A stretch of DNA of 64,000 bases from Cymbomonas tetramitiformis (Eukaryota; Chlorophyta; Pyramimonadophyceae; Pyramimonadales; Pyramimonadaceae): NCBI GenBank assembly GCA_001247695.2, contig LGRX02028936.1:1-64000 (forward strand), given 5' to 3'. Shown here piece after piece: positions 1-64,000 of this stretch. The translations under genes were made by a program, and so were the position numbers. Each line of letters starts with the position of its first letter. Position 1 is the first letter of the stretch. The notes below the pieces were generated by a model, which saw nothing but the letters and a program-made list of their open reading frames with translations, was not told the origin of the DNA and searched no databases.

Positions 1-879
1 TAGCTCAAAACTGGAGGACACCTGTCAGCAGCTAGGCCAGTGCACCAGGGGTGCCCCTGGATTCACTGCAGAACAGGGTGTTGAGCATATCACTGTGTAG
101 AAGGAGGCCGCTCATGACTAGTGAATTCAAAGCTGATCCGTCGCCGCCGTCACTGGAAGCTCTTTCAGTACAAGTACCACCAAGTTCAGGGAAGAAAAAG
201 GGTCCGCCAGTGCACCGTGGGTGCCCCTGGAGTCGCCTGACTTCCGAATCCGCTCTTTCAACTGCTGCTGACTTCTCGCCAAAGGGCCTTCACTTCCGGA
301 TTAACACTGAAATAAAAAGCCGCTCCGCGCAGGACATTATTGTTTTGAAAAAGTATGAAAACAGCAGTGAAATGTATCCGTCAAAATTGATATTATATCA
401 CAAAATACGAATTATTGTGTGTACAAAAGCTGTGAGCAGAACTGTCTTAGCACTCTAGCACTGGCACGCGAACAGCCACCTAGTACTTGCGAAGGCAAAA
501 CAATAATGAGTCCACTAGCCTGACCTTCGGTCAGAGTCTACTTATATCTCAATGTCCTGTCACATTTCCCAAAACTGTAACGGGTTCTAGCCCTTAAATC
601 TTCATCTGGCCAATAGAAAGTCATTATTCCATGCCAGCTCTAACAATGTTACCGTTCACCGCATTCTGACTGACACGTCAGCGACAAAGGAGTCACTGCC
701 ATCTTCGTCTTATCATTCCCTGGTCACTTGATGGTGACCACCATATCTTCTCTGACAAGTCTGCATCTCACAGATAGTCATCTTCGTAAAGCCTGTCATG
801 CTGTCACCACTGTCATGCGTGTCACCAGCTGAACAAACCCGGCGCGGTACCATGAAAAGCCGGCGTTTGTTACAGAAAT
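1..879. other. Unassigned left edge with a duplicated short motif and an imperfect hairpin
   Basis: No gene is recognised here. A motif of roughly 25 bp (core GTGCCCCTGGA) occurs near 37-62 and again near 210-236, suggesting an old duplication of about 174 bp. An imperfect inverted repeat lies at about 829-877 (arms AACAAACCCGGC and GCCGGCGTTTGTT), next to the point where the TG-D2 gag reading frame loses similarity to its relatives. A 135-codon ORF at 51-458 has no recognisable domain and I do not support it as a gene. Confidence 0.4.
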
Positions 880-1425
880 CCCTAAAAGCTCCTCATGGTG
901 TCGGAGTGGCCGATGCCCAGGATGCAGGAGCCTCTTGGTAATCTCGAGGAGGGCGCGCTTACCGTCGCGCGGAGAAATTCTTGCCGAAGCGTCGACCCAC
1001 CTTCGAGCTGGAGAGTGGGGCGTCGTCAACGAGACCAATGCACGAAGCAAAATGTCGTTGAAAACCGGATGAACTTCTTTGGTGACGTCCACGAGGTCAA
1101 ACATGTCCTCGTTGGCGGCGTCCTTGTTGACGAACGAAGATTCCAACGCAGTCACCAAGGAGTCCCATAGAAGTTGGCGATGTGACTCACTTCCGGAAAA
1201 TGAAGACGTCTTCGTACCTAGCGTGTCCTTCGCAACACGCTTAACAACATCAACGTCCCAAGATGATTGCAAAACCGCGTTGCCACGTGTCCTATCAGCA
1301 GCAGTAAGTGTGGCATGCGCTGATTGTGGTGTGCTCTTATAGCGAGCACCCACGTTCCTAGCGAAAATTGAATCAAGAGGCATTCTCGCGCCCACGGCCG
1401 GTGTGTTAATGCTAGATGTACTCAT
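880..1425 (-). pseudogene. TG-D2 gag-like fragment, N-terminal part
   Basis: This is the N-terminal 180 or so residues of a gag-like protein, with its ATG at 1425. It matches the TG-D1 product clearly: both have a basic N-terminus, a WDVD motif followed by a conserved helical region, and the block SPARRWVDAS...DGKRALLEITKRL that is also found in TG-C1 (SPARNWVEAS...DGKRATLEV). Similarity stops after HHEELLG near 880. The frame stays open to 796, but the added residues do not match the family, so the copy is truncated or rearranged. It is related to retrotransposon Gag only by architecture and context. Confidence 0.7.
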
Positions 1426-1523
1426 TCAGAATTGAAATTCCTATAGGAGGGTTGTTGGGATAAGGCGAGGTGCAAATTGTAGGGTGGCGAGCGACGGATT
1501 CACAGTTACGGAGTGAAGGGAAG

Positions 1524-1758
1524 TGCGAGAACAGGTGTTCCGCTCGGTAAAACAAACTGGCTAAGCTCCCCTAATCAGTCCGGCCGAGTGCTTTTATCAT
1601 GCATCTCGGAAACCCGGATAATACGAAGTAATGACTGACAGTACAGTACTACTGTACTGTCATCCTAGCTACTAGCGGTGTCACGGTTCCGATCAGAGAC
1701 GGGTCAGGCTAGGGGCTATCAGAGCCCATAATAATAACCCTGAACCTAAAGTCCAGCA
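1524..1758 (-). repeat. TG-C1 3' LTR
   Basis: This 235-bp copy differs from its partner at 4521-4756 at only a few positions, for example one fewer G at about 1547. It contains a palindromic AGTACAGTACTACTGTACTGT stretch near 1640-1660. It is preceded by TSD GGAAG. Confidence 0.9.
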
Positions 1759-1941
1759 CACCACCCGGAGCTGTGACTGTAGCCAATAGGGCTAGGCAAG
1801 CGGAGCTAACTAAACAGATAACAAACAGCACTCTACTGGAAACAGATACACTTCTAGCTGGGTGCCCGGGGACTTGTCCCGGCACAACCCACCACTGCGG
1901 CTAAGGCTAATCACACCTCCAGGATCTCAATCAAGCAGACT

Positions 1942-4362
1942 CTAGCCACTGCAAAGCTGGTCGGCAGAGCCGAGTTCAGCAAACGGATTCCAATCAAGAA
2001 AAGCATCCGAAGTCAATTGAGAAGAGAATTTGGAAGTACTGACACCACCAGACCCAAGTGGGTCAGGCGGATCCCAAAGTGGAGTGGCAAAACCATCAGA
2101 CTGCAAAGCCGCCGAAGTCGTTTGAGAAGAGAACGGTGTCACATCCCGCGGCGGCAATGACGAACCAGTAGCAATCACAGGCGGGCAAAGGGAATCCAGT
2201 AATGCACCACCGGGATGAACCGCACCGTAGCCGTAGGTGGCTCCGGGCTCAACCAGGCCCCTGACACCACCGCCGACCACGAGTGTCGGCATCGCCGTAG
2301 CACTGAACAGAAAAGTAGCCACCATGAAAAGAGTGAGAGCAAATTCACCAAAGCCAAATGGCCTGGAGCCTCTGGGGACTCCGAACCGCCGAAATGCCGC
2401 AGCCGCCGGCGGTGCACCCCCCTCAATTTCAGTCAGGCAGACACCAGGAGGGCAGCCCGAGCCCTCTCCATCATCATCGGAGTCACACACCTCAACAGGC
2501 TCAGGGTCAATGTCAAACCAGTCAGGGTGGACAGTGTTGAATGTTTTGAAAGAGTCGTCAGCAGGAGCCATCGGGCCGAGAGCCAGAGAGGCAGACGGCG
2601 GCGGCACAAAGGCGGCACTGCTGACCCCATGCAAGTCAATCGGCTTACCATGCACGGGTGCGGAGGCCTTCGGCAGCAGCTGCTTGCTGGCGGTCGGCCC
2701 AGCGACACCACCAGCAAGCGGACCGCTGACCTCAGCAAATGCAACACGGCCAATGGAAAGATGCTCAGCAGGTGCAGACTCAGCAGAGGCAGCAGCATCC
2801 TTGAACCGCCGCAGAGCCGTAGGCTCTGGAGCAAAGGAATGCGCAGACAGCTCACAGATTTCAGGTTGCCCCACGAGAGCACACAAGTGCTCCATGGACC
2901 CCTCATCCCCAGCGTCATAGTACCGCTGAAAACGAAGGGCAAGCACGTCGGAGTCATAAGACTCGACGGCTTGGCGGTAGGATGCCGAGATGGACAGTGG
3001 GTGAGTGTCCTTGTGAGGACACTCACTCAGCCAATGCTTTGACCCAACGGCGCGGCACTTCTCGTGCCTGCACGTTGGGACAAAGGTGCCAGACCGCTTG
3101 TCAAAAGCCACCTCCGAAGAGGCGGAATGAGCAAGCGGCTGCACTCCAGGTCGGTGGAAGTTGCGCGGAGTGTGTTTCCCATGAGGCGGCTTGGAGCCAC
3201 CCTTCTTAAGGGAATCCACATCCCGCTGCAACTTGACCAACTGAGCACTGAGCCGATCAATGGCCGAGGCCAGGCCAGTGTCAGTGGTGCAAGACGCAAC
3301 AGACATGGGGCGCCCCGCAGTGCGCTTGCCCGAGAGCCGCCCGCAGCGGTACTGCTCGCGCACGCGTGCCTGCAAGGTGAGCAGACTCACAGCCGCACGC
3401 TGGTCAGCTCGAGCAAACGAGTCAACCAGCGCGGCGTAAGCCGGCCCAGACAGCGCAGAGATGAATTGCCGTTTAACAGCGTCCTCGGGCAGCGCCTGTA
3501 GACGCTGTGCATCCCGAAGGCAGCTGTTAAACAGCCGAATGTCAGAGTCAGGGTCTCGCTCATCAGAGATCCTAACCTCAAGCAGCTCTGCAAATGCATC
3601 GAACGGGGTCGATACATCCGCAAGCATACGCACCACCTCGAGGGTGGCACGTTTGCCATCGGCAGGAACATCTGAACCAGAAGCCTCTACCCAATTACGG
3701 GCAGGAGACCCTGGCGCAGTCAGCAGCAGCAGCACAGAGTATAACAGCTCATTTGCAGCAGACAGAACAGGGGCGTCAGCAGCTGTCAGTTCAAACAGGG
3801 GTGCAAACGCAGGCGACTGCAGCGTGAACAGCTGCTGCAGCTCGGATACCAATTGCGAAAAAATGTCCGAAGCTGAATTCTCGTTGCCTTTAAATTTTGC
3901 AGTTTTGTCACCCAGAACTTTTGTGGCTGCTGTCTTGGCACATTGAACATCGAAAGAATCCCTGCGCAACCTCTGCAAAAGTACGGCTGCCGCAGTGGAC
4001 GCCTCAGACTCTCCCGAAGCCAAATGCGGAGTTGATGGCGTAGCCGCATTCAGCGCCCCAACATCATCAAAAATGGTTGCTAGTTTCCGCGCTCTAGCGC
4101 GTGTTCGTGGTCCAATCGGAGTCTCCATAGTGAAAATGACGGCAAGATGGGGTCGCGGGCTAACGGAGCGACAGTAGTAAGCATTACGCAGCGGCCAATC
4201 CTGCAGAAGTCTCAGCGGTAAAAACAACATCAAACAGGTCATGAGCCGATTGGCTAAAAGTGGTTGCGACCCACAATACGCGGAATGCCCTCTCCACCGG
4301 CCAGGTGAAACGTAAAAAGAAGCCATAATAAGCGACGATACTGCTGCCGAAAAATGTGCCAT
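1942..4362 (-). CDS. TG-C1 gag-like protein with CCHC-type finger and C-terminal membrane segment
   Basis: The uninterrupted ORF has 806 codons from 4362. The likelier start is the internal ATG at 4128 (728 residues), because that is where similarity to the TG-B and TG-D proteins begins (basic TRARARK stretch). Residue numbers here refer to the 806-codon frame. A helical gag-like region at roughly 125-340 contains SPARNWVEAS and DGKRATLEV. A finger-like motif (C-x4-C-x6-H-x4-C, CRHEKCRAVGSKHWLSEC) follows at about 430. After an acidic stretch (EVCDSDDDGEGSG), a hydrophobic segment, FALTLFMVATFLFSATAM, near 690 is a predicted single membrane span. I see no protease, RT, RNase H or integrase motif. 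The likely role is a particle-forming Gag acting with enzymes supplied in trans; the membrane segment is unusual for a Gag. Confidence 0.8.
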   Translation of the reverse strand: MAHFSAAVSSLIMASFYVSPGRWRGHSAYCGSQPLLANRLMTCLMLFLPLRLLQDWPLRNAYYCRSVSPRPHLAVIFTMETPIGPRTRARARKLATIFDDVGALNAATPSTPHLASGESEASTAAAVLLQRLRRDSFDVQCAKTAATKVLGDKTAKFKGNENSASDIFSQLVSELQQLFTLQSPAFAPLFELTAADAPVLSAANELLYSVLLLLTAPGSPARNWVEASGSDVPADGKRATLEVVRMLADVSTPFDAFAELLEVRISDERDPDSDIRLFNSCLRDAQRLQALPEDAVKRQFISALSGPAYAALVDSFARADQRAAVSLLTLQARVREQYRCGRLSGKRTAGRPMSVASCTTDTGLASAIDRLSAQLVKLQRDVDSLKKGGSKPPHGKHTPRNFHRPGVQPLAHSASSEVAFDKRSGTFVPTCRHEKCRAVGSKHWLSECPHKDTHPLSISASYRQAVESYDSDVLALRFQRYYDAGDEGSMEHLCALVGQPEICELSAHSFAPEPTALRRFKDAAASAESAPAEHLSIGRVAFAEVSGPLAGGVAGPTASKQLLPKASAPVHGKPIDLHGVSSAAFVPPPSASLALGPMAPADDSFKTFNTVHPDWFDIDPEPVEVCDSDDDGEGSGCPPGVCLTEIEGGAPPAAAAFRRFGVPRGSRPFGFGEFALTLFMVATFLFSATAMPTLVVGGGVRGLVEPGATYGYGAVHPGGALLDSLCPPVIATGSSLPPRDVTPFSSQTTSAALQSDGFATPLWDPPDPLGSGGVSTSKFSSQLTSDAFLDWNPFAELGSADQLCSG

Positions 4363-4520
4363 AATCTGATCTCCACTTCAAAAAGAGGCCATACCGCGGA
4401 AAGACGAACTACTGCCTAAGGGGGCGCCCACCCCATCTCTGTGTCAAAACTTAGCCAAACATGGCAACAGCTAGGCGCTGTGCCATCAGAATTACTAGGG
4501 AAGTGGTGACGCGCATAACC

Positions 4521-4756
4521 TGCGAGAACAGGTGTTCCGCTCGGGTAAAACAAACTGGCTAAGCTCCCATAATCAGTCCGGCCGAGTGCTTTTATCATGC
4601 ATCTCGGAAACCCGGATAATACGAAGTAATGACTGACAGTACAGTACTACTGTACTGTCATCCTAGCTACTAGCGGAGTCACGGTTCCGATCAGAGACGG
4701 GTCAGGCTAGGGGCTATCAGAGCCCATAATAATAACCCTGAACCTAAAGTCCAGCA
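4521..4756 (-). repeat. TG-C1 5' LTR
   Basis: This 236-bp partner of the repeat at 1524-1758 is flanked on the outside by TSD GGAAG. On the minus strand the internal sequence directly after it starts GGTTATGCGCG. Confidence 0.9.
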
Positions 4757-4944
4757 GGAAGTAGGGGTCGAACGAAACCAACGAAGTCGAATACGCGTCG
4801 GCCAAGGAAGAGTTGACATGGGTGATCAATCCAAGTCGAAAACATAATCCAACGCGGACACTCGAAGAAGAGGCCGAAAGTTCCCAATCCAAAATCTCAC
4901 CGTAACATAGTGCTAACCGCGAGCCCTAAGATGGCCAATTGAAC

Positions 4945-5190
4945 TCACGGGGAGCCCAATCTTGCCACCCCCACTGTAAGGGGGGGGCACAGTGGGTCTC
5001 CTGTCTGTCACCCCTCAGCCCGATGTGTCACCAGTGTCCGTTGTCACGTGTGTCACGGTGTGCTATAAAACACCCGACTCAGTATTTTATATCATCTTAG
5101 TATCCGAGAACACCCGCCCCTGCGAGACTGTTCTGCACACACGCATTCGAGCATATATATCGACATATATATATATCTCACTTCTTGTCA
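4945..5190 (+). repeat. Element E 5' LTR
   Basis: This 246-bp repeat is pyrimidine/purine biased, with many GTCAC/GTGTCA motifs upstream of a TATA box. It ends CTTCTTGTCA. It is almost identical to 6541-6784 except for the length of an AT run near the 3' end. Confidence 0.85.
5064..5070 (+). promoter_or_regulatory. TATA box in element E LTR
   Basis: CTATAAAA lies about 120 bp inside the LTR after a cluster of GTGTCAC repeats. The same sequence is conserved in the second LTR near 6659-6665. Its position suits a U3 promoter driving plus-strand transcription; this is inferred from motif and position only. Confidence 0.5.
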
Positions 5191-5447
5191 GGTTATCGGC
5201 CACCACTTGTGGGTGTTCGTTTGTTGCTTTGGATCCCTGGAGAGCACGCCGATTCTCCTTGTAACCGCCGCACGCCGCCGGCAACTGACGCACGTCGCCG
5301 TCAGCAACCACATCTAGACCTCGGCCACCGTTGAAGATCGCGGCCGCGTTCAAAATTTTATCACCAAGCCGTTCACAATTTGGGCTGGAGTTGAGCCCCG
5401 TTGTTTTTACGCATTTTCCAACATTACCGACTACGTGCTTCCAACTC

Positions 5448-5760
5448 TGGACAGCAGCGCCCGTACCGTGGCGAAACTGGCTTACCGCACGTTATTTTTG
5501 ACCTCACCGCCGTTTTCCTCGTCGAATTTCACCCCAATTTGGCTTTTGCATCGCCCGATTTGGTTAATTTTACGAAGAGTTACGTTGTAGACACGCACCC
5601 AAACGCGCCCTCGCCTTTCTGGACAGCAGCACTGCTCCTGCAGGACAACTGGCTTGCCGCACGACTTGTTTGACGTCACCGGCGTCTTCCTCGTCAAAAT
5701 CTACACCAATTTGACTCATCCATCACTGGATTTGGTTCATTTTTCAGATAGTTATGTCTT
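5448..5760 (+). repeat. Two-copy tandem repeat in element E interior
   Basis: Two diverged copies of about 175 bp share CTGGACAGCAGC, AACTGGCTT(A/G)CCGCACG, GACxTCACCG and a final GATTTGGTTxATTTT. The second copy ends in TTTTTCAG just before an ATG at 5754, so it could act as a splice acceptor. It is probably leader sequence. Confidence 0.5.
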
Positions 5761-6245
5761 CGCTTGGGAACCCTAACCTCGCGTTCGCGGAATTCTCCAG
5801 CCAGCGGTCTGCCACCATGTCCGCTGACCGCCAGAATGCGCGCATGCCCGCTGTTCGTTCAGCGTTGGCATCTTTTCGAGTCCATCGACGGCATCCTGCA
5901 CCTGGCTGTGGTCTGGTGGTGTCTGGTGGTGCGTATGCACCAAACACCAACATCGAGTCTATCGCCTTCGCCAATGACGACAACTCTGAGCACGACGAGT
6001 TGCGTCCGCAGCATCCTCCGCTCTCCGCTCCACCCTTCGTGCCCCTTGGCCACTGTGTGGTGGTGTGCGGTGGTGTTACGACACCAACCCCCCCGATTCT
6101 CCCCTCTGCATGCGCGCTCGTTGGCGGCAGAGTGGGGGCTCGCCGCATTTTTCACCTTCCATCCCCCTGCCCCCTCTTCGTTGACGCATCCGCTCTGGTG
6201 GTGCCAGGCCGCTTTTGGCTCTGGCATCGCACCGGCGTTGGTTGA
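5754..6245 (+). CDS. Unrecognised ORF in element E
   Basis: This 163-codon ORF starts shortly after a pyrimidine tract and AG. The product is rich in Pro, Val and Ala and has no motif I know. Overlapping ORFs of similar length exist in another plus frame (5764-6342) and on the minus strand (5859-6359), so coding cannot be assigned with confidence. If element E makes a protein, this is the best-placed candidate in its transcription direction. Confidence 0.25.
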   Translation: MSSLGNPNLAFAEFSSQRSATMSADRQNARMPAVRSALASFRVHRRHPAPGCGLVVSGGAYAPNTNIESIAFANDDNSEHDELRPQHPPLSAPPFVPLGHCVVVCGGVTTPTPPILPSACALVGGRVGARRIFHLPSPCPLFVDASALVVPGRFWLWHRTGVG

Positions 6246-6540
6246 ACGTTGTAGGGATGAGTATTGCCTCACTGGCGCTTGGCGCATGCGATCGAGGGTG
6301 ACGCCGCCGCCAGCAAGATTAAGTAGAAACAGCACAGTTTGACAAAGACCCTTCTCCATGCCTGCACGGTTTGTGATTGACTCTCGAGGGAACCGAACTC
6401 TTTAGATTTAGTTAGCAACAGACTTTTGGACAATTTGGGATGGCACATGCCGGACTGCTCGGGCCAGTTTGGCTCCTAGACCCTGCACTGCTCCTGTCTC
6501 TTTGCCTGGTGACACCTCAACCCCACGGGGTGAGGTGGTG

Positions 6541-6784
6541 TCACGGGGAGCCCAATCTTGCCACCCCCACTGTAAGGGGGGGGCACAGTGGGTCTCCTGT
6601 CTGTCACCCCTCAGCCCGATGTGTCACCAGTGTCCGTTGTCACGTGTGTCACGGTGTGCTATAAAACACCTGACTCAGTATTTTGTATCATCTTAGTATC
6701 CGAGAACACCCGCCCCTGCGAGACTGTTCTGCACACACGCATTCGAGCATATATATCGACATATATATATCTCACTTCTTGTCA
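6541..6784 (+). repeat. Element E 3' LTR
   Basis: This 244-bp repeat is nearly identical to 4945-5190 and is preceded by the purine-rich tract GGGGTGAGGTGGTG. It is followed by TSD TGAAC. Confidence 0.85.
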
Positions 6785-6882
6785 TGAACACCTCGCGAGG
6801 CCCCAACGCCCCGCCAAGCGGAAAACCTTAGCCAATCATGGCAAATTCAGCAGTGAGAAAAGCGGGGTGATACCCCATAACC

Positions 6883-7075
6883 TGTGAGATATATTGTACC
6901 GTAATATATCGGGGTGGTCACTGAGTTATTATCATATAAGTGTAAACTGAATATAAAGATAAACGAATATAATGCGGAGCTGTGACCTAGGTATCTGCCA
7001 CCAAGTATTGTACGAGTACTGGTACAGCTAAACGGAGTCATGCACATAATGACCTACGGTGCATTGAATCCAGCA
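6883..7075 (-). repeat. TG-D2 5' LTR
   Basis: It begins TGTGAGATATAT on the plus strand and ends ATCCAGCA, as do the TG-D1 LTRs, but the body is strongly diverged. It keeps the GTACGAGTACTGGTACAG block. It marks the outer, upstream edge of TG-D2 and adjoins the possible host exon at 7085-7389. Confidence 0.7.
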
Positions 7076-7084
7076 GGTATGTAC

Positions 7085-7389
7085 CTCAGCTTGATGTAGT
7101 TCTTCGACGTGGCGTTCACGACCTTACAAACCGGGAGCTTCTTGTTTCGGAGCTTTTGCGTGGTCAAGAAGGACACATTCTCGCTCAACTCAATCGTAAA
7201 ATTACAGTTGCTAGTTTCTATGGCTTTTCGAATAGAATCTGGAAACTCTGGAAGGTTCACCAAGCGGTCTTCAAAGTTGACTCCAAAGTTCACCGAAGTT
7301 GACTCCACTGCAATCCACGACGTCGGTTCACAAAGCGACTTCAACCCCATCAAGATTATAACACACACCATGACAAAAATGTCCTCCAT
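7085..7389 (-). CDS. Possible first exon of a small secreted protein
   Basis: An ATG at 7389 opens a frame whose first residues (MEDIFVMVCVIILMGLKSLC) look like a signal peptide: a short polar start, a hydrophobic core, then small residues. About 80 residues follow, with two Asn-Xaa-Ser/Thr sites and Cys residues. A plausible donor (CTGAG|GTACAT on the minus strand) lies at 7085/7084. TG-D2's LTR ends only 9 bp further on, so the element sits in the presumed intron or replaced the rest of the gene. No family is recognised. Confidence 0.35.
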
Positions 7390-7588
7390 ATTTACGTTTT
7401 CCCAGCTCAGTCCGTTATTTCCGTTCAGCGGTTGCGCTTAAAAACACTCTTTTATATATGGATATATGACACGCCGCATTGCGGGGAACTGCACAAATTG
7501 CCCGAGAAGCGATAGAAGAACTTCTACACACGATTGTTTCTATTTCTATGGTTTCTAGGTGGGGCAAATAGGAAGTGTTTATAGGAGT

Positions 7589-7623
7589 CGTAGCTTAAGT
7601 ATGTGCCCCATACTTAAGCTACG
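7589..7623. repeat. Perfect 15-bp inverted repeat (hairpin)
   Basis: The arms CGTAGCTTAAGTATG at 7589-7603 and its exact complement at 7609-7623 are separated by 5 nt (TGCCC). It could be a hairpin in RNA or a binding palindrome. I see no gene context that decides. Confidence 0.6.
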
Positions 7624-7650
7624 AGTTAACGATATTACGAGTTTAACCTT

Positions 7651-7700
7651 GGCCGTCCGATCAGGGGGGACACAGACAGGGTTTTGCTGTGCGGACGGCC
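7651..7700. repeat. Second hairpin, followed by a T-run
   Basis: The arms GGCCGTCCG (7651-7659) and CGGACGGCC (7692-7700) enclose an inner CACAG...CTGTG pair. TTTTCATTTTTG follows directly. The structure could be the 3' end of a small RNA or a remnant of a TIR element; neither is proven. Confidence 0.45.
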
Positions 7701-9303
7701 TTTTCATTTTTGCATTAAACAATTCAGAATCAATTCGGTCTATCGACAAGGACGTCTATTGACGCATTGTCGACATGCTCCCGCGTCATCTCAAAAAGCG
7801 TCATTGTCACGTCACGTCAGCGTCATCTCAAAAGGCATCTCAAAAGGCGCAGGCGTAGGCGCCAGCAACGCTCATCTCCACCAGCACCATGTAAAAGCCA
7901 CGGGAATGTGTACGTGGGTCAACTGGGGGCCACGAGCGAAGCCCGCAAAGCTCGATCCAATCGACGTCGATTGTATGGGCTGGAAAGATAATTATATACA
8001 AAAAATATGAGATCGAACGGAAGCGGGAGCGGGACATTTACTGTACCTGTATTTGTTTATTTCGCATGGTCGCGCGTCTCTCTCACCCCAGACGCTCACA
8101 GGAAATATGTGCAGAAAATCGGTAATATTCTGGGTATGCGCGCGAAAAAGCTGATCCTGGTCGACAGACTTTCCGAAACGACGGGATAAGAATGAATTTC
8201 ACCCGTTAGATTTCCAGTTGTCAAGAACCGTCGGTTTTCATCGGTATCTAGACCTGCTACGGAAGCAACTCCGTTTGAAAAATATATCAATACCTCACGT
8301 CGGTTTCGCTATAGGATACTAATTCGTAAAATTCGCAAATTGCACTACAGGTAATGAACTGACCACTCGACTGCATCACAATTGCCAGAGTTGATCTGTC
8401 ACAATAACTTGAACTAGGCCAAGTTCACCTCTTTGGCTCGTGCGCACATTGATTTGATTTGAAGGATACCAAACAGGTAGATATATTTGCCCTCCAAAGA
8501 GCAGTTATCACATCAAGACTAGCAACATCAGGTCTTCAAACCTGTTCGAATTCTCGTTCTGAGTCAAGTGTTCTACACGCAAGCCGTCTCCCTTCTGTTT
8601 CGTGGTGCAGTGTATTTGAGGCGCCAGATCTTATCGTTGCTTGCTCTACTACCACTGAAATGTGTTTTCAGGATCCTTCGTGCGTTAGTTATTTCCGTCG
8701 ACTGATTACTGGATATTTCCCGTTGGTTTTCAGGACGATACTAAAACTTGACGAATATCAGCCAACCTCCGTTCCCGTTCAGCAGAACCTGCCGCGGCAC
8801 CCGTCAGATCACAGTGAGGGCGATAAGCATATAGGCGAAGCATGCCATACAGAAATATTGCTATTCAGTTCGGGATGAATCTCATTAACTTACGCTCTTG
8901 CTCGTCTGCTCAACCCAAGTGTAACGACACGACCAACCGACGACCATTTGCCAAAGCGTTACCAGTGCACCGGCTAACGCAGTGCGGCGCGTCCGAAAAG
9001 GGATTGGGTTCCGACATGCCGTCAAGGAGCGCGGTAAACTTGCAAGCTTCACGCCAACTCATCTCCACGATTCCACTGTTGTGTACCGATCGCAGACTAG
9101 CTGCAGCGTTGGCTTGGCTTATCATGTTCAATACTTGCATCAGGACCTATCATTTTCAATACTCTCGTCAGGACCCGTCTTGCTTAACATCGATTGGCAT
9201 ATTTAAAGCTTTGACGTATATGTGTTGCTACGTGTTTTACACTGCTTGTGTTGCTGTGAAACTTTTATGCCTGACGACAAAGTGGAGTCTGCTGACTGTC
9301 AGC
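7701..9303. other. Region without supported gene
   Basis: Several ORFs of 60-140 codons exist on both strands, the longest at 8459-8878 (+), but none shows a known domain and no TIR or LTR is visible. Part of it may be upstream exons or 5' UTR of the coiled-coil gene that follows; the last 40 bp before 9304 contain an acceptor-like CTGACTGTCAG. Confidence 0.4.
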
Positions 9304-12168
9304 ATGGAAGACTCACTGATCAAGGGGAAAGGAGTTGTGCAGGCTTACCTCAAGGAGATGCGTGATCTTGAGCGTTTGCAGCAATACAAAAGGCAGCGGG
9401 CAAGCAGTTTTGGTCTTGAGAGGGCGAACCAGCTGAGGGCGAGACAGTCCACTACGCGTGCAAAGAGGGAGGCAGAGCTGGCGGACACTGAGATGGAAGC
9501 AGGCATGACCCCGAAGTATGAACTGCAGGTGTGCCCGGCACCCTCCGCTTCCGCTCTCTTCCACCTACAGACAGCCTGCGTTGTTGGTATTTTATTAAAG
9601 ACTACCACTCACATCCGTTGGCCATGCTCCGTTTAGAGCTCGAAGGGGCATCGGATCTTTTTCCCCGCTGCAGCTATGAGCTTCTTTATTGCCCACCCGC
9701 ACATATGTCTTGCAAGCGCCACGTTGGCTTCTAGTCCCTTGGCCGGTATCGCCCTTTAGCCTCTAGCTCCACGCGTAGCTGCTGCTTGCCGCGCCTCTTG
9801 CTGCCCTTGCCTTGCGCCCTCGTGTGTTCAGTGGCCCCTATTATTTGCTATGTCGAAAAGAGAGTGTTCATTTGCCGAGTGCGTGGATCTTAGCCCTCGT
9901 AAGAGGTGCAAACGGGGGATAACTCCACCTATCAGGAAAAGAGGTAAGTGGCTCAGCAGTTATTGTGACGGGTCTCCCATGATGCAGAGGGTGTACGAGG
10001 CAGTGGAACTAGCTCACGCCGCGGCAGAACAAAGGGAGGAGCTTGAGAGCTTGTTTCTGCAAGAAACAGAGCGGTCGCGGTTATCCGGGCGGCAGCGCAT
10101 TGAGAGGCTCAAGGCCGAGCTGAACCGCGTGGCCACGAACAGGGAGACCAAAATGAATGCTTCCAACCAAAAGAAACAGGTGAGCGTCATTGGAAGGTTT
10201 CCGGGCATTATAAGGTTGACAGAGGAACAATAACGCGAATCTATAATGCTAACGAGCCCACCTGTTACGGTACTGCCTCCCTACCTGCAGCACCTTGCGC
10301 CATAGCCAAGGCATTCCTGGGTTAGATACGAGCACGTTGCCACGCGGTCGGTGCTTTCAGACGCAACAGTCACGTACCAAGGATGTCCTCCCGACGTCTC
10401 TCAAGCGCAGACGCAACGCTCTTCGCCGTCTGATCTGATTGGAGTGTGCGGATGGTCCTGCGCCCTGCAGGCTGCTGTGCTGCGACTGCCTTATCATGAG
10501 CTCACAGCCGCGGAGGCACAAGCCGCGAAGGAGCTCGAGCAGAAGGGGCACGAAGCAACACACCGCGATGATGTGGGGAGCATCCTTTCTGCGATAGAGG
10601 TAAATGAGGAGGAGGTAGAAGTGCTCGCTGAAGCGGATGAAACCCAACAGCTGAAGGCGCAGCTCGCCCTGAGAAACAGAGAGGTCGCAGAGGCTGCACA
10701 GCGCCAGGTGAGGAGCTGCAGCCCTGAGATCATGTACGAGGCAGAGGCTGCGGCACCTCGCGACAGGAGGGGCGGCTTCCCTGGGGAGATATTCGGGAGA
10801 TGTGCGCAAGGACCTTCTTGAGTGGGCCTGGAGAAGTCTGTGGCTTGTGCATTTTCACGTGAGGAGTGAACCGTAGTTTCCATCCTTGTGAGTCGCTGTG
10901 CAGTGTCTGAAAGTCCTGAGTGGTTCGTGATGTCCAGACACAGTGCACTCTGGCTTGTGCACCGTGCGATACAGTTCTGAGAGCTGTATGTCACAGTGCA
11001 CAAACTTGCGCACGGAGAGCTGTATGGGACAGTGCACATGATGAGCTGAATGACAAGGAGCAAGTGCTTGAGCATGATGAGCTGTATGACAAGGAGCAAG
11101 TGCTTGAGCATGATGAGCTGTATGACAAGGAGCAGGTGCTTGAGCATGACGAGCTGTATGACAAGGATTAAATGCTTGAGCATGATGAGCTGTATGACAA
11201 GGAGCAGGTGCTTGAGCATGACGAGCTGTATGACAAGGAGCAAGTGCTTGAGCATGAAGAGCTGTGAGATAAGGAGCAAGTGCTTGAGCATGATGAGCTG
11301 TATGACAAGGAGCATACAGCAGGAGATATCCGCGCCCGCCATTCGTACCTGTGGCTAAGGGTGGCTGGAGGAGGTTTGGGGCAACGTGCAGGCAGATAAA
11401 GTGGCACATTTGAGTCTACAGCTGGAAACGTTGATCGAGCTACAGTCAAGTGAAAAGGATCTGCTGCTGAAGGTTATGGAGGAGATGGACACGCATTTGA
11501 TGGCTAGGGTGCAGGCAGAGACAAAGGCACGAGAGAAGGATACTGCAGGGTTAGCTACGGTGAGTGACTCTGTGCTCAGTGGGTGCTGGAATGAGGGTGT
11601 CGCGTGCGCTTTTGTGTTTGTGCTAGTTGCGGAGTGCAAGAGGAATGCCTGCTTTCGGCGTCTTGTGCTGGTGTGGAGAAGCTGGGGAGGCAGCGACAGG
11701 GTGCTGCCATGTCAGTTAGTGATTGTTTGAGTGCACTGTGGTTGCATGTACCAGAGACTGGACGACTTTTTGTGTGACAAATAGCTGGCAGTAAAAGGAG
11801 AGTGGGTTGTGTAAACTACGCAGCGCCTCGAGGCTCTAGAAGCGAAAGAGACACAAAGACTACTCGACGAAGAGGATAGAGTGGCTGTGGAGGAGATGAG
11901 CAGAATTGCTGCGGAAGAGGCCAGGGTTGCTGTGGAAGAGGTGAAAAGGGCTGCTGTGGAAGAGGTGCGACTGGCTGCTGCGGAGGAGGTGAGAAGGCTA
12001 TTTGTACAACAGGAAGAAGCGCAACAAGCACAGCGGGAACCGCAGGGCACTTGCAGCCAGGAACAAAAGCTGGAGCAGTTGATATTGCAATATGAAGAGA
12101 TGAGCATCAAAATTGCAGACTTGAAGCAGGAGACACAGCGTGGGAATTTGTTTCAGTGGTTCCGCTGA
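9304..12168 (+). CDS. Five-exon gene for a coiled-coil protein
   Basis: Proposed exons are 9304-9528, 9988-10179 (or starting further upstream), 10471-10707, 11392-11559 and 11824-12168. Donors read CAG|GTGTGC, CAG|GTGAGC, CAG|GTGAGG and ACG|GTGAGT; acceptors read ATGCAG, CTGCAG, GTGCAG and CGCAG. All four introns fall between codons (phase 0). The product, about 390 residues, is rich in Glu, Lys, Arg, Gln and Ala with heptad-like spacing (for example VEEVKRAAVEEVRLAAAEEV), so a long coiled coil is predicted. No catalytic motif or family is recognised; a structural or scaffolding role is inference. The stop is at 12166-12168. It is one of two regions that look like host genes rather than transposons. 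Confidence 0.6.
11042..11322 (+). repeat. 36-bp minisatellite inside the third intron of the coiled-coil gene
   Basis: About eight copies of a 36-bp unit (core GAGCTGTATGACAAGGAGCA) lie between exons 3 and 4. In one plus frame the unit encodes a 12-residue acidic repeat (ELYDKEQVLEHD), which resembles the gene's own coiled-coil composition. Two units carry stop codons (GATTAAATG near 11166, CTGTGAGAT near 11263). It may therefore be a lost or alternative exon. Confidence 0.7.
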
Positions 12169-13662
12169 TCTAGAAAAATGCAAATGTTGGGATGCGTCCC
12201 AAGCCATTGCCTGTGAATGCCCAGCCAGTGCTAGTTCAGATGCAAGCTACGTTCTTCGTGGAGCATTTGAACTCTTCAACAGATAGCACGAAAGATGAAA
12301 AATATCTGAAACTGGTGCACAGCCTGTGACATGTACTACTACTTAGGATTAGAATGTAACTTGGAGTTTCCATTACCAAAATAGACTAATGGAAGTTTCA
12401 ATTAAACGTTTCCTATACAATATATACAATATACTATGTTTGTATATACAAGAATACTAGGATTTGGTCATTAGAAGAAAGTTGTCTAAACCTATCGTGA
12501 TCTTTTTGTTGACCGTCGGCAGCAGATCCCCACTGCCTATTTGAGTTGTTTTCCAACATCTATAAATTCGTAGTACAAAGTTCAAATATCTCAACCGCAT
12601 CTAAAAGCTGTAGGATGCATATGGCAAAGGGCGCAATGGGTGTAACTTTGTAAGGTGCATATGGCCGAGATTTGTGCCTCGAAATTGAATAATTTGCCTA
12701 AAGTAAAACTAATCATTTCAGCATGACTCGTGTACAAAACGAAAACATACCGCGTGTACGATCAAAGCTAACATCCATAAAAATAACAGTGCGCATAAAC
12801 AGATTGTAAAAAGATTTTTGCCCCGCCCGCCTTTGGCGCGCAAGCTCCTAAGAATACCAGCGGCAAGGGTATCTGGCGTAGGCTGTAGCGATCAGCCATT
12901 ATTATCGTAGGATCGCCATATACGTAACGGCGGTTCTCGCACTAGCCGTAGGAGCTGCAATACAAAAATCTGCCACGGCCTGGCTGTTGGGAAATGAAAT
13001 AGTGTGGCCGTCGAGGAGGTGCCGAATTCATGACAGGCTCTATCATCATGACACTTGCCAGAATATGTGTGAGCCACGAACATTGAAAAACTGGCGTCAC
13101 TACGTCATAATACGTATGCTACTACTGCATGCTTTGACATACTACCATGGTTGCTGGTAGTATACCTTCGCGCGGAGGAGATGCCAAGTTGATTCCATGC
13201 ACTTATACCATGGCATACCATGGCATACCATGGCACCCAAAGTGTTTTGACAAGCCTCCCCCCTCAACGATGCAATTTGTAAATAACACATATTTGCGGG
13301 TCGAAACACCGAGACAGAATACTCGGAATACCGAAACCTAACTACGAACCCGAAAACCTCAACGGTACCTAGGCGGACGTGTGTAAGTGATGACACCTAC
13401 AATACTTAATGACGATGGGGTTGACCAAAAACATATCCCCCGGCTGTCATCCGAGAGATGATACACGGAGACGATACACGCCTGAGCTCGAAATTTCAAG
13501 CGCCATCAGAGACAAAGGTTGGGTGATCGTGGCTTCGACGGAGACGATACCCACGCACACACACAACCACAACCAAGGTTGGCAATCCATCAGATTCAGA
13601 ATCGGAATTCAGAGTTCAGATCGGAATTCAGATCGTAACGTAATTCAGCACATGCATGACTA
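12169..13662. other. Gene-poor stretch
   Basis: AT-rich sequence follows the stop of the coiled-coil gene and probably includes its 3' UTR. Short repeats are visible: CATACCATGG units near 13206-13233 and GGAATTCAGATC-type repeats near 13600-13640. No ORF with recognisable content, TIR or LTR was found. Confidence 0.4.
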
Positions 13663-14922
13663 ATATTTCGGGCAACAACCCAAGAACTGTAGGGCAACAT
13701 CCCAAAAACTGTGCAGCTGCCTCCTATAAGGATTGCATGCTACTAGATGAGGTATTAGGCACTTGACAACTGCCTATGATTATCACACTTCCTTGAGGGG
13801 GAAGAAGGTGGAATCATGTATATATACTTCACCTCATTATATCAAATGTACAAACATAATACATGTACATACATATATATATATATATCACACACACACA
13901 CACACATCCAATTTTGAAGGTTTTGTTGGTGTGGTGTTTATTTTTTAGATGGCAGAAATACCACAGATACCTGCAGATCCGACCAATTGGTTCTTTGACA
14001 TCCTGGGTTCATATGATTCCTTCAGCAGATTTAAAGTTCCAAAATGTTTAACTGGTTATGCTGACACTCAGACCCAGTATGATGACATAGGGTACTTTGA
14101 TGCCATCAGCAGAATGAAACCGGACATGAGTCGATACAGAGATCCAGAGACAGAGCCTCAGGAACCAAAAGAGGAATATACGGAGGATCATGCTCCGCCT
14201 GTCTTCACAGACCCAGATGATGGTCAGATACACTCAGCAACAGTTCCAGCAGCACTCGTTCCGAAGGTGAAAATGAATCCACCAAAGGAATACAGAGTCG
14301 GACAGGATGCAGAGGTATGGATTGAGACAGTGGATAGATATTTCCAGTTCACATATCCAGGAGCAGCAGACAAGGATCTCATCACAGTTTTTCTCACCTT
14401 CCTTCAGAATACCGACAGACATTTCTTTCATGTCGTGGCTAAAACACCTGATGCCACATATGAACATGTCAGGACCACATTCCTCAGGCAGTTCGGGAAT
14501 CCCCACAAGAAGTCAGTTGCCAGCAAACATTTGATGGCATTACAGCAGGGTAACCAAACATTTTCGGATTACCTACGTACATTCACGTCACTGGCTTCGT
14601 TAGCATCAGTTGATTTGGAGGATGTCCTGATTAAGGATAGGTTTGTCAGCAATATGGAGTCAGACCTCAGAAAACAGTTCCATATTAGATTCCTTACGGA
14701 CGATGAAAGGAATAACCTGTCGTGGGCACATACCACACAGGTTCTGCTCGATTTGAATTATGTAGTTCATTCGAAGCAGACAGAGACCCTACATTATAGG
14801 GGACAGAAGGAACAGTCAGGAGGTCCAGCCAAAAAGGAAAAGGATAAAGGTCGTGGCAATAAGCCATATGACCGTGGCAATCAGAATCGTGCCAATCAGA
14901 ATCAGGCCAACCAGAATACCAC
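13663..14922 (+). mobile_element. Chr-0: chromovirus leader and gag fragment
   Basis: From about 13663 the sequence follows the chromovirus leader (two GGGCAACAACCC-type repeats, CTTCCTTGAGGGGGAAGAAGG, a CA microsatellite) and then gag. It has no LTR on the left and stops inside the region before the zinc knuckle, where a minus-strand LTR (Chr-3) begins. It is therefore truncated at both ends and predates Chr-1. Confidence 0.75.
13949..14922 (+). pseudogene. Chr-0 Gag, N-terminal part
   Basis: The frame starts MAEIPQIPADPTNWFFDILG and matches Chr-1 Gag along most of its length, including SRMKPDMSRY, DAEVWIETVDRYFQFTYPG and QFGNPHKKSVASKHLMAL. It ends in the Asn/Gln-rich linker (NQNRANQNQANQN) just before the CCHC knuckle would appear. 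The open frame runs on into inserted LTR sequence, which is not part of the protein. It is a broken gag. Confidence 0.8.
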
Positions 14923-14928
14923 TGTCAC

Positions 14929-15472
14929 TGTCAGGGTTATGACCGATGACATATATGTCATACATGGCATACGTGACATACCTGTCATAAATGTCATACC
15001 ATGTCATACCTGTCATGTCATATATTATTATGACATGCAGTCGTCAGTACGGTCGACTATGACATGTACAGTCATATCATTTGTCATTCACTCACCTTGA
15101 GTGACACCTGTCATCGAAAGGCCAGGTACTGGCATTGAGATGGCAAAGCAAGATGAAGTCTTGAAGAACCGAAGTGTTCGGAGAAGACTCATCTTCGCTT
15201 TAAGCATGAACTGAACAAGCATGCGAGTATCACATGGCTTATTCGATCAGCCGATACTGTTGTTCACCCAATGCCTCGGGTTCACAACCCAATTGTGGTA
15301 GCACCTGTGAGGTGCGGGGCATTGGCGTAATATGAGGTAGCATTGAGCTACAGCAACACTTCTGGAGAAGCGTCTGCACTCATACCCACACATACGCTGC
15401 GCGAGCTGTTAACGTTCAATAATAGCCGCGCCATATATCATATATCATATCGCTTTCTAGCGATCCCTAAGA
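14929..15472 (+). repeat. Chr-1 5' LTR
   Basis: This 544-bp repeat matches the second LTR over its full length apart from insertions in the latter. The left part has many ATGTCAT/ATGACAT units. It ends CCCTAAGA where the partner has CCCTAACA. The TSD lies immediately to the left. Confidence 0.9.
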
Positions 15473-16950
15473 GTGGTATCTCTGACTCGTCCAGGCGACG
15501 AACGAGGACATATCAAGTGTGAGTGCAGCAGTAGAGATATTGTATTTTGTGTGTGCAGGTTCGCGGATCGCGTATACATACAGGCACCGCAGTCGCACAT
15601 ACACGACATATCTCGCATAATATCAACCGCTGCGGAATAAACAGCGAAAGCAGTGCGCGAGGAGACATCGTCGCAATCGCATTTGATCGCATACACACCG
15701 TCAGTGGATAACAGCGCGACAAGGTGTGCATACAGTATACAGACCGCACATATGCGCAGCTATCATCCGCAAAATTGTAAGATATGCGACAAACTGACGC
15801 GAGTATGATCAAATCATAATCAGAATATGATCCGTGCGAGAAATGGCATTCGTATCATATGCCGTACATAACTGCGACAGTATGTTCACCATTCGCAGCG
15901 CGCACAACAGCGACTTTGACAAATTGCTTACTCGCACTAATTTTCAGTGCAGTGTACGCATCAAAATCTCGTCATTGCACCATTTGAAATGAATCGTGCA
16001 AAAATCACTCGTCTGCGCGCATTATGATTTACCTTGGCAGGATATGTACATACCTGCTAGATTTATCATGAACAGATGACGCGCGATGATGGTATATGTA
16101 TGCAGCATGCCATTCAAAATCTGTGATGCTTGCACATAAGAGATGGTATTTATCCATTCACTGGCAGATTTACATACAAGTTTGCAATCATATATGTGTG
16201 TACCATATGCAGTGTGTGTAACTATACCACACACCGTGTGTACCGCACACACATAATATGACATCATATGAAGTGGATGTTGTGCAGCAAATATCATAGT
16301 GTGTGCAGTAAATTTCACATGTGTGTACAATCATATGAGTGTGCAGTACTTACCATACATGCAGCACCACACACACACTTGCAGTATATACTATTCATTC
16401 AGTATATACCAAGTGCATGCAGCAAGATGTACCATGCATTATTAAACTGTGCAACTATATCATGCAGTTTGATTCCACTTTGTTATACAGTGACATATGC
16501 ATACATTCATGCAGCCAGCTTGATCACGATAGCAGCTGGCATGCATAAACCAGCTTGATCATGGTAGCAGCTGGCATGTATGGTCTCATATAACAATGCA
16601 TCAGACATTGCAAAATAAATCACATAGCATACCTGCTGTGCATGACTTAACTATAAACGAACCCACTTGGTGTAAGGTGCCTCTTCATGGTCTTAACACA
16701 ATAATTAGCTCAGTATACCCTGACGCAGGATTTGGGATGGGTATACTGTTCTATTGTGGATCACTGAAAGGAATGCTCACCGGAACCATGTGTGAAATAG
16801 ACCCAAGCAACTCATCACTGCAGATGAGATATGCAGGATTACAGTCACTAACTAAGTTGATATACATCATGTTAGATACATGCTGTTAGTGGTATACAGA
16901 TCATCCTATGTGATAGATCAACTTGGTATAGTGTAATACATCAGTAATTA

Positions 16951-17559
16951 CAGTGCCCACGCGTTTTTAAGCAACAACCGTTTTCGATCTAGCGGCCAGC
17001 GGGTCATTGCTTATACTGAAATCGGCATATTATTTTCCAGCGCGCAGCGAAATCGATTCAAATTCGATTGCTTAAACCGCTCTAATTCGGCAGTAGCGGA
17101 TGTGCTTTCGCAGCCGATAGAATTGCTTGTTGCGGGATTCCGAAGGACAATCGCAGGTGCACAGCGTTGCCAATTGCTTAAACCCCGGAATCGAAAGGTC
17201 GGTGGTCTGACTCCTCCGCTCCCTGAGAATTGCTTATGCGGGTGAATTTTTCGTGGCATTTCATGTTCCGCAGGCATATAAAAATGGAATTTCGGCATTA
17301 TAGCACAGACTCGCTCATAACCTAGTGCTAGATCCGTCGCAATGCAATTTCCCGCGAAAATTCCGGCGGATTAAGCAATTTCCAGCGAATTTTCCAGCGG
17401 ATTAAGCAATTTCCAGCGACTGCTAATAACGGCGCTGGAATTGCTTACGGCACATATGCCAAATTCCAACAGTTTTGCAAACCCTGAAAATTGCTTAAAT
17501 TTTCGGAATTCCAGCGCTGGTTGCTTATTTTGAAGTTGCTTAAAAACGCGTGGGCAGTG
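16951..17559. mobile_element. Mariner-like MITE in the Chr-1 leader
   Basis: The terminal inverted repeats start CAGTGCCCACGCGTTTTTAA (left) and CACTGCCCACGCGTTTTTAA (right, complement) and continue with GCAA. They are flanked by TA on both sides (16949-16950 and 17560-17561), as expected for Tc1/mariner-type elements. The interior repeats TTAAGCAATTTCCAGCG and has no transposase, so it is non-autonomous. Confidence 0.75.
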
Positions 17560-19131
17560 TACCTATATACAAGTGTGTGTAGTAGCACATATCCCACACA
17601 CACACACATAGTGTACTCAATCACAAAGTACCTATGCAGTGACTTATGTATTGTTATAACACTGACATCATTAAGTATAATGACATTACACTGACTCCTA
17701 AGTGTAATAATCAAGTCACTGACACTATTATGTAAGTTGACAATACACTGACTCATAAGTGTAATGATCAAGTATCATATCAACACATAATACATAGATA
17801 CCATCCAGTAAACACATGTGCGTACTGGATGTCAAGTGATGGCGATAGATATGGGACAGGATCAAATAACATGCTGAAGGGCTGGATGGAGATATCTCCA
17901 GACCCGAAGGCAGTATACAATGCTCAAATAACAGCTGGTCATTGTTGAGCATTGTCCATGCGTCCCACACACTATTGCTGGAGCAACAACAACTTCTACA
18001 TTGCATTCTGACAATTGATACAATATTGATCAGTTCAATTGCATGTAACTCTTTCAGATCAGTAAATCACATCGACATCTGATAGAGGTTGTTATAGACA
18101 ACACACACACACACATGTGTGTGTGTGTGTGACTCTGCTTTGATTCATTTATCAAGCTTTGTCTGAATCTACTTGGAAACTAAAGATATCACTTGATGCT
18201 CTTTCAGTGCACTGCCATATGCCCAAGTAGATGATAGGTTCTGACAAGTTATCACTTAAGTGACTGACTCACTTAAAGTTGATACACCTAATATATATAT
18301 TAGGAAGTGTACCATAACTTCCATGGGTTTCAATCAGCAAAACCCATATGTGTGTGTAACCACACATGTTGACCATTAGATATCTTCACTATTATGCCAT
18401 GAAAAATACCATGTGCAAAAGTGAGATAAGTTGCATGAGTTCTGTAAGTTGCACATTACACACACACACACACTGTGGGTGTTGTATATATGACCAACAT
18501 ATATATATATATATAATGGCCAGAATCAGTGAAAATGGGTAAAAACCCATTGCGGGAGATTTCAAATTTGAAATTCGGACTCCATTTTTTCACGGATTAT
18601 CATTTAATACTTATTAAGGTATCTGAAAAACATTATGTGCACAGTCATATCTCATGTAACACCCTAAATATCAGGTGTGTAACACCTAGGGGTGTACATA
18701 GTCGCTGTAACTAAATACGTGAAAAACTCACACGTATGATTTCAAAATGAAAATTTGGGTTTCATTTTTTTCGTTACTCCATTTTATCAGCTATTGAAAA
18801 ATATGCTCAAAATAGTACAGCACTTGTAACACCCTGTAACACCCTTTAAATCACGTGTACAGTTGGAGGGGTGTAACATACCTCCTAATACCACGTGATA
18901 TACAGTGATATATTAAATGCAGTTTTGCTTCAATTTCTTTGAAAATGTTCATACTGCTTTAATTTGACATAATTTAGTGTTACTGATACCAAGTAACACC
19001 CTAATGTCACTGTGGGTGATAAGGGTCACTGTAACACTATATACCCTGAAATGCCGTTATATAATAGCAAAACACTCTGTGTTTGGCATTTATGCCATGC
19101 TGCAATCAGCACAGTTATGACAATATATCGG

Positions 19132-19217
19132 GCAACAACCCAAAAACTGTCGGGCAACAACCCAAAAACTGTAGGGCGACAACCCAAGGACTGTAGGGCT
19201 GCAACCCTAAAACTGTA
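19132..19217 (+). repeat. Tandem GGGCAACAACCC repeats in the chromovirus leader
   Basis: Four copies of a 21-22-bp unit (consensus GGGCAACAACCCAAAAACTG) lie about 250 bp before gag. Chr-2 has four copies on the minus strand at about 51340-51415, and Chr-0 has two at about 13671-13716. Conservation in all three copies suggests a function in the RNA, such as packaging or translation control; this is inference. Confidence 0.7.
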
Positions 19218-19458
19218 TAAGTTGCTTCCTATAAGGACTGCATGCTACATTATGAGATATAAAGGCAACTGACAACTGCTTGTGTGTTCACACTTCCTCG
19301 AGGGGGGAAGAAGGTGGAACCATATATACATACATTACCTCATTATAACAATGTACAAAAATAATACATGTACAAAATATAGATATATATATATATATAC
19401 ACACACACACGCACAGCCAGTTGAAGGTTTTTTGTTGGTGTTGTGTTTTGTCTTATAG

Positions 19459-20850
19459 ATGGCCGAAGTAGCAGAAATACCAGCTATTAATGCAGATCCA
19501 TCTACCTGGTTCTTTGACATCTTAGGCTCATACGATGCCTTCAGTCGGTTTAAGATACCCAAATGGCTTACTGGTTACGCTGATACCCAGACCAGATTCG
19601 ATGAGATAGGGTATTTCGACCACATCAGTCGTATGAAACCCGACATGAGTAGATACAAAGACCCTGAGACAGAACCACGGGAGCCAGACGAAGATTATAC
19701 AGAGGATCATGCTCCACCAGTATTCACAGACCTTGACGATGATCATTTACCTCATTTAGCACCAGCTCCATCCGCATTGGTTCCAAAGGTGAAAATGGCT
19801 CCACCTAAGGAATATAAGGCAGGACAGGATGCTGAGATTTGGTTGGATACAGTGGATAGACACTTCCAGTTTACCTATCCAGGTGTGCCAGACAAGGATC
19901 TTGTTACAGTCTTCCTGACACTCATTCAGAACAATGACAGACATTATTTTCAGGTCGTGGCCAAAAAGCCAGATGCCACGTTTGAAGGTATCAGAAGGAC
20001 ATTCCTCAATCAGTTTGGTAATCCACACAAAAGATCAGTAGCCAAAAAGCATCTTATGGCACTGAATCAGGGAAACCAGACCTTTGCAGATTATCTCCGC
20101 ACGTTCACATTACTGGCTGCATTAGCATCAGTTGATCTGGATGATGTTTTGATAAAGGACAGATTCATCAGCAATATGGAATCAGATCTTCGCAAACAGT
20201 TTCGCCTCAGATATCTAACAGAGGACGAAAGGAATAATCTGTCGTGGGCACAAACCACACAGATCCTGCTCGATTTGAATTATGTTGTTCATTCGAAGCA
20301 GTCAGAGACCCTTCACTATAGGGGGCAAAAGGAACAGTCAGGAGGCCCAGTCAGAAAAGACAAGGACAAAGGCCGTGGCAGAAAGCCATATGACAGATCC
20401 AATCGGAATCAGAATCAGAATGGCAATCAAAATCAAAATGCCAATCAGAATTCCCAAAGGAATAAAGGGAAAGGAGGAAAAGGCAAAGGCAAAGGAAAAG
20501 GGAAAGGAGCAGCAGCAAATCCTCCTCAGCCTTGCCAACGTTGTGGTCGTACCAATCACGTCACAAAGGATTGTTTCTCCACCAGGACACCAGAAGGAAA
20601 AGCTATAAAAGGCAATCCTCCAGCTCAGAATCCATACAGAGGACAGCAGCAACAGAATAATCAGGGTGCTAAGAACGAGTCTAACAAACTTGTGAAAACA
20701 ATCAACACCCTGGTTAAGGAGCTACAGAATCAGCAGAGCATCAATGCAGCAGTTGCAGCTCCAGCTCCAGCTCCAGCTTCAGCTCCAGCTCCTCAGGGAA
20801 ACTCTCAGGGTACTGCACAGGTACCAGTGTTGAGAGCACCCCGAGGATAA
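19459..20850 (+). CDS. gag: Chr-1 Gag
   Basis: This intact 463-residue frame starts at an ATG after the leader. The N-terminal two-thirds is the capsid-like region (DAEIWLDTVDRHFQFTYPG, then LRTFTLLAALASVDLDDVLI and KQFRLRYLTEDERNNLSW). A Lys/Gly/Asn/Gln-rich linker follows, then a retroviral-type zinc knuckle, CQRCGRTNHVTKDC (C-x2-C-x4-H-x4-C), at about residues 358-371. The C-terminus is a Pro/Ala repeat. It packages the element RNA into cytoplasmic particles. Pol follows in a different frame that is already open before the gag stop, so a -1 shift near 20825-20850, or loss of an original fusion, links the two. Confidence 0.9.
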   Translation: MAEVAEIPAINADPSTWFFDILGSYDAFSRFKIPKWLTGYADTQTRFDEIGYFDHISRMKPDMSRYKDPETEPREPDEDYTEDHAPPVFTDLDDDHLPHLAPAPSALVPKVKMAPPKEYKAGQDAEIWLDTVDRHFQFTYPGVPDKDLVTVFLTLIQNNDRHYFQVVAKKPDATFEGIRRTFLNQFGNPHKRSVAKKHLMALNQGNQTFADYLRTFTLLAALASVDLDDVLIKDRFISNMESDLRKQFRLRYLTEDERNNLSWAQTTQILLDLNYVVHSKQSETLHYRGQKEQSGGPVRKDKDKGRGRKPYDRSNRNQNQNGNQNQNANQNSQRNKGKGGKGKGKGKGKGAAANPPQPCQRCGRTNHVTKDCFSTRTPEGKAIKGNPPAQNPYRGQQQQNNQGAKNESNKLVKTINTLVKELQNQQSINAAVAAPAPAPASAPAPQGNSQGTAQVPVLRAPRG

Positions 20851-23800
20851 ATCAGCCTGAAGATGCCACTGAAGCAAGTGGCCGGGTTGAGAGTATCTCG
20901 GAAGAAGTCCTTTCCAGTCTGATATTACAGTTTCAGCAGATGGATACTCCCTCAGAGCACATCGCACAGATGCAGTCTCAGACATCACAGCTGAAATCAC
21001 AGAAGAAGCTGTTGTTGTACAAAGGGAAAGTATATGGACAGAGTACTCATATATTGGTAGATCCAGGAGCTACATCGTCTTTTATCGACAGACAGTTCGC
21101 TTCTCAGCTTGGTATATCACCAACAGATTCCTCATCATTCTCAGTGGGATTGGCTGGAGGAAGCCAACTACCCTGTACATCCTATCTTCCCAATGCTACA
21201 TTCACGCTGGGTAAGTATAAGGATACAGAAGAGTTCTACATCATTGATATGAAACCTTTCACAGTTATCCTGGGACAGGATTGGTTGGAGAGAAGAAATC
21301 CACACATTGACTTCCAGTCCAAGAATATGACGATCACTAGGAAACATTCATCAGGTTCCAGTGTTCGTACAGTTCTGTCCAGAGTTGAACAGACTCCAGG
21401 TTCAGATGACCTTCCTGAAATGGAATTGGTCAGTGCCACCACTATGAGAAAGCACCTACGTCGTATACGATCCAGTGGTTCGGCTGAAGAAGCCGTAGCT
21501 TATCTCTTTTTTCTCTCAGAGGTCGATGGTGAACTGGTCATGACAGCAGCAGACTCAGACACCACTATGGAAGACCCAAAGGTCACAACAACACGTGATC
21601 TAATGAGGGAAGACTTTTCAGATATTTTCCAGGAGGATCTTCCAGCTGGCCATAGGCCAGAACGGTTTGAAGGTGGATATCATCGCATCAACAAAATTCA
21701 TTGAACTTGGGCATAAGCCACCATCACAACCAGTTCGTACTATTCCAGTGCCTATGATGGAGGAGCTCAAACGACAGATCATCAAATATGTCGAACTGGG
21801 TATCCTTCGTCCGTCATCATCACCATATGGATGTCCAATCATTTTCGCTCCTAAGCCAGGGGGGAAGTGGAGGAACGTGTTGTGATTATCGAGCCCTTAA
21901 TAACATCACTATAAAGGACACGTATCCATTGCCACCTCACGACACCCTTCTTTACAGCTTAAAGGTGCACGATGGTTTAGCAGATTTGACTTCAATCAGT
22001 TCTTCCATCAGATTCCTATACACCCAGATGACATTCACAAAACAGCGATACGTACCAGATACGGTTCCTATGAGTGGACAGTAATGCCTTTCGGGTTAAC
22101 TAACGCTCCTGCAACCGCTCTACGTGTTGGAAATCGAGCATTCTTTGACTTCATCGATCAGTTCTTGGTCATTTTCATGGATGACACCATAGTGTACAGT
22201 CCAGATTTTGACAGCCACGTGAAGCATGTTCGACAGTTCTTACAGCGCTGCAGAGATCATCAGTTCTACATCAGGCCTTCTAACAAAGGTTGAGTTGTTC
22301 GTCAGATCCATCGATTTTATCGGACACCATATCTCTGAGGCAGGCCTATCCATCCGTCATCGAAGACAGAATCCGTGCAGTCATGGCTATTCAGCCTCCA
22401 GTGTCGTATGGTCCAACCGTTGGTAAACAGCCTCTACGCCGTATGGCTAAAGATGGCAAGTCATCTCTTCGGTCATTTTTGGGCATGGTCGGTCAGTTTA
22501 GAAGATTCATACCAAAGTTCTCCAAGATTGCCGAGCCGCTCAATCGTCTCCTTAAAGATAATGCAGAGTTTGTCTGGGAATCTGAGCAGCAGCAGGCATT
22601 TGATAACCTCAAAAGTGCCATCTGACATGCTCCAGTACTACAGCTTCCAGATCAGAAACTGCCATCTATTATGGAGGTCGATGGATCAGGCACACACGTT
22701 GGTCAAGTGGTATTACAGGATCAAGGAAAAGGTATGAAGCCATGTGGCTATCACAGCGTCACTCTTTCTGATACACAAAGACGTTGGCCTATTCCTGAGA
22801 TCGAGCTATTTGCCATTGTGGAGGGCTTCCGATTCTTTCGCCACATCTTGCTGGGAGCTCCTGAGACTATTGTTCGCTCAGATCATCAGCCACTGGTTTA
22901 TTTCCAGTCCAAATCCACACTAAGCCCCAATCAGACGAGGTGGTTGGATGAGCTCTCCGAGTACAACTTCCGAATAGAGCACATTTCTGGCGAAAAGAAT
23001 AAGGTTGCAGATGCACTCACCCGTATTTCTACACTCTTTGAACTCACTGATAGTCTGAAACATATAGACATCACCGAGGTTCCAGTCATTGACATACCGT
23101 CTACAGATTCTACATTCATTGCTCTTATATCTTCATCATCAGCTCATCAGCTTCACGACATTATTATATCTCAGTATGATCGTGACACATTTGCACAGAC
23201 TATATTATCTAAGCTTGCATCATCGACATCATCACAATCAGTCAGCAATTTCGAGCTCATTCAGGGGTTGATCTATCGCAAGACCATATATGGCAGCCAG
23301 CTTTACATTCCACCAACTGCCAAAGTTCCTACAGATGACGGTGAGATCACACAGCTTCGCCACATTCTACTTCATGAGTGCCACTCAGCCACTATTTCTG
23401 GTCATGTAGGCAAAAATCGCATGCTTCATCTATTGCGTAGCCGATATTATTGGCCAGGAATGACGATGGCAGCCATTCAGTACATTCGGGAGTGCCCCGT
23501 GTGTCAACGCCAGAAAATGAGGAGACACAAACCTTATGGTCAGTCACATATACGATATTGTGTGCCTAAGACAAAATGGCTTGATGTATCTCTTGACTGG
23601 ATTACTGACCTGCCTATCACTACTAATGGGCACGACAGTATATTTGTGGTAATGTGCCAATTCTCTCATCGTTGTCATTGCTCTCATTCCCTTCAGCATG
23701 ACCTGGACTGCTCAGCGTACTGCTTCAACATATATGCAGCATATCTTCAAGCTCCATGGTCTTCCGAGGAACATCATCTCAGATCGAGACCCCAGATTTA

Positions 23801-23924
23801 CTTCTACATTCTGGCAAACACTGTGGAAATCTACTGGTACGAGATTGTCTATGACGTCTTCACACCATCCACAGTCGAATGCAAGCAATGAGAGGAGCCA
23901 TGCCTTCATTGAGGACATCCTCAG

Positions 23925-24002
23925 GTATTTTTCAATCTGTTTGATGCATGATTCACCATCCTCTGGTTTATAAACTGATTAGATAGTATTTTTCTCCTCA
24001 AG
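23925..24002 (+). other. Intron-like 78-nt interruption of integrase in Chr-1
   Basis: After the codons for EDIL the sequence GTATTTTTCAATC... to TCCTCAAG does not match integrase and contains stop codons; the expected integrase frame (CCCNDTSANSWEDKLPLVEF) resumes after it. Chr-2 has the same insertion at the same place, with a cleaner acceptor (CCACAG|GTG). In Chr-1 the acceptor region has lost one base. Confidence 0.65.
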
Positions 24003-24554
24003 TGTTGTTGCAACGATACTTCAGCCAATTCGTGGGAGGACAAGTTGCCTCTGGTGGAGTTTGCAATTAACAACACAGTTTCTGCAACTACTGGTTATTC
24101 ACCATTTTATCTCGACTCGATGGCGCGGCCACTTTCGCCTCATGATCTGGCAATCACTATTCCGCCTGAAGCTCCTGTTCCAATACATAATGCTATTCGA
24201 GATCATTTTGACCAGTACTCGGCTGTACATGCCAACGCGGTAGACAACATTTCCCGAGCAGCAGAGATTAGCCAAGCCAGATTCAATAAGACTCACATGC
24301 CCCGGCAGTATGCAGTAGGGTAGAAAGTTCTTTTACGGACCGAGTTTATCCAATGGACTGGTTTGACAGAGGCAGGCAGACACTTTAAGCAGCCATATAT
24401 TGGGCCGTTTGCCATATCTAAAGCGCTCAGCCATGGACGTGCTTATGAGTTAGATTTCGGGGATCTCGATATTCGTATCCATCCGGTACCGCCTGTATCC
24501 AGAATAGAGTTGTATAATGACTCAATACAAGCACCTTTGCCTCTGCCACAGATG

Positions 24555-24731
24555 ATCACCGAAGAAGGGCAACCACTGTTTGAGATATCACACATACTCT
24601 CAGATAAGATCACTAGAGGTGTCAAGTACTATTTAGTGCGATATGCAGGCTACGGCCCTGAGCATGACACCTGGGTCAAAGCCACAAAGCTGACCAATGC
24701 AGTAGACATGATAGCTGCCTATGAAGGCTAA
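24555..24731 (+). CDS. Chromodomain at the end of Chr-1 Pol
   Basis: The last 55 or so residues contain LFEISHILSDKI, VKYYLVRYAGYGPEHDTW and a closing helix ending MIAAYEG. This is the chromodomain pattern: an aromatic cage position before the Trp, the YLVRYxGY strand and a C-terminal helix. In chromoviruses the domain directs integration to particular chromatin. The frame from 24363 to the stop is open, but the rest of Pol is broken. Confidence 0.85.
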   Translation: MTEEGQPLFEISHILSDKITRGVKYYLVRYAGYGPEHDTWVKATKLTNAVDMIAAYEG

Positions 24732-25735
24732 CATTATATTAAGCCTAATGCCCTTACTTCTTGTAATATATGCTAATACATGTCGATCATCTATATACCT
24801 TGCTCTTAATGTTTTATCATTATGTTGCATAGAAGCAGGAAATTGATCCTTCCTTGCTAAAGTTGTAGTGAGCCTTGTACAAAATCATACTCTTGCACAG
24901 ATACGCACACATGCGAGATATCATATCCGTGGATAAATAAAAACTGCTAAGCTACCTTTGCCAGACCATGGTTTGTCATTTGGATCAATGGCCAGTAATC
25001 CGCGCTACCGGATATTGAGGTTGACGGAGTTGTGATCCTGAGTTATGCTTGATACACATAACTAAAACGAATTTCACATTAGTACGTTGTCGAATCCACT
25101 CTATGAAATGTTCGTCAAAGCGCGCGTACCGGACCAAATATTGAGGAGTTGAGCAGACCGGGTGCAGGATTATAAATCCAATCTCGTTGAGCAGGGCCAC
25201 TCCGTTTGCATTAAAACAAGCCCCAAAAATCGGGCTCCCCATGCCGCCTGTGAACCTCCATAGTAGCTTCAGGAGGGGAGGAAGGGTTGGGTGCACTATA
25301 TAAGGCCGTGGAAACATGTACCTAAGGGTTTTCGTCGATCGGCCGAATATATAAGGCCGAGAATCGTTCGTTAAAACACGTCGATCATCGTTCGCAAAGG
25401 CGTCGACGGCAAGCGCAATATCTATCCGTAACGTAAACCTCGGATACCTTGAAACGTCACTCTGAAATACGATACGCAATTCATGGATACCTTGAATCGT
25501 CACTCTGAAATACGATACGCAATTCATGGGGGCTACATCCTAAGAACTGTAGGGCTAAATGCCTAAGGTGAGGGTTTAAAGTGGACTCAGTTCCCCCCAA
25601 TATCCTAAAACACCTTGAGGGACGCCTGATCGGTGTAAGAAGACGGGTACCAGCACAACAACAAAGACATCAAAGACATATGCAAAGGTATGCACCCTTA
25701 TTTGTGAGGTCACAACTCTTTTAAGAGGGGAGATC
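24732..25735 (+). other. Chr-1 3' untranslated region
   Basis: About 1 kb lies between the pol stop and the 3' LTR, and the equivalent sequence is present in Chr-2 (41224-42306). A roughly 55-bp direct repeat near 25445-25530 (GATACCTTGAAxCGTCACTC) is visible. The minus-strand ORF at 24985-25527 is not supported, because Chr-2 does not keep it open. The last bases before the LTR form the polypurine tract. Confidence 0.6.
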
Positions 25736-25757
25736 TGTCAGGGTTATGACCGATGAC

Positions 25758-26530
25758 TTGGCCTGAACAAGAATTTTTTTGAAATCACCTAATTTTTTTG
25801 ACCCATTTTTCGGGGCCGAACCTATATTCTTTTGCCCTTTTTTTCAAGATGCCTAAATTTTGATGAAAATTCTCCCCTTGTTTTCCGGCTGCTGCGGCAG
25901 CTCGCTATCCGCATGCTGCTAGACGCTCCTTTTCCGCTTGAACTGGTCGAAGGCGTTTGTTAGGGGTTGTGCTCGCGTGCGTGCAAACGCTGCCTCCAAG
26001 CGACTCGGTTCGCGGTCGTCGCTGTCCTCCGACAAGTCCTCATCGGCACGTCCCAGGTCTAGGTGTACTAGGCGGAGAGTTGTCGTGTTGGTGTTGTCGA
26101 GCTCAGATAGATCAGATTCAGATTTTGCATCTGAAGCTGAAGAATAGTCTTCGACGAGCATGGTTTGCATGGTGATGATGGTTCCCCCCGTTCGCTGTTG
26201 GCTGCGTCTAGCGTCTTGCGTCTCACTGTCGTATGTCGACAAAGAATATTGTGAACTATAAATGTGAACTATAAATGTGAACGAAAGGAAGGGCGGCGAC
26301 ATCGACATCGGCAGCCGACACCGTCTCTGGTCTCTACCGTCTCTGTACTGTCATATTTTTCGATAAACTATCGAAAAATATCGATCGATGGGGGTCTAAC
26401 TTTAAAAATTGCAGACGGGGGTGGATATTTTTCCTACGGACCCCCTATATTTTTCAAAATTTTGACTTTTTTTTGCTGAAATTTGACCTAAATTTTGAAT
26501 AAAACTTTTCAAAATTCTTGTTCAGGCCAA
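25758..26530. mobile_element. 773-bp non-autonomous DNA transposon with 20-bp TIRs and 8-bp TSD
   Basis: The ends are perfect inverted repeats (TTGGCCTGAACAAGAATTTT and its complement). The 8-bp sequence CCGATGAC is duplicated on both sides (25750-25757 and 26531-26538). An 8-bp TSD fits hAT or similar superfamilies, though the terminus is not the usual CAGGG. An ORF on the minus strand (25919-26308, 129 codons) encodes an acidic stretch (SESDLSELD, EDLSEDSDD) like the N-terminal region of some transposases, but no catalytic domain is present. Confidence 0.85.
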
Positions 26531-26585
26531 CCGATGACATATGTGTCATACATGTCATACATGTCATACCTGTCATACATGGCAT

Positions 26586-26685
26586 ACCATGTCATGTCAT
26601 GTCATGTCATGTCATGTCATGTCATGTCATGTCATGTCATGTCATGTCATGTCATGTCATGTCATGTCATGTCATGTCGTGTCAT
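26586..26685 (+). repeat. (CATGT)n pentanucleotide microsatellite
   Basis: About twenty tandem CATGT units lie inside the U3 part of the Chr-1 3' LTR, close to the LTR's own ATGTCAT/ATGACAT repeats, from which it clearly expanded. The 5' LTR has only scattered units. Confidence 0.9.
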
Positions 26686-27617
26686 GTCATATATTATTAT
26701 GACATGCAGTCGTCAGTACGGTCGACTATGACATGTACAGTCATATCATTTGTCATTCACTCACCTTGAGTGACACCTGTCATCGAAAGGCCAGGTACTG
26801 GCATTGAGATGGCAAAGCAAGATGAAGTCTTGAAGAACCGAAGTGTTCGGAGAAGACTCATCTTCGCTTTAAGCATGAACTGAACAAGCATGCGAGTATC
26901 ACATGGCTTATTCGATCAGCCGATACTGTTGTTCACCCAATGCCTCGGGGAGATGGCCTCGGGTTCACAACCCAATTGTGGTAGCACCTGTGAGGTGCGG
27001 GGCATTGGCGTAATATGAGGTAGCATTGAGCTACAGCAGCACTTCTGGAGAAGCGTCTGCACTCATACCCACACATACGCTGCGCGAGCTGTTAACGTTC
27101 AATAATAGCGGCGCCATATATCATATATCATATCGCTTTCTAGCGATCCCTAACAGTCACGGTCCTATACGGACTTGATATGTGGCGCGGCTGCTATTGA
27201 ACTGTAGCAAGCACGCGCAAGTATATGGTGGGGTATGCGTGCAACAAACTGGTAGACCAGAAGTGCTCGCTTGAGCCCAATGCTCCTCATATACCTCCAA
27301 TGCCCTCACGCGTCATACGCGCGTACCACCATCGGGTTGTGAACCCGAGGGCATTGGGTGAACTACCCGCATCGGCTGGTCGATATAGCCATTGATGCTC
27401 GCATGATGTTCATTTCATGCTTGAAGCGAAGACGCGTCTTCTCAGAACACTTCGGTTCTTCAAGACTTGTCTTGCTTCGCCATCTCGATGCCAATACCTG
27501 GCCTCTCGATGACAGATGTCACTCACCTTAAGTGGATGACAGACATTATGACTGTACATGTCATAGTCGACCGTACTGACAGTACTCGACGACTGTATGT
27601 CATTATGACATATGACA

Positions 27618-27805
27618 TGTGAGATATATAGCTACGAATATATATTGAGTTACGGTCAGAATGCTTTCACTTTCGGTTTGCAAGAGTGTAAATAAACATC
27701 AGATAGTCTCGGCTTTATGCCGGAAACCCTAAACCTGTGACACCCTATTGTACCGAGTACTAGTACAGATAATAGGAAGTGACACACGGTGTGTCACATC
27801 CAGCA
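27618..27805 (-). repeat. TG-D1 3' LTR
   Basis: This 188-bp repeat is nearly identical to 33953-34141. It contains GTACCGAGTACTAGTACAG and GACACACGGTGTGTC palindromic blocks. Confidence 0.9.
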
Positions 27806-28191
27806 CACCACCCTGGACTATTACGGAGGAAGAGTTAGGGTGGAACAGGCAGATTGTTAGGGGAAACAAAACACACCATCTCAAGCGGTGGAAACAAATT
27901 TCTAGTGGGGGCCTGTGCTCTTGGCCAGGGCGGTCCCAATTCTAGCTAGCACTACACACTGAAGGCTGCTGTGCCTGTGATACAGATCTAGTTGTGCTAC
28001 CAGGCTTCTGAAAGCAACTCTAGCCACCTTGAAAGTGGTCCACAGAGCAGAGTTCACATAGTTTGTAGTCGTTGTAGTTCTCAAATTTGAAGTCCAGACT
28101 GTAGATGCCGAAGCAGTCAGAGTCCAGGAAAGCAGAGTCCAGATTGAAGATGTTGCTGTAGTCAGCCGGTCCAGTGTCCAGAAGGTCGGGG

Positions 28192-29309
28192 TCAGTGAAG
28201 TAGCCCACTCTCTGTGCCATTCTGATAACCAGAGCAGGACCCGTACACCACCGACCGTGGAGCAATCTCCACATCACAAAGTGCAGTGGCGGTGACGGTG
28301 TCGATCAAGGCGATGCTCACACACAGAAACAGAGCAGGGATAGTTGCTGCCGTGAGGAATGTGCCGATTGAAGGCGCCCGTACACCACCAACCCGCGGAG
28401 CGGGCGGTGGGACGGCATCATGCAAGTCCCCGCCGTCGGACCCCGTGTCAGCCACGCTAGCGGAATCATGCGTGGAAGAAATATACGGAGGAAGGGGATT
28501 GAAAGAATTAGCTGACACCTCTGGGGCGGGCTCAAAGAAGCCCAATTGCACAGACATGTTGTCCATAAAAGACTTCCCGAAGGGCGGCTCACCGTCAACA
28601 AACTGCTTCGGGTAAATTACCGCGTCCTCCTCGGTCTCGATCGCCACTCCCGGCTCATGCTCCACGACGGCATCGTCGATCACGGAGGGCGTGGCCGAAC
28701 CGAAGTGGACCATCGGAAAGTGCTGAGTGTCGGACTCAGCACCACCAGCCACCTGCTTGAGCTCACGCAGAGCGGTGCGGGCTTCATGCACGCGGGTGGC
28801 AAGGAGTGAGGGTTGGGAGGGCGTTAATCCCGCGTACTGTGCACGGAGCCCCACGTCAAAGTCCTCGGAGAACGTGAAGGGCTCCTCGTCCTGCCGAATC
28901 AAGGGATGATCATGTTGTGCACAGAGTCGAGCAAAGGCCGTGTCGTCCTCAGTGTCGAACGCACTCTGGAAGGCGGACACAAGGCCGTCGGCGTCGCCGG
29001 CTTGCTCAATCACGCACTTGTCGCACTCGATGTCGGCGGTGGGACAATTCGCGGAGTCATGCCAAAAACCCGGAGGGCATCGGGCACACTCCGGAACGAA
29101 GGCCTTGGAGACGACGTGGAACGACACGGAGTGCATGCCGAAATGCTTGTTGTCGTTGCGGCGGTGGCGGTCTTGCGGCCAATTCCCGCCCTTGGGAAGG
29201 GGCGAAGCGGCGAAGCGGTGCTTCCAATCACGCTTCCGGCCGTGAAAATTCCCATCTCCCCGACGGTTCTGGCGGTCACGCCAGGAGGAGGGTGGAAAGT
29301 GCACACCTG
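28192..29309 (-). pseudogene. TG-D1 gag-like protein, C-terminal segment
   Basis: This is the last of three ORF pieces. It starts with a Gly/Arg/His-rich basic stretch, then a CCHC-type finger (CARCPPGFWHDSANC, C-x2-C-x5-H-x4-C), a long acidic/Ala-rich region and a hydrophobic segment (TIPALFLCVSIALIDTVTATA) near the C-terminus, followed by about 35 residues. The pieces 33567-33134, 30973-30395 and 29305-28192 share one reading frame once the insertions and one copy of each TSD are discounted, about 708 codons in all. So the host ORF was open when both transposons arrived. The finger and membrane segment match the layout of TG-C1 and TG-B1. Confidence 0.85.
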
Positions 29310-30394
29310 TGTCCACTACCCGGTCTTGGGTACATCACGATGTACCCAAGCCACTCTTTGTTCCGCACGCCATGGCGAGCTCGAAACATTTCAAGTGTCC
29401 ATATGGCCGATATAGGTTGTCAATAACACACCAATCTTGGGTATGAACCATATGTTTGGCGGTATTCATGTCATAGACATGGGTTTTTGGGGGCGGTTGC
29501 CTAGGTGATTTTCGAGAAAAGACGAAATTCTCAAGTTCTAAATTCTTGGGTACATCGCTTGGGTACATCGATTTGTATGCATGGTTATGCACATGAAAAT
29601 TGCATATTTGGTCGATGTTTCATTAGGGCATTAACATAGACCCTTCAAAGCACTTATTTTATCATGGGTCGGTCCCATACCGCACAAGTTATCATACTTC
29701 ATCATCAAGACTTCTCATCATAAAACAGTGTCAGATTTTAGATTTCGCCTAAAAAAATGCGCGCGGACATGTTTGATGACACCCCCCCCCATCGATCTAT
29801 TGAACGAAGGCATATTTACATGTGCAATGCATGTTATCGCAAATACGATTGCCAAAGAATGAGCTGACAAATATTTTTGGTCATAATAATCAATATCACA
29901 GGTCACCTTCAACCGCTCGCGTCGACTCGTCCCCATACCCGATAAGCGGTACCTCGTGCCGTGCGGCAAGTAAGCAGTTAAGCTTGGGGATCTAGGGTAC
30001 GCCGAACATGACGAGAATAAATTAATTAAGATATTGTGGTGTAACAAACCTTAAAAAGTATTCCACTTTGTGAAGAATCCCCCCCCTAAGATATGCGAGA
30101 CTGTGAAAAAGGCGAGTCGCAACAAACCGTGGTAAAAAAAACAATTAGAAAAATGTTTTTGGGAGCCAAGTTGCGATTTGCATGGGTTTGAATGCACCTG
30201 ACATGATATATATCCTACCAGGATGCTTGTGACGGCATATTCCCGTGTTCATGATGATGTTGGCTAGCTATATTGATGATTCGTAACGACAAACCGTTAA
30301 ATTTATGCCCCCATACCGTCGATTTAGCTTGGGTACATCCCTATGTACCCAGACCCTCTTGGGTACATCCCCATGTACCACCGGGTAGTGGACA
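29310..30394. mobile_element. 1.1-kb TIR element with palindromic TTGGGTACATC subterminal repeats
   Basis: The terminal inverted repeats are TGTCCACTACCCGGT. A 4-bp duplication, CCTG, lies at 29306-29309 and 30395-30398. Just inside both ends are copies of TTGGGTACATC facing each other (29324-29350 and 30329-30378), with more at 29548-29570. No transposase is visible; the longest ORFs are under 110 codons. Excision with the 4-bp TSD restores the TG-D1 frame, which supports the boundaries. Superfamily unknown. Confidence 0.8.
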
Positions 30395-30975
30395 CCTGGC
30401 TTGCCCGTAGGCTTGCCCGTAGCCGGAGTCGGCCATGTAGTCGTCGGCTCGTCGTGCGCATCCTCGTCGGAGAGCGTCGCAAGAACTTTGTTGGCGGCGT
30501 CGATGTGGAATTGAAACTCTTTGATCAGGGCTTTCACGTCAACGTCGGACGGCAGACCAGAGTACAACACATTGGACTTGTCCACGAAGGGCACGTGCCT
30601 GCTCCTGCCGGCGTTGGCATCCCAAATCTCGAGGACGTGGGCGTAGATGTCCTCGAGCTCGACCTTGGCCAACTCAACGTCGAGACGAAGCGGGGTAATG
30701 ACCTTGTCGTAGAACTCGGGGTCGAGAGAAGCCAGAAGCTGCTTCTTGGCCATCATGTCGTCGAGAGGCCCAGAGGCGCCGTTGCCAATAGCAGTCAGGC
30801 ATGCGTCGAAATCTTGGATAAGGGGGTCGGGGTCCTTCTTGTCGTCGAAATAAATGGAGCATAGCTCCTCGTAATGCCCAAGAGGTCGAACCACGCGAGG
30901 GATCAACCTCTTGGTGACCTCGAGAAGAGCACGCTTGCCATCCTGAGGCGAAGCCCGTCCCGAGGCCTCAACCCA
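30395..30975 (-). pseudogene. TG-D1 gag-like protein, middle segment
   Basis: The frame encodes the family signature WVEASGRASPQDGKRALLEV, then HYEELCSIYFDDKKDPDPLI and a helical region (MMAKKQLLASLDPEFYDKVI). It is cut at the N-side by the CACTA-like element and at the C-side by the TIR element. It continues in frame with 33567-33134 and 29305-28192. Equivalent TG-C1 residues are about 225-400. Confidence 0.85.
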
Positions 30976-31386
30976 CACATTATTTCTACGGTGCGGCAGC
31001 CGCTGCCCCACGCGAGGGCCTCTTCGCGCCATGTCAGGGCGATGACTTGCCCACGCTCAGCCCAAGCTAGGCACAAGATATGCCCAGGCTAGGCCCAGGT
31101 TAGGCCCAGGTTAGGCCCAACGCAAGCCCTGAGTTGCCGCTTTCATTGGCCCTCGCTGCGTCTTTCGAGGAGGTTAGGAGGTTCCACCAATGATCGACCA
31201 CGAGCTGCCGATATATCCGCGGATCCGAAAAGCAAATCTGGAATCGAATCTGCCGTTTCCCGATATTCAACGCGGATGAATACGTGGCACATTGTGGCAG
31301 TCCGATCAAAACATTTGCTACGGCCAAAATCGCTCCTCACCCCATAATCTATGACGATGACGATGACACCCGAATGGTGTCATGGC

Positions 31387-31478
31387 ATAATGATTAGGTT
31401 AAACACGGCCAGTGTCGGCTTTTACAGAATCGTGTCCGTTTTTGCAATTCCTGTCCGTTTTTGCAGTTCTTAACAGTG
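31387..31478 (+). repeat. Left 92-bp terminal inverted repeat
   Basis: It is about 97% identical to the complement of 32640-32731. It contains two copies of TGTCCGTTTTTGCA (near 31453 and 31470) and ends TTAACAGTG, roughly 50 bp before the ATG of the ORF, so it may also supply the promoter. Confidence 0.85.
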
Positions 31479-31526
31479 GTGTGTGTTTTTTTCAACTTGC
31501 AACTTTCCAACCGCGATACGCACGAT

Positions 31527-32429
31527 ATGCCTAAGCGCAAGTTTAAGCACGAAAACTTGAATGACGCTGAGATGATGGCTTTGCAAACGTCACAGCGATC
31601 CCAACGACGGACTCGTGATTCTCATGAAGCGAGTTTCATGAATAGCCCATCCGCCTTTCATGAGTGCGTGGAAGTTGAATACCTCCCCGCCATCAAGCCA
31701 ATGAACAAAGAATGGACACGGAAAATATTTGATGATGTTCACGCGGATAAAGAGGTACGAGTAAAGCGCACTGTTGTTCCAAAAGAACAAGTGGCTTTAC
31801 TCGTAGACAGCTTTAATCCGACGAACTTTATGCACGAAAAGAAGATCAAAAGCCGAACATTTGTCGACTTGTTTGCCGCGGGTTCCGAGATAAATCTAAA
31901 CTTGAAACCAGTTTTAGAAAGTCGTTTCGGAAAGGCCGAATTCAAGTTTATTTCAGTGGATAGTGACACTCAAGCAAAAAATGTGAAGGGCTGGGTCCCT
32001 ATGAACATCTTCCGTGTGCACGACAACTGGAAAGTGTTGGGTCAAAACGTCATTTGTGCACCGCCTACAAGTGGAATGAGTGACGCGGCTATCATGTACT
32101 TCGCAGAACACTGCAAGGATTTCTGCGCGTTTTTGGTGCCAGACATGTGGCTTGCTGACCGTGCCTATCCACTTCGACGAATGTGGTGGGCGAAAAAGCA
32201 AGAAGACAAGCTCATTTACGAGCTCGAGGGTGTTCAAGGCATGCGCTGGATTGTGTGTGTGAAAGAGAAGCGCAAAGGCCAAGATCTCTTCGCAAAGACT
32301 GGTGTGCAACTAAGTGCTAAGCCAGCAATGAAAAAAGCTTACGCCGAACGCAAGCAGGAAGCACTAGAAAGCGCTCCTAGTGATGGTGGAGATGCTCTTG
32401 AGGTTGCTTTGAGGAATGATGCTGCATAG
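31527..32429 (+). CDS. Putative SAM-dependent methyltransferase-like protein encoded by a TIR element
   Basis: The ATG at 31527 gives 300 residues; the frame is open a little further upstream but without another ATG. The N-terminal 60 residues are basic and polar (PKRKFKHEN, SQRSQRRTR). From residue 111 the pattern resembles a Rossmann-type methyltransferase: TFVDLFAAGSE (112-121) like the DLFAGxG SAM-binding motif, FISVDSDTQAKN (141-152) like strand 2 with its acidic residue, and NVICAPPTSGMS (174-185) where adenine methylases have (D/N)PP(Y/F). Hydrophobic strands follow (AFLVPDMWL, RWIVCVKEK). The APP replaces the classic acidic or Asn residue, so activity is uncertain. An N6-adenine methylase relative is the best guess; this comes from motif reading, not from a search. 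Confidence 0.5.
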   Translation: MPKRKFKHENLNDAEMMALQTSQRSQRRTRDSHEASFMNSPSAFHECVEVEYLPAIKPMNKEWTRKIFDDVHADKEVRVKRTVVPKEQVALLVDSFNPTNFMHEKKIKSRTFVDLFAAGSEINLNLKPVLESRFGKAEFKFISVDSDTQAKNVKGWVPMNIFRVHDNWKVLGQNVICAPPTSGMSDAAIMYFAEHCKDFCAFLVPDMWLADRAYPLRRMWWAKKQEDKLIYELEGVQGMRWIVCVKEKRKGQDLFAKTGVQLSAKPAMKKAYAERKQEALESAPSDGGDALEVALRNDAA

Positions 32430-32639
32430 ATGCTAGCGATACAAGGTCTCTCGGTAGGAACGCATGTAACATGGAACATACAACGACACGTATCTCATAT
32501 CATAGAAGTACATAATTTGAATTATGCACATATCGATGATATTATTGTACCGTGTATGCGTGACGGAATGCGTGTGCGTGTGAAATGCTTTGTGTTATGC
32601 TCGAATTTGTCTTTGGACGGAGTGTATATTTGTTGTTGA

Positions 32640-32731
32640 CACTGTTAAGAACTGCAAAAACGGACGGATTTTGCAAAAACGGACACGATTCTGTAAAAGC
32701 CGACACTGGCCGTGTTTAACCTAATCATTAT
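32640..32731 (-). repeat. Right 92-bp terminal inverted repeat
   Basis: It starts CACTGTTAAGAACTGC and ends CTAATCATTAT, the complement of the left repeat. It lies 210 bp after the stop of the methyltransferase-like ORF. Confidence 0.85.
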
Positions 32732-33133
32732 CATGGTCAACCGACGCAGTCATGCGATGCTCGTTGTCATCGCGACACCCCCCCCCCACTTCGTATGTTT
32801 TAAAGTTATAATCACGATCTCCGAATTCGCCTGCCAGGTCAAAGCCATCGCAGCACGAACATTGGTGCACAGTTGTTCATGTGCGATGTTGGATTTTGTA
32901 AGATTATCTGCTGTGATAAAGATCTTAGGATGCATGGAGCGTCATTGGTGCTTTCGCCCATCTTGGGCCCAGCGACCAACCATTTTACGCCCCTACGTTC
33001 ACCTTCCTTGGGAGAGTCTTGGGAGAGTCTTGGGAGAGACGAAGGGACATGTCGGGCGCATCGTGGATGTATCACCGATGCACCATCGGTGCACCTTGGG
33101 GTCAGAGGTGCGCCGCACGCTAGAAATAATGTG

Positions 33134-33567
33134 CAACGTCGTGCGGGTGAATTAGGAGAAGTCAACGAAGTCAAAGTCGAGAAGAGGATGGCGTTGAAGA
33201 TGGTGTTGACCTCTTTCGTCGTGTCCGCCAAATAAAAAAGAGCGGCATTGTTGGGGTCCTTCTGCTCGAACGCGCGCTGCAAGGACTTCACAATGGACGT
33301 CCAGAGCGTGTTACGGCGTACTTCGTCTCCATGAAAGGTGTCCTCCTTGGAGCCCAAGGCGTCGCGAGAGATTCTCTTGATGGTGTCGACGTCCCAAGTA
33401 GAATTCTGGACAGCCGCAGCTCGAGTCCGGTCCGGAGCCGTGAGGGTGACACCCGGAGAATTTGGCGTCGGTCTATAGCGAGACCTGACGTCGCGTGAAA
33501 AAATCGTGTCTAGTCGAATGCGATTGTTGGCCCCCAAGGGAGGCGTGACGTGAGAGTTAACACTCAT
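33134..33567 (-). pseudogene. TG-D1 gag-like protein, N-terminal segment
   Basis: It starts at the ATG at 33567 (MSVNSHVTPPLGANNRIRLD) and runs to ...NSPARR at the CACTA-like insertion. It is clearly related to the TG-D2 fragment at 880-1425 (WDVDTIKRISRDALG against WDVDVVKRVAKDTLG; NTIFNAILFSTLTSLTSPNSPAR against the matching block). Codons past 33134 in the same open frame belong to the inserted element. It continues in frame at 30973. Confidence 0.85.
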
Positions 33568-33952
33568 GACGAAAATCCAGTAGGTGGGAACGTTGGGGTA
33601 GAAGGCCGATGTCGAAGAACACAGAAAAGCGATGGTCGAGAGCCGTAAGATGCAGTGTCGGAACGGTTAACCCGTAACTGTGAAATTGCAAGATCGGAAA
33701 CGCGGCGGCCAAGGAATCCCACGACAAAAATTGATCAAGTTTCAGTCGAGTGAAATCCAACGCGGACGATACAAAATAATCCCAGGTAGGCGCACGCTGC
33801 AGCGATACCAAATCAATCCGCCCGTAAACTAGCTCTCGACCGCAACTGCGAAAATCACGACATCAAATTGGGCCCCCAACGTCCCACCAAGCGGAGCGGC
33901 TTAGCCACTCATGAAATCAAACATAGTGGAAGGTGCCTGGCGCACCATAACC

Positions 33953-34141
33953 TGTGAGATATATAGCTACGACTATATATTGAGTTACGGTCAGAATGCT
34001 TTCACTTTCGGTTTGCAAGAGTGTAAATACACATCAGATAGTCTCGGCTTTATGCCGGAAACCCTAAACCTGTGACACCCGTACTGTACCGAGTACTAGT
34101 ACAGATAATAGGAAGTGACACACGATGTGTCACATCCAGCA
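33953..34141 (-). repeat. TG-D1 5' LTR
   Basis: This 189-bp repeat is nearly identical to 27618-27805. TSD TGACA follows at 34142-34146. The minus-strand sequence immediately after the LTR is GGTTATGGTGCG. Confidence 0.9.
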
Positions 34142-34234
34142 TGACATACCATGACATGACATAGTATGACATGTATGACATGTATGACCGGTATGCCATG
34201 TATGACACATGTGTCATCGGTCATATCCCTGACA

Positions 34235-35130
34235 ACGTGCACGCAAAGAGTGGGCGTCAAAATTTATCAAATCTTTTATGAAAAATGTCAAATCTCCTGG
34301 GTACTCACTCTCGGTATCCCAAAATAAAAAACGCGCGCGAGATATATTTCACGCAAAAAATGTCGCGCGCGTTTTTCCATTTTCTTGAAAACGACGTCCG
34401 ACCTTCAGAAATCATGGTGATCGACTACGTGCACGCAAAGAGTGGGCGTCAAAAATCTCAATTTTTTTATATGGAAAATGTCGAAGCTCCTGGGTACTCA
34501 CTCTCGGTATCCCAAAATAAAAAACGCGCGCGAGATATATTTCACGCAAAAAATGTCGCGCGCGTTTTTCCATTTTCATGAAAACAACGTCCGACCTTCA
34601 GAAATCATGGTGATCGACTACGTGCACGCAAAGAGTGGGCGTCAAAAATTATCAAATCTTTTTATGAAAAATGTCAAATCTCCTGGGTACTCACCCTCGG
34701 TATCCCAAAATAAAAAACGCGCGCGAGATATATTTCACGCAAAAAATGTCGCGCGCGTTTTTCCATTTTCTTGAAAACGACGTCCGACCTTCAGAAATCA
34801 TGGTGATCGACTACGTGCACGCAAAGAGTGGGCGTCAAAAATCTCAATTTTTTTAATGGAAAATGTCGAAGCTCCTGGGTACTCACTCTCGGTATCCCAA
34901 AATAAAAAACGCGCGCGAGATATATTTCACGCAAAAAATGTCGCGCGCGTTTTTCCATTTTCATGAAAACAACGTCCGACCTTCAGAAATCATGGTGATC
35001 GACTACGTGCACGCAAAGACCAAAGAGTGGGCGTCAAAAATTATCAAATCTTTTTATGAAAAATGTCAAATCTCCTGGGTATTCACTCTCGGTATCCCAA
35101 AATAAAAAACGCGCGCGAGATATATTTCAT
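34235..35130 (+). repeat. 192/193-bp satellite with alternating monomers
   Basis: Units begin with ACGTGCACGCAAAG at 34235, 34427, 34620, 34813 and 35005; the fifth is partial. Monomers 1, 3 and 5 share CTTTTTATGAAAAATGTCAAATC. Monomers 2 and 4 share AATTTTTTTA...GGAAAATGTCGAAGC and ATGAAAACAACG. The array is therefore a two-monomer higher-order repeat of about 385 bp. Each unit contains TCGCGCGCG near a CGCGCGCGAGATATAT block. ORFs of 60-110 codons through it arise from the repeat and are not genes. Confidence 0.9.
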
Positions 35131-36598
35131 GCAAGTTTCGACGAATATTGGCTGAAATTAATTCCGAATTTTCAGAATTAAAAATACGGCAGTTTTGGGA
35201 AAATTCGGGGGTCACCTTCTCGCGCGATCTTCGGGCGCCCCACTTCATCAATGAAGGGTCCATGAGGTGGGCGAAAGGAGAACTGGTCACTGGGTCGGTC
35301 GGGTTGCAGGTGACACCAATATAGTGTCACTAGTCTACTTGACTACTTGAGCTGCTTGAGACCTTGAGCCCTTGAAGAATCCCTATCCAAAGAGCATCTA
35401 ACCTTATTGAACTCGGTACAACCATGCCTTATGGGAGCAGACGAACCACCTCGCGCGCTGCCACACCTTCTATGGAACCGAGGTGACATGCGCGGATGCG
35501 CGACCGACAGGTTCGGGCAGTCTCGGCGACACCACGCCCGCTCTTCGTTGCCCCTTAATTTATGAGCAGCACTATATTTGTTCATATATGAGAGAATATG
35601 AGAGAATATGAGAGAATGTGAGAGAATAACATAAATTAACATAAATTCATTTATTTATTGAAATAAAAGGTAATGGGTACCGGGTAATGGGTTGTTTATA
35701 AAAGTATATCAAAGGAAGAATATCATTTTGTATATTTATTTATTATTATTTGAAAATGTTTTTTAAAATGCCCATTGCCCCATACCCATTACCCTATTTT
35801 ATTAAATACGCATTTGAACTAAATTACGATTTCTGACGTGATTCTCACGTATTTTCTCGAACCTAAAGCCTAAACCCAGAACCTAATCCCTAAATCTACT
35901 GAAATTTTGGGGGTCGACGAAGGGGACCCCCACCGGCGATGAAATCGGCAAAATTTAATTTTTGTGACCCCTAGACACCCCCAGAGACCCCGACGACCCA
36001 TGACGTATTTCTCGTAATTTCTTAACCCTAGACTCGAACCCTAAGCATACGAAATGGGAAGGGGGTCGACGAAGGGGTCCCCATCGGCGATTAAATCGGC
36101 AAATCTTAATTTTTGTGACCCCTAGACACCCCCACAGACCCCCGATGACAGGGCTGTCATAATCTCAAATTGGATAGCTTAAGTTAGTCAATGATAGCCA
36201 AACTATAGAGTACAGTTCTGTACTCTGTCAGCACTGTCATACAGTCTTAATTTGTACTATTGAGCTCTCTGTGCTTAACACGGCATGAGAGTCTACTGTT
36301 TTCCTAGTTTCTACGATGTAAAACTGCAAGGTACGTTGTAAAACTGCTTGTAAAACTGCACAACACTGGCTCGGGTGTGTGCGCGCGTGCACACGGACCC
36401 ACACACGAAAGATGCAAGGTACAACTGACCTTCAAAATGTGAATTTTCTTTGGGTATGATTCATAATTTACAATAAAGGGTCGACAGGTAAAAAAGTTGA
36501 AGGTGGCAAGGCACAAAATGCCACAAACATCACGCCCCCGCCACCACAATCCCACTGTTCGAAACATCTGACTGGTGCAATTCAATAATCTTGTGAGT
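35131..36598. other. Non-coding region with short repeats
   Basis: Right of the satellite are GAGAGAATAT repeats (35589-35627), an inverted pair GGGTACCGGGTAATGGG / CCCATACCCATTACCC near 35675 and 35785, and two tandem copies of a roughly 155-bp unit near 35840-36145 (shared GGGGGTCGACGAAGGGG, CGGCGATxAAATCGGCAAA and TTTTTGTGACCCCTAGACACCCCC). No gene is supported. The minus-strand ORF at 36304-36585 lies downstream of the BART gene and is not supported. Confidence 0.5.
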
Positions 36599-37509
36599 CT
36601 AATAGTGGCTACCCTCGTAAGGATGTTGCTTGTGAAGGGTGTCCGACAGCTCGAAGTACCACTTTTTCAAGCCAACCTTTCCTGAACTATAATTAATCAT
36701 CATTTCATAAAAGTTTTGATACTCACTGGCGGCAAGTATTCGATCCATACCTGCACAGCAATGAACTCTGAGTCCTCAACAACAACACTCCAGTCAAGGA
36801 GCACCCTGATCTGTGGCTAGATGCAGCGGTACGAAGATGTGGAAGGGCTTGTGACAAAATCCTCGGTTGTCATTTCAAAGTGCCATTCAAAATGAAAGAA
36901 CTCACCGCTCATCTTGAATATGCATAATTAGCGACTTCTCTTACAAGAAAGAGTACTCTTCGGACTCTCCACAGTTCTCCTTTGGATCACGCGATGTGCT
37001 GATATGTGTGAGTGTGCGTGTGCGTGTGTGCGCGCGCGCGTGCTGTGCTTACCGTCCAATTGCGGAACCATGCCGACGTCCTTCAGCATCTTACACATGT
37101 CTTTCATTTTTTCCATATTCAAGTCTTCGGACTCTAAGAAGTCTGCAACAACTCAGCCCTGAGCAGGGCTCACTAAGGCATATAGAATTTCAACTCAAAG
37201 TTTGACGGAAGGACATTGATTCGGAAGGCCCTTCTGCTTGAGTAAATTCTCGGCTTAACCGGCACACAATACGACAGCAAGTAGAGCTGGAATTGCTGAA
37301 TTTGAGGAACGTTCTCAGCTCCGAACATAAGAAACAACCTTGAAGTCGAACTTCGATGAGCTGTTCGTACTCGATATGAAGTTCTTTATACCTATGAGGA
37401 TGCTCGTCTCCTTCTACGGGCTGGAACGTGCTGACGTGCGCTTCAATGAAACCGGTTATCTGTTGGATAAAGGCGGCTGACAAACAAAACTCCTGCATAC
37501 GTTCTAACA
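36599..37509 (-). CDS. BART-domain protein (ARL2-binding-protein-like), three exons visible
   Basis: Exons on the minus strand are 37509 (or earlier) to 37339, 37142-37053 and 36750-36599. Donors CAAG|GTTGTT and GACG|GTAAGC, acceptors TTGCAG and GTGCAG, and matching phases (both introns phase 1) join them into one frame ending at a TAG at 36599-36601. The product has MQEFCLSAAFIQQITGFIEA, then YKELHIEYEQLIEVRLQ|DFLESED, and near the end MDRILAASEYQNFYEMM. This order (F-x-F helices, Y.eIh.ey..LvE..L, then a C-terminal .aa.e(y/f)..F..MM) is that of the BART domain of ARL2BP and CFAP36, which bind ARL2/ARL3 GTPases, often in cilia. Upstream exons are not resolved. A host gene. Confidence 0.6.
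36984..37045. repeat. GT/GC microsatellite in a BART-gene intron
   Basis: A run of GTGTGAGTGTGCGTGTGCGTGTG and GCGCGCGCG lies in the intron between the second and third visible exons. It is simple sequence with no further function visible. Confidence 0.7.
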
Positions 37510-38122
37510 CTGCCCACGCCCCAAGCCTCAATACAGTTTTTCTGATACCGTTGAGCGACCGAGAACGTGCCACACGCCAAAACTGCACTAAAAACACTTT
37601 TTTTCGTGGATGTTCGTGCGGCGTTTGCAAAGACCGGTCAATATAGGTCCTTATCAATATACTCCTGAGATTTTCGTGAATATCCACACGCCAGCAGACC
37701 AAACTAACACAGCAACCGTCTGTGTTCACCATCAGTTATTCGTGAAACACACGTCAAGGAGGGGACAGTAAGTAAAATCTCCATGTACAAGCGACTCCTT
37801 TCGATTCCTCGCAGCACTGGAATGCAGCGACCATCAGAAGGGGTGCGACCTACAAGGCGACACTGCACGGCGCCAATGAGCTGGTGCAAAGGTTTTGCTG
37901 CAAGTGAAAGATATAGCTCAAAATATGACAGGCTCATAGAAAACACCTTCCACATACTCTTCCAAATTCACCGACATGGCTCTTCTGTATCTTATCCAGA
38001 TTGTACTATATCAGCTGAATTCGAGTCGCTACAAAATTGACCTTCGTGTTTTGCCTTATTCTTTAAGGAATTCCCAGGGGGGGGGAGGGCAAGATATTTT
38101 GTCATTCCCAGGGGGGGAAATA
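37510..38122. other. Probable upstream part of the BART gene, exons unresolved
   Basis: The minus-strand frame continues open from the BART exon to 37732, and another 83-codon minus frame covers 37704-37955. Neither shows a domain. Candidate splice signals exist (for example AAAATCTCAG|GAG near 37671), but I cannot fix a start codon or promoter. Confidence 0.3.
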
Positions 38123-38470
38123 GGGGGCGCGAAGCGCCCCCGAGGTTGGGGGCGCGAAGCGCCGCTGTTTCGGGGGTGCGAAGCGCCCCTGAGGTTGGGG
38201 GCGCGAAGCGCCTTTGTTTCGGGGGCGCGAAGCGCCCCCACAGGTTCGGGGGGATGAGGGGGGCGCGAAGCGTCTCGCAATTGACTTGGCCCCGCAGCAG
38301 GGTGAACAGGGGGGGTGAGGGGGAGAGGCGCGAAGCGCCTCGCAATCTCGGGCCCGCAGGCGCCGAACAAATCGAGGCGAAGGAGAGGGGGGGCGAAGCG
38401 CCTCGTAGTGTTGGCCCCGCTCGCCCGCAGGGGCCAAAAAAATCAGAGGGGGTGAGGAGGTTGGGAGGCG
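38123..38470. repeat. GC-rich palindromic minisatellite (GGCGCGAAGCGCC)
   Basis: About nine copies of a short palindrome, GGCGCGAAGCGCC (GAA loop), occur. The first five are spaced 24-25 bp apart with GAGGTTGGG or TTTCGGG linkers, the later ones irregularly (near 38262, 38329, 38392 and 38468). The composition is far from that of the surrounding DNA. ORFs through it on both strands are repeat artefacts. Confidence 0.85.
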
Positions 38471-39127
38471 CGGAACGCCTTGTGATTTTGGCCAGCATGG
38501 GCCAACACGTTTTGAGCGAGGCGGAGGGGGTAGGCGTCTTGTGAATTATTTGGCGCCGTAAGGGCCGGAAAGCTCTAGGGGGAGGTGGGGGGGCTCCGCC
38601 GTATATCCCCCATGATAGTAAAATTTCCAAGTGAGAGAGTACGGTAAATCACTTGCCATTAAGAAAACAGAAAATTCAGGCCAGCGTCTTTCAATGTACG
38701 TAGAGTTGTTACACATGCGGGGGTTGTATTAAATGTGATGGAATTTTGGAAAACGTTGGTTGATTCCTTAACGTCGAGTTTTCTCAACGGGTGAGTGATT
38801 ACTGTAGTCTCGACTAAACACCTTAAGGGTGAATTGCCATACCGCGCATAGTTTCCCGTAAACTTGTCCTCACGTTTTCCGCGAGAGCTCGAGTTCTAGA
38901 CACCCTTTTGCAACGATTCTTCGCTTAACTGATAATATGGAATTGGGCGGATGGCATAGTACCTCCTTATCACTCGTTCCGCAGGCGCGCACCTCAATAT
39001 TTGTGACCCACCACCTCCGTCCAAACTTAAGAAAATTCGGTTGAGCGGTCGGCATGGGGCATTTGCGGGCATGCGCCAATAGCATGACCGGCTTATCGGC
39101 CTCATGTTATGAGTGGGTAATACCACG
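38471..39127. other. Unassigned sequence left of TG-B0
   Basis: No TIR, LTR or domain is seen. The minus-strand ORF that enters TG-B0 gag continues here to 38896, but its residues after GTDGKPSAVV no longer match TG-B1, so 39128 is a breakpoint and not a natural C-terminus. Confidence 0.4.
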
Positions 39128-39592
39128 GCGGAGGGCTTACCGTCCGTCCCCAGCACCTGCTTCTCACGTGCTGCCGCCCCATCGTCCGACTGTGCCCATG
39201 CCTGGAAGATGGCCACGACGAGAGCCTGAAGCGAGCGGAGAGTAACCCCGCTGAGGTCACCCGCAAGCGGATAACGCACCTTCACCGCCGCGTAGAAGAT
39301 TGGGTCGAGGCGGTTGTACAGCGAGAGCTTGCGGGTCTCGTCGGTGGGCCGCCAGTCAGGAGCGCGGTTATCCCGCACCAGACGTTGCTCACGAGCCAAG
39401 ATCGGCTGCGGGTCAACGCCCGCGGGATAACGAAGAGCCGCGTGCTCCTGCTGGTGGCTCTCGCGTAGGGCTGCCGGTACGCTCCCCTTGATGATGTCGA
39501 TGAGAGCCCGACGTCCATCCCGGTCAGCCGAAGAGTCCGTACCCCGAAGCCAGGTGTCAGCCACAGAGTTCCGCTCCACGACGAGGGCCAAG
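39128..39592 (-). pseudogene. TG-B0 gag-like protein, middle fragment
   Basis: Reading from 39592 leftwards the frame encodes ALVVERNSVADTWLRGTDSS, DGRRALIDIIKG and LYNRLDPIFYAAVKVRYPLA, matching TG-B1 nearly residue for residue up to the breakpoint at 39128. Here the codon that is a stop in TG-B1 (near 58525) is still CAG (LRSLQALVV). The upstream half lies at 54921-55661, on the far side of a hAT element and Chr-2. Confidence 0.85.
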
Positions 39593-40618
39593 CAGAGAAC
39601 ATGGCCTTACTTTTCCCCAACGGTCCGCATTCGCTATTTTCATAGGCCAGCCATCGGCCAAGCCGGCCTACGGCCGGCAATTCATCGGCCGGCCTTCGGC
39701 CGAAGTGGCCAAGCTTTCACCTCGCTCGCTTCCTCATGGTCGCTTGCGACGGCCAACTATCGGCCAACCTTTTTTTGGCATCACTATTATTTGCGTGTCA
39801 TCGCACTCGCATGCCGATTTTGGGGATTGTTCACATGCCGCACTCTCGGGTGCCGTCGCCTGCCGTATAAGTGTGCTCCTAGAGGCTTTGATGTATGCGC
39901 AATCGATCTAAGAAGGTGGCTAGACCAAATTCGAATGATGTCGCCACCAAAACGACCAAAAACTATTTTCCAGAAAGTACAGACAGCCGCCCCGATTTTG
40001 GGGATTGTTCACATGCCGCACTATCCGGTGCGTTCTCACGCGCACAAGTTCGTAATAGATGCGAGGACTGCGACTGTCCTCTGAGTTGGGATCCACGACA
40101 GTGCTGTTATCAGGCGAATAAGACGCGCACGGGTCAGAGGTGGCACACGCGCCCTGATTAGACAAACTAGTAGGATCCGAACCCCACTGAAACCGTGCAC
40201 AACGAGCTACACATAACAAAGTGAGAAGCACACCCAGCATAGTGTAAAGTCCCATATCGTTTACGCTTCAGAAATTCGTTTGCGTTCGTTCTGGCGACGG
40301 AGTTTGAAGATGTTGGAAGGTGTGAAAACAAGTGGTTGACGGTGTTCTGCGGTGTGTATGGTAAGACCGTTGGATGTCGATGTCGTTGTGCGCGAATTAT
40401 CGAATCCAGCGGCCACACATCGGCCAACCCGGCCTAGGTCGAATATCGATCGGCTCAAGCAGCGGCCACCTGTCGGCCAGGGTGGCTGAGACCCATTATC
40501 CCTCATTTACCCTTTGGCGGGCGTCGGCCCAGAGCAGGGTAAAGCATCGGCCCGCCAGCGGCCCGGAGCGGTGTCGAGCGGCCCCGGGCCGGCCCGCCAC
40601 GGTAGGCAATGTACCCTG
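39593..40618. mobile_element. hAT-type non-autonomous transposon in TG-B0
   Basis: The ends are CAGAGAACATGGCCT and, as complement, CAGGGTACATTGCCT, the CAGNG start typical of hAT elements. An exact 8-bp TSD, GGGCCAAG, is at 39585-39592 and 40619-40626; the uninterrupted site can be read in TG-B1 near 58885. Inside are repeated (C)GGCC(A/G)xxxxxCGGCC motifs at both ends and two copies of GATTTTGGGGATTGTTCACA (near 39814 and 39995). Small ORFs exist but none resembles a transposase. Confidence 0.88.
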
Positions 40619-40631
40619 GGGCCAAGACGTC

Positions 40632-41223
40632 TGTTAAGGACGCACAAGCGAGCCTTAAGATATAATATAATATGATAAGATAGCACAGGTGTTATTGAAC
40701 AGTAACACTCGGGCAGCGTATGAGCGGGTGATGATTGCAGACTTCGTCCGAAGATACTGCTGTAGCACAACGCTACCTCATCTATACCGAATGCCTCCCA
40801 TCTCATAGATGGCACCGCTATTGGGTTGTGAACCCGAGGCATTGGTTGAACGACTAGTATCGGCTGAACGAATAATGCGGTCGCCATATGATACTCGCAT
40901 GCTTGTTCAGAACATGCTAGAAGCGAAGATGATTTCTTCTCCGAACCGTTCGGTACTTCAAGATAGCATCTTGCTTCGCCATTCTCGAGTCCGACATACG
41001 GCCTCTCGATGACATGTGTCATTCAAGTCTTACCTTGAATAAATGACAGATGATGTGACTTATCATCTCGATGACATGTACAGTCATAGTCGACCGTACT
41101 GACGACTGTCTGTCATTATAATATATGACATGACTCGACATGACATGACATGGTATGACATGTCTGACAGGTATGACACGTATGACATGTATGACACATG
41201 TGTCATCGGTCATAACCCTGACA
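40632..41223 (-). repeat. Chr-2 3' LTR
   Basis: This 592-bp repeat runs from TGTTAAGGACGC to ATAACCCTGACA on the plus strand. It differs from 54320-54920 mainly by one AAGAT unit and scattered substitutions. Confidence 0.92.
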
Positions 41224-42306
41224 GATCTCCCCTCTTAAAAGAGTTGTGACCTCACAACGGGCATACCTTTGTATATGTCTTTGATGTCTTTGTTGTTGTT
41301 GCTTCTGCTGGTACCAGTCTTCTTACACCGATTTGAGGCGTCCCTCATGGTGTTTTTAGGATATTGGGGGGAACTGAGTCCACTTTAAACCCTCACCTTA
41401 GGCATTAGCCTTACAATTCTTAGGATGTAGCCCCCTTTGAATTGCGTATCGTATTGCAGAGTGACGATTCAAGGTTCAATGAATTGCGTTTCGTGATACA
41501 GATTGACGCTGGAACTGCGTATCGTGTTTCAGAGCGACGATTCAAGGCATCCGAGGTTTACGTTACGGATTATTTGCGCTAGCCGTCGACGCCTTTGCGA
41601 ACGATGATCCCACGATTTAACAATTTATAATCGAACGATTCTCGGCCTGATATATATAACTGATCGACGAACCGGTACATGTTTCCACAGTTATTATATA
41701 TAGTGCACCCAACCCTTCCTCCCCTCCTGAAGACATCAAAGGAGGTTCACAGGCGGTCATGGGGAGCCCGATGTTTCCGGAGTTATTTCACCGGGGGCTT
41801 GTTTTAATGCAAACGGAGTGGCCCTGCTTAACGGAATTGGACTTATAATCCTTAACCGGTCTGCTCAACTCCTCATTTTTTTTGTCCAGTACGCACGCTT
41901 TGACGAACATCTGTCGCGATGAGTGAGAGTGGATTCGCCACGTACTAATGTGAAATTTATTTTAGTTATGTTCGTCAGGCATAACTTAGGATCACAACTC
42001 CGTCTACCTCAGTCGATGTCTCCGGTAGTTTCGGATGACTGGCCATAGAATCCGATGACTAACCACGGTCTTGGCAAAGGTAGCATTTAGCAGTTTTTAT
42101 TTATCCACAGATATGATATCTCGCATGTGTGCGTATCTGTGCAAGGGTATGATTTTGAACAAGGCTCACTACACCTTTAGCAAGGAAGGATCAATTTCCC
42201 GCTTCTATGCAACATAATGATAAAACATTAAGAGCAAGGTATATAGATGATCGACATGTATTAGTATATATTACAAGAAGTAAGGGCATGAGGCTTAATA
42301 TAATGT
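41224..42306 (-). other. Chr-2 3' untranslated region
   Basis: Equivalent to 24732-25735 in Chr-1. It begins (minus strand) after the chromodomain stop and ends in the polypurine tract CTTTTAAGAGGGGAGATC beside the LTR. No gene is supported. Confidence 0.65.
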
Positions 42307-43039
42307 TTAGCCTTCATAGGCAGCTATCATGTCTGCTGCATTGGTCAGCTCTGTGGCTTTGACCCAGGTGTCATGCTCGGGGCCGTAGCCTGCATATCGC
42401 ACTAAGTAGTACTTGACACCTCTAGTGATCTTATCTGAGAGTATGTGTGATATCTCAAACAGTGGTTGCCCTTCTTCGGTGATCATCTGTGGCAGAGGCA
42501 AAGGTGCTTGGATCGAGTCGTTATACAGCTCTATTCTGGATACGCAGGCTGTACCGGATGGATACGGATATCGAGATCCCCGAAATCTAACTCGTATGCA
42601 CGCCCATGGCTTAGCACTTTGGATATGGTAAACGGCCCAATATATGGCTGCTTGAAGTGTCTGCCTGCCTCTGTCAAACCAATCCATTGGATAAACTCGG
42701 TCCGTAAAAGAACTTTCTGCCCTACTGCATATTGCCGGGGCATGTGAGTCTTATTGAATCTGGCTTGGCTAATTTCTGCTGCTCGGGAAATGTTGTCTAC
42801 CGCGTTGGCATGTACAGCCGAGTACTGGTCAAAATGATCTCGAATAGCATTCTGTATTGGAACAGGAGCTTCTGGCGGAATAGTGATTGCCAGGTCATGA
42901 GGCGAAAGTGGCTGCGCCATCGAGTCGAGATAGAATGGTGAATAACCAGTAGTTGCAGAAACTGTGTTGTTAATGGCAAACTCCACCAGAGGCAACTTGT
43001 CCTCCCACGAATTGGCTGAAGTATCATTGCAACAACACC
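42307..43039 (-). pseudogene. pol: Chr-2 Pol: integrase C-terminal part and chromodomain
   Basis: On the minus strand the frame resumes after TG-B2 with the second integrase exon (LPLVEFAINNTVSATTGYSP, then VGQKVLLRTEFIQW and KQPYIGPFTISKVLSHGRAY). It shifts frame near 42545 (HPVQPAY against HPVPPVSR in Chr-1) and ends with the chromodomain (VKYYLVRYAGYGPEHDTW...AAYEG, stop at 42307). The Gln codon before KVLLRTEF is intact here, whereas Chr-1 has a stop. Confidence 0.85.
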
Positions 43040-43298
43040 TACTGGAATATCCCGGTTCAAGATATCAGACAGTCAGTGAACCAATATAGATAAACTCGTA
43101 TAAGAAATAAACCCTAAGCTAGATATACCCGGAACGGTCACGGAGTCGGAACGGTCTCGAGTCTAGCTACCTGTGACACTCGGTGTGTCACAGCACAGGC
43201 TTACGGATCAGTCACGGTCCAGTGTTGGCTACCTAGGAATCTGTCATAGGGGCCTGCACCGGGACTCCCGGTCAGGGCTGCCTATACAGATTTCAGCA
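43040..43298 (-). repeat. TG-B2 3' LTR
   Basis: This 259-bp repeat runs TACTGGAATATCCC...GATTTCAGCA on the plus strand and is followed inside by CACCACCCC, the polypurine tract complement. It is about 80% similar to the TG-B1 LTRs by eye. Confidence 0.9.
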
Positions 43299-43621
43299 CA
43301 CCACCCCAGCACTGTGGGTGGTGACTGACAGGTAAGTCAGAGAAGTTAAGATAAGTTAGGGTAGGAGCTAGGGTGACAAACCTAACTGCTAATCCAACTG
43401 TGCTATTCTGATACACAAATTGAAACCCTCTAGCTAGCACAAGTGCAGAAACCTACGGGTAAGGAGCTCCCGCTAAACAACTGAAAGGCACTGTGTAAGC
43501 AAACCAAATTGAAGATTGTAGATGTCAAAGCAAAGCATAAACCAAATTGAAGACCACGTTGAGGTCAAAGTACATCTCAGCACACCACCAGAGTGGTGTA
43601 CTGCCAGAGCCAGAAGGAAAA

Positions 43622-44506
43622 CTACTCGGGGTCAAAGTTCAGAGGGGCACCGTCACCACAATGTCCACGGTAGTAGCTTGCAGCACTGCTCTCCAGTGGG
43701 TCAGGCGGCCGGTGAACCACCGTCGTAGCACCCAGGGAGTGCAGTACTGCATCCATAGTGACGGGGTCCAGCTCGGAAATACCAGGGTAGATGCATAAAT
43801 CCCCTCTGCACAGCACAGGCTGCGGTGCAGCCCGACCCGATACCTGCACAGAGCCGATGTCATTGGCCGCCGTGTAGGCGGCAGCCCCCACACCCATGAT
43901 CGAGATGAAAAGAATGAGGGAGATAAAGTAAGGAAACCCCCACGGGCCCGCGTGTGCGGGGAAGCCCCATGGCGGCTTGCCACATCCGTAGGTGCGGGAA
44001 GCACCACCAGACTCGGGCACGTGGGCTGCGGGCTCTGACGCATGATTGGCCGAGATGGCCGGAGCCCGCGGCTTGACGGCGAAGCTGCCGTCTGCAAAAT
44101 CCTCGTAGTCGTCGGTGTCGTAGTTGGAAGTAGGGTCGGGGTTCGTAACAGCCGGTGATCTAGCCGTCGGCGTGTTGCGAACCGCGTCCGTCAGCCTCAA
44201 CGAGGCGTCAATGTCGGAGTCCCTCGTGAGGGACCTCTTCGCACGTGTGTGAACAACCATATCTCTGAAAGCCTGATGGGAGGTGGTACGCTGGGGCGCG
44301 TAAGGGTAATGGCGTGGGGAAAATGCGACGTCACAGTTACGTAAGGAGCGGTAGAGCCATGCGAGCGAGGGGCACTGGAAGACGTCGTCGAGGTCGAAGG
44401 TGCTGCAGACACCAGCCCAAGAAGCGGTAGCATGCTGGGCCAAGGCAAGAACTATACCGTAAAAGGACATTGCGCCAACGAAGCCCGGCCCAGGTCGAAT
44501 CCCCAT
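43622..44506 (-). CDS. TG-B2 protein: gag N-terminus fused to C-terminal membrane region
   Basis: The ORF has 294 codons from 44506; the similarity-based start is the internal Met of MVVHTRAKRSLTRDSD. After DASLRLTDAVRNTPTA (like DASIRLLDAVRDTPTA in TG-B1) the sequence jumps to NYDTDDYEDFADGSFAVKPR, which in TG-B1 comes after the zinc finger. Thus the gag core and finger are missing. A hydrophobic segment (FPYFISLILFISIMGVGAAA) follows and then about 85 residues. With no core it probably cannot assemble by itself; the conserved ends may reflect cis signals in the RNA. Confidence 0.75.
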   Translation of the reverse strand: MGIRPGPGFVGAMSFYGIVLALAQHATASWAGVCSTFDLDDVFQCPSLAWLYRSLRNCDVAFSPRHYPYAPQRTTSHQAFRDMVVHTRAKRSLTRDSDIDASLRLTDAVRNTPTARSPAVTNPDPTSNYDTDDYEDFADGSFAVKPRAPAISANHASEPAAHVPESGGASRTYGCGKPPWGFPAHAGPWGFPYFISLILFISIMGVGAAAYTAANDIGSVQVSGRAAPQPVLCRGDLCIYPGISELDPVTMDAVLHSLGATTVVHRPPDPLESSAASYYRGHCGDGAPLNFDPE

Positions 44507-44658
44507 AGCGGCGGCTCAAAGACGCACTTACAAACTGCTCATCTCAAACTTCCCACTCGTACCCAAACGCGCCGTTGCGCACCACCTCTCAAAGCGGCTG
44601 TTTTAGCCAATCATGGCCAAATTAGCTGTGGAATATAGCGTGGAATGGGTCCACGACC

Positions 44659-44917
44659 TACTGGAATATCCCGGTTCAAGATATCAGACAGTCAGTGAAC
44701 CAATATAGATAAACTCGTATAAGAAATAAACCCTAAGCTAGATATACCCGGAACGGTCACGGAGTCGGAACGGTCTCGAGTCTAGCTACCCGTGACACTC
44801 GGTGTGTCACAGCACAGGCTTACGGATCAGTCACGGTCCAGTGTTGGCTACCTAGGAATCTGTCATAGGGGCCTGCACCGGGACTCCCGGTCAGGGCTGC
44901 CTATACAGATTTCAGCA
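44659..44917 (-). repeat. TG-B2 5' LTR
   Basis: This 259-bp repeat partners 43040-43298. On the minus strand it is followed by GGTCGTGGACCC and, about 40 nt on, GGCCATGATTGGCTAAAA, the conserved leader motif of the TG families. Confidence 0.9.
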
Positions 44918-44921
44918 ACAC

Positions 44922-44999
44922 CTGTGGATGAAAAAGTATTATCTAATCAGTTTATAAACCAGAGGATGGTGAATATCGAATCGACAAATTGAAAAGTAC
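44922..44999 (-). other. Intron-like 78-nt interruption of integrase in Chr-2
   Basis: Minus strand: CCTCAG|GTACTTTTC at 45000/44999 and CCACAG|GTGTTG at 44922/44921. Removing it joins EDIL-R to CCCNDTSANSWEDK in frame; unspliced it contains stops. The same segment, also about 78 nt, is in Chr-1 at 23925-24002. TG-B2 is inserted four bases into the downstream exon. Confidence 0.7.
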
Positions 45000-46863
45000 C
45001 TGAGGATATCCTCAATGAAGGCATGGCTCCTCTCATTGGCTGCATTTGACTGTGGATGGTGTGAAGACGTCATAGACAATCTCGTACCAGTAGATTTCCA
45101 CAGTGTTTGCCAGAATGCAGAGGTGAATCTGGGGTCTCGATCTGAGATGATGTTCCTCGGAAGACCATGGAGCTTGAAGATATGTTGCATATATATCGAA
45201 GCAGTATGCTAAGCAGTCCAGGTCATGCTGAAGGGAATGAGATGACAGCGATGAGAGAATTGGCACATTACCACAAATATACTGTCGTCCCCATTAGTGG
45301 TGATAGGCAGGTCAGTAATCCAGTCAAGAGATACATCAAGCCATTTTGTCTTAGGCACACAATATCGTATATGTGACTGACCATAAGGTTTGTGTCGCCT
45401 CGTTTTCTGGCGTTGACAAACGGGGCACTCCCGAATGTACTGGATGGCTGCCGTCGTCATTCTTGGCCAATAATATCGGCTACGCAGTAGATGAAGCATG
45501 CGATTTTTGCCTACATGACCAGAAATAGTGGCTGAGTGGCACTCATGAAGGAGAATGTGGCGAAGCTGTGTGATCTCACCGTCATCTGTAGGGACCTTGG
45601 CTGTAGGTGGAATGTACAGTTGTCTGCCATATATGGTCTTGCGATAGATCAACCCCTGAATGAGCTCGAAGCTGAAGCTGCTGACTGACTGTGATGAAGT
45701 CGATGATGTCAGCTTAGCCAATATAGTGTGTGCAAATGTGTCACGATCATACTGGGATATAATGATGTCGTGAAGCTGATGAGCTGATGAAGAAGATATA
45801 AGAGTAATGAATGCAGGATCTGCAGGTGGCATGACTGGAACCTCCGTGATGTCTATGTGTTTCAGACAATCAGTGAGTTCAAAGAGTGTAGAGATACGAG
45901 TGAGTGCGTCTGCAACCTTGTTCTTCTCGCCAGAAATGTGCTCTATTCGGAAGTTGTACTCGGAGAGCTCATCCAACCACCTCGCCTGTTTGGGGCTTAG
46001 TGTGGATTTGGACTGGAAATAAACCAGTGGCTGATGATCTGAGCGTACAATAGTCTCAGGAGCTCCCAACAAGATGTGGCGAAAGAATCGGAAGCCCTCC
46101 ACAATGGCAAATAGCTCGATCTCAGGAATAGGCCAACGTCTCTGTGTATCGGAGAGAGTGACGCTGTGATAGCCACATGGCTTCATACCTTTTCCTTGGT
46201 CCTGTAGTACCACTTGACCAATGTGTGTGTCTGATCCATCGACCTCCATAATAGATGGCAGTTTCTGATCTGGAAGTTGTAGTACTGGAGCATTGCAGAT
46301 GGCACTTTTAAGGTTATCAAATGCCTGCTGCTGCTCAGATTCCCAGACAAACTCTGCATTATCTTTAAGGAGACGATTGAGCGGCTCGGCAATCTTGGAG
46401 AACTTTGGTATGAATCTCCTAAATTGACCGACCATGCCAAAGAATGACCGAAGGGATGACTTGCCATCTTTAGCCATACGGCGTAGAGGCTGCTTTCCAA
46501 CGGTAGGACCATACGACACTGGAGGCTGTATTGCCATGACTGCTCGGATTCTGTCTTCGATGATGGATAGGCCTGCTTCAGAGATGTGATGTCCGATAAA
46601 GTCTATGGATCTGACGAACAACTCCACCTTGGAAGGCCTGATGAAGAACTGGTGATCTCTGCAACGCTGGAGGAACTGTCGGACATGACTCACGTGGCTG
46701 TCAAAATCCGGACTGTATACAATAGTATCATCCATGAAAATGACAAGGAACCGATCGATGAAGTCGAAGAATGCCCGATTTCCTACACGTAGAGCTGTTG
46801 CAGGAGCATTGGTCAATCCGAAAGGCATAATTGTCCACTCATAGGAACCGTATTCGGTGCGAA
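45000..46863 (-). pseudogene. pol: Chr-2 Pol: RT C-part, RNase H and integrase
   Basis: On the minus strand from 46863 the frame gives EYGSYEWTIMPFGLTNAPAT, FLVIFMDDTIVYSP (RT active site), RNase H (SDHQPLVYFQSKS, KNKVADALTRI), the integrase zinc domain (HECHSATISGHVGKNRML, CPVCQRQKTRRHKPYG) and the core start WLDVSLDWITDLP. A single TAG near 45210 replaces CAG of Chr-1. The frame then continues MQHIFKLHGLPRNIISDRDP and NAANERSHAFIEDIL to the intron-like segment. This stretch is otherwise open for over 1.6 kb and is the best preserved pol in the window. Confidence 0.9.
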
Positions 46864-48494
46864 CACACTTCTCGCCGACCGGTCAACGCATGCACCTCTT
46901 CGAAAAAATTACAGCCGCCATATTTGTTTTATTATCGCGATAATTTTATGATAATGAGTGGCAACTTTTTCCTTCGTATGGTTTTATTACTATATTTTTC
47001 AGGTGTATTTTGATACGCGTTTTGAGACGAGCAGAGTTCAGTATGGTTCAAAAATCTGGTCGTAAAAATCAGCCGACTGAACCGCTTTTTGCGAGCCTTG
47101 AGATTCAGCTGAGACAGGTGTTGGGAGGTGTTACATCGGCCTTACACATGTTGAAAATTTCAAAAGGGAAGTATGCCACACTTTCGAGTGAGTTTGCGCG
47201 CGCTCAGCTAGTGGAATCCCCCTTTCGACGCTCACTGACTCGCAAGTTTTGACGAAAAATCTGCTCGAGGCCATCAAGCTAGTGGAAACGAAAGCGCAAG
47301 CGACAGTTGCCACAGCAGAAAGGGCCCTCATCTCAAATAAGAAAAGTGGAGAATCTGAGCGCGCTCAGGAGGCTGTGGGAACCACATCTTGTAAGGGTCC
47401 CAGCGCAAAAACACTCCGACGCAAGCAGCTTCGTTCATCACGCAGGGAAAAGGAACGCGCTGAAAAAAGTGACACAGAGCCAACAGTCGCTACCCCAATG
47501 TGCGTGAAAACGCCTTCGCAGAATCTGAGCTCAGACATGCTGGTAGAAACTTGCGCATCGCCAGTTGTTAAGTCAGAAGAAGCTGAACTAGTGACACCAG
47601 CTGCCACTTCTTCCATCGTGGCCTTAGGGCCTAAGTCCACTGGAAAGAAAAGAGCTAAGGGTAGCACTGGGGAAAAAGGCAATCGAAAGAACCCCAAGGC
47701 AAAGAGGTTGTTCACATGGAAGAAGGAAGAATCTAGAAAGCGCTCAGAATCAGTGCCTGCCGCTGACAAGCACGTTCCCACATCTCTGCAGCGCTCGACT
47801 TCACTTAGCCCTGAGGGGTGAACCATGTTCACAGTTTACGGCCGATAAATAACTTGGGGCAGAGGAGACTCTTTTATCAGACACTTTATTTGCTGCAGGA
47901 GGGGCATCACGATACGCCCACTTGTGGAATCGCACGTCTCGTTCCTCTTGCAATCTTTATTCAGTGCCAACATTTAATCAAGCCGCTTTTCCCACGAAGG
48001 TTTTTTCAGCGGCTTAATCTGTGTTGTATTTGCGGTGAGAGGATCCAGAGGACCCGTGGGCCCGCGGGATACGGCTTACCGAAATCCTATGAACCATCAG
48101 GTGGACTGCATAGGATCCCACACAACACCCTAGACACCGCCTGGAAGATTGATGGCTGTGTTTACCGCGCTCGTTGCTGTTTAAAGTAATCCTGTACAAT
48201 GCCCAGACAGATACATAGACTGCTTAACCGGGTGGGGCAACTCCCTCCTGTAACTGAAGTCGGGGTTGAGACTGTACCACTTGCATCTGAAGTATAGGAA
48301 TACTGTTTAGTCCCTGCCGAAGGACTTCAGTAATGGGACGGCCGACCGAAATGTAGACCGGGTTCCCTGCTCTATTCGTAGGTGCAAAACAGATCATACT
48401 TTCCTAATAGCGGTGGGGTGTGGAAAGGGAAAGGCTCCCTTTATAATCCAACCCACACCAGTAAAAATGGTGTCTTTATTTTATTTTTTTATTT
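46864..48494 (+). mobile_element. LINE-like or other retroposon insertion in Chr-2 RT
   Basis: It interrupts the RT frame between the codons for TAIRT and EYGSYEW. The 8-bp GGTGCGAA is present at 46856-46863 and 48495-48502. There are no inverted or direct terminal repeats, and the right end is an AT-rich tail (TTTATTTTATTTTTTTATTT), as expected for target-primed retroposition. The left 1 kb encodes a basic protein and the right 0.65 kb is non-coding with a hairpin (ATCCTATG...CATAGGAT near 48085-48117). No RT is present, so it is non-autonomous or 5'-truncated. Confidence 0.65.
47043..47821 (+). CDS. Basic, coiled-coil-like protein of the retroposon (possible ORF1)
   Basis: Two overlapping frames follow each other: 47043-47252 (from the ATG of MVQKSGRKNQPTEPLF; the frame is open from 47010) and 47249-47821. 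A one-base indel near 47247 probably separates them, since the second continues at once with helical LLEAIKLVETKAQATVATAE. The product is rich in Lys, Arg, Ser and Glu (RRKQLRSSRREKERAEK, KKRAKGSTGEKGNRKNPKAK), with no known domain. A nucleic-acid-binding ORF1-type protein is a guess from composition and from position in a retroposon. Confidence 0.4.
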
Positions 48495-48502
48495 GGTGCG
48501 AA

Positions 48503-49698
48503 TAGCTGTTTTGTGAATGTCATCTAGATGTATAGGGATCTGATGGAAAAACTGATTTGAAGTCAAATCTGCTAAACCATCGTGCACCTTTTAGCTGTTC
48601 AAGAAGGGTGTCGTGAGGTGGCAATGGATACGTGTCCTTAATTGTGATGTTATTAAGGGCTCGATAATCACAACACATCCTCCACTTCCCACCTGGCTTA
48701 GGAGCGAAAATGATAGGACATCCATATGGAGATGATGACGGACGAAGGATACCCAATTCGACATATTTGACGATCTGTCGTTTGAGCTCTTCCATCATGG
48801 GCACTGGTATGGTACGAACTGGCTGCGATGGCGGCTTGTGCCCGGGTTCAATGTTGATTCGATGATAACCACCTTCAAACCGTTCTAGCCTATGACCAAC
48901 TGGAAGATCCTCCTGGAATATATCTGAAAAGTCTTCCCTCATTAGATCACGTGCTGTTGTGACCTCTGGGTCTTCCATAGTGGTGTCCGAGTCTGCTGCT
49001 GCGAAGACCAGTTCACCATCGACCTCTGAGAGAAAGAAGAGATAAGCTACGGCTTCTTCAGCCGAACCACTGGATCGAATACGACGTAGGTGCTTTCTCA
49101 TGGTGGTGGCACTGACCAATTCCATTTCAGGAAGGCCATCTGAGCCTGGAGTCTGTTCAACTCTGGATAGTACTGTGCGAACACTGGAGCCTGATGAGTG
49201 CTCTCTAGTGATCGTCAGATTTTTGGACTGGAAGTCAATGTGTGGATTTCTCCTCTCCAACCAATCTTGACCCAGGATGACAGTGAAGGGTTTCATGTCA
49301 ATGATGTAGAAATCCTCTGTGTCCTTATACTTACCCAACGTGAATGTAGTATTGGGAAGATAGGATGTGCAAGGTAGTTGGCTTCCTCCAGCCAATCCCA
49401 CTGAGAATGATGAGGAATCGGTGGGTGCTATAGCAAGCTGAGCAGCGAACTGTCTATCGATGAAAGACGATGTAGCTCCTGGATCTACCAATATGTGAGT
49501 ACTCTGTCCATATACTTTCCCTTTGTACAACAACAACTTCTTCTGTGATTTCAGCTGTGTTGTCTGAGACTGCATATGTGCGATGTGCTCTGAGGGAGTA
49601 TCCATCTGCTGAAACTGTAATGTCAGACTGGAAAGGACTTCTTCTGAGATACTCTCAACCCGGCCACTTGCTTCAGTGGCATCTTCAGGCTGATTTAC
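48503..49698 (-). pseudogene. pol: Chr-2 Pol: protease and RT N-part
   Basis: On the minus strand the frame opens before MDTPSEHIAHMQSQTTQLKS and includes protease LVDPGATSSFIDRQFAAQL, a linker, and RT blocks PPSQPVRTIPVPMMEELKRQ, SSPYGCPIIFAPKPGGKWRM and DYRALNNITIKDTYPLPPHD. A one-base insertion near 48558 (CTTCAAATCAG where Chr-1 has CTTCAATCAG) shifts the frame 55 bp before the retroposon. Up to there it is fully open, unlike Chr-1. Confidence 0.9.
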
Positions 49699-49813
49699 CT
49701 TGGGGGTGCTCTCAACACTGGTACCTGTGCAGTACCCTGAGAGTTTCCCTGAGGAGCTGGAGCTTAAGCTGGAGCTGGAGCTGCAACTGCCGCATTGATG
49801 TTGTGCTGACTCT

Positions 49814-51049
49814 TTAGCTCCTTAACCAGGGTGTTGATTGTATTGATGAGTTTGCCGGACTCATTCTTAGTACCCTGATTCTGTTGCTGTTGTCTCCTGA
49901 AAGGATTCTGAGCTGGAGGCTTGCCTTGTATGGCTTTTCCATCTGGCGTCTTGGTGGAGAAACAATCCTTTGTGGCGTGATTGGTACGACCACAACGTTG
50001 GCAAGGCTGAGGAGGATTTTGTGCTTTTCCTTTCCCTTTACCTTTGCCTTTTCCACCTTTCCCTTTGCTCCGATTCTGATTGACATTTGGGTTCTGATCC
50101 TATTGGATCTGTCATATGGCTTTCTGCCACGTCCCTTGTCCTTCTCCTTTTTGACTGGGCCTCCTGATGACTGCTCCTTCTGCCCCCTATAGTGTAGGGT
50201 CTCTGACTGCTTTGAATGAACAACGTAATTCAAGTCGAGCAATATCTGTGTGGTTTGTGACCACGACAGATTATTCCTTTCATTCTCCGTTAGGAATCTT
50301 AGGTGGAACTGTTTTCGGAGATCAGGATCCATGCTGTTGACAAATTTGTCCTTTATCAACACATCGTCCAGATCAACTGTTGCTAGTGCAGCCAGTGACG
50401 TGAACGTGCGTAAATAATCTGAGAAAGTCTGGCTCCCTTGAGTCAGTGCCATTAGGTGTTTCTTAGCCACCGATCTCTTATGGGGGTTGCCAAACTGACT
50501 GAGGAAAATCCTTGTGACCTTCTCATATGTGGCATCTGGTTGTTTTGCCACGGCCTGGAAATAATGTCGGTCATTGTTTTGGATAAGCGTCAGGAATACT
50601 GTGATCAGGTCCTTGTCTGGAACTCCTGGATAAGTGAATTGGAAATATCTATCCACGGCTTCCAACCAAATCTCTGCGTCCTGTCCTGCTTTGAATTCCC
50701 TAGGTGGTGTCATTTTCACCTTTGGAACCAAAGTGGGTGGAGCTGGTGCTGGAACAGGATCATCATCAGGATCTGTGAAAACTATTGGAGCATTATCTGC
50801 TGTATACTCATCTTCTGGTTCCTGTGGTTCATTCTCAGGATCCCTATATCTGCTCATGTCGGGCCTCATGCGACTGATATTGTCGAAGTACCCTATCTGG
50901 TCGAATCTGGTCTGGGTATTTTCATAACCAGCGAGCCACTTGGGGATCTTGAACCGACTGTATGCATCGTAGGAACCTAAGATGTCAAAGAACCATGTTG
51001 ACGGATCTGCATTGATGGCTGGGATATCTGATTCTTCTGCTTCTGCCAT
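49814..51049 (-). pseudogene. gag: Chr-2 Gag with a frameshift before the zinc knuckle
   Basis: From the ATG at 51049 the frame matches Chr-1 Gag (INADPSTWFFDILGSYDAYS ... NNLSWSQTTQILLDLNYVVH) as far as GRGRKPYDRSN. A one-base deletion near 50100 then moves translation to another frame for the last 100 or so residues. The zinc-knuckle codons (CQRCG, NHATKDC) are still readable in the original frame near 49965-50010. A recent break in an otherwise well-kept gag. Confidence 0.85.
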
Positions 51050-54000
51050 CTAAAAAAAACAAAACACAACACCAAAGATGCCTTCAACTAACGGAGTGTG
51101 TGTGTTGGTATATATATATATAGTATATATATCTATGTTATATACATATAGTATATCTGTATGTTATATACATGTAGTATCTCTGTACATTATAATGAGG
51201 TAATTATGTATATATATCCACCTTCGATCTTCCCCCCTCAAGGAAGTGTGAATATAAGGCAGTTGTCAGTTGCCTTTATACCTCATGATATAGCATGCAG
51301 TCCTTATAGGAAGCAGCTGTTACAGTTTTAGGGTTGCAGCCCTACAATCTTTGGGTTGTAGCCCTGCGGTTTTTGGGTTGTCGCCCTACAGTTCTTGGGT
51401 TGTTGCCCGAAATATTGTCATGTCCGTGCTGATTTCGGCATGACAAATATGCCAAACACGAAGTGTTTCCTATTATATAGGTGGCATTTAGGGTATGTAA
51501 CGTTACAGTGACCCTTATCCCCCACAGTGATGTTAGGGTGTTACTTGCCATCAGTAACCCTAAAATATGTTAAATTAAAGCAGTATAAACATTTTGCAAA
51601 GATATTTAAGCAAAACTGCATTTAATTTTTCACTGTGTGTCACGTGATTTTTTAGAGGTACATTACACCCCTGACACACACACGTTATTTTTAGGGTGTT
51701 ACAGGGTGTTACAGGTGCTGTAATATTTTGGGCATATTTATCAATAGCTGAATAATCAGATCAGCGAAAAAAATCAACCCGAATTTTTCATTTTGAAATC
51801 ATTCGTGTGAACTTTTTACGCATTTCGTTACAGCCAATATGTACACCCCTATATATTACACACCTAATATCTAGGGTGTTACACGAGATATGACCATGGT
51901 CATTATGTTTTTCTGATACCTTAATAGGTATAAAATCATAATTTAAAATAAAATGGGGTCGGGATTTCAGTTTTGAAATTTATCGCCAACGATTTTTACC
52001 CATTTTTCACCTTTTTTGGCCATTTGATTATATCTCATTTGATTATATCTTGGTGTGTGTGGAAGTTGCAAGTTACAGAACTACTGCAACTTACTTCACT
52101 TTTGCACATGATAATTTTCATCGCATAATAGTGAATATCTCTGATGATCAACATATGTGGTTGATCATAAATATGGGTTTTACTGATTTGAAACCCATTG
52201 AAGTTGATTCACTTCTTGATGATTTAATAGGTGTATCAACTGTAAGCGGATTAACCACTTAAGTGATAACTTGTCAGAACCTATGATATATTTGGGCATA
52301 TGGCTGTGCACTAAGAGCATATCAAAGTGATATCTCTAGATTCCAAATATATCAGGACACAACTTGATAATAATCTAAGCAGTTCAACACAACACAATGT
52401 GTGTGTGTGTGTGTCCACAACAACCTCTGTCAGTTCAATATGTAAGTACTGATCTGAGTATGTACATGCTTATTGTGCTGATCATTACTGAATCAATTGT
52501 CACAATGCAGTATGGTTGTTGTTCTTGCTCCAGCGATAATGAAAAGGTATGGACGGTGTTCAGCAGTTACCAGCTGCATCGTGAACACTGTATACTGCCT
52601 TCGGGTCTGGAGATATTCTCCATCCAGCCCTTCAGCATGTAGTTTTATCCTGTTTACCTTAGCTATCGCCATCACCGACATCCAACACGCACATGTGTTT
52701 GTTGGATGGTATCTATATTATCATACACGTAGTTGATATTATAGTTGATCATTTCACTTACTGAGTCAGTGAATGTCATTATACATAGTAATGTCAGTGG
52801 TGTGTGCATTGTGCAGGTACTTGCTGATTTAGTACATGTAAGTGTGTGTGGAATTGTTTACTATACACACTCGTATGCAGGTAATTTCTGGTATTACAAT
52901 ATACCAAGATGATTTATCATGTAGGATGATCTGTATACCAAGTACTGGATAAATCTAACATGATATATATATCAGCTTAGTGGTTATTGTAATCGTGCAT
53001 ACTCTCATTTACAATAATGAGGTGCTTGGTTTATTTTACATGTAGCTCCGGTGAGCATTCCATTCAGTGATCCACCATAGAACGAACATGCTCATCCCAA
53101 ATCCTTCGTCAGAGCATGTCGAGCTAATTATGGTGTTAAGATCACCTTCAGGCACCTTACACTTACATGGGTTCCAATATAGCTTACATGCACTGCAGTA
53201 TGCTTTGTGCAATGTATGATGTATTGTGATGTGATGCTATATGTCCCAGTTGTTATCATGATCGAACTGGTTAATACATTACAGTTGTTATCGTGGTCAA
53301 GCTGTATGAATAATGCATGCACAATTCACAGTGATGCAGTCACTCGGTATATAATGTATATGTGGTGTAATGCACATGTGCTGCATGCACTCAGTATATA
53401 CTCAATAATGGTGTATACTGCAAGTAATGTGTGTATGTGTGTGGTGCTGCAGTCATTTTAATCTCCGCACACTCGAATTTTTCACACACTACGATGTTGC
53501 TGCAGAGTATTCAATGATCTGTCATGTTGAGCGTGTATATGTGTATAAGCTACTCACACAACATGTATGCAGTTCACACTCATGGTTGCAGGTTGATATA
53601 CGAATCTGACAGTGAATAGATTATAATGACTCAGCAAACATCAGAGTATTATATGGCATGCTGCAATATACTGCCATCATGCGTCCGTTCATGATTATCC
53701 CAGTAAGTATACACATATTTTGTAAAGGATATCGTGACGCGCGCAGATGATGCATCCGTGATTATTGCAACTATCGATAATGACGGTGTGTTGATGACAT
53801 TTTGCATATTGACATCGTCATCATAAAACTGCAAAATAATTGTCGTGCACTGTAAGCGATTTATTGCGATCATGAAAATCGCGATGGTGCGCGTTGCTGA
53901 TAAAGAGCACATCTTGTCGCAGTATGCATAGCACATGATACGAGTGCTAATTTTCGCGCGGATCATGATTCCGCTGATGATTTTTGTGTCCGCGTCTCAT

Positions 54001-54319
54001 ACTGCGAATTTCTTACAGCTGCGAATCGTATCTGCGCGTACATGTGATCGCTGTGCATATGTATGCCGCATGCACACCTTTTCGCGCAGTATAGATGATG
54101 ATCAGCTGCTGTGTACGATCTGCGAATGCGAATGTGACGATATATCCTCGCGCACTATATTCGCTTATGCAGCGGTCAGTATATGCAGAGTATCAGTGTT
54201 TATGCGATTGCGACGCCATATATTATTCGCGCTCCGCAACCTGCATACACAAAATTTTCGATATCTATGCTGCACTCACACTAGAGTTCTCGTTCTCGCC
54301 TTAACGATCGAATACCAAC
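51050..54319 (-). other. Chr-2 long 5' leader, no gene
   Basis: 3.27 kb lie between gag and the 5' LTR, collinear with Chr-1 15473-19458 minus its MITE. It holds the GGGCAACAACCC repeat array (about 51340-51415), GTAACACCCT motifs (51660-51890) and microsatellites. Short ORFs are not conserved between the two copies, so none is supported. Confidence 0.7.
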
Positions 54320-54920
54320 TGTTAAGGACGCACAAGCGAGCCTTAAGATATAATATAATATGATAAGATAAGATAGCACAGGTGTTATTGAACAGTAACA
54401 CTCGGGCAGCGTATGAGCGGGTGATGAGTGCAGACTTCGTCCGAAGATACTGTTGTAGCACAACGCTACCTCATCTATACCGAATGCCTCCCATCTCATA
54501 GATGGCACCGCTATTGGGTTGTGAACCCGAGGCATTGGTTGAACGACTAGTATCGGCTGAACGAATAATGCGTTCGCCATATGATACTCGCATGCTTGTT
54601 CAGAACATGCTAGAAGCGAAGATGATTTCTTCTCCGAACCGTTCGGTACTTCAAGATAGCATCTTGCTTCGCCATTCTCGAGTCCGACATACGGCCTCTC
54701 GATGACATGTGTCATTCAAGTCTTACCTTGAATAAATGACAGATGATGTGACTTATCATCTCGATGACATGTACAGTCATAGTCGACCGTACTGACGACT
54801 GTCTATCATTATAATATATGACACGACTCGACATGACATGGTATGACATATCTGACAGGTATGACACGTATGATATGTATGATATGTATGACACATGTGT
54901 CATCGGTCATAACCCTGACA
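54320..54920 (-). repeat. Chr-2 5' LTR
   Basis: This 601-bp repeat partners 40632-41223. TSD ACGTC lies to its right. The internal sequence starts (minus) GTTGGTATTCGATCG, a possible primer-binding site. Confidence 0.92.
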
Positions 54921-55661
54921 ACGTCATAGAGGAGCCCATTAACCTTCTCGATAACCAGAGAGGTGGGGTCGTCGAGGTCAAAGGGGGCCAAGTCCAGCCC
55001 AGCGGACTGAAACTCGGTCCGAAGCTGCACCACCAACTCGGAGAGGCGGTCGGCGTCGTCAGTACCACGGTAATGATGTTTCTTGGAACCAAGGATATCC
55101 TCGCGGATACCCTTGGCCCAAGCCCGATGCAAGCGCCCCTTTGTACACCGCGTCAACCGTTGCATGTTGGTCGACTGAGTGCTTCCGCAACGCGACAGCA
55201 GTGTCGGTGTTGCTGGAAGCAGCAGGGGGCACCACAGGTGGGGTGCTAGCGGTCGGAGTGTCCCGAACCGCATCCAAAAGCCGTATCGAGGCGTCCAAGT
55301 CGGAGTCCCTCAACAGGCGTTTGCGAGCTCGTGTAGATGCTGCCATACTCCTGAAAGCCAGAGAAAAGATGATGCGCGGCTGCACGATTGGGTGTTGTGG
55401 CGGAAATGAAGGAAAGGCGTAACGGCAGGACGTGCGGAGAGGCGAAACGAGCGTGGGGCACTTGCAGATGTCGTCGTGGTCAAAGGTGTCCGGAGCACCA
55501 ACCCAAAGTACGTAAACCAGCGGGATCAGGGTAGGTAAAATAACGTAGATGAACTTTGCCAAAACCGAGCAATAGCAACGCGCGGTGCCCATGACTCGCA
55601 GCCGCAAAAGACGCCTACCGTAAAGCCATGCTCCAAATCCTAGTCGCACCCAAACACGCAA
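54921..55661 (-). pseudogene. TG-B0 gag-like protein, N-terminal fragment
   Basis: From the upstream ATG at 55661, or the more likely start MAASTRARKRLLRD at 55346, the frame matches TG-B1. One extra C near 55138 shifts it (YKGALASG against YKGRLHRAWAKG), after which the correct frame continues through GIREDILGSKKHHYRGTDDA to VNGLLYDV at Chr-2. The frame running on into the Chr-2 LTR is not real protein. Confidence 0.85.
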
Positions 55662-55745
55662 GTGCGCACCACCTCTTCAAGCGGCTGCTTAGCCAATCAT
55701 GGCCAAGATAGCAAGTGGAATAAAAGCGTGGATGGGGCCACGACC

Positions 55746-56001
55746 TACCGGAATATCCTAGTACACCAGATATCAGATAGTCCCGTACTCGGTGTGGATA
55801 AACTGTCACAGATAAATAAACCCTAAGCTAGATATACCCGGAACGGTCTCGGACGGTCTCGGAGTCTAGCCTACGTGTGACACAGCGAGTGTCAGAGCAC
55901 GAACCTACAAATCAGTCAGCAGTCCAGTGTTGGTCCTAGGAGTCTGTCATAGGGGCCTGCACCGGGACTCCCGGTCAGCGCTGCCTATACAGATTTCAGC
56001 A
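55746..56001 (-). repeat. TG-B0 5' LTR
   Basis: This 256-bp repeat runs TACCGGAATATCC...GATTTCAGCA on the plus strand and is virtually identical to 59716-59971. Confidence 0.9.
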
Positions 56002-56461
56002 TATGTGTTATATGGTTAGATATGATATATTATGTCGGCGGCGTACATGTAGTATACGCTAGTTACAAATAGAGGATGGTGGAGCAAGGTTTGGATGTCC
56101 AATATGATTACCAAGGCGACATAGCTAGTTACTATAATGATACGTTACTTTCTAGTGCAAACTTTTCCCTAGCGTTCGCGTGTTGGTTGCGCTTGGTGGC
56201 GGTGTATGGATGATGAGATATCCCTATCGTTCAGGTATTCATTAGTTATCGGTTGGGCGGTTGTTATGTATGTACGGCGATATGATTTGGGATGTGAGAT
56301 ATTAAATGTGTTATATAGCTAGATATGATATATGGTGGCGGCGTACATGTAATGTAAGCTAGTTGCAAATATTGAATGGTGGAGCAAGGTTTGGCTATCC
56401 AATATGATTATCAGGGACACAAATAGTTACTACGATTACTTATTTTCTAGTACGAACGTTT
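56002..56461. repeat. Tandemly duplicated spacer of about 300 bp
   Basis: 56002-56180 and 56310-56461 are diverged copies (shared GGCGGCGTACATGTA, GGTGGAGCAAGGTTTGG, TATCCAATATGATTA). Sequence right of TG-B1 (59972 on: TTAGCTTTCGCACGTTGCTTACGCTTGG) resembles 56170-56200, so TG-B1 inserted into another unit of this repeat. No gene is seen. Confidence 0.7.
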
Positions 56462-56717
56462 TACCGGAATATCCTAGTACACCAGATATCAGATAGTCCC
56501 GTACTCAGTGTGGATAAACTGTCACAGATAAATAAACCCTAAGCTAGATATACCCGGAACGGTCTCGGACGGTCTCGGAGTCTAGCCTACGTGTGACACA
56601 GCGAGTGTCAGAGCACGAACCTACAAATCAGTCAGCAGTCCAGTGTTGGTCCTAGGAGTCTGTCATAGGGGCCTGCACCGGGACTCCCGGTCAGGGCTGC
56701 CTATACAGACTTCAGCA
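56462..56717 (-). repeat. TG-B1 3' LTR
   Basis: A 256-bp partner of 59716-59971 with a few substitutions. Confidence 0.92.
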
Positions 56718-57174
56718 CACCACCCCAGCACTGTGGGTGGTGACTGACTAGGAGAGTCAGAAAATGTAAAGATGTAAGTGTTAGGGCAGGAGCTAGGGCG
56801 ACAAGGCCTAACTGCTAATCCAACTGTGCAATTCTGATACACAAATTAGAACCCTCTAGGTAGCACGTGAGCAGAAACATACGGGCAAGCAAGGTCCCGC
56901 TAAACTGTGTGCTAGCAAGTCAGATTGAAGAATATAAAGGAGTCAAAGGAAAACATAAACCAGATTGAAGAAGTTGTTGAGGTCACAGGAGCTCCGCACA
57001 CCACCATGTTGGTGTGCCTCCAGAGTGATCAAGAGGTCAATCGACAGCACCAAAGTAGTCAGCGGTGGCCTCACTCAAGTCCGATCCGAAGGGAGGATTC
57101 CCGAACGGACCTCTCTCATGTAGAGCCATACCGTAAAAGAAGGCCATGTCGAAACTTAAATCTGCCTGAGCATC

Positions 57175-59631
57175 CTAAAAGAGGTCAGGGGTCCCAGGCG
57201 GCTCAAGCGGTGGCACATTGTCAGCCAACCAGAAACCCTGAGCCGGGTTCACCGAATCAACAAAATCATTCGTAAAGTAAAATGACGGAGTCTCCCAATC
57301 GAGATCACCACCAGGCGAAGGCATCTCCGTAGCCGATGCAGAAGCTGACACAGCAGAAGCCGTGGAAGCCGAAATAGCTACACCTGCAAAAGAAATGCAG
57401 AAGAGGGAAAGCGCCGCGAGAGCCCCGATTGCCGGCTTGCCAAAGCCGAAAGGCGGCACACCGCACCCGACAGTACCGGCCGGAGCCCGCGGCTTCACCG
57501 CGAAAGTCCCGTCCGCGAAATCCTCGTAGTCGTCCGTGTCATAGCCTGTCATGTCAGACGGGTGGACGGCGGCGTGATTAACCGTCTGCACGAAGCCTCC
57601 GAACTCACCGCATGTCGCCTCCGTGGTGGTCACCCGCGCCGATTGAGTTGGCGCGGGCTCCACATCCTCCATTTGCGAGACAGGCATAGCAGGGGCCGGC
57701 ACGGCGGACGCCAATGCCGCCGCACCACCTGCCGGAACCTGCCCCTCCGGTGTGATCCCCACCGCAGCGGCAGGGCCACACACCAGAGCCGATGCATGCC
57801 CCTCCGCTCCGCTCCCAGGAATGAAAGATGCGTGGGTAAAATGTACTTTGTCTTGGGCGGCCTGAACCTCAGAGGTGAGGGCATCAAGCCGCCGCAAGAT
57901 GTCCTCGTCGTCGGTCCCGCCAGAAGGCGGAGGCGGCACGGAGAAACCGTAGGCCGCCACGTCGATCCCACCGACGCCGTCCGTGGAGAGCACCGCGGGC
58001 GGACCATACGCCAACACCGCATGCGAGAATGCCTCCGGCCCGACGTCTGCCGCGTCCTGGAAGACCTACACGAGCGCCAGTGCGTGCAGGCCCTCCGCGT
58101 CCTCCTGCTCAATGGGAATGCAGAAAGCCGCGGCCGTGGCTGGCGAGTGTTGGCGACCGCCAAACGGGCAGTCGCGGTACGGGTGATACACCTCACCCTT
58201 ACCGGCCTTGCGGCAGCGGTGGCACAGCGGCTTCGCCTTCATGCCGTCGCGGTCGAAGCCAACCGCGGGGGGGTTGTCTGCACCCACGCGAAACCCCCTC
58301 GGATGTTGCTTCTCCCGATGCCGCGGCTGCGTCTGCTGTCCCCCGCCCGCACGGCCACCACGCACCAAGGCCTTTAAGGCCGCAATCTCCTCGAGGAGCA
58401 CCGTGTACTCCGACGACGTGACCAGAGCGGAGGGCTTACCGTCCGTCCCCAGCACCTGCTTCTCACGTGCTGCCGCCCCATCGTCCGACTGAGCCCATGC
58501 CTGGAAGATTGCCACGACGAGAGCCTAAAGCGAGCGGAGAGTGACCCCGCCGAGGTCACCCGCAAGCGGATAACGCACCTTCACCGCCGCGTAGAAGATA
58601 GGGTCGAGACGGTTGTACAGCGAGAGCTTGCGGGTCTCGTCGGTGGGCCGCCAATCAGGAGCGCGGTTATCCCGCACCAGACGTTGTTCACGAGCCAAGA
58701 TCGGCTGCGGTTCAACGCCTGCGGGATAACGAAGAGCCGCGTGCTCCTGTTGGTGGCTCTCGCGTAGGGCTGCCGGTACGCTCCCCTTGATGATGTCAAT
58801 GAGAGCCCGACGTCCATCTCGGTCAGCCGAAGAGTCCGTACCCCGAAGCCAGGTGTAAGCCACAGAGTTCCGCTCCACGACGAGGGCCAAGACGTCATAG
58901 AGGAGCCCATTAACCCTCTCGATAACCAGAGAGGCGGGGTCGTCGAGGTCAAAGGGGGCCAAGTCCAGCCCAGCGGACTGAAACTCGGTCCGAAGCTGCA
59001 CCACCAACTCGGAGAGGCGGTCGGCGTCGTCAGTACCACGGTAAGGATGTTTCTTGGAACCAAGGATATCCTCGCGGATACCCTTGGCCCAAGCCCGATG
59101 CAAGCGCCCTTTGTACACCGCGTCAACCGTTGCATGTTGGTCGACCAGGTGCTTCCGCAACGCGATAGCAGTGTCGGTGTTGCTGGAAGCAGCAGGGGGC
59201 ACCACAGGTGGGGTGCTAGCGGTCGGAGTGTCCCGAACCGCATCCAGAAGCCGTATCGAGGCGTCCAAGTCGGAGTCCCTCAACAGGCGTTTGCGAGCTC
59301 GTGTAGATGCTGCCATACTCCTGAAAGCCAGAGAAAAGATGATGCGCGGCTGCACGATTGGGTGTTGTGGCGGAAATGAAGGAAAGGCGTAACGGCAGGA
59401 CGTGCGGAGAGGCGAAACGAGCGTGGGGCACTTGCAGATGTCGTCGTGGTCAAAGGTGTCCGGAGCACCAACCCAAAGTACGTAAACCAGCGGGATCAGG
59501 GTAGGTAAAATAACGTAGATGAACTTTGCCAAAACCGAGCAATAGCAACGCGCGGTGCCCATGACTCGCAGCCGCAAAAGACGCCTACCGTAAAGCCATG
59601 CTCCAAATCCTAGTCGCACCCAAACACGCAA
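57175..59631 (-). pseudogene. TG-B1 gag-like protein (one stop, one frameshift)
   Basis: Minus strand. The frame is open from 59631; the likely start is the ATG at 59316 (MAASTRARKRLLRDSDLDAS). The gag-like core contains HRAWAKGIREDILGSKK, GTDSSADRDGRRALIDIIKG and SLYNRLDPIFYAAVKVRYPL. A TAG near 58525 replaces a Gln codon present in TG-B0. Translation continues VVAIFQAWAQSDDGAA to a finger, CHRCRKAGKGEVYHPYRDC (C-x2-C-x9-H-x4-C), near 58220, then shifts frame near 58020. The last part (57175-58017) has YDTDDYEDFADGTFAVKPR, a membrane segment (GALAALSLFCISFAGVAIS) and a short tail. No enzyme domains. Confidence 0.85.
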
Positions 59632-59715
59632 GTGCGCACCACCTCTTCAAGCGGCTGCTTAGCCAATCATGGCCAAGATAGCAAGTGGAATAAAAGCGTG
59701 GATGGGGCCACGACC

Positions 59716-59971
59716 TACCGGAATATCCTAGTACACCAGATATCAGATAGTCCCGTACTCGGTGTGGATAAACTGTCACAGATAAATAAACCCTAAGCTA
59801 GATATACCCGGAACGGTCTCGGACGGTCTCGGAGTCTAGCCTACGTGTGACACAGCGAGTGTCAGAGCACGAACCTACAAATCAGTCAGCAGTCCAGTGT
59901 TGGTCCTAGGAGTCTGTCATAGGGGCCTGCACCGGGACTCCCGGTCAGGGCTGCCTATACAGATTTCAGCA
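59716..59971 (-). repeat. TG-B1 5' LTR
   Basis: A 256-bp repeat, virtually identical to 55746-56001 and close to 56462-56717. Termini read TG...TA on the minus strand. Confidence 0.92.
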
Positions 59972-60338
59972 CGTTTTCTTAGCTTTCGCACGTTGCTTAC
60001 GCTTGGCAATTGTAGTGTAGATACACGTGTAGTCGAATAAGCAAACACTTTGCATACATATCTTACATACTATTTAGCATTTGTACATGCATGGCATCGA
60101 TAACAATCTGTTGAATGTGCAGAATGTAAATGCTCACGCACCGATCAATACATCAGCATTACGCGCTGCGCGCAATTAGCGCTAACTGCATAGTGAATCA
60201 GTACTAAGATTGCCTAATTGATGAGACATGTCTGCAACAAATCGTGAAGAATAGATGGAGCGTTATACATGTTGATGTGGATAATGTTGATGTCAACAAC
60301 CTCTTGGAGTGTTAGCTGAAGTCTGAGCAAGCAATATA
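59972..60338. other. Spacer
   Basis: It starts with sequence related to the 56002-56461 repeat. Beyond that no gene or repeat is recognised. Confidence 0.4.
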
Positions 60339-60602
60339 TCAAGGTAAGGTTTGCGCGGAGTCCAAAAATGCAAAAACTTTTCAAAAATCTTTTATTTGAT
60401 AAATAGGTTGCCCAGAGCACCCTGTACATATTGCGCACGTCAGGTATCAAATTGACCACGTTAATGAAAAGTTATGGTCGATACCGCTCGGTCACCCCCC
60501 ATACTTAACCATACTTAAGCGCAAACTTAAATCGCTCGTATCTCAAAATCTAGATTTTGAAAATTTTTTGCATTTTTGGACTCCGCGCAAACCTTACCTT
60601 GA
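60339..60602. mobile_element. 264-bp MITE with about 38-bp TIRs
   Basis: The inverted repeats TCAAGGTAAGGTTTGCGCGG (continuing AGTCCAAAAATGCAAAAA) are at 60339-60376 and, complemented, at about 60565-60602. TA flanks both ends (60337-60338 and 60603-60604); ATAT with shorter TIRs is equally possible. There is no ORF. Tc1/mariner-type is likely because of the TA. Confidence 0.75.
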
Positions 60603-60604
60603 TA

Positions 60605-60782
60605 TGACCCTCGTAGCAGAGTTACTTTTCTGCTACACATGTATGGCGATGTCCGTCGGCTTGTGGCAATTGCTTAGGTGGGGGCGAACATCATGTGAAA
60701 AATAATGGAGGCTCACTATACACGAGAGTTGGTGGTGCACATGCCCATTTTGCATACATGTGATACACAAGCATGCTCACTC

Positions 60783-60813
<31 letters not shown>

Positions 60814-61312
60814 ATCATGGCTGAATGCTTTGATCCCCGGTGTGGGTACATATTGCAATTGATCTTCTGCGGCTACGGTGTGCCAAAGGAGTCGGTCCAA
60901 GGAAAAGCCACACTCATGCACGCGCATAATTACATACTTGCACACGCATCCAAACACAAATCATACACACACACACACACACACACGCACACTCGCGACT
61001 GCAAGCGCACACGCACACACACATTCTTGCCACTTTAACGATCGATATGCATGTAGCATGTAGCATGCACACGTTGCCCGCTGACAAAAGCAGACCCACC
61101 ATCAATCCAGTGGATATGAGAAACATGCTTGTGGGAATAGATCAGGGCATGACTATATACCGCACCCACACATCCTAGCCAAAAAAGAAAGTGTGCAGCC
61201 ACGTTGGAAGCTCAGGCAGTGTTACACTGCAAGTATATTATGAAAATATCACACGTTGGTGCTCGAGCGCACACCGTGAAATTCGAGAGGGAAATTGGCT
61301 GCATTGAAGTCC
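60605..61312. other. Microsatellite-rich spacer
   Basis: (CA)n runs lie at about 60789-60812 and 60966-61022. No supported gene; the ORFs at 60760-61126 come from the CA repeats. Confidence 0.6.
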
Positions 61313-61361
61313 CCATATATATATATATATATACAACGTTGTATATATATATATATATACA
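61313..61361. repeat. AT-rich palindrome centred on ACAACGTTGT
   Basis: (TA)n arms flank the perfect palindrome ACAACGTTGT for a total of about 48 bp. It is probably a cruciform-prone simple sequence. Confidence 0.8.
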
Positions 61362-61962
61362 CGTCTAGCTTTGATTGGCATGCGCATTAGCTCGTTCACT
61401 TTATTATGTGTGTGTGTATGTGTGTGTCGCGCGTGCGTGCGTGTGTGCTTAGTGCGTGTGCGTGTGTGCTTTCACGGATCCTCTCTCGCCTCGCACCCCG
61501 GATAATCCCTTCTGGATATATCCCCTTGATATTCTCAGGATTGGTACTGAGACTCTGTCGTTTTCTACTCACCCCGTTACCCGACTTCGCATTGGTACTG
61601 CCATGAATTTCCTTAACCTTCATCTCTCTCTTTCTCCTGACCTTGATGGTTCTTTCTCGTTTTGTCGTTTCGTTCGCCGTCGCTCTCTTCCTTTTCCCAC
61701 TGTGCAGTTTATCTCTTTCTTGTCTAATCGTAGTGTTCGAGTGTGTGAGAACGCTGTTCTCTCTCAGGTTCTCCCCATTTTGTACGTGTGTCAGAGCCTG
61801 GAGGGAGCGTCGTCAGAGCTTTCTTCGCTTCTCGATGAGCTTTGTTCTCGCTCGTTCACCCGATCGAGGCTTGCCTTCCTTGTTAATCGTTTCCTTTCTG
61901 TGAATTGTTTCCCTGGTCTCTCCTTCCCGACTTCTCGTCTTGTTGTTCGTTGATCGCCCGTA
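61362..61962. other. Upstream region of the palindrome array
   Basis: A GT-rich run (61400-61470) is followed by a pyrimidine-rich stretch. A 165-codon plus-strand ORF (61456-61953) is open, but its product has no recognisable domain; composition bias (Ser, Leu, Phe, Arg from TCT/CTT repeats) makes coding doubtful. It may be leader of the gag-like gene downstream. Confidence 0.35.
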
Positions 61963-62254
61963 TGTCTACTTTTATTCCGCTTTGGAGTAAAAGTAGACAC
62001 CGCATGTCTACTTTTATTCCACTTTGGAATTAAAGTCGACACCGCATGTCTACTTTTATTCCGCTTTGGAATAGAATTAGACACCGCATGTCCACTTTTA
62101 TTCCGCTTTGGAATAAAAGTAGACACCGCATGTCTACTTTTATTCCGCTTTGGAATAAAAGTAGACACCGCATGTCTACTTTTATTCCGCTTTGGAATAA
62201 AAGTAGACATCACATGTCTACTTTTATTCCGCTTTGGAATAAAAGTAGACACCG
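61963..62254. repeat. Seven-unit array of a 42-bp palindrome
   Basis: Units start with TGT(C)TACTTTTATTCC at 61963, 62005, 62047, 62089, 62131, 62173 and 62215, exactly 42 bp apart. Each is a 16-bp inverted repeat (TGTCTACTTTTATTCC, loop GCTTT, then GGAATAAAAGTAGACA) plus a CCGCA spacer. Point changes in some units (for example GGAGTAAAAG in the first) break the pairing slightly. As 42 is divisible by three and no stop occurs, long frames run through it on both strands. It lies 96 bp before the gag-like ATG. Confidence 0.93.
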
Positions 62255-62350
62255 CGTGTTTGTGTTTTTCGCTCGTGTTGTTTGTGTTTGTTTGTCGATC
62301 TTGTCTTCTTTTTTACTGATATCGCTTCTTGTGAGTGGCGGGCTGTTTAG

Positions 62351-63980
62351 ATGACTGAGGACGCAGTCGATTTCGCCACCGTTTTCCCGGAGTGTGAGCT
62401 CGGCACGGACATTTCGGAGCCGTTGCGGGCTCTTCCCCGTGCCTTTCAGGATCTTATCGTGGAGAGCGAGAGGGAATCGGTGAAGGATGCCGAGTACTTG
62501 GCGATCCTCCCCTACCTTTCGCAGGCGATACTTGCGCGGACTCATGCCGCCCTTCTGGGCAGCCCCTCCGCTTTTACGCAGCTCAAGACACTCGACAAGC
62601 TCCGCTCAGATTGCGTCAGTGAGTGGGAGCAGTCTCAGTGGCAGGATGGGAGCGAGGAGCTCCTCTCCCCACTAGGCGAGCAGCGCTCTGCCGCTTCCGG
62701 CCATACGCCCGCTGTCACTTTAGCGGACGAGATTGAGGAAGTCGAGGATGACTTCGCTCAGGAAATGAACGACCGTGTGCAAGAAATTGAGAATGAACTT
62801 GCCAACGACACCCCGCCTGCTCCTTTGTTTGGTTCGCCCTCTAAGGAGCTTGTGTCTACCACAGCTCATGCAAAGGATCATATGTCACGGACTGATGGGA
62901 AGTTATGGCAGTCCAGTGACAAACGTTTTATGGACCCGTCACTGACCTTGCAGCTTGTACAGGAGTTGTCTGGGCTTGACGATGCTCAGATAAGGAAAGA
63001 GGTTGCAATGACTCTTTCAAATACCCCACGAATTCCAGCTGGCAAGCCTATTCAGATCCCCGCTCAGGACCTTTCTATGGGAGCTGGCGTCGTTTTCTCG
63101 CTTCCTCTCATTCGTGGTGACTGCTGACATTCGTGGTGACCTCATTTTCGCACACCAGCAGAAATACGGCTACTCGTCTGACTTAATGAAGCTTCGTAGG
63201 TGCCTCTCTGTTTATTTCAAAGACTCAAACAACCGTGTCCGCACCACAATGGTGAACAGTGACGACGGGCAGCAGGAAAGACACTACGGTGAGAACCAGC
63301 CGATTACATACGTTGACCAGATCCTTGCTTTCATGCTCCACTCTCCTGAACATTTCTACACAGGGCTGGACAACACTGCTGCTCTCTCTGTTATGAAAAA
63401 GCTTTTGCGCACGAGGTTCCAGTGGATATGGAGGCTGGTGCTGCCAGCTATCACGATGCGGCTTCTAGTCACACATGTTGCAGGTGGGCCTGCTGATAAG
63501 GTGCTTGTCGTTCTTGAAGCGAAGGTCACTGCAGCCTATTTTCTCATGCGGGAGCTCTCTGCAAAGCGGAAGGAGCTTAATAAAGTGTTCCTTGGTGCCA
63601 ATGTCAACACTCAGAGTTCCCAGCTGCAGATCGAAGCTTTTGTGAACAAAGAGGTGCCTTTGCTTGCTAGCTCACCATTCTATACTGTCCACCGCTCTGG
63701 TGGCCGTGGCCGTGGGGGTCCTGCACGGGGTGAAGCCCCCACTCCACGACGGTTCAGCTTTGGGGAGCAGCAGGGCCCTAGCAAGAGGCCACGCTCCTCT
63801 GGCTCGGGCATGGACTCATCTCATGGCTCTCAGACTCTGGAGCAGTCTTGGGCATACGGTTCTCCGAAGGGCAATCCTAAAGGTGGTGGCAAGAACTGGA
63901 AAGGTGCCAGTGACAACAGCAGACGTGTGCAGAAAGGTGGCAAGAAAGGTGGAAAGGGCAGTGGAAAGGGGCACTATTGA
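62351..63980 (+). pseudogene. Gag-like/ORF1-like protein split by a short tandem duplication
   Basis: Frame 1 (62351-63127, 258 codons) is acidic with a coiled-coil-like stretch (ADEIEEVEDDFAQEMNDRVQ). Frame 2 (to 63980) is helical and then ends in a basic tail, Gly/Arg-rich (SGGRGRGGPARG) and Gly/Lys-rich (KGGKKGGKGSGKGHY), typical of RNA-binding Gag/ORF1 tails. CATTCGTGGTGAC is present twice, 19 bp apart (63109-63121 and 63128-63140). Discounting one 19-bp period joins SLPLIRGD to LIFAHQQKYG in one frame of about 537 codons. No zinc knuckle or enzyme is seen, and the window ends just after the stop. DIRS-like or other retrotransposon origin is possible but not shown; a host gene is also possible. 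Confidence 0.5.
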
Positions 63981-64000
63981 CCTCATTTGCATTGTTATAG

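What the first reader, a model, noticed from the sequence alone, without database searches (positions are those of the whole stretch)
31387..32731. Small TIR element whose only gene looks like a SAM-dependent methyltransferase
A 1.35-kb unit with 92-bp, nearly perfect terminal inverted repeats has one ORF (300 residues) and no transposase. The ORF shows a DLFAAGSE SAM-binding-like motif, a following acidic strand-2 position and a CAPPTSG block where adenine methylases have (D/N)PP. Length and near-identity of the TIRs suggest recent mobility. A TE that carries only a nucleic-acid methylase could protect itself from, or interfere with, host DNA methylation or the transposase that moves it. I know of no described element with this layout. 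The motif reading is seen; the function is inference.
Basis: partly seen in the sequence, partly recalled or inferred. Interest (0 to 1): 0.82.

Follow-up and report, generated by a model that had tools for sequence, protein, structure and literature searches.

The report
Methyltransferase cassette shuffled among algal transposons
In the green alga Cymbomonas, a probable methyltransferase gene flanked by conserved inverted repeats rides as the only long gene inside several kinds of small DNA transposons that seem to lack their own transposase, and it is present in hundreds of copies.

Summary
The 92-bp inverted repeats, the single 300-codon ORF and the absence of a transposase are real. The repeats, however, are not the ends of the unit that moved. 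That unit is 30976-33133 (2,158 bp), with 22-bp ends (CACATTATTTCTA..GTGCGGC), a CA/CA target duplication, an empty site at a related locus, and 2-bp duplications at 14 of 14 loci with both ends. It sits in a gag-like ORF. The 92-bp arms hug the gene inside it. The gene with homologous arms also occurs inside carriers with other ends (A2, B, D). Arms are present in all three subfamilies examined (proteins 41-82% identical to the window's). The family was found only in Cymbomonas tetramitiformis and two unnamed contigs; about 260 genomic places. It has no Pfam or PDB sequence relative. A low-confidence model matches mostly class I SAM-methyltransferases. The catalytic (D/N)PP(Y/F/W) of adenine methylases is not met (CAPP). 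Best reading: a non-autonomous transposon (CACTA-like by its ends only) carrying an orphan methyltransferase cassette that has passed between transposon families, by nested insertion plus loss in two observed junctions. Substrate, role of the arms and helper transposase are unknown. New variant of a known kind.

The parts
30976..33133 (+). Outer, transposing unit ('carrier A'), 2,158 bp, non-autonomous
   Evidence: alignment borders shared by other copies, empty site in L013, 2-bp TSD at 14 of 14 loci with both ends found
30974..30975 (.). Target-site duplication CA (left)
33134..33135 (.). Target-site duplication CA (right)
30976..30997 (+). Outer TIR A, left end CACATTATTTCTACGGTGCGGC
33112..33133 (-). 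Outer TIR A, right end CACATTATTTCTAGCGTGCGGC
31248..32874 (+). Cassette shared at about 99% between carriers A and B (31322-32869 also in the three A2 loci)
31387..31478 (+). Inner inverted-repeat arm, left (core conserved in other subfamilies 31409-31478)
32640..32731 (-). Inner inverted-repeat arm, right (core conserved in other subfamilies 32640-32709)
31527..32429 (+). Methyltransferase-like ORF, 300 aa, only long gene of the element
33134..33567 (-). N-terminal part of the gag-like ORF that the element interrupts (no Pfam match; 'gag' is my reading)
30268..30975 (-). C-terminal part of the same gag-like ORF

Best explanation
The window holds a 2,158-bp non-autonomous DNA transposon (carrier A) inserted in a gag-like gene and presumably moved by a transposase supplied from elsewhere (inferred). 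Its cargo is a cassette: one methyltransferase-like gene between a pair of inverted-repeat arms whose 70-bp core is recognisable in other gene subfamilies. The arms are internal. The cassette is old and now lies inside at least four kinds of transposon ends (A, A2, B, D). One route seen in remnants is that an element carrying one version of the gene inserts into the arm of another and the rest of the old cassette is lost (inferred from junctions). The protein most likely has the class I SAM-methyltransferase fold (poor model and motif order; not assayed). Inferred only: it modifies nucleic acid, or interferes with such modification, to the element's benefit, and the arms are sites read by that enzyme, a regulator or a recombinase.
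For: Real ends and TSD: left ...ACCCA / right CAACG..., with the empty site ACCCAACG in L013; 2-bp TSD at 14 of 14 A loci with both ends and 10 of 10 B loci with both ends. Same cassette (99.2% over 1,627 bp) in A and B, with no other match between them apart from the inverted repeats. Of the 30 window-type loci, 15 are A (one with only the left end found), 12 B (two with only one end found), 3 A2. Subfamily 2 (41-43% aa identity): 28 of 30 loci have inner arms; 21 of 30 have an outer inverted repeat of types A, A2, B or D, with a 2-bp TSD at 18 of these 21. Subfamily 3: 2 of 2 fetched loci have arms. Arm cores: 69-84% identical between subfamilies 1 or 3 and 2, 87-97% between 1 and 3. Nested remnants: about 61 bp of a window-type arm followed by an A2 end in L050, 16 bp in L059. 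Long-term constraint: dN 0.50, dS 2.35 over 274 codons between one copy each of subfamilies 1 and 2 (dS near saturation). Fold: 21 of 21 Foldseek matches with E <= 0.001 are methyltransferases. A carrier with A ends but without the gene was sampled.
Confidence: 0.68

Rival explanations
1. The arms are the true TIRs of a small transposon that inserted once into an ancestral carrier and has since been carried passively.
For: Arms flank the gene in three subfamilies. A CATGG direct repeat lies near both ends. Between D and A carriers of subfamily 2 the shared part is about arm-to-arm. SPu-1, a one-gene TIR element with a Fanzor gene, is a precedent (PMC3627910, passages seen).
Against: 0 of 30 window-type copies has an independent flank. 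Stretches outside the arms are homologous between subfamilies 1, 2 and 3. The outer 22 bp of the 92-bp arms are not shared by the subfamily 3 arms, so the apparent ends are not conserved ends.
Confidence: 0.2
2. The arms are internal regulatory or recombination sites (promoter or operator pairs, sites methylated by the enzyme, or boundaries of an invertible segment).
For: Each window arm holds two copies of about TGTCCGTTTTTGCA 19 nt apart. Homologous arms stand on both sides of the gene in three subfamilies. The gene-plus-arms segment looks flipped relative to its flanks between subfamilies 1/3 and 2: left flank of the window type against right flank of L037, score 55, and the reverse, score 35, each 0 of 200 shuffles as good.
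Against: A short uncrossed match (left flank against left flank, 16 columns, score 20, 0 of 200; for subfamily 3, 1 of 200) also exists. In subfamily 2 the two arms of one copy are only 81-84% identical, less than same-side arms of different copies (91-95%), so symmetry is not kept up there. Flipping also follows from ordinary recombination between inverted repeats. No expression or methylation data.
Confidence: 0.35
3. The ORF is not an active enzyme but a catalytically dead methyltransferase fold used as a DNA-binding or decoy protein.
For: Motif IV is CAPP in subfamilies 1-3 and mostly C(A/E/K)PP in the more distant clade, lacking D/N and the following aromatic residue.
Against: The SAM-site region VDLFAAGS (VDPFAGGSG in the distant clade) and the VD after strand 2 are well conserved, which one would not expect of a dead enzyme (inference).
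Confidence: 0.25
4. Ordinary gene capture: a methyltransferase gene picked up by non-autonomous elements, with no role for the element.
For: No constraint seen within recent subfamily 2 copies. A carrier with A ends exists without the gene.
Against: Long-term conservation (dN below dS between subfamilies); 30 of 30 sampled copies open, though chosen as best-scoring. No relative outside Cymbomonas came up in three protein searches; the genomic context of the distant clade P0011-P0021 was not examined, so a host gene among them is not excluded.
Confidence: 0.2

Closest known systems
TET/JBP genes carried by many lineages of fungal DNA transposons (PMC12730594; passages seen)
   Same: One family of DNA-modification enzymes spread over several transposon lineages by passive transfer; one of those clades has CA..TG ends and 2-5 bp TSDs.
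   Different: There the lineages are defined by their transposases and the paper finds no terminal motifs of the gene itself; here the carriers are small, no transposase was seen, and the gene keeps inverted arms; different enzyme.
Fanzor-only TIR elements and Mariner elements with methyltransferases in algal viruses (PMC3627910; passages seen)
   Same: One-gene element with TIRs (SPu-1, 33-bp TIR, putative TA TSD); methyltransferases carried by transposons.
   Different: Unrelated protein; those TIRs are the termini; the Mariner elements with methyltransferases have their own transposase.
DNMT genes in LINE, DIRS and Gypsy retrotransposons, and the MT domain of DIRS1 (PMC5890265, PMC3266345; passages seen)
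   Same: Mobile element carrying its own methyltransferase; large copy numbers.
   Different: Retrotransposons with their own machinery; cytosine DNMT or Dam-like domains, whereas this family matches no Pfam model.
CACTA/Mirage (CMC) DNA transposons
   Same: CA..TG ends and 2-bp TSD of carrier A.
   Different: No transposase seen; ends CACAT rather than CACTA; carriers B and D end CTCAGG or CTCGGG.

Membership tests
Class I SAM-dependent methyltransferase | Seven-strand Rossmann-like fold | tested here: inconclusive
Class I SAM-dependent methyltransferase | Motif I glycine-containing loop after strand 1 and acidic residue after strand 2 | tested here: met
   VDLFAAGS / VDPFAGGSG and VD conserved; placement on the strands rests on the poor model; motif definition recalled
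Class I SAM-dependent methyltransferase | Sequence match to a curated family | tested here: not met
   No Pfam, NCBIfam, PHROG or PDB sequence hit of note
DNA amino-methyltransferase (N6-adenine / N4-cytosine) | (D/N/S)PP(Y/F/W) catalytic motif IV | tested here: not met
   CAPP in subfamilies 1-3, mostly C(A/E/K)PP in the distant clade, no aromatic residue after PP; motif definition recalled
CACTA/Mirage (CMC) transposons | CA..TG termini and 2-bp TSD | tested here: met
   Carrier A:
CACTA/Mirage (CMC) transposons | DDE transposase with CMC motifs | tested here: inconclusive
   Not in the 2,158-bp unit; the family search for PF02992 did not complete; one 7.4-kb pair of A ends was sampled in the middle only
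Autonomous DNA transposon | Own transposase | tested here: not met
   Besides the methyltransferase frame, no stop-to-stop frame over 145 codons in the window element and none over 177 in four further carrier copies; small or spliced genes not excluded
DIRS1-like retrotransposon | RT, RNase H, tyrosine recombinase beside MT | tested here: not met
   No second long ORF in 30976-33133

The most novel reading that the evidence does not exclude
The arm-bounded methyltransferase gene is a module in its own right. Its arms are recognised by its own product or a shared recombinase, which lets it flip, pass from one transposon family to another and mark its hosts, so that unrelated transposon families compete by acquiring the same epigenetic cassette.
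Probability: 0.18. Interest if true: 0.82.

Novelty: new variant of a known kind. Interest (0 to 1): 0.56.

Why it matters
Transposons that carry DNA-modification enzymes are a growing class. In the methyltransferase and TET/JBP cases that I saw in print the enzyme is recognisable by sequence and travels with a transposase or retrotransposon machinery. Here a methyltransferase-like family found in no other named organism is the only long gene of small elements without a visible transposase, in hundreds of copies and on several kinds of transposon ends. If the enzyme marks DNA, it would let a parasite of a parasite alter the epigenetic state of its helper or its host, and base modification in the alga can be sequenced directly.

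Tried and rejected
Considered and rejected: the 92-bp arms as the transposon ends; a Tc1/mariner reading from the TA beside the arms, because the flanks outside the arms are shared by all 30 copies; a TCATGG/CATGG target duplication of the inner unit, because the left flank including CATAATGAT is shared with a subfamily 3 copy, L066; strong diversifying selection in subfamily 2, which looked striking in pairwise counts but is not significant on a tree (internal N:S 35:5, p 0.10; terminal 69:17, p 0.32). In the first variant count one copy, which I take to be L057, was misaligned in its first 39 codons; the tree count dropped L057, L051, L055 and L058 and used 26 of 30. My earlier idea that the two arms are kept alike within each copy fails in subfamily 2.

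Led nowhere: IMG/VR scans for the arm (0 matches) and for the protein (100 stretches matched a pattern, 0 confirmed); Rfam on the window (0); PDB sequence search (nothing below E 0.18; none). The search for an autonomous partner got as far as 104 exact A ends (48 forward, 56 reverse, 0 in the reversed control, which lists only the first places). Ten listed pairs lie 2,425-2,442 bp apart on contigs absent from the methyltransferase hit lists; those lists are capped, so absence there is not proof. The one sampled inside (1,401 of 2,436 bp, L068) has no similarity to the cassette, to the held proteins or to the window, and no frame of 80 codons. The middle of a 7.4-kb pair (L069) reads like a LINE RNase H region by eye, that is, a nested insertion.

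Full report
What was checked. The window comes from an assembly of 851,713,466 bases in 25,745 contigs. Proteins related to the ORF are annotated in the green alga Cymbomonas tetramitiformis, and the contig of P0003 has the same length as contig C8047 (52,030), so the source is that alga. A paper on its long-read assembly reports 68.3% interspersed repeats, of which unclassified repeats make up 43.6% of the assembly (PMC10675990, abstract and passages seen; the word methyltransferase does not occur in its main text).

The arms at 31387-31478 and 32640-32731 match at 88 of 92 positions and enclose one ORF of 300 aa from ATG 31527.

The transposing unit is larger. The search scored 40 of 1,104 candidate places for 31387-32731, all about 99% identical or more. 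In 30 of 30 fetched copies the sequence outside the arms is shared, at least 31322-32869. In 14 of them both ends are the A motif and the two bases outside are duplicated (CA, CC, CA, CG, AA, AA, AA, CG, GA, TA, AA, CA, CA, GC). Locus L013 carries a related gag-like gene in which the window's insertion site is empty: CTCAACCCAACGCC, against CTCAACCCA[element]CAACGTCG in the window. L013's own copy sits elsewhere in that gene, with GA/GA. The window element therefore interrupts a gag-like ORF, whose two parts lie at 33134-33567 and 30268-30975 (the name gag is my reading, as neither part matches Pfam).

Carriers differ. Twelve of the 30 window-type loci hold the same cassette (window 31248-32874, 99.2%) inside an element of about 2,370 bp whose ends begin CTCAGGACCTGTGAACC (carrier B; TIR 59 of the first 60 bp in L006; 2-bp duplication in 10 of 10 loci with both ends, one end not found in L018 and L027). 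Three loci have ends CACATCATATCTACGGTGC (carrier A2, CT/CT; one insertion seen three times inside a larger repeat). Fifteen are A, one of them (L028) with only the left end found.

The architecture is old. A second subfamily, 41-43% identical in protein, gave 143 matches (138 of 869 candidates scored). Of its 30 fetched loci, 28 have an inverted-repeat pair near -229..-158 and +188..+259 around the ORF (none in L036 and L046). 21 have an outer inverted repeat: seven D (CTCGGGCGCGCTCAACCGG), four D' and two weaker D-like, one B, five A, two A2; 18 of these 21 have a 2-bp target duplication, and L055, L058 and L064 did not yield one. A third subfamily (81-82% identical to the window protein) shows arms at 2 of 2 fetched loci, L066 and L067; the search with its protein gave 130 matches (130 of 814 candidates scored), which also include window-type copies. 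Joining 13 pairs of rows that look like pieces of one copy, together list about 260 places; both lists are capped. Arm cores of 70 bp are 69-84% identical between subfamilies 1 or 3 and subfamily 2, and 87-97% between 1 and 3; the two arms of one copy are 98% (window), 89-90% (subfamily 3) and 81-84% (subfamily 2) identical. In subfamily 2 this is less than between same-side arms of two copies (91-95%), so the two arms there evolve apart. The outer 22 bp of the window's 92-bp arms are not part of the shared core.

Flanks. Outside the arms the flanks are homologous as well, and the strong matches are crossed: the left flank of the window type matches the right flank of subfamily 2 copy L037 (29 of 30 columns, score 55) and its right flank the left flank of L037 (score 35), each 0 of 200 shuffles as good. 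A weaker uncrossed match also exists (left against left, 16 columns, score 20, 0 of 200). The simplest reading is that the gene-plus-arms segment has been inverted relative to its surroundings, but this rests on few copies.

How cassettes change carriers. In L050 the left part of carrier B runs about 61 bp into a window-type arm and is then followed by an A2 end and a subfamily 2 cassette; the right part of carrier B resumes after it. In L059 the same happens with carrier A, 16 bp into the arm, and L060 aligns in the same way. My reading is that an A2 element with subfamily 2 inserted into the arm of a window-type element and that the old cassette was then lost by deletion or recombination. 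This is inferred from the remnants.

The carrier also exists without the gene. An exact A-end pattern matches 104 times, 0 for the reversed control. Ten listed pairs about 2,430 bp apart lie on contigs absent from the capped methyltransferase lists, and the one sampled inside (1,401 of 2,436 bp) has nothing of the cassette. So the gene is optional cargo in at least this element. Five carrier copies scanned for frames (A window, A L053, A2 L031, B L006, D L037) have no stop-to-stop frame over 177 codons besides the methyltransferase frame.

Selection. Between one copy each of subfamilies 1 and 2, dN is 0.50 and dS 2.35 over 274 codons (dS near saturation), so the protein was constrained in the long run. 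Among 30 window-type copies there are 15 replacement and 9 silent variants on 715 and 185 sites. Among 26 subfamily 2 copies there is no sign of constraint. The samples are the best-scoring copies, so frequencies of intact ORFs (30 of 30) are not population estimates.

Comparison. Transposons with modification enzymes are known: TET/JBP genes in many fungal DNA transposon lineages (PMC12730594, passages), DNMTs in retrotransposons (PMC5890265, passages), the MT domain of DIRS1 (PMC3266345, passages), and Mariner elements with methyltransferases and Fanzor-only elements (PMC3627910, passages). None of these passages describes an element without transposase whose only gene is a methyltransferase between inverted arms. 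Five library searches (listings seen) showed no description of this family; subscription journals and Repbase are not covered.

Verdict. It is a new variant of a known kind. The helper transposase, the substrate and the role of the arms are open. On checking against the calls, counts were mended and the claim that arms are kept alike was narrowed; the odds did not need to change.

Noticed in passing
window 19459-23891 (+) and 42531-51049 (-): Two sets of retrotransposon ORFs, alike by eye, lie in opposite orientation; protease- and reverse-transcriptase-like motifs suggest Ty3-type elements (recalled, not searched).
   Followed up: no
window 796-1425, 1942-4362, 58786-59136: Further gag-like ORFs related to the one that the element interrupts (tblastn within the window).
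   Followed up: partly
P0004, P0006, P0007: Public gene models fuse this methyltransferase with a reverse transcriptase or with a gag-like start; these look like annotation artefacts caused by insertion of the element in retrotransposons.
   Followed up: partly
L024, near the right inner arm: About 0.67 kb of foreign sequence at the right inner arm of one copy.
   Followed up: no
L031-L033: The A2 copies with the window-type gene lie inside a larger repeated unit of at least 5.9 kb with repeats at its left end; no stop-to-stop frame over 141 codons besides the methyltransferase in L031:3381-9400.
   Followed up: partly
L066 (C8047:32300-35500): The subfamily 3 copy also has an outer inverted repeat of 53 bp (94%), not assigned to a carrier type.
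   Followed up: no
C5727:6774-12398: A window-type copy and a subfamily 2 copy lie within 5.6 kb of each other between two exact A ends.
   Followed up: no
L069 (C1579:62500-63900): An open frame of at least 381 codons inside a 7.4-kb pair of A ends looks like a LINE RNase H and zinc-knuckle region by eye.
   Followed up: partly
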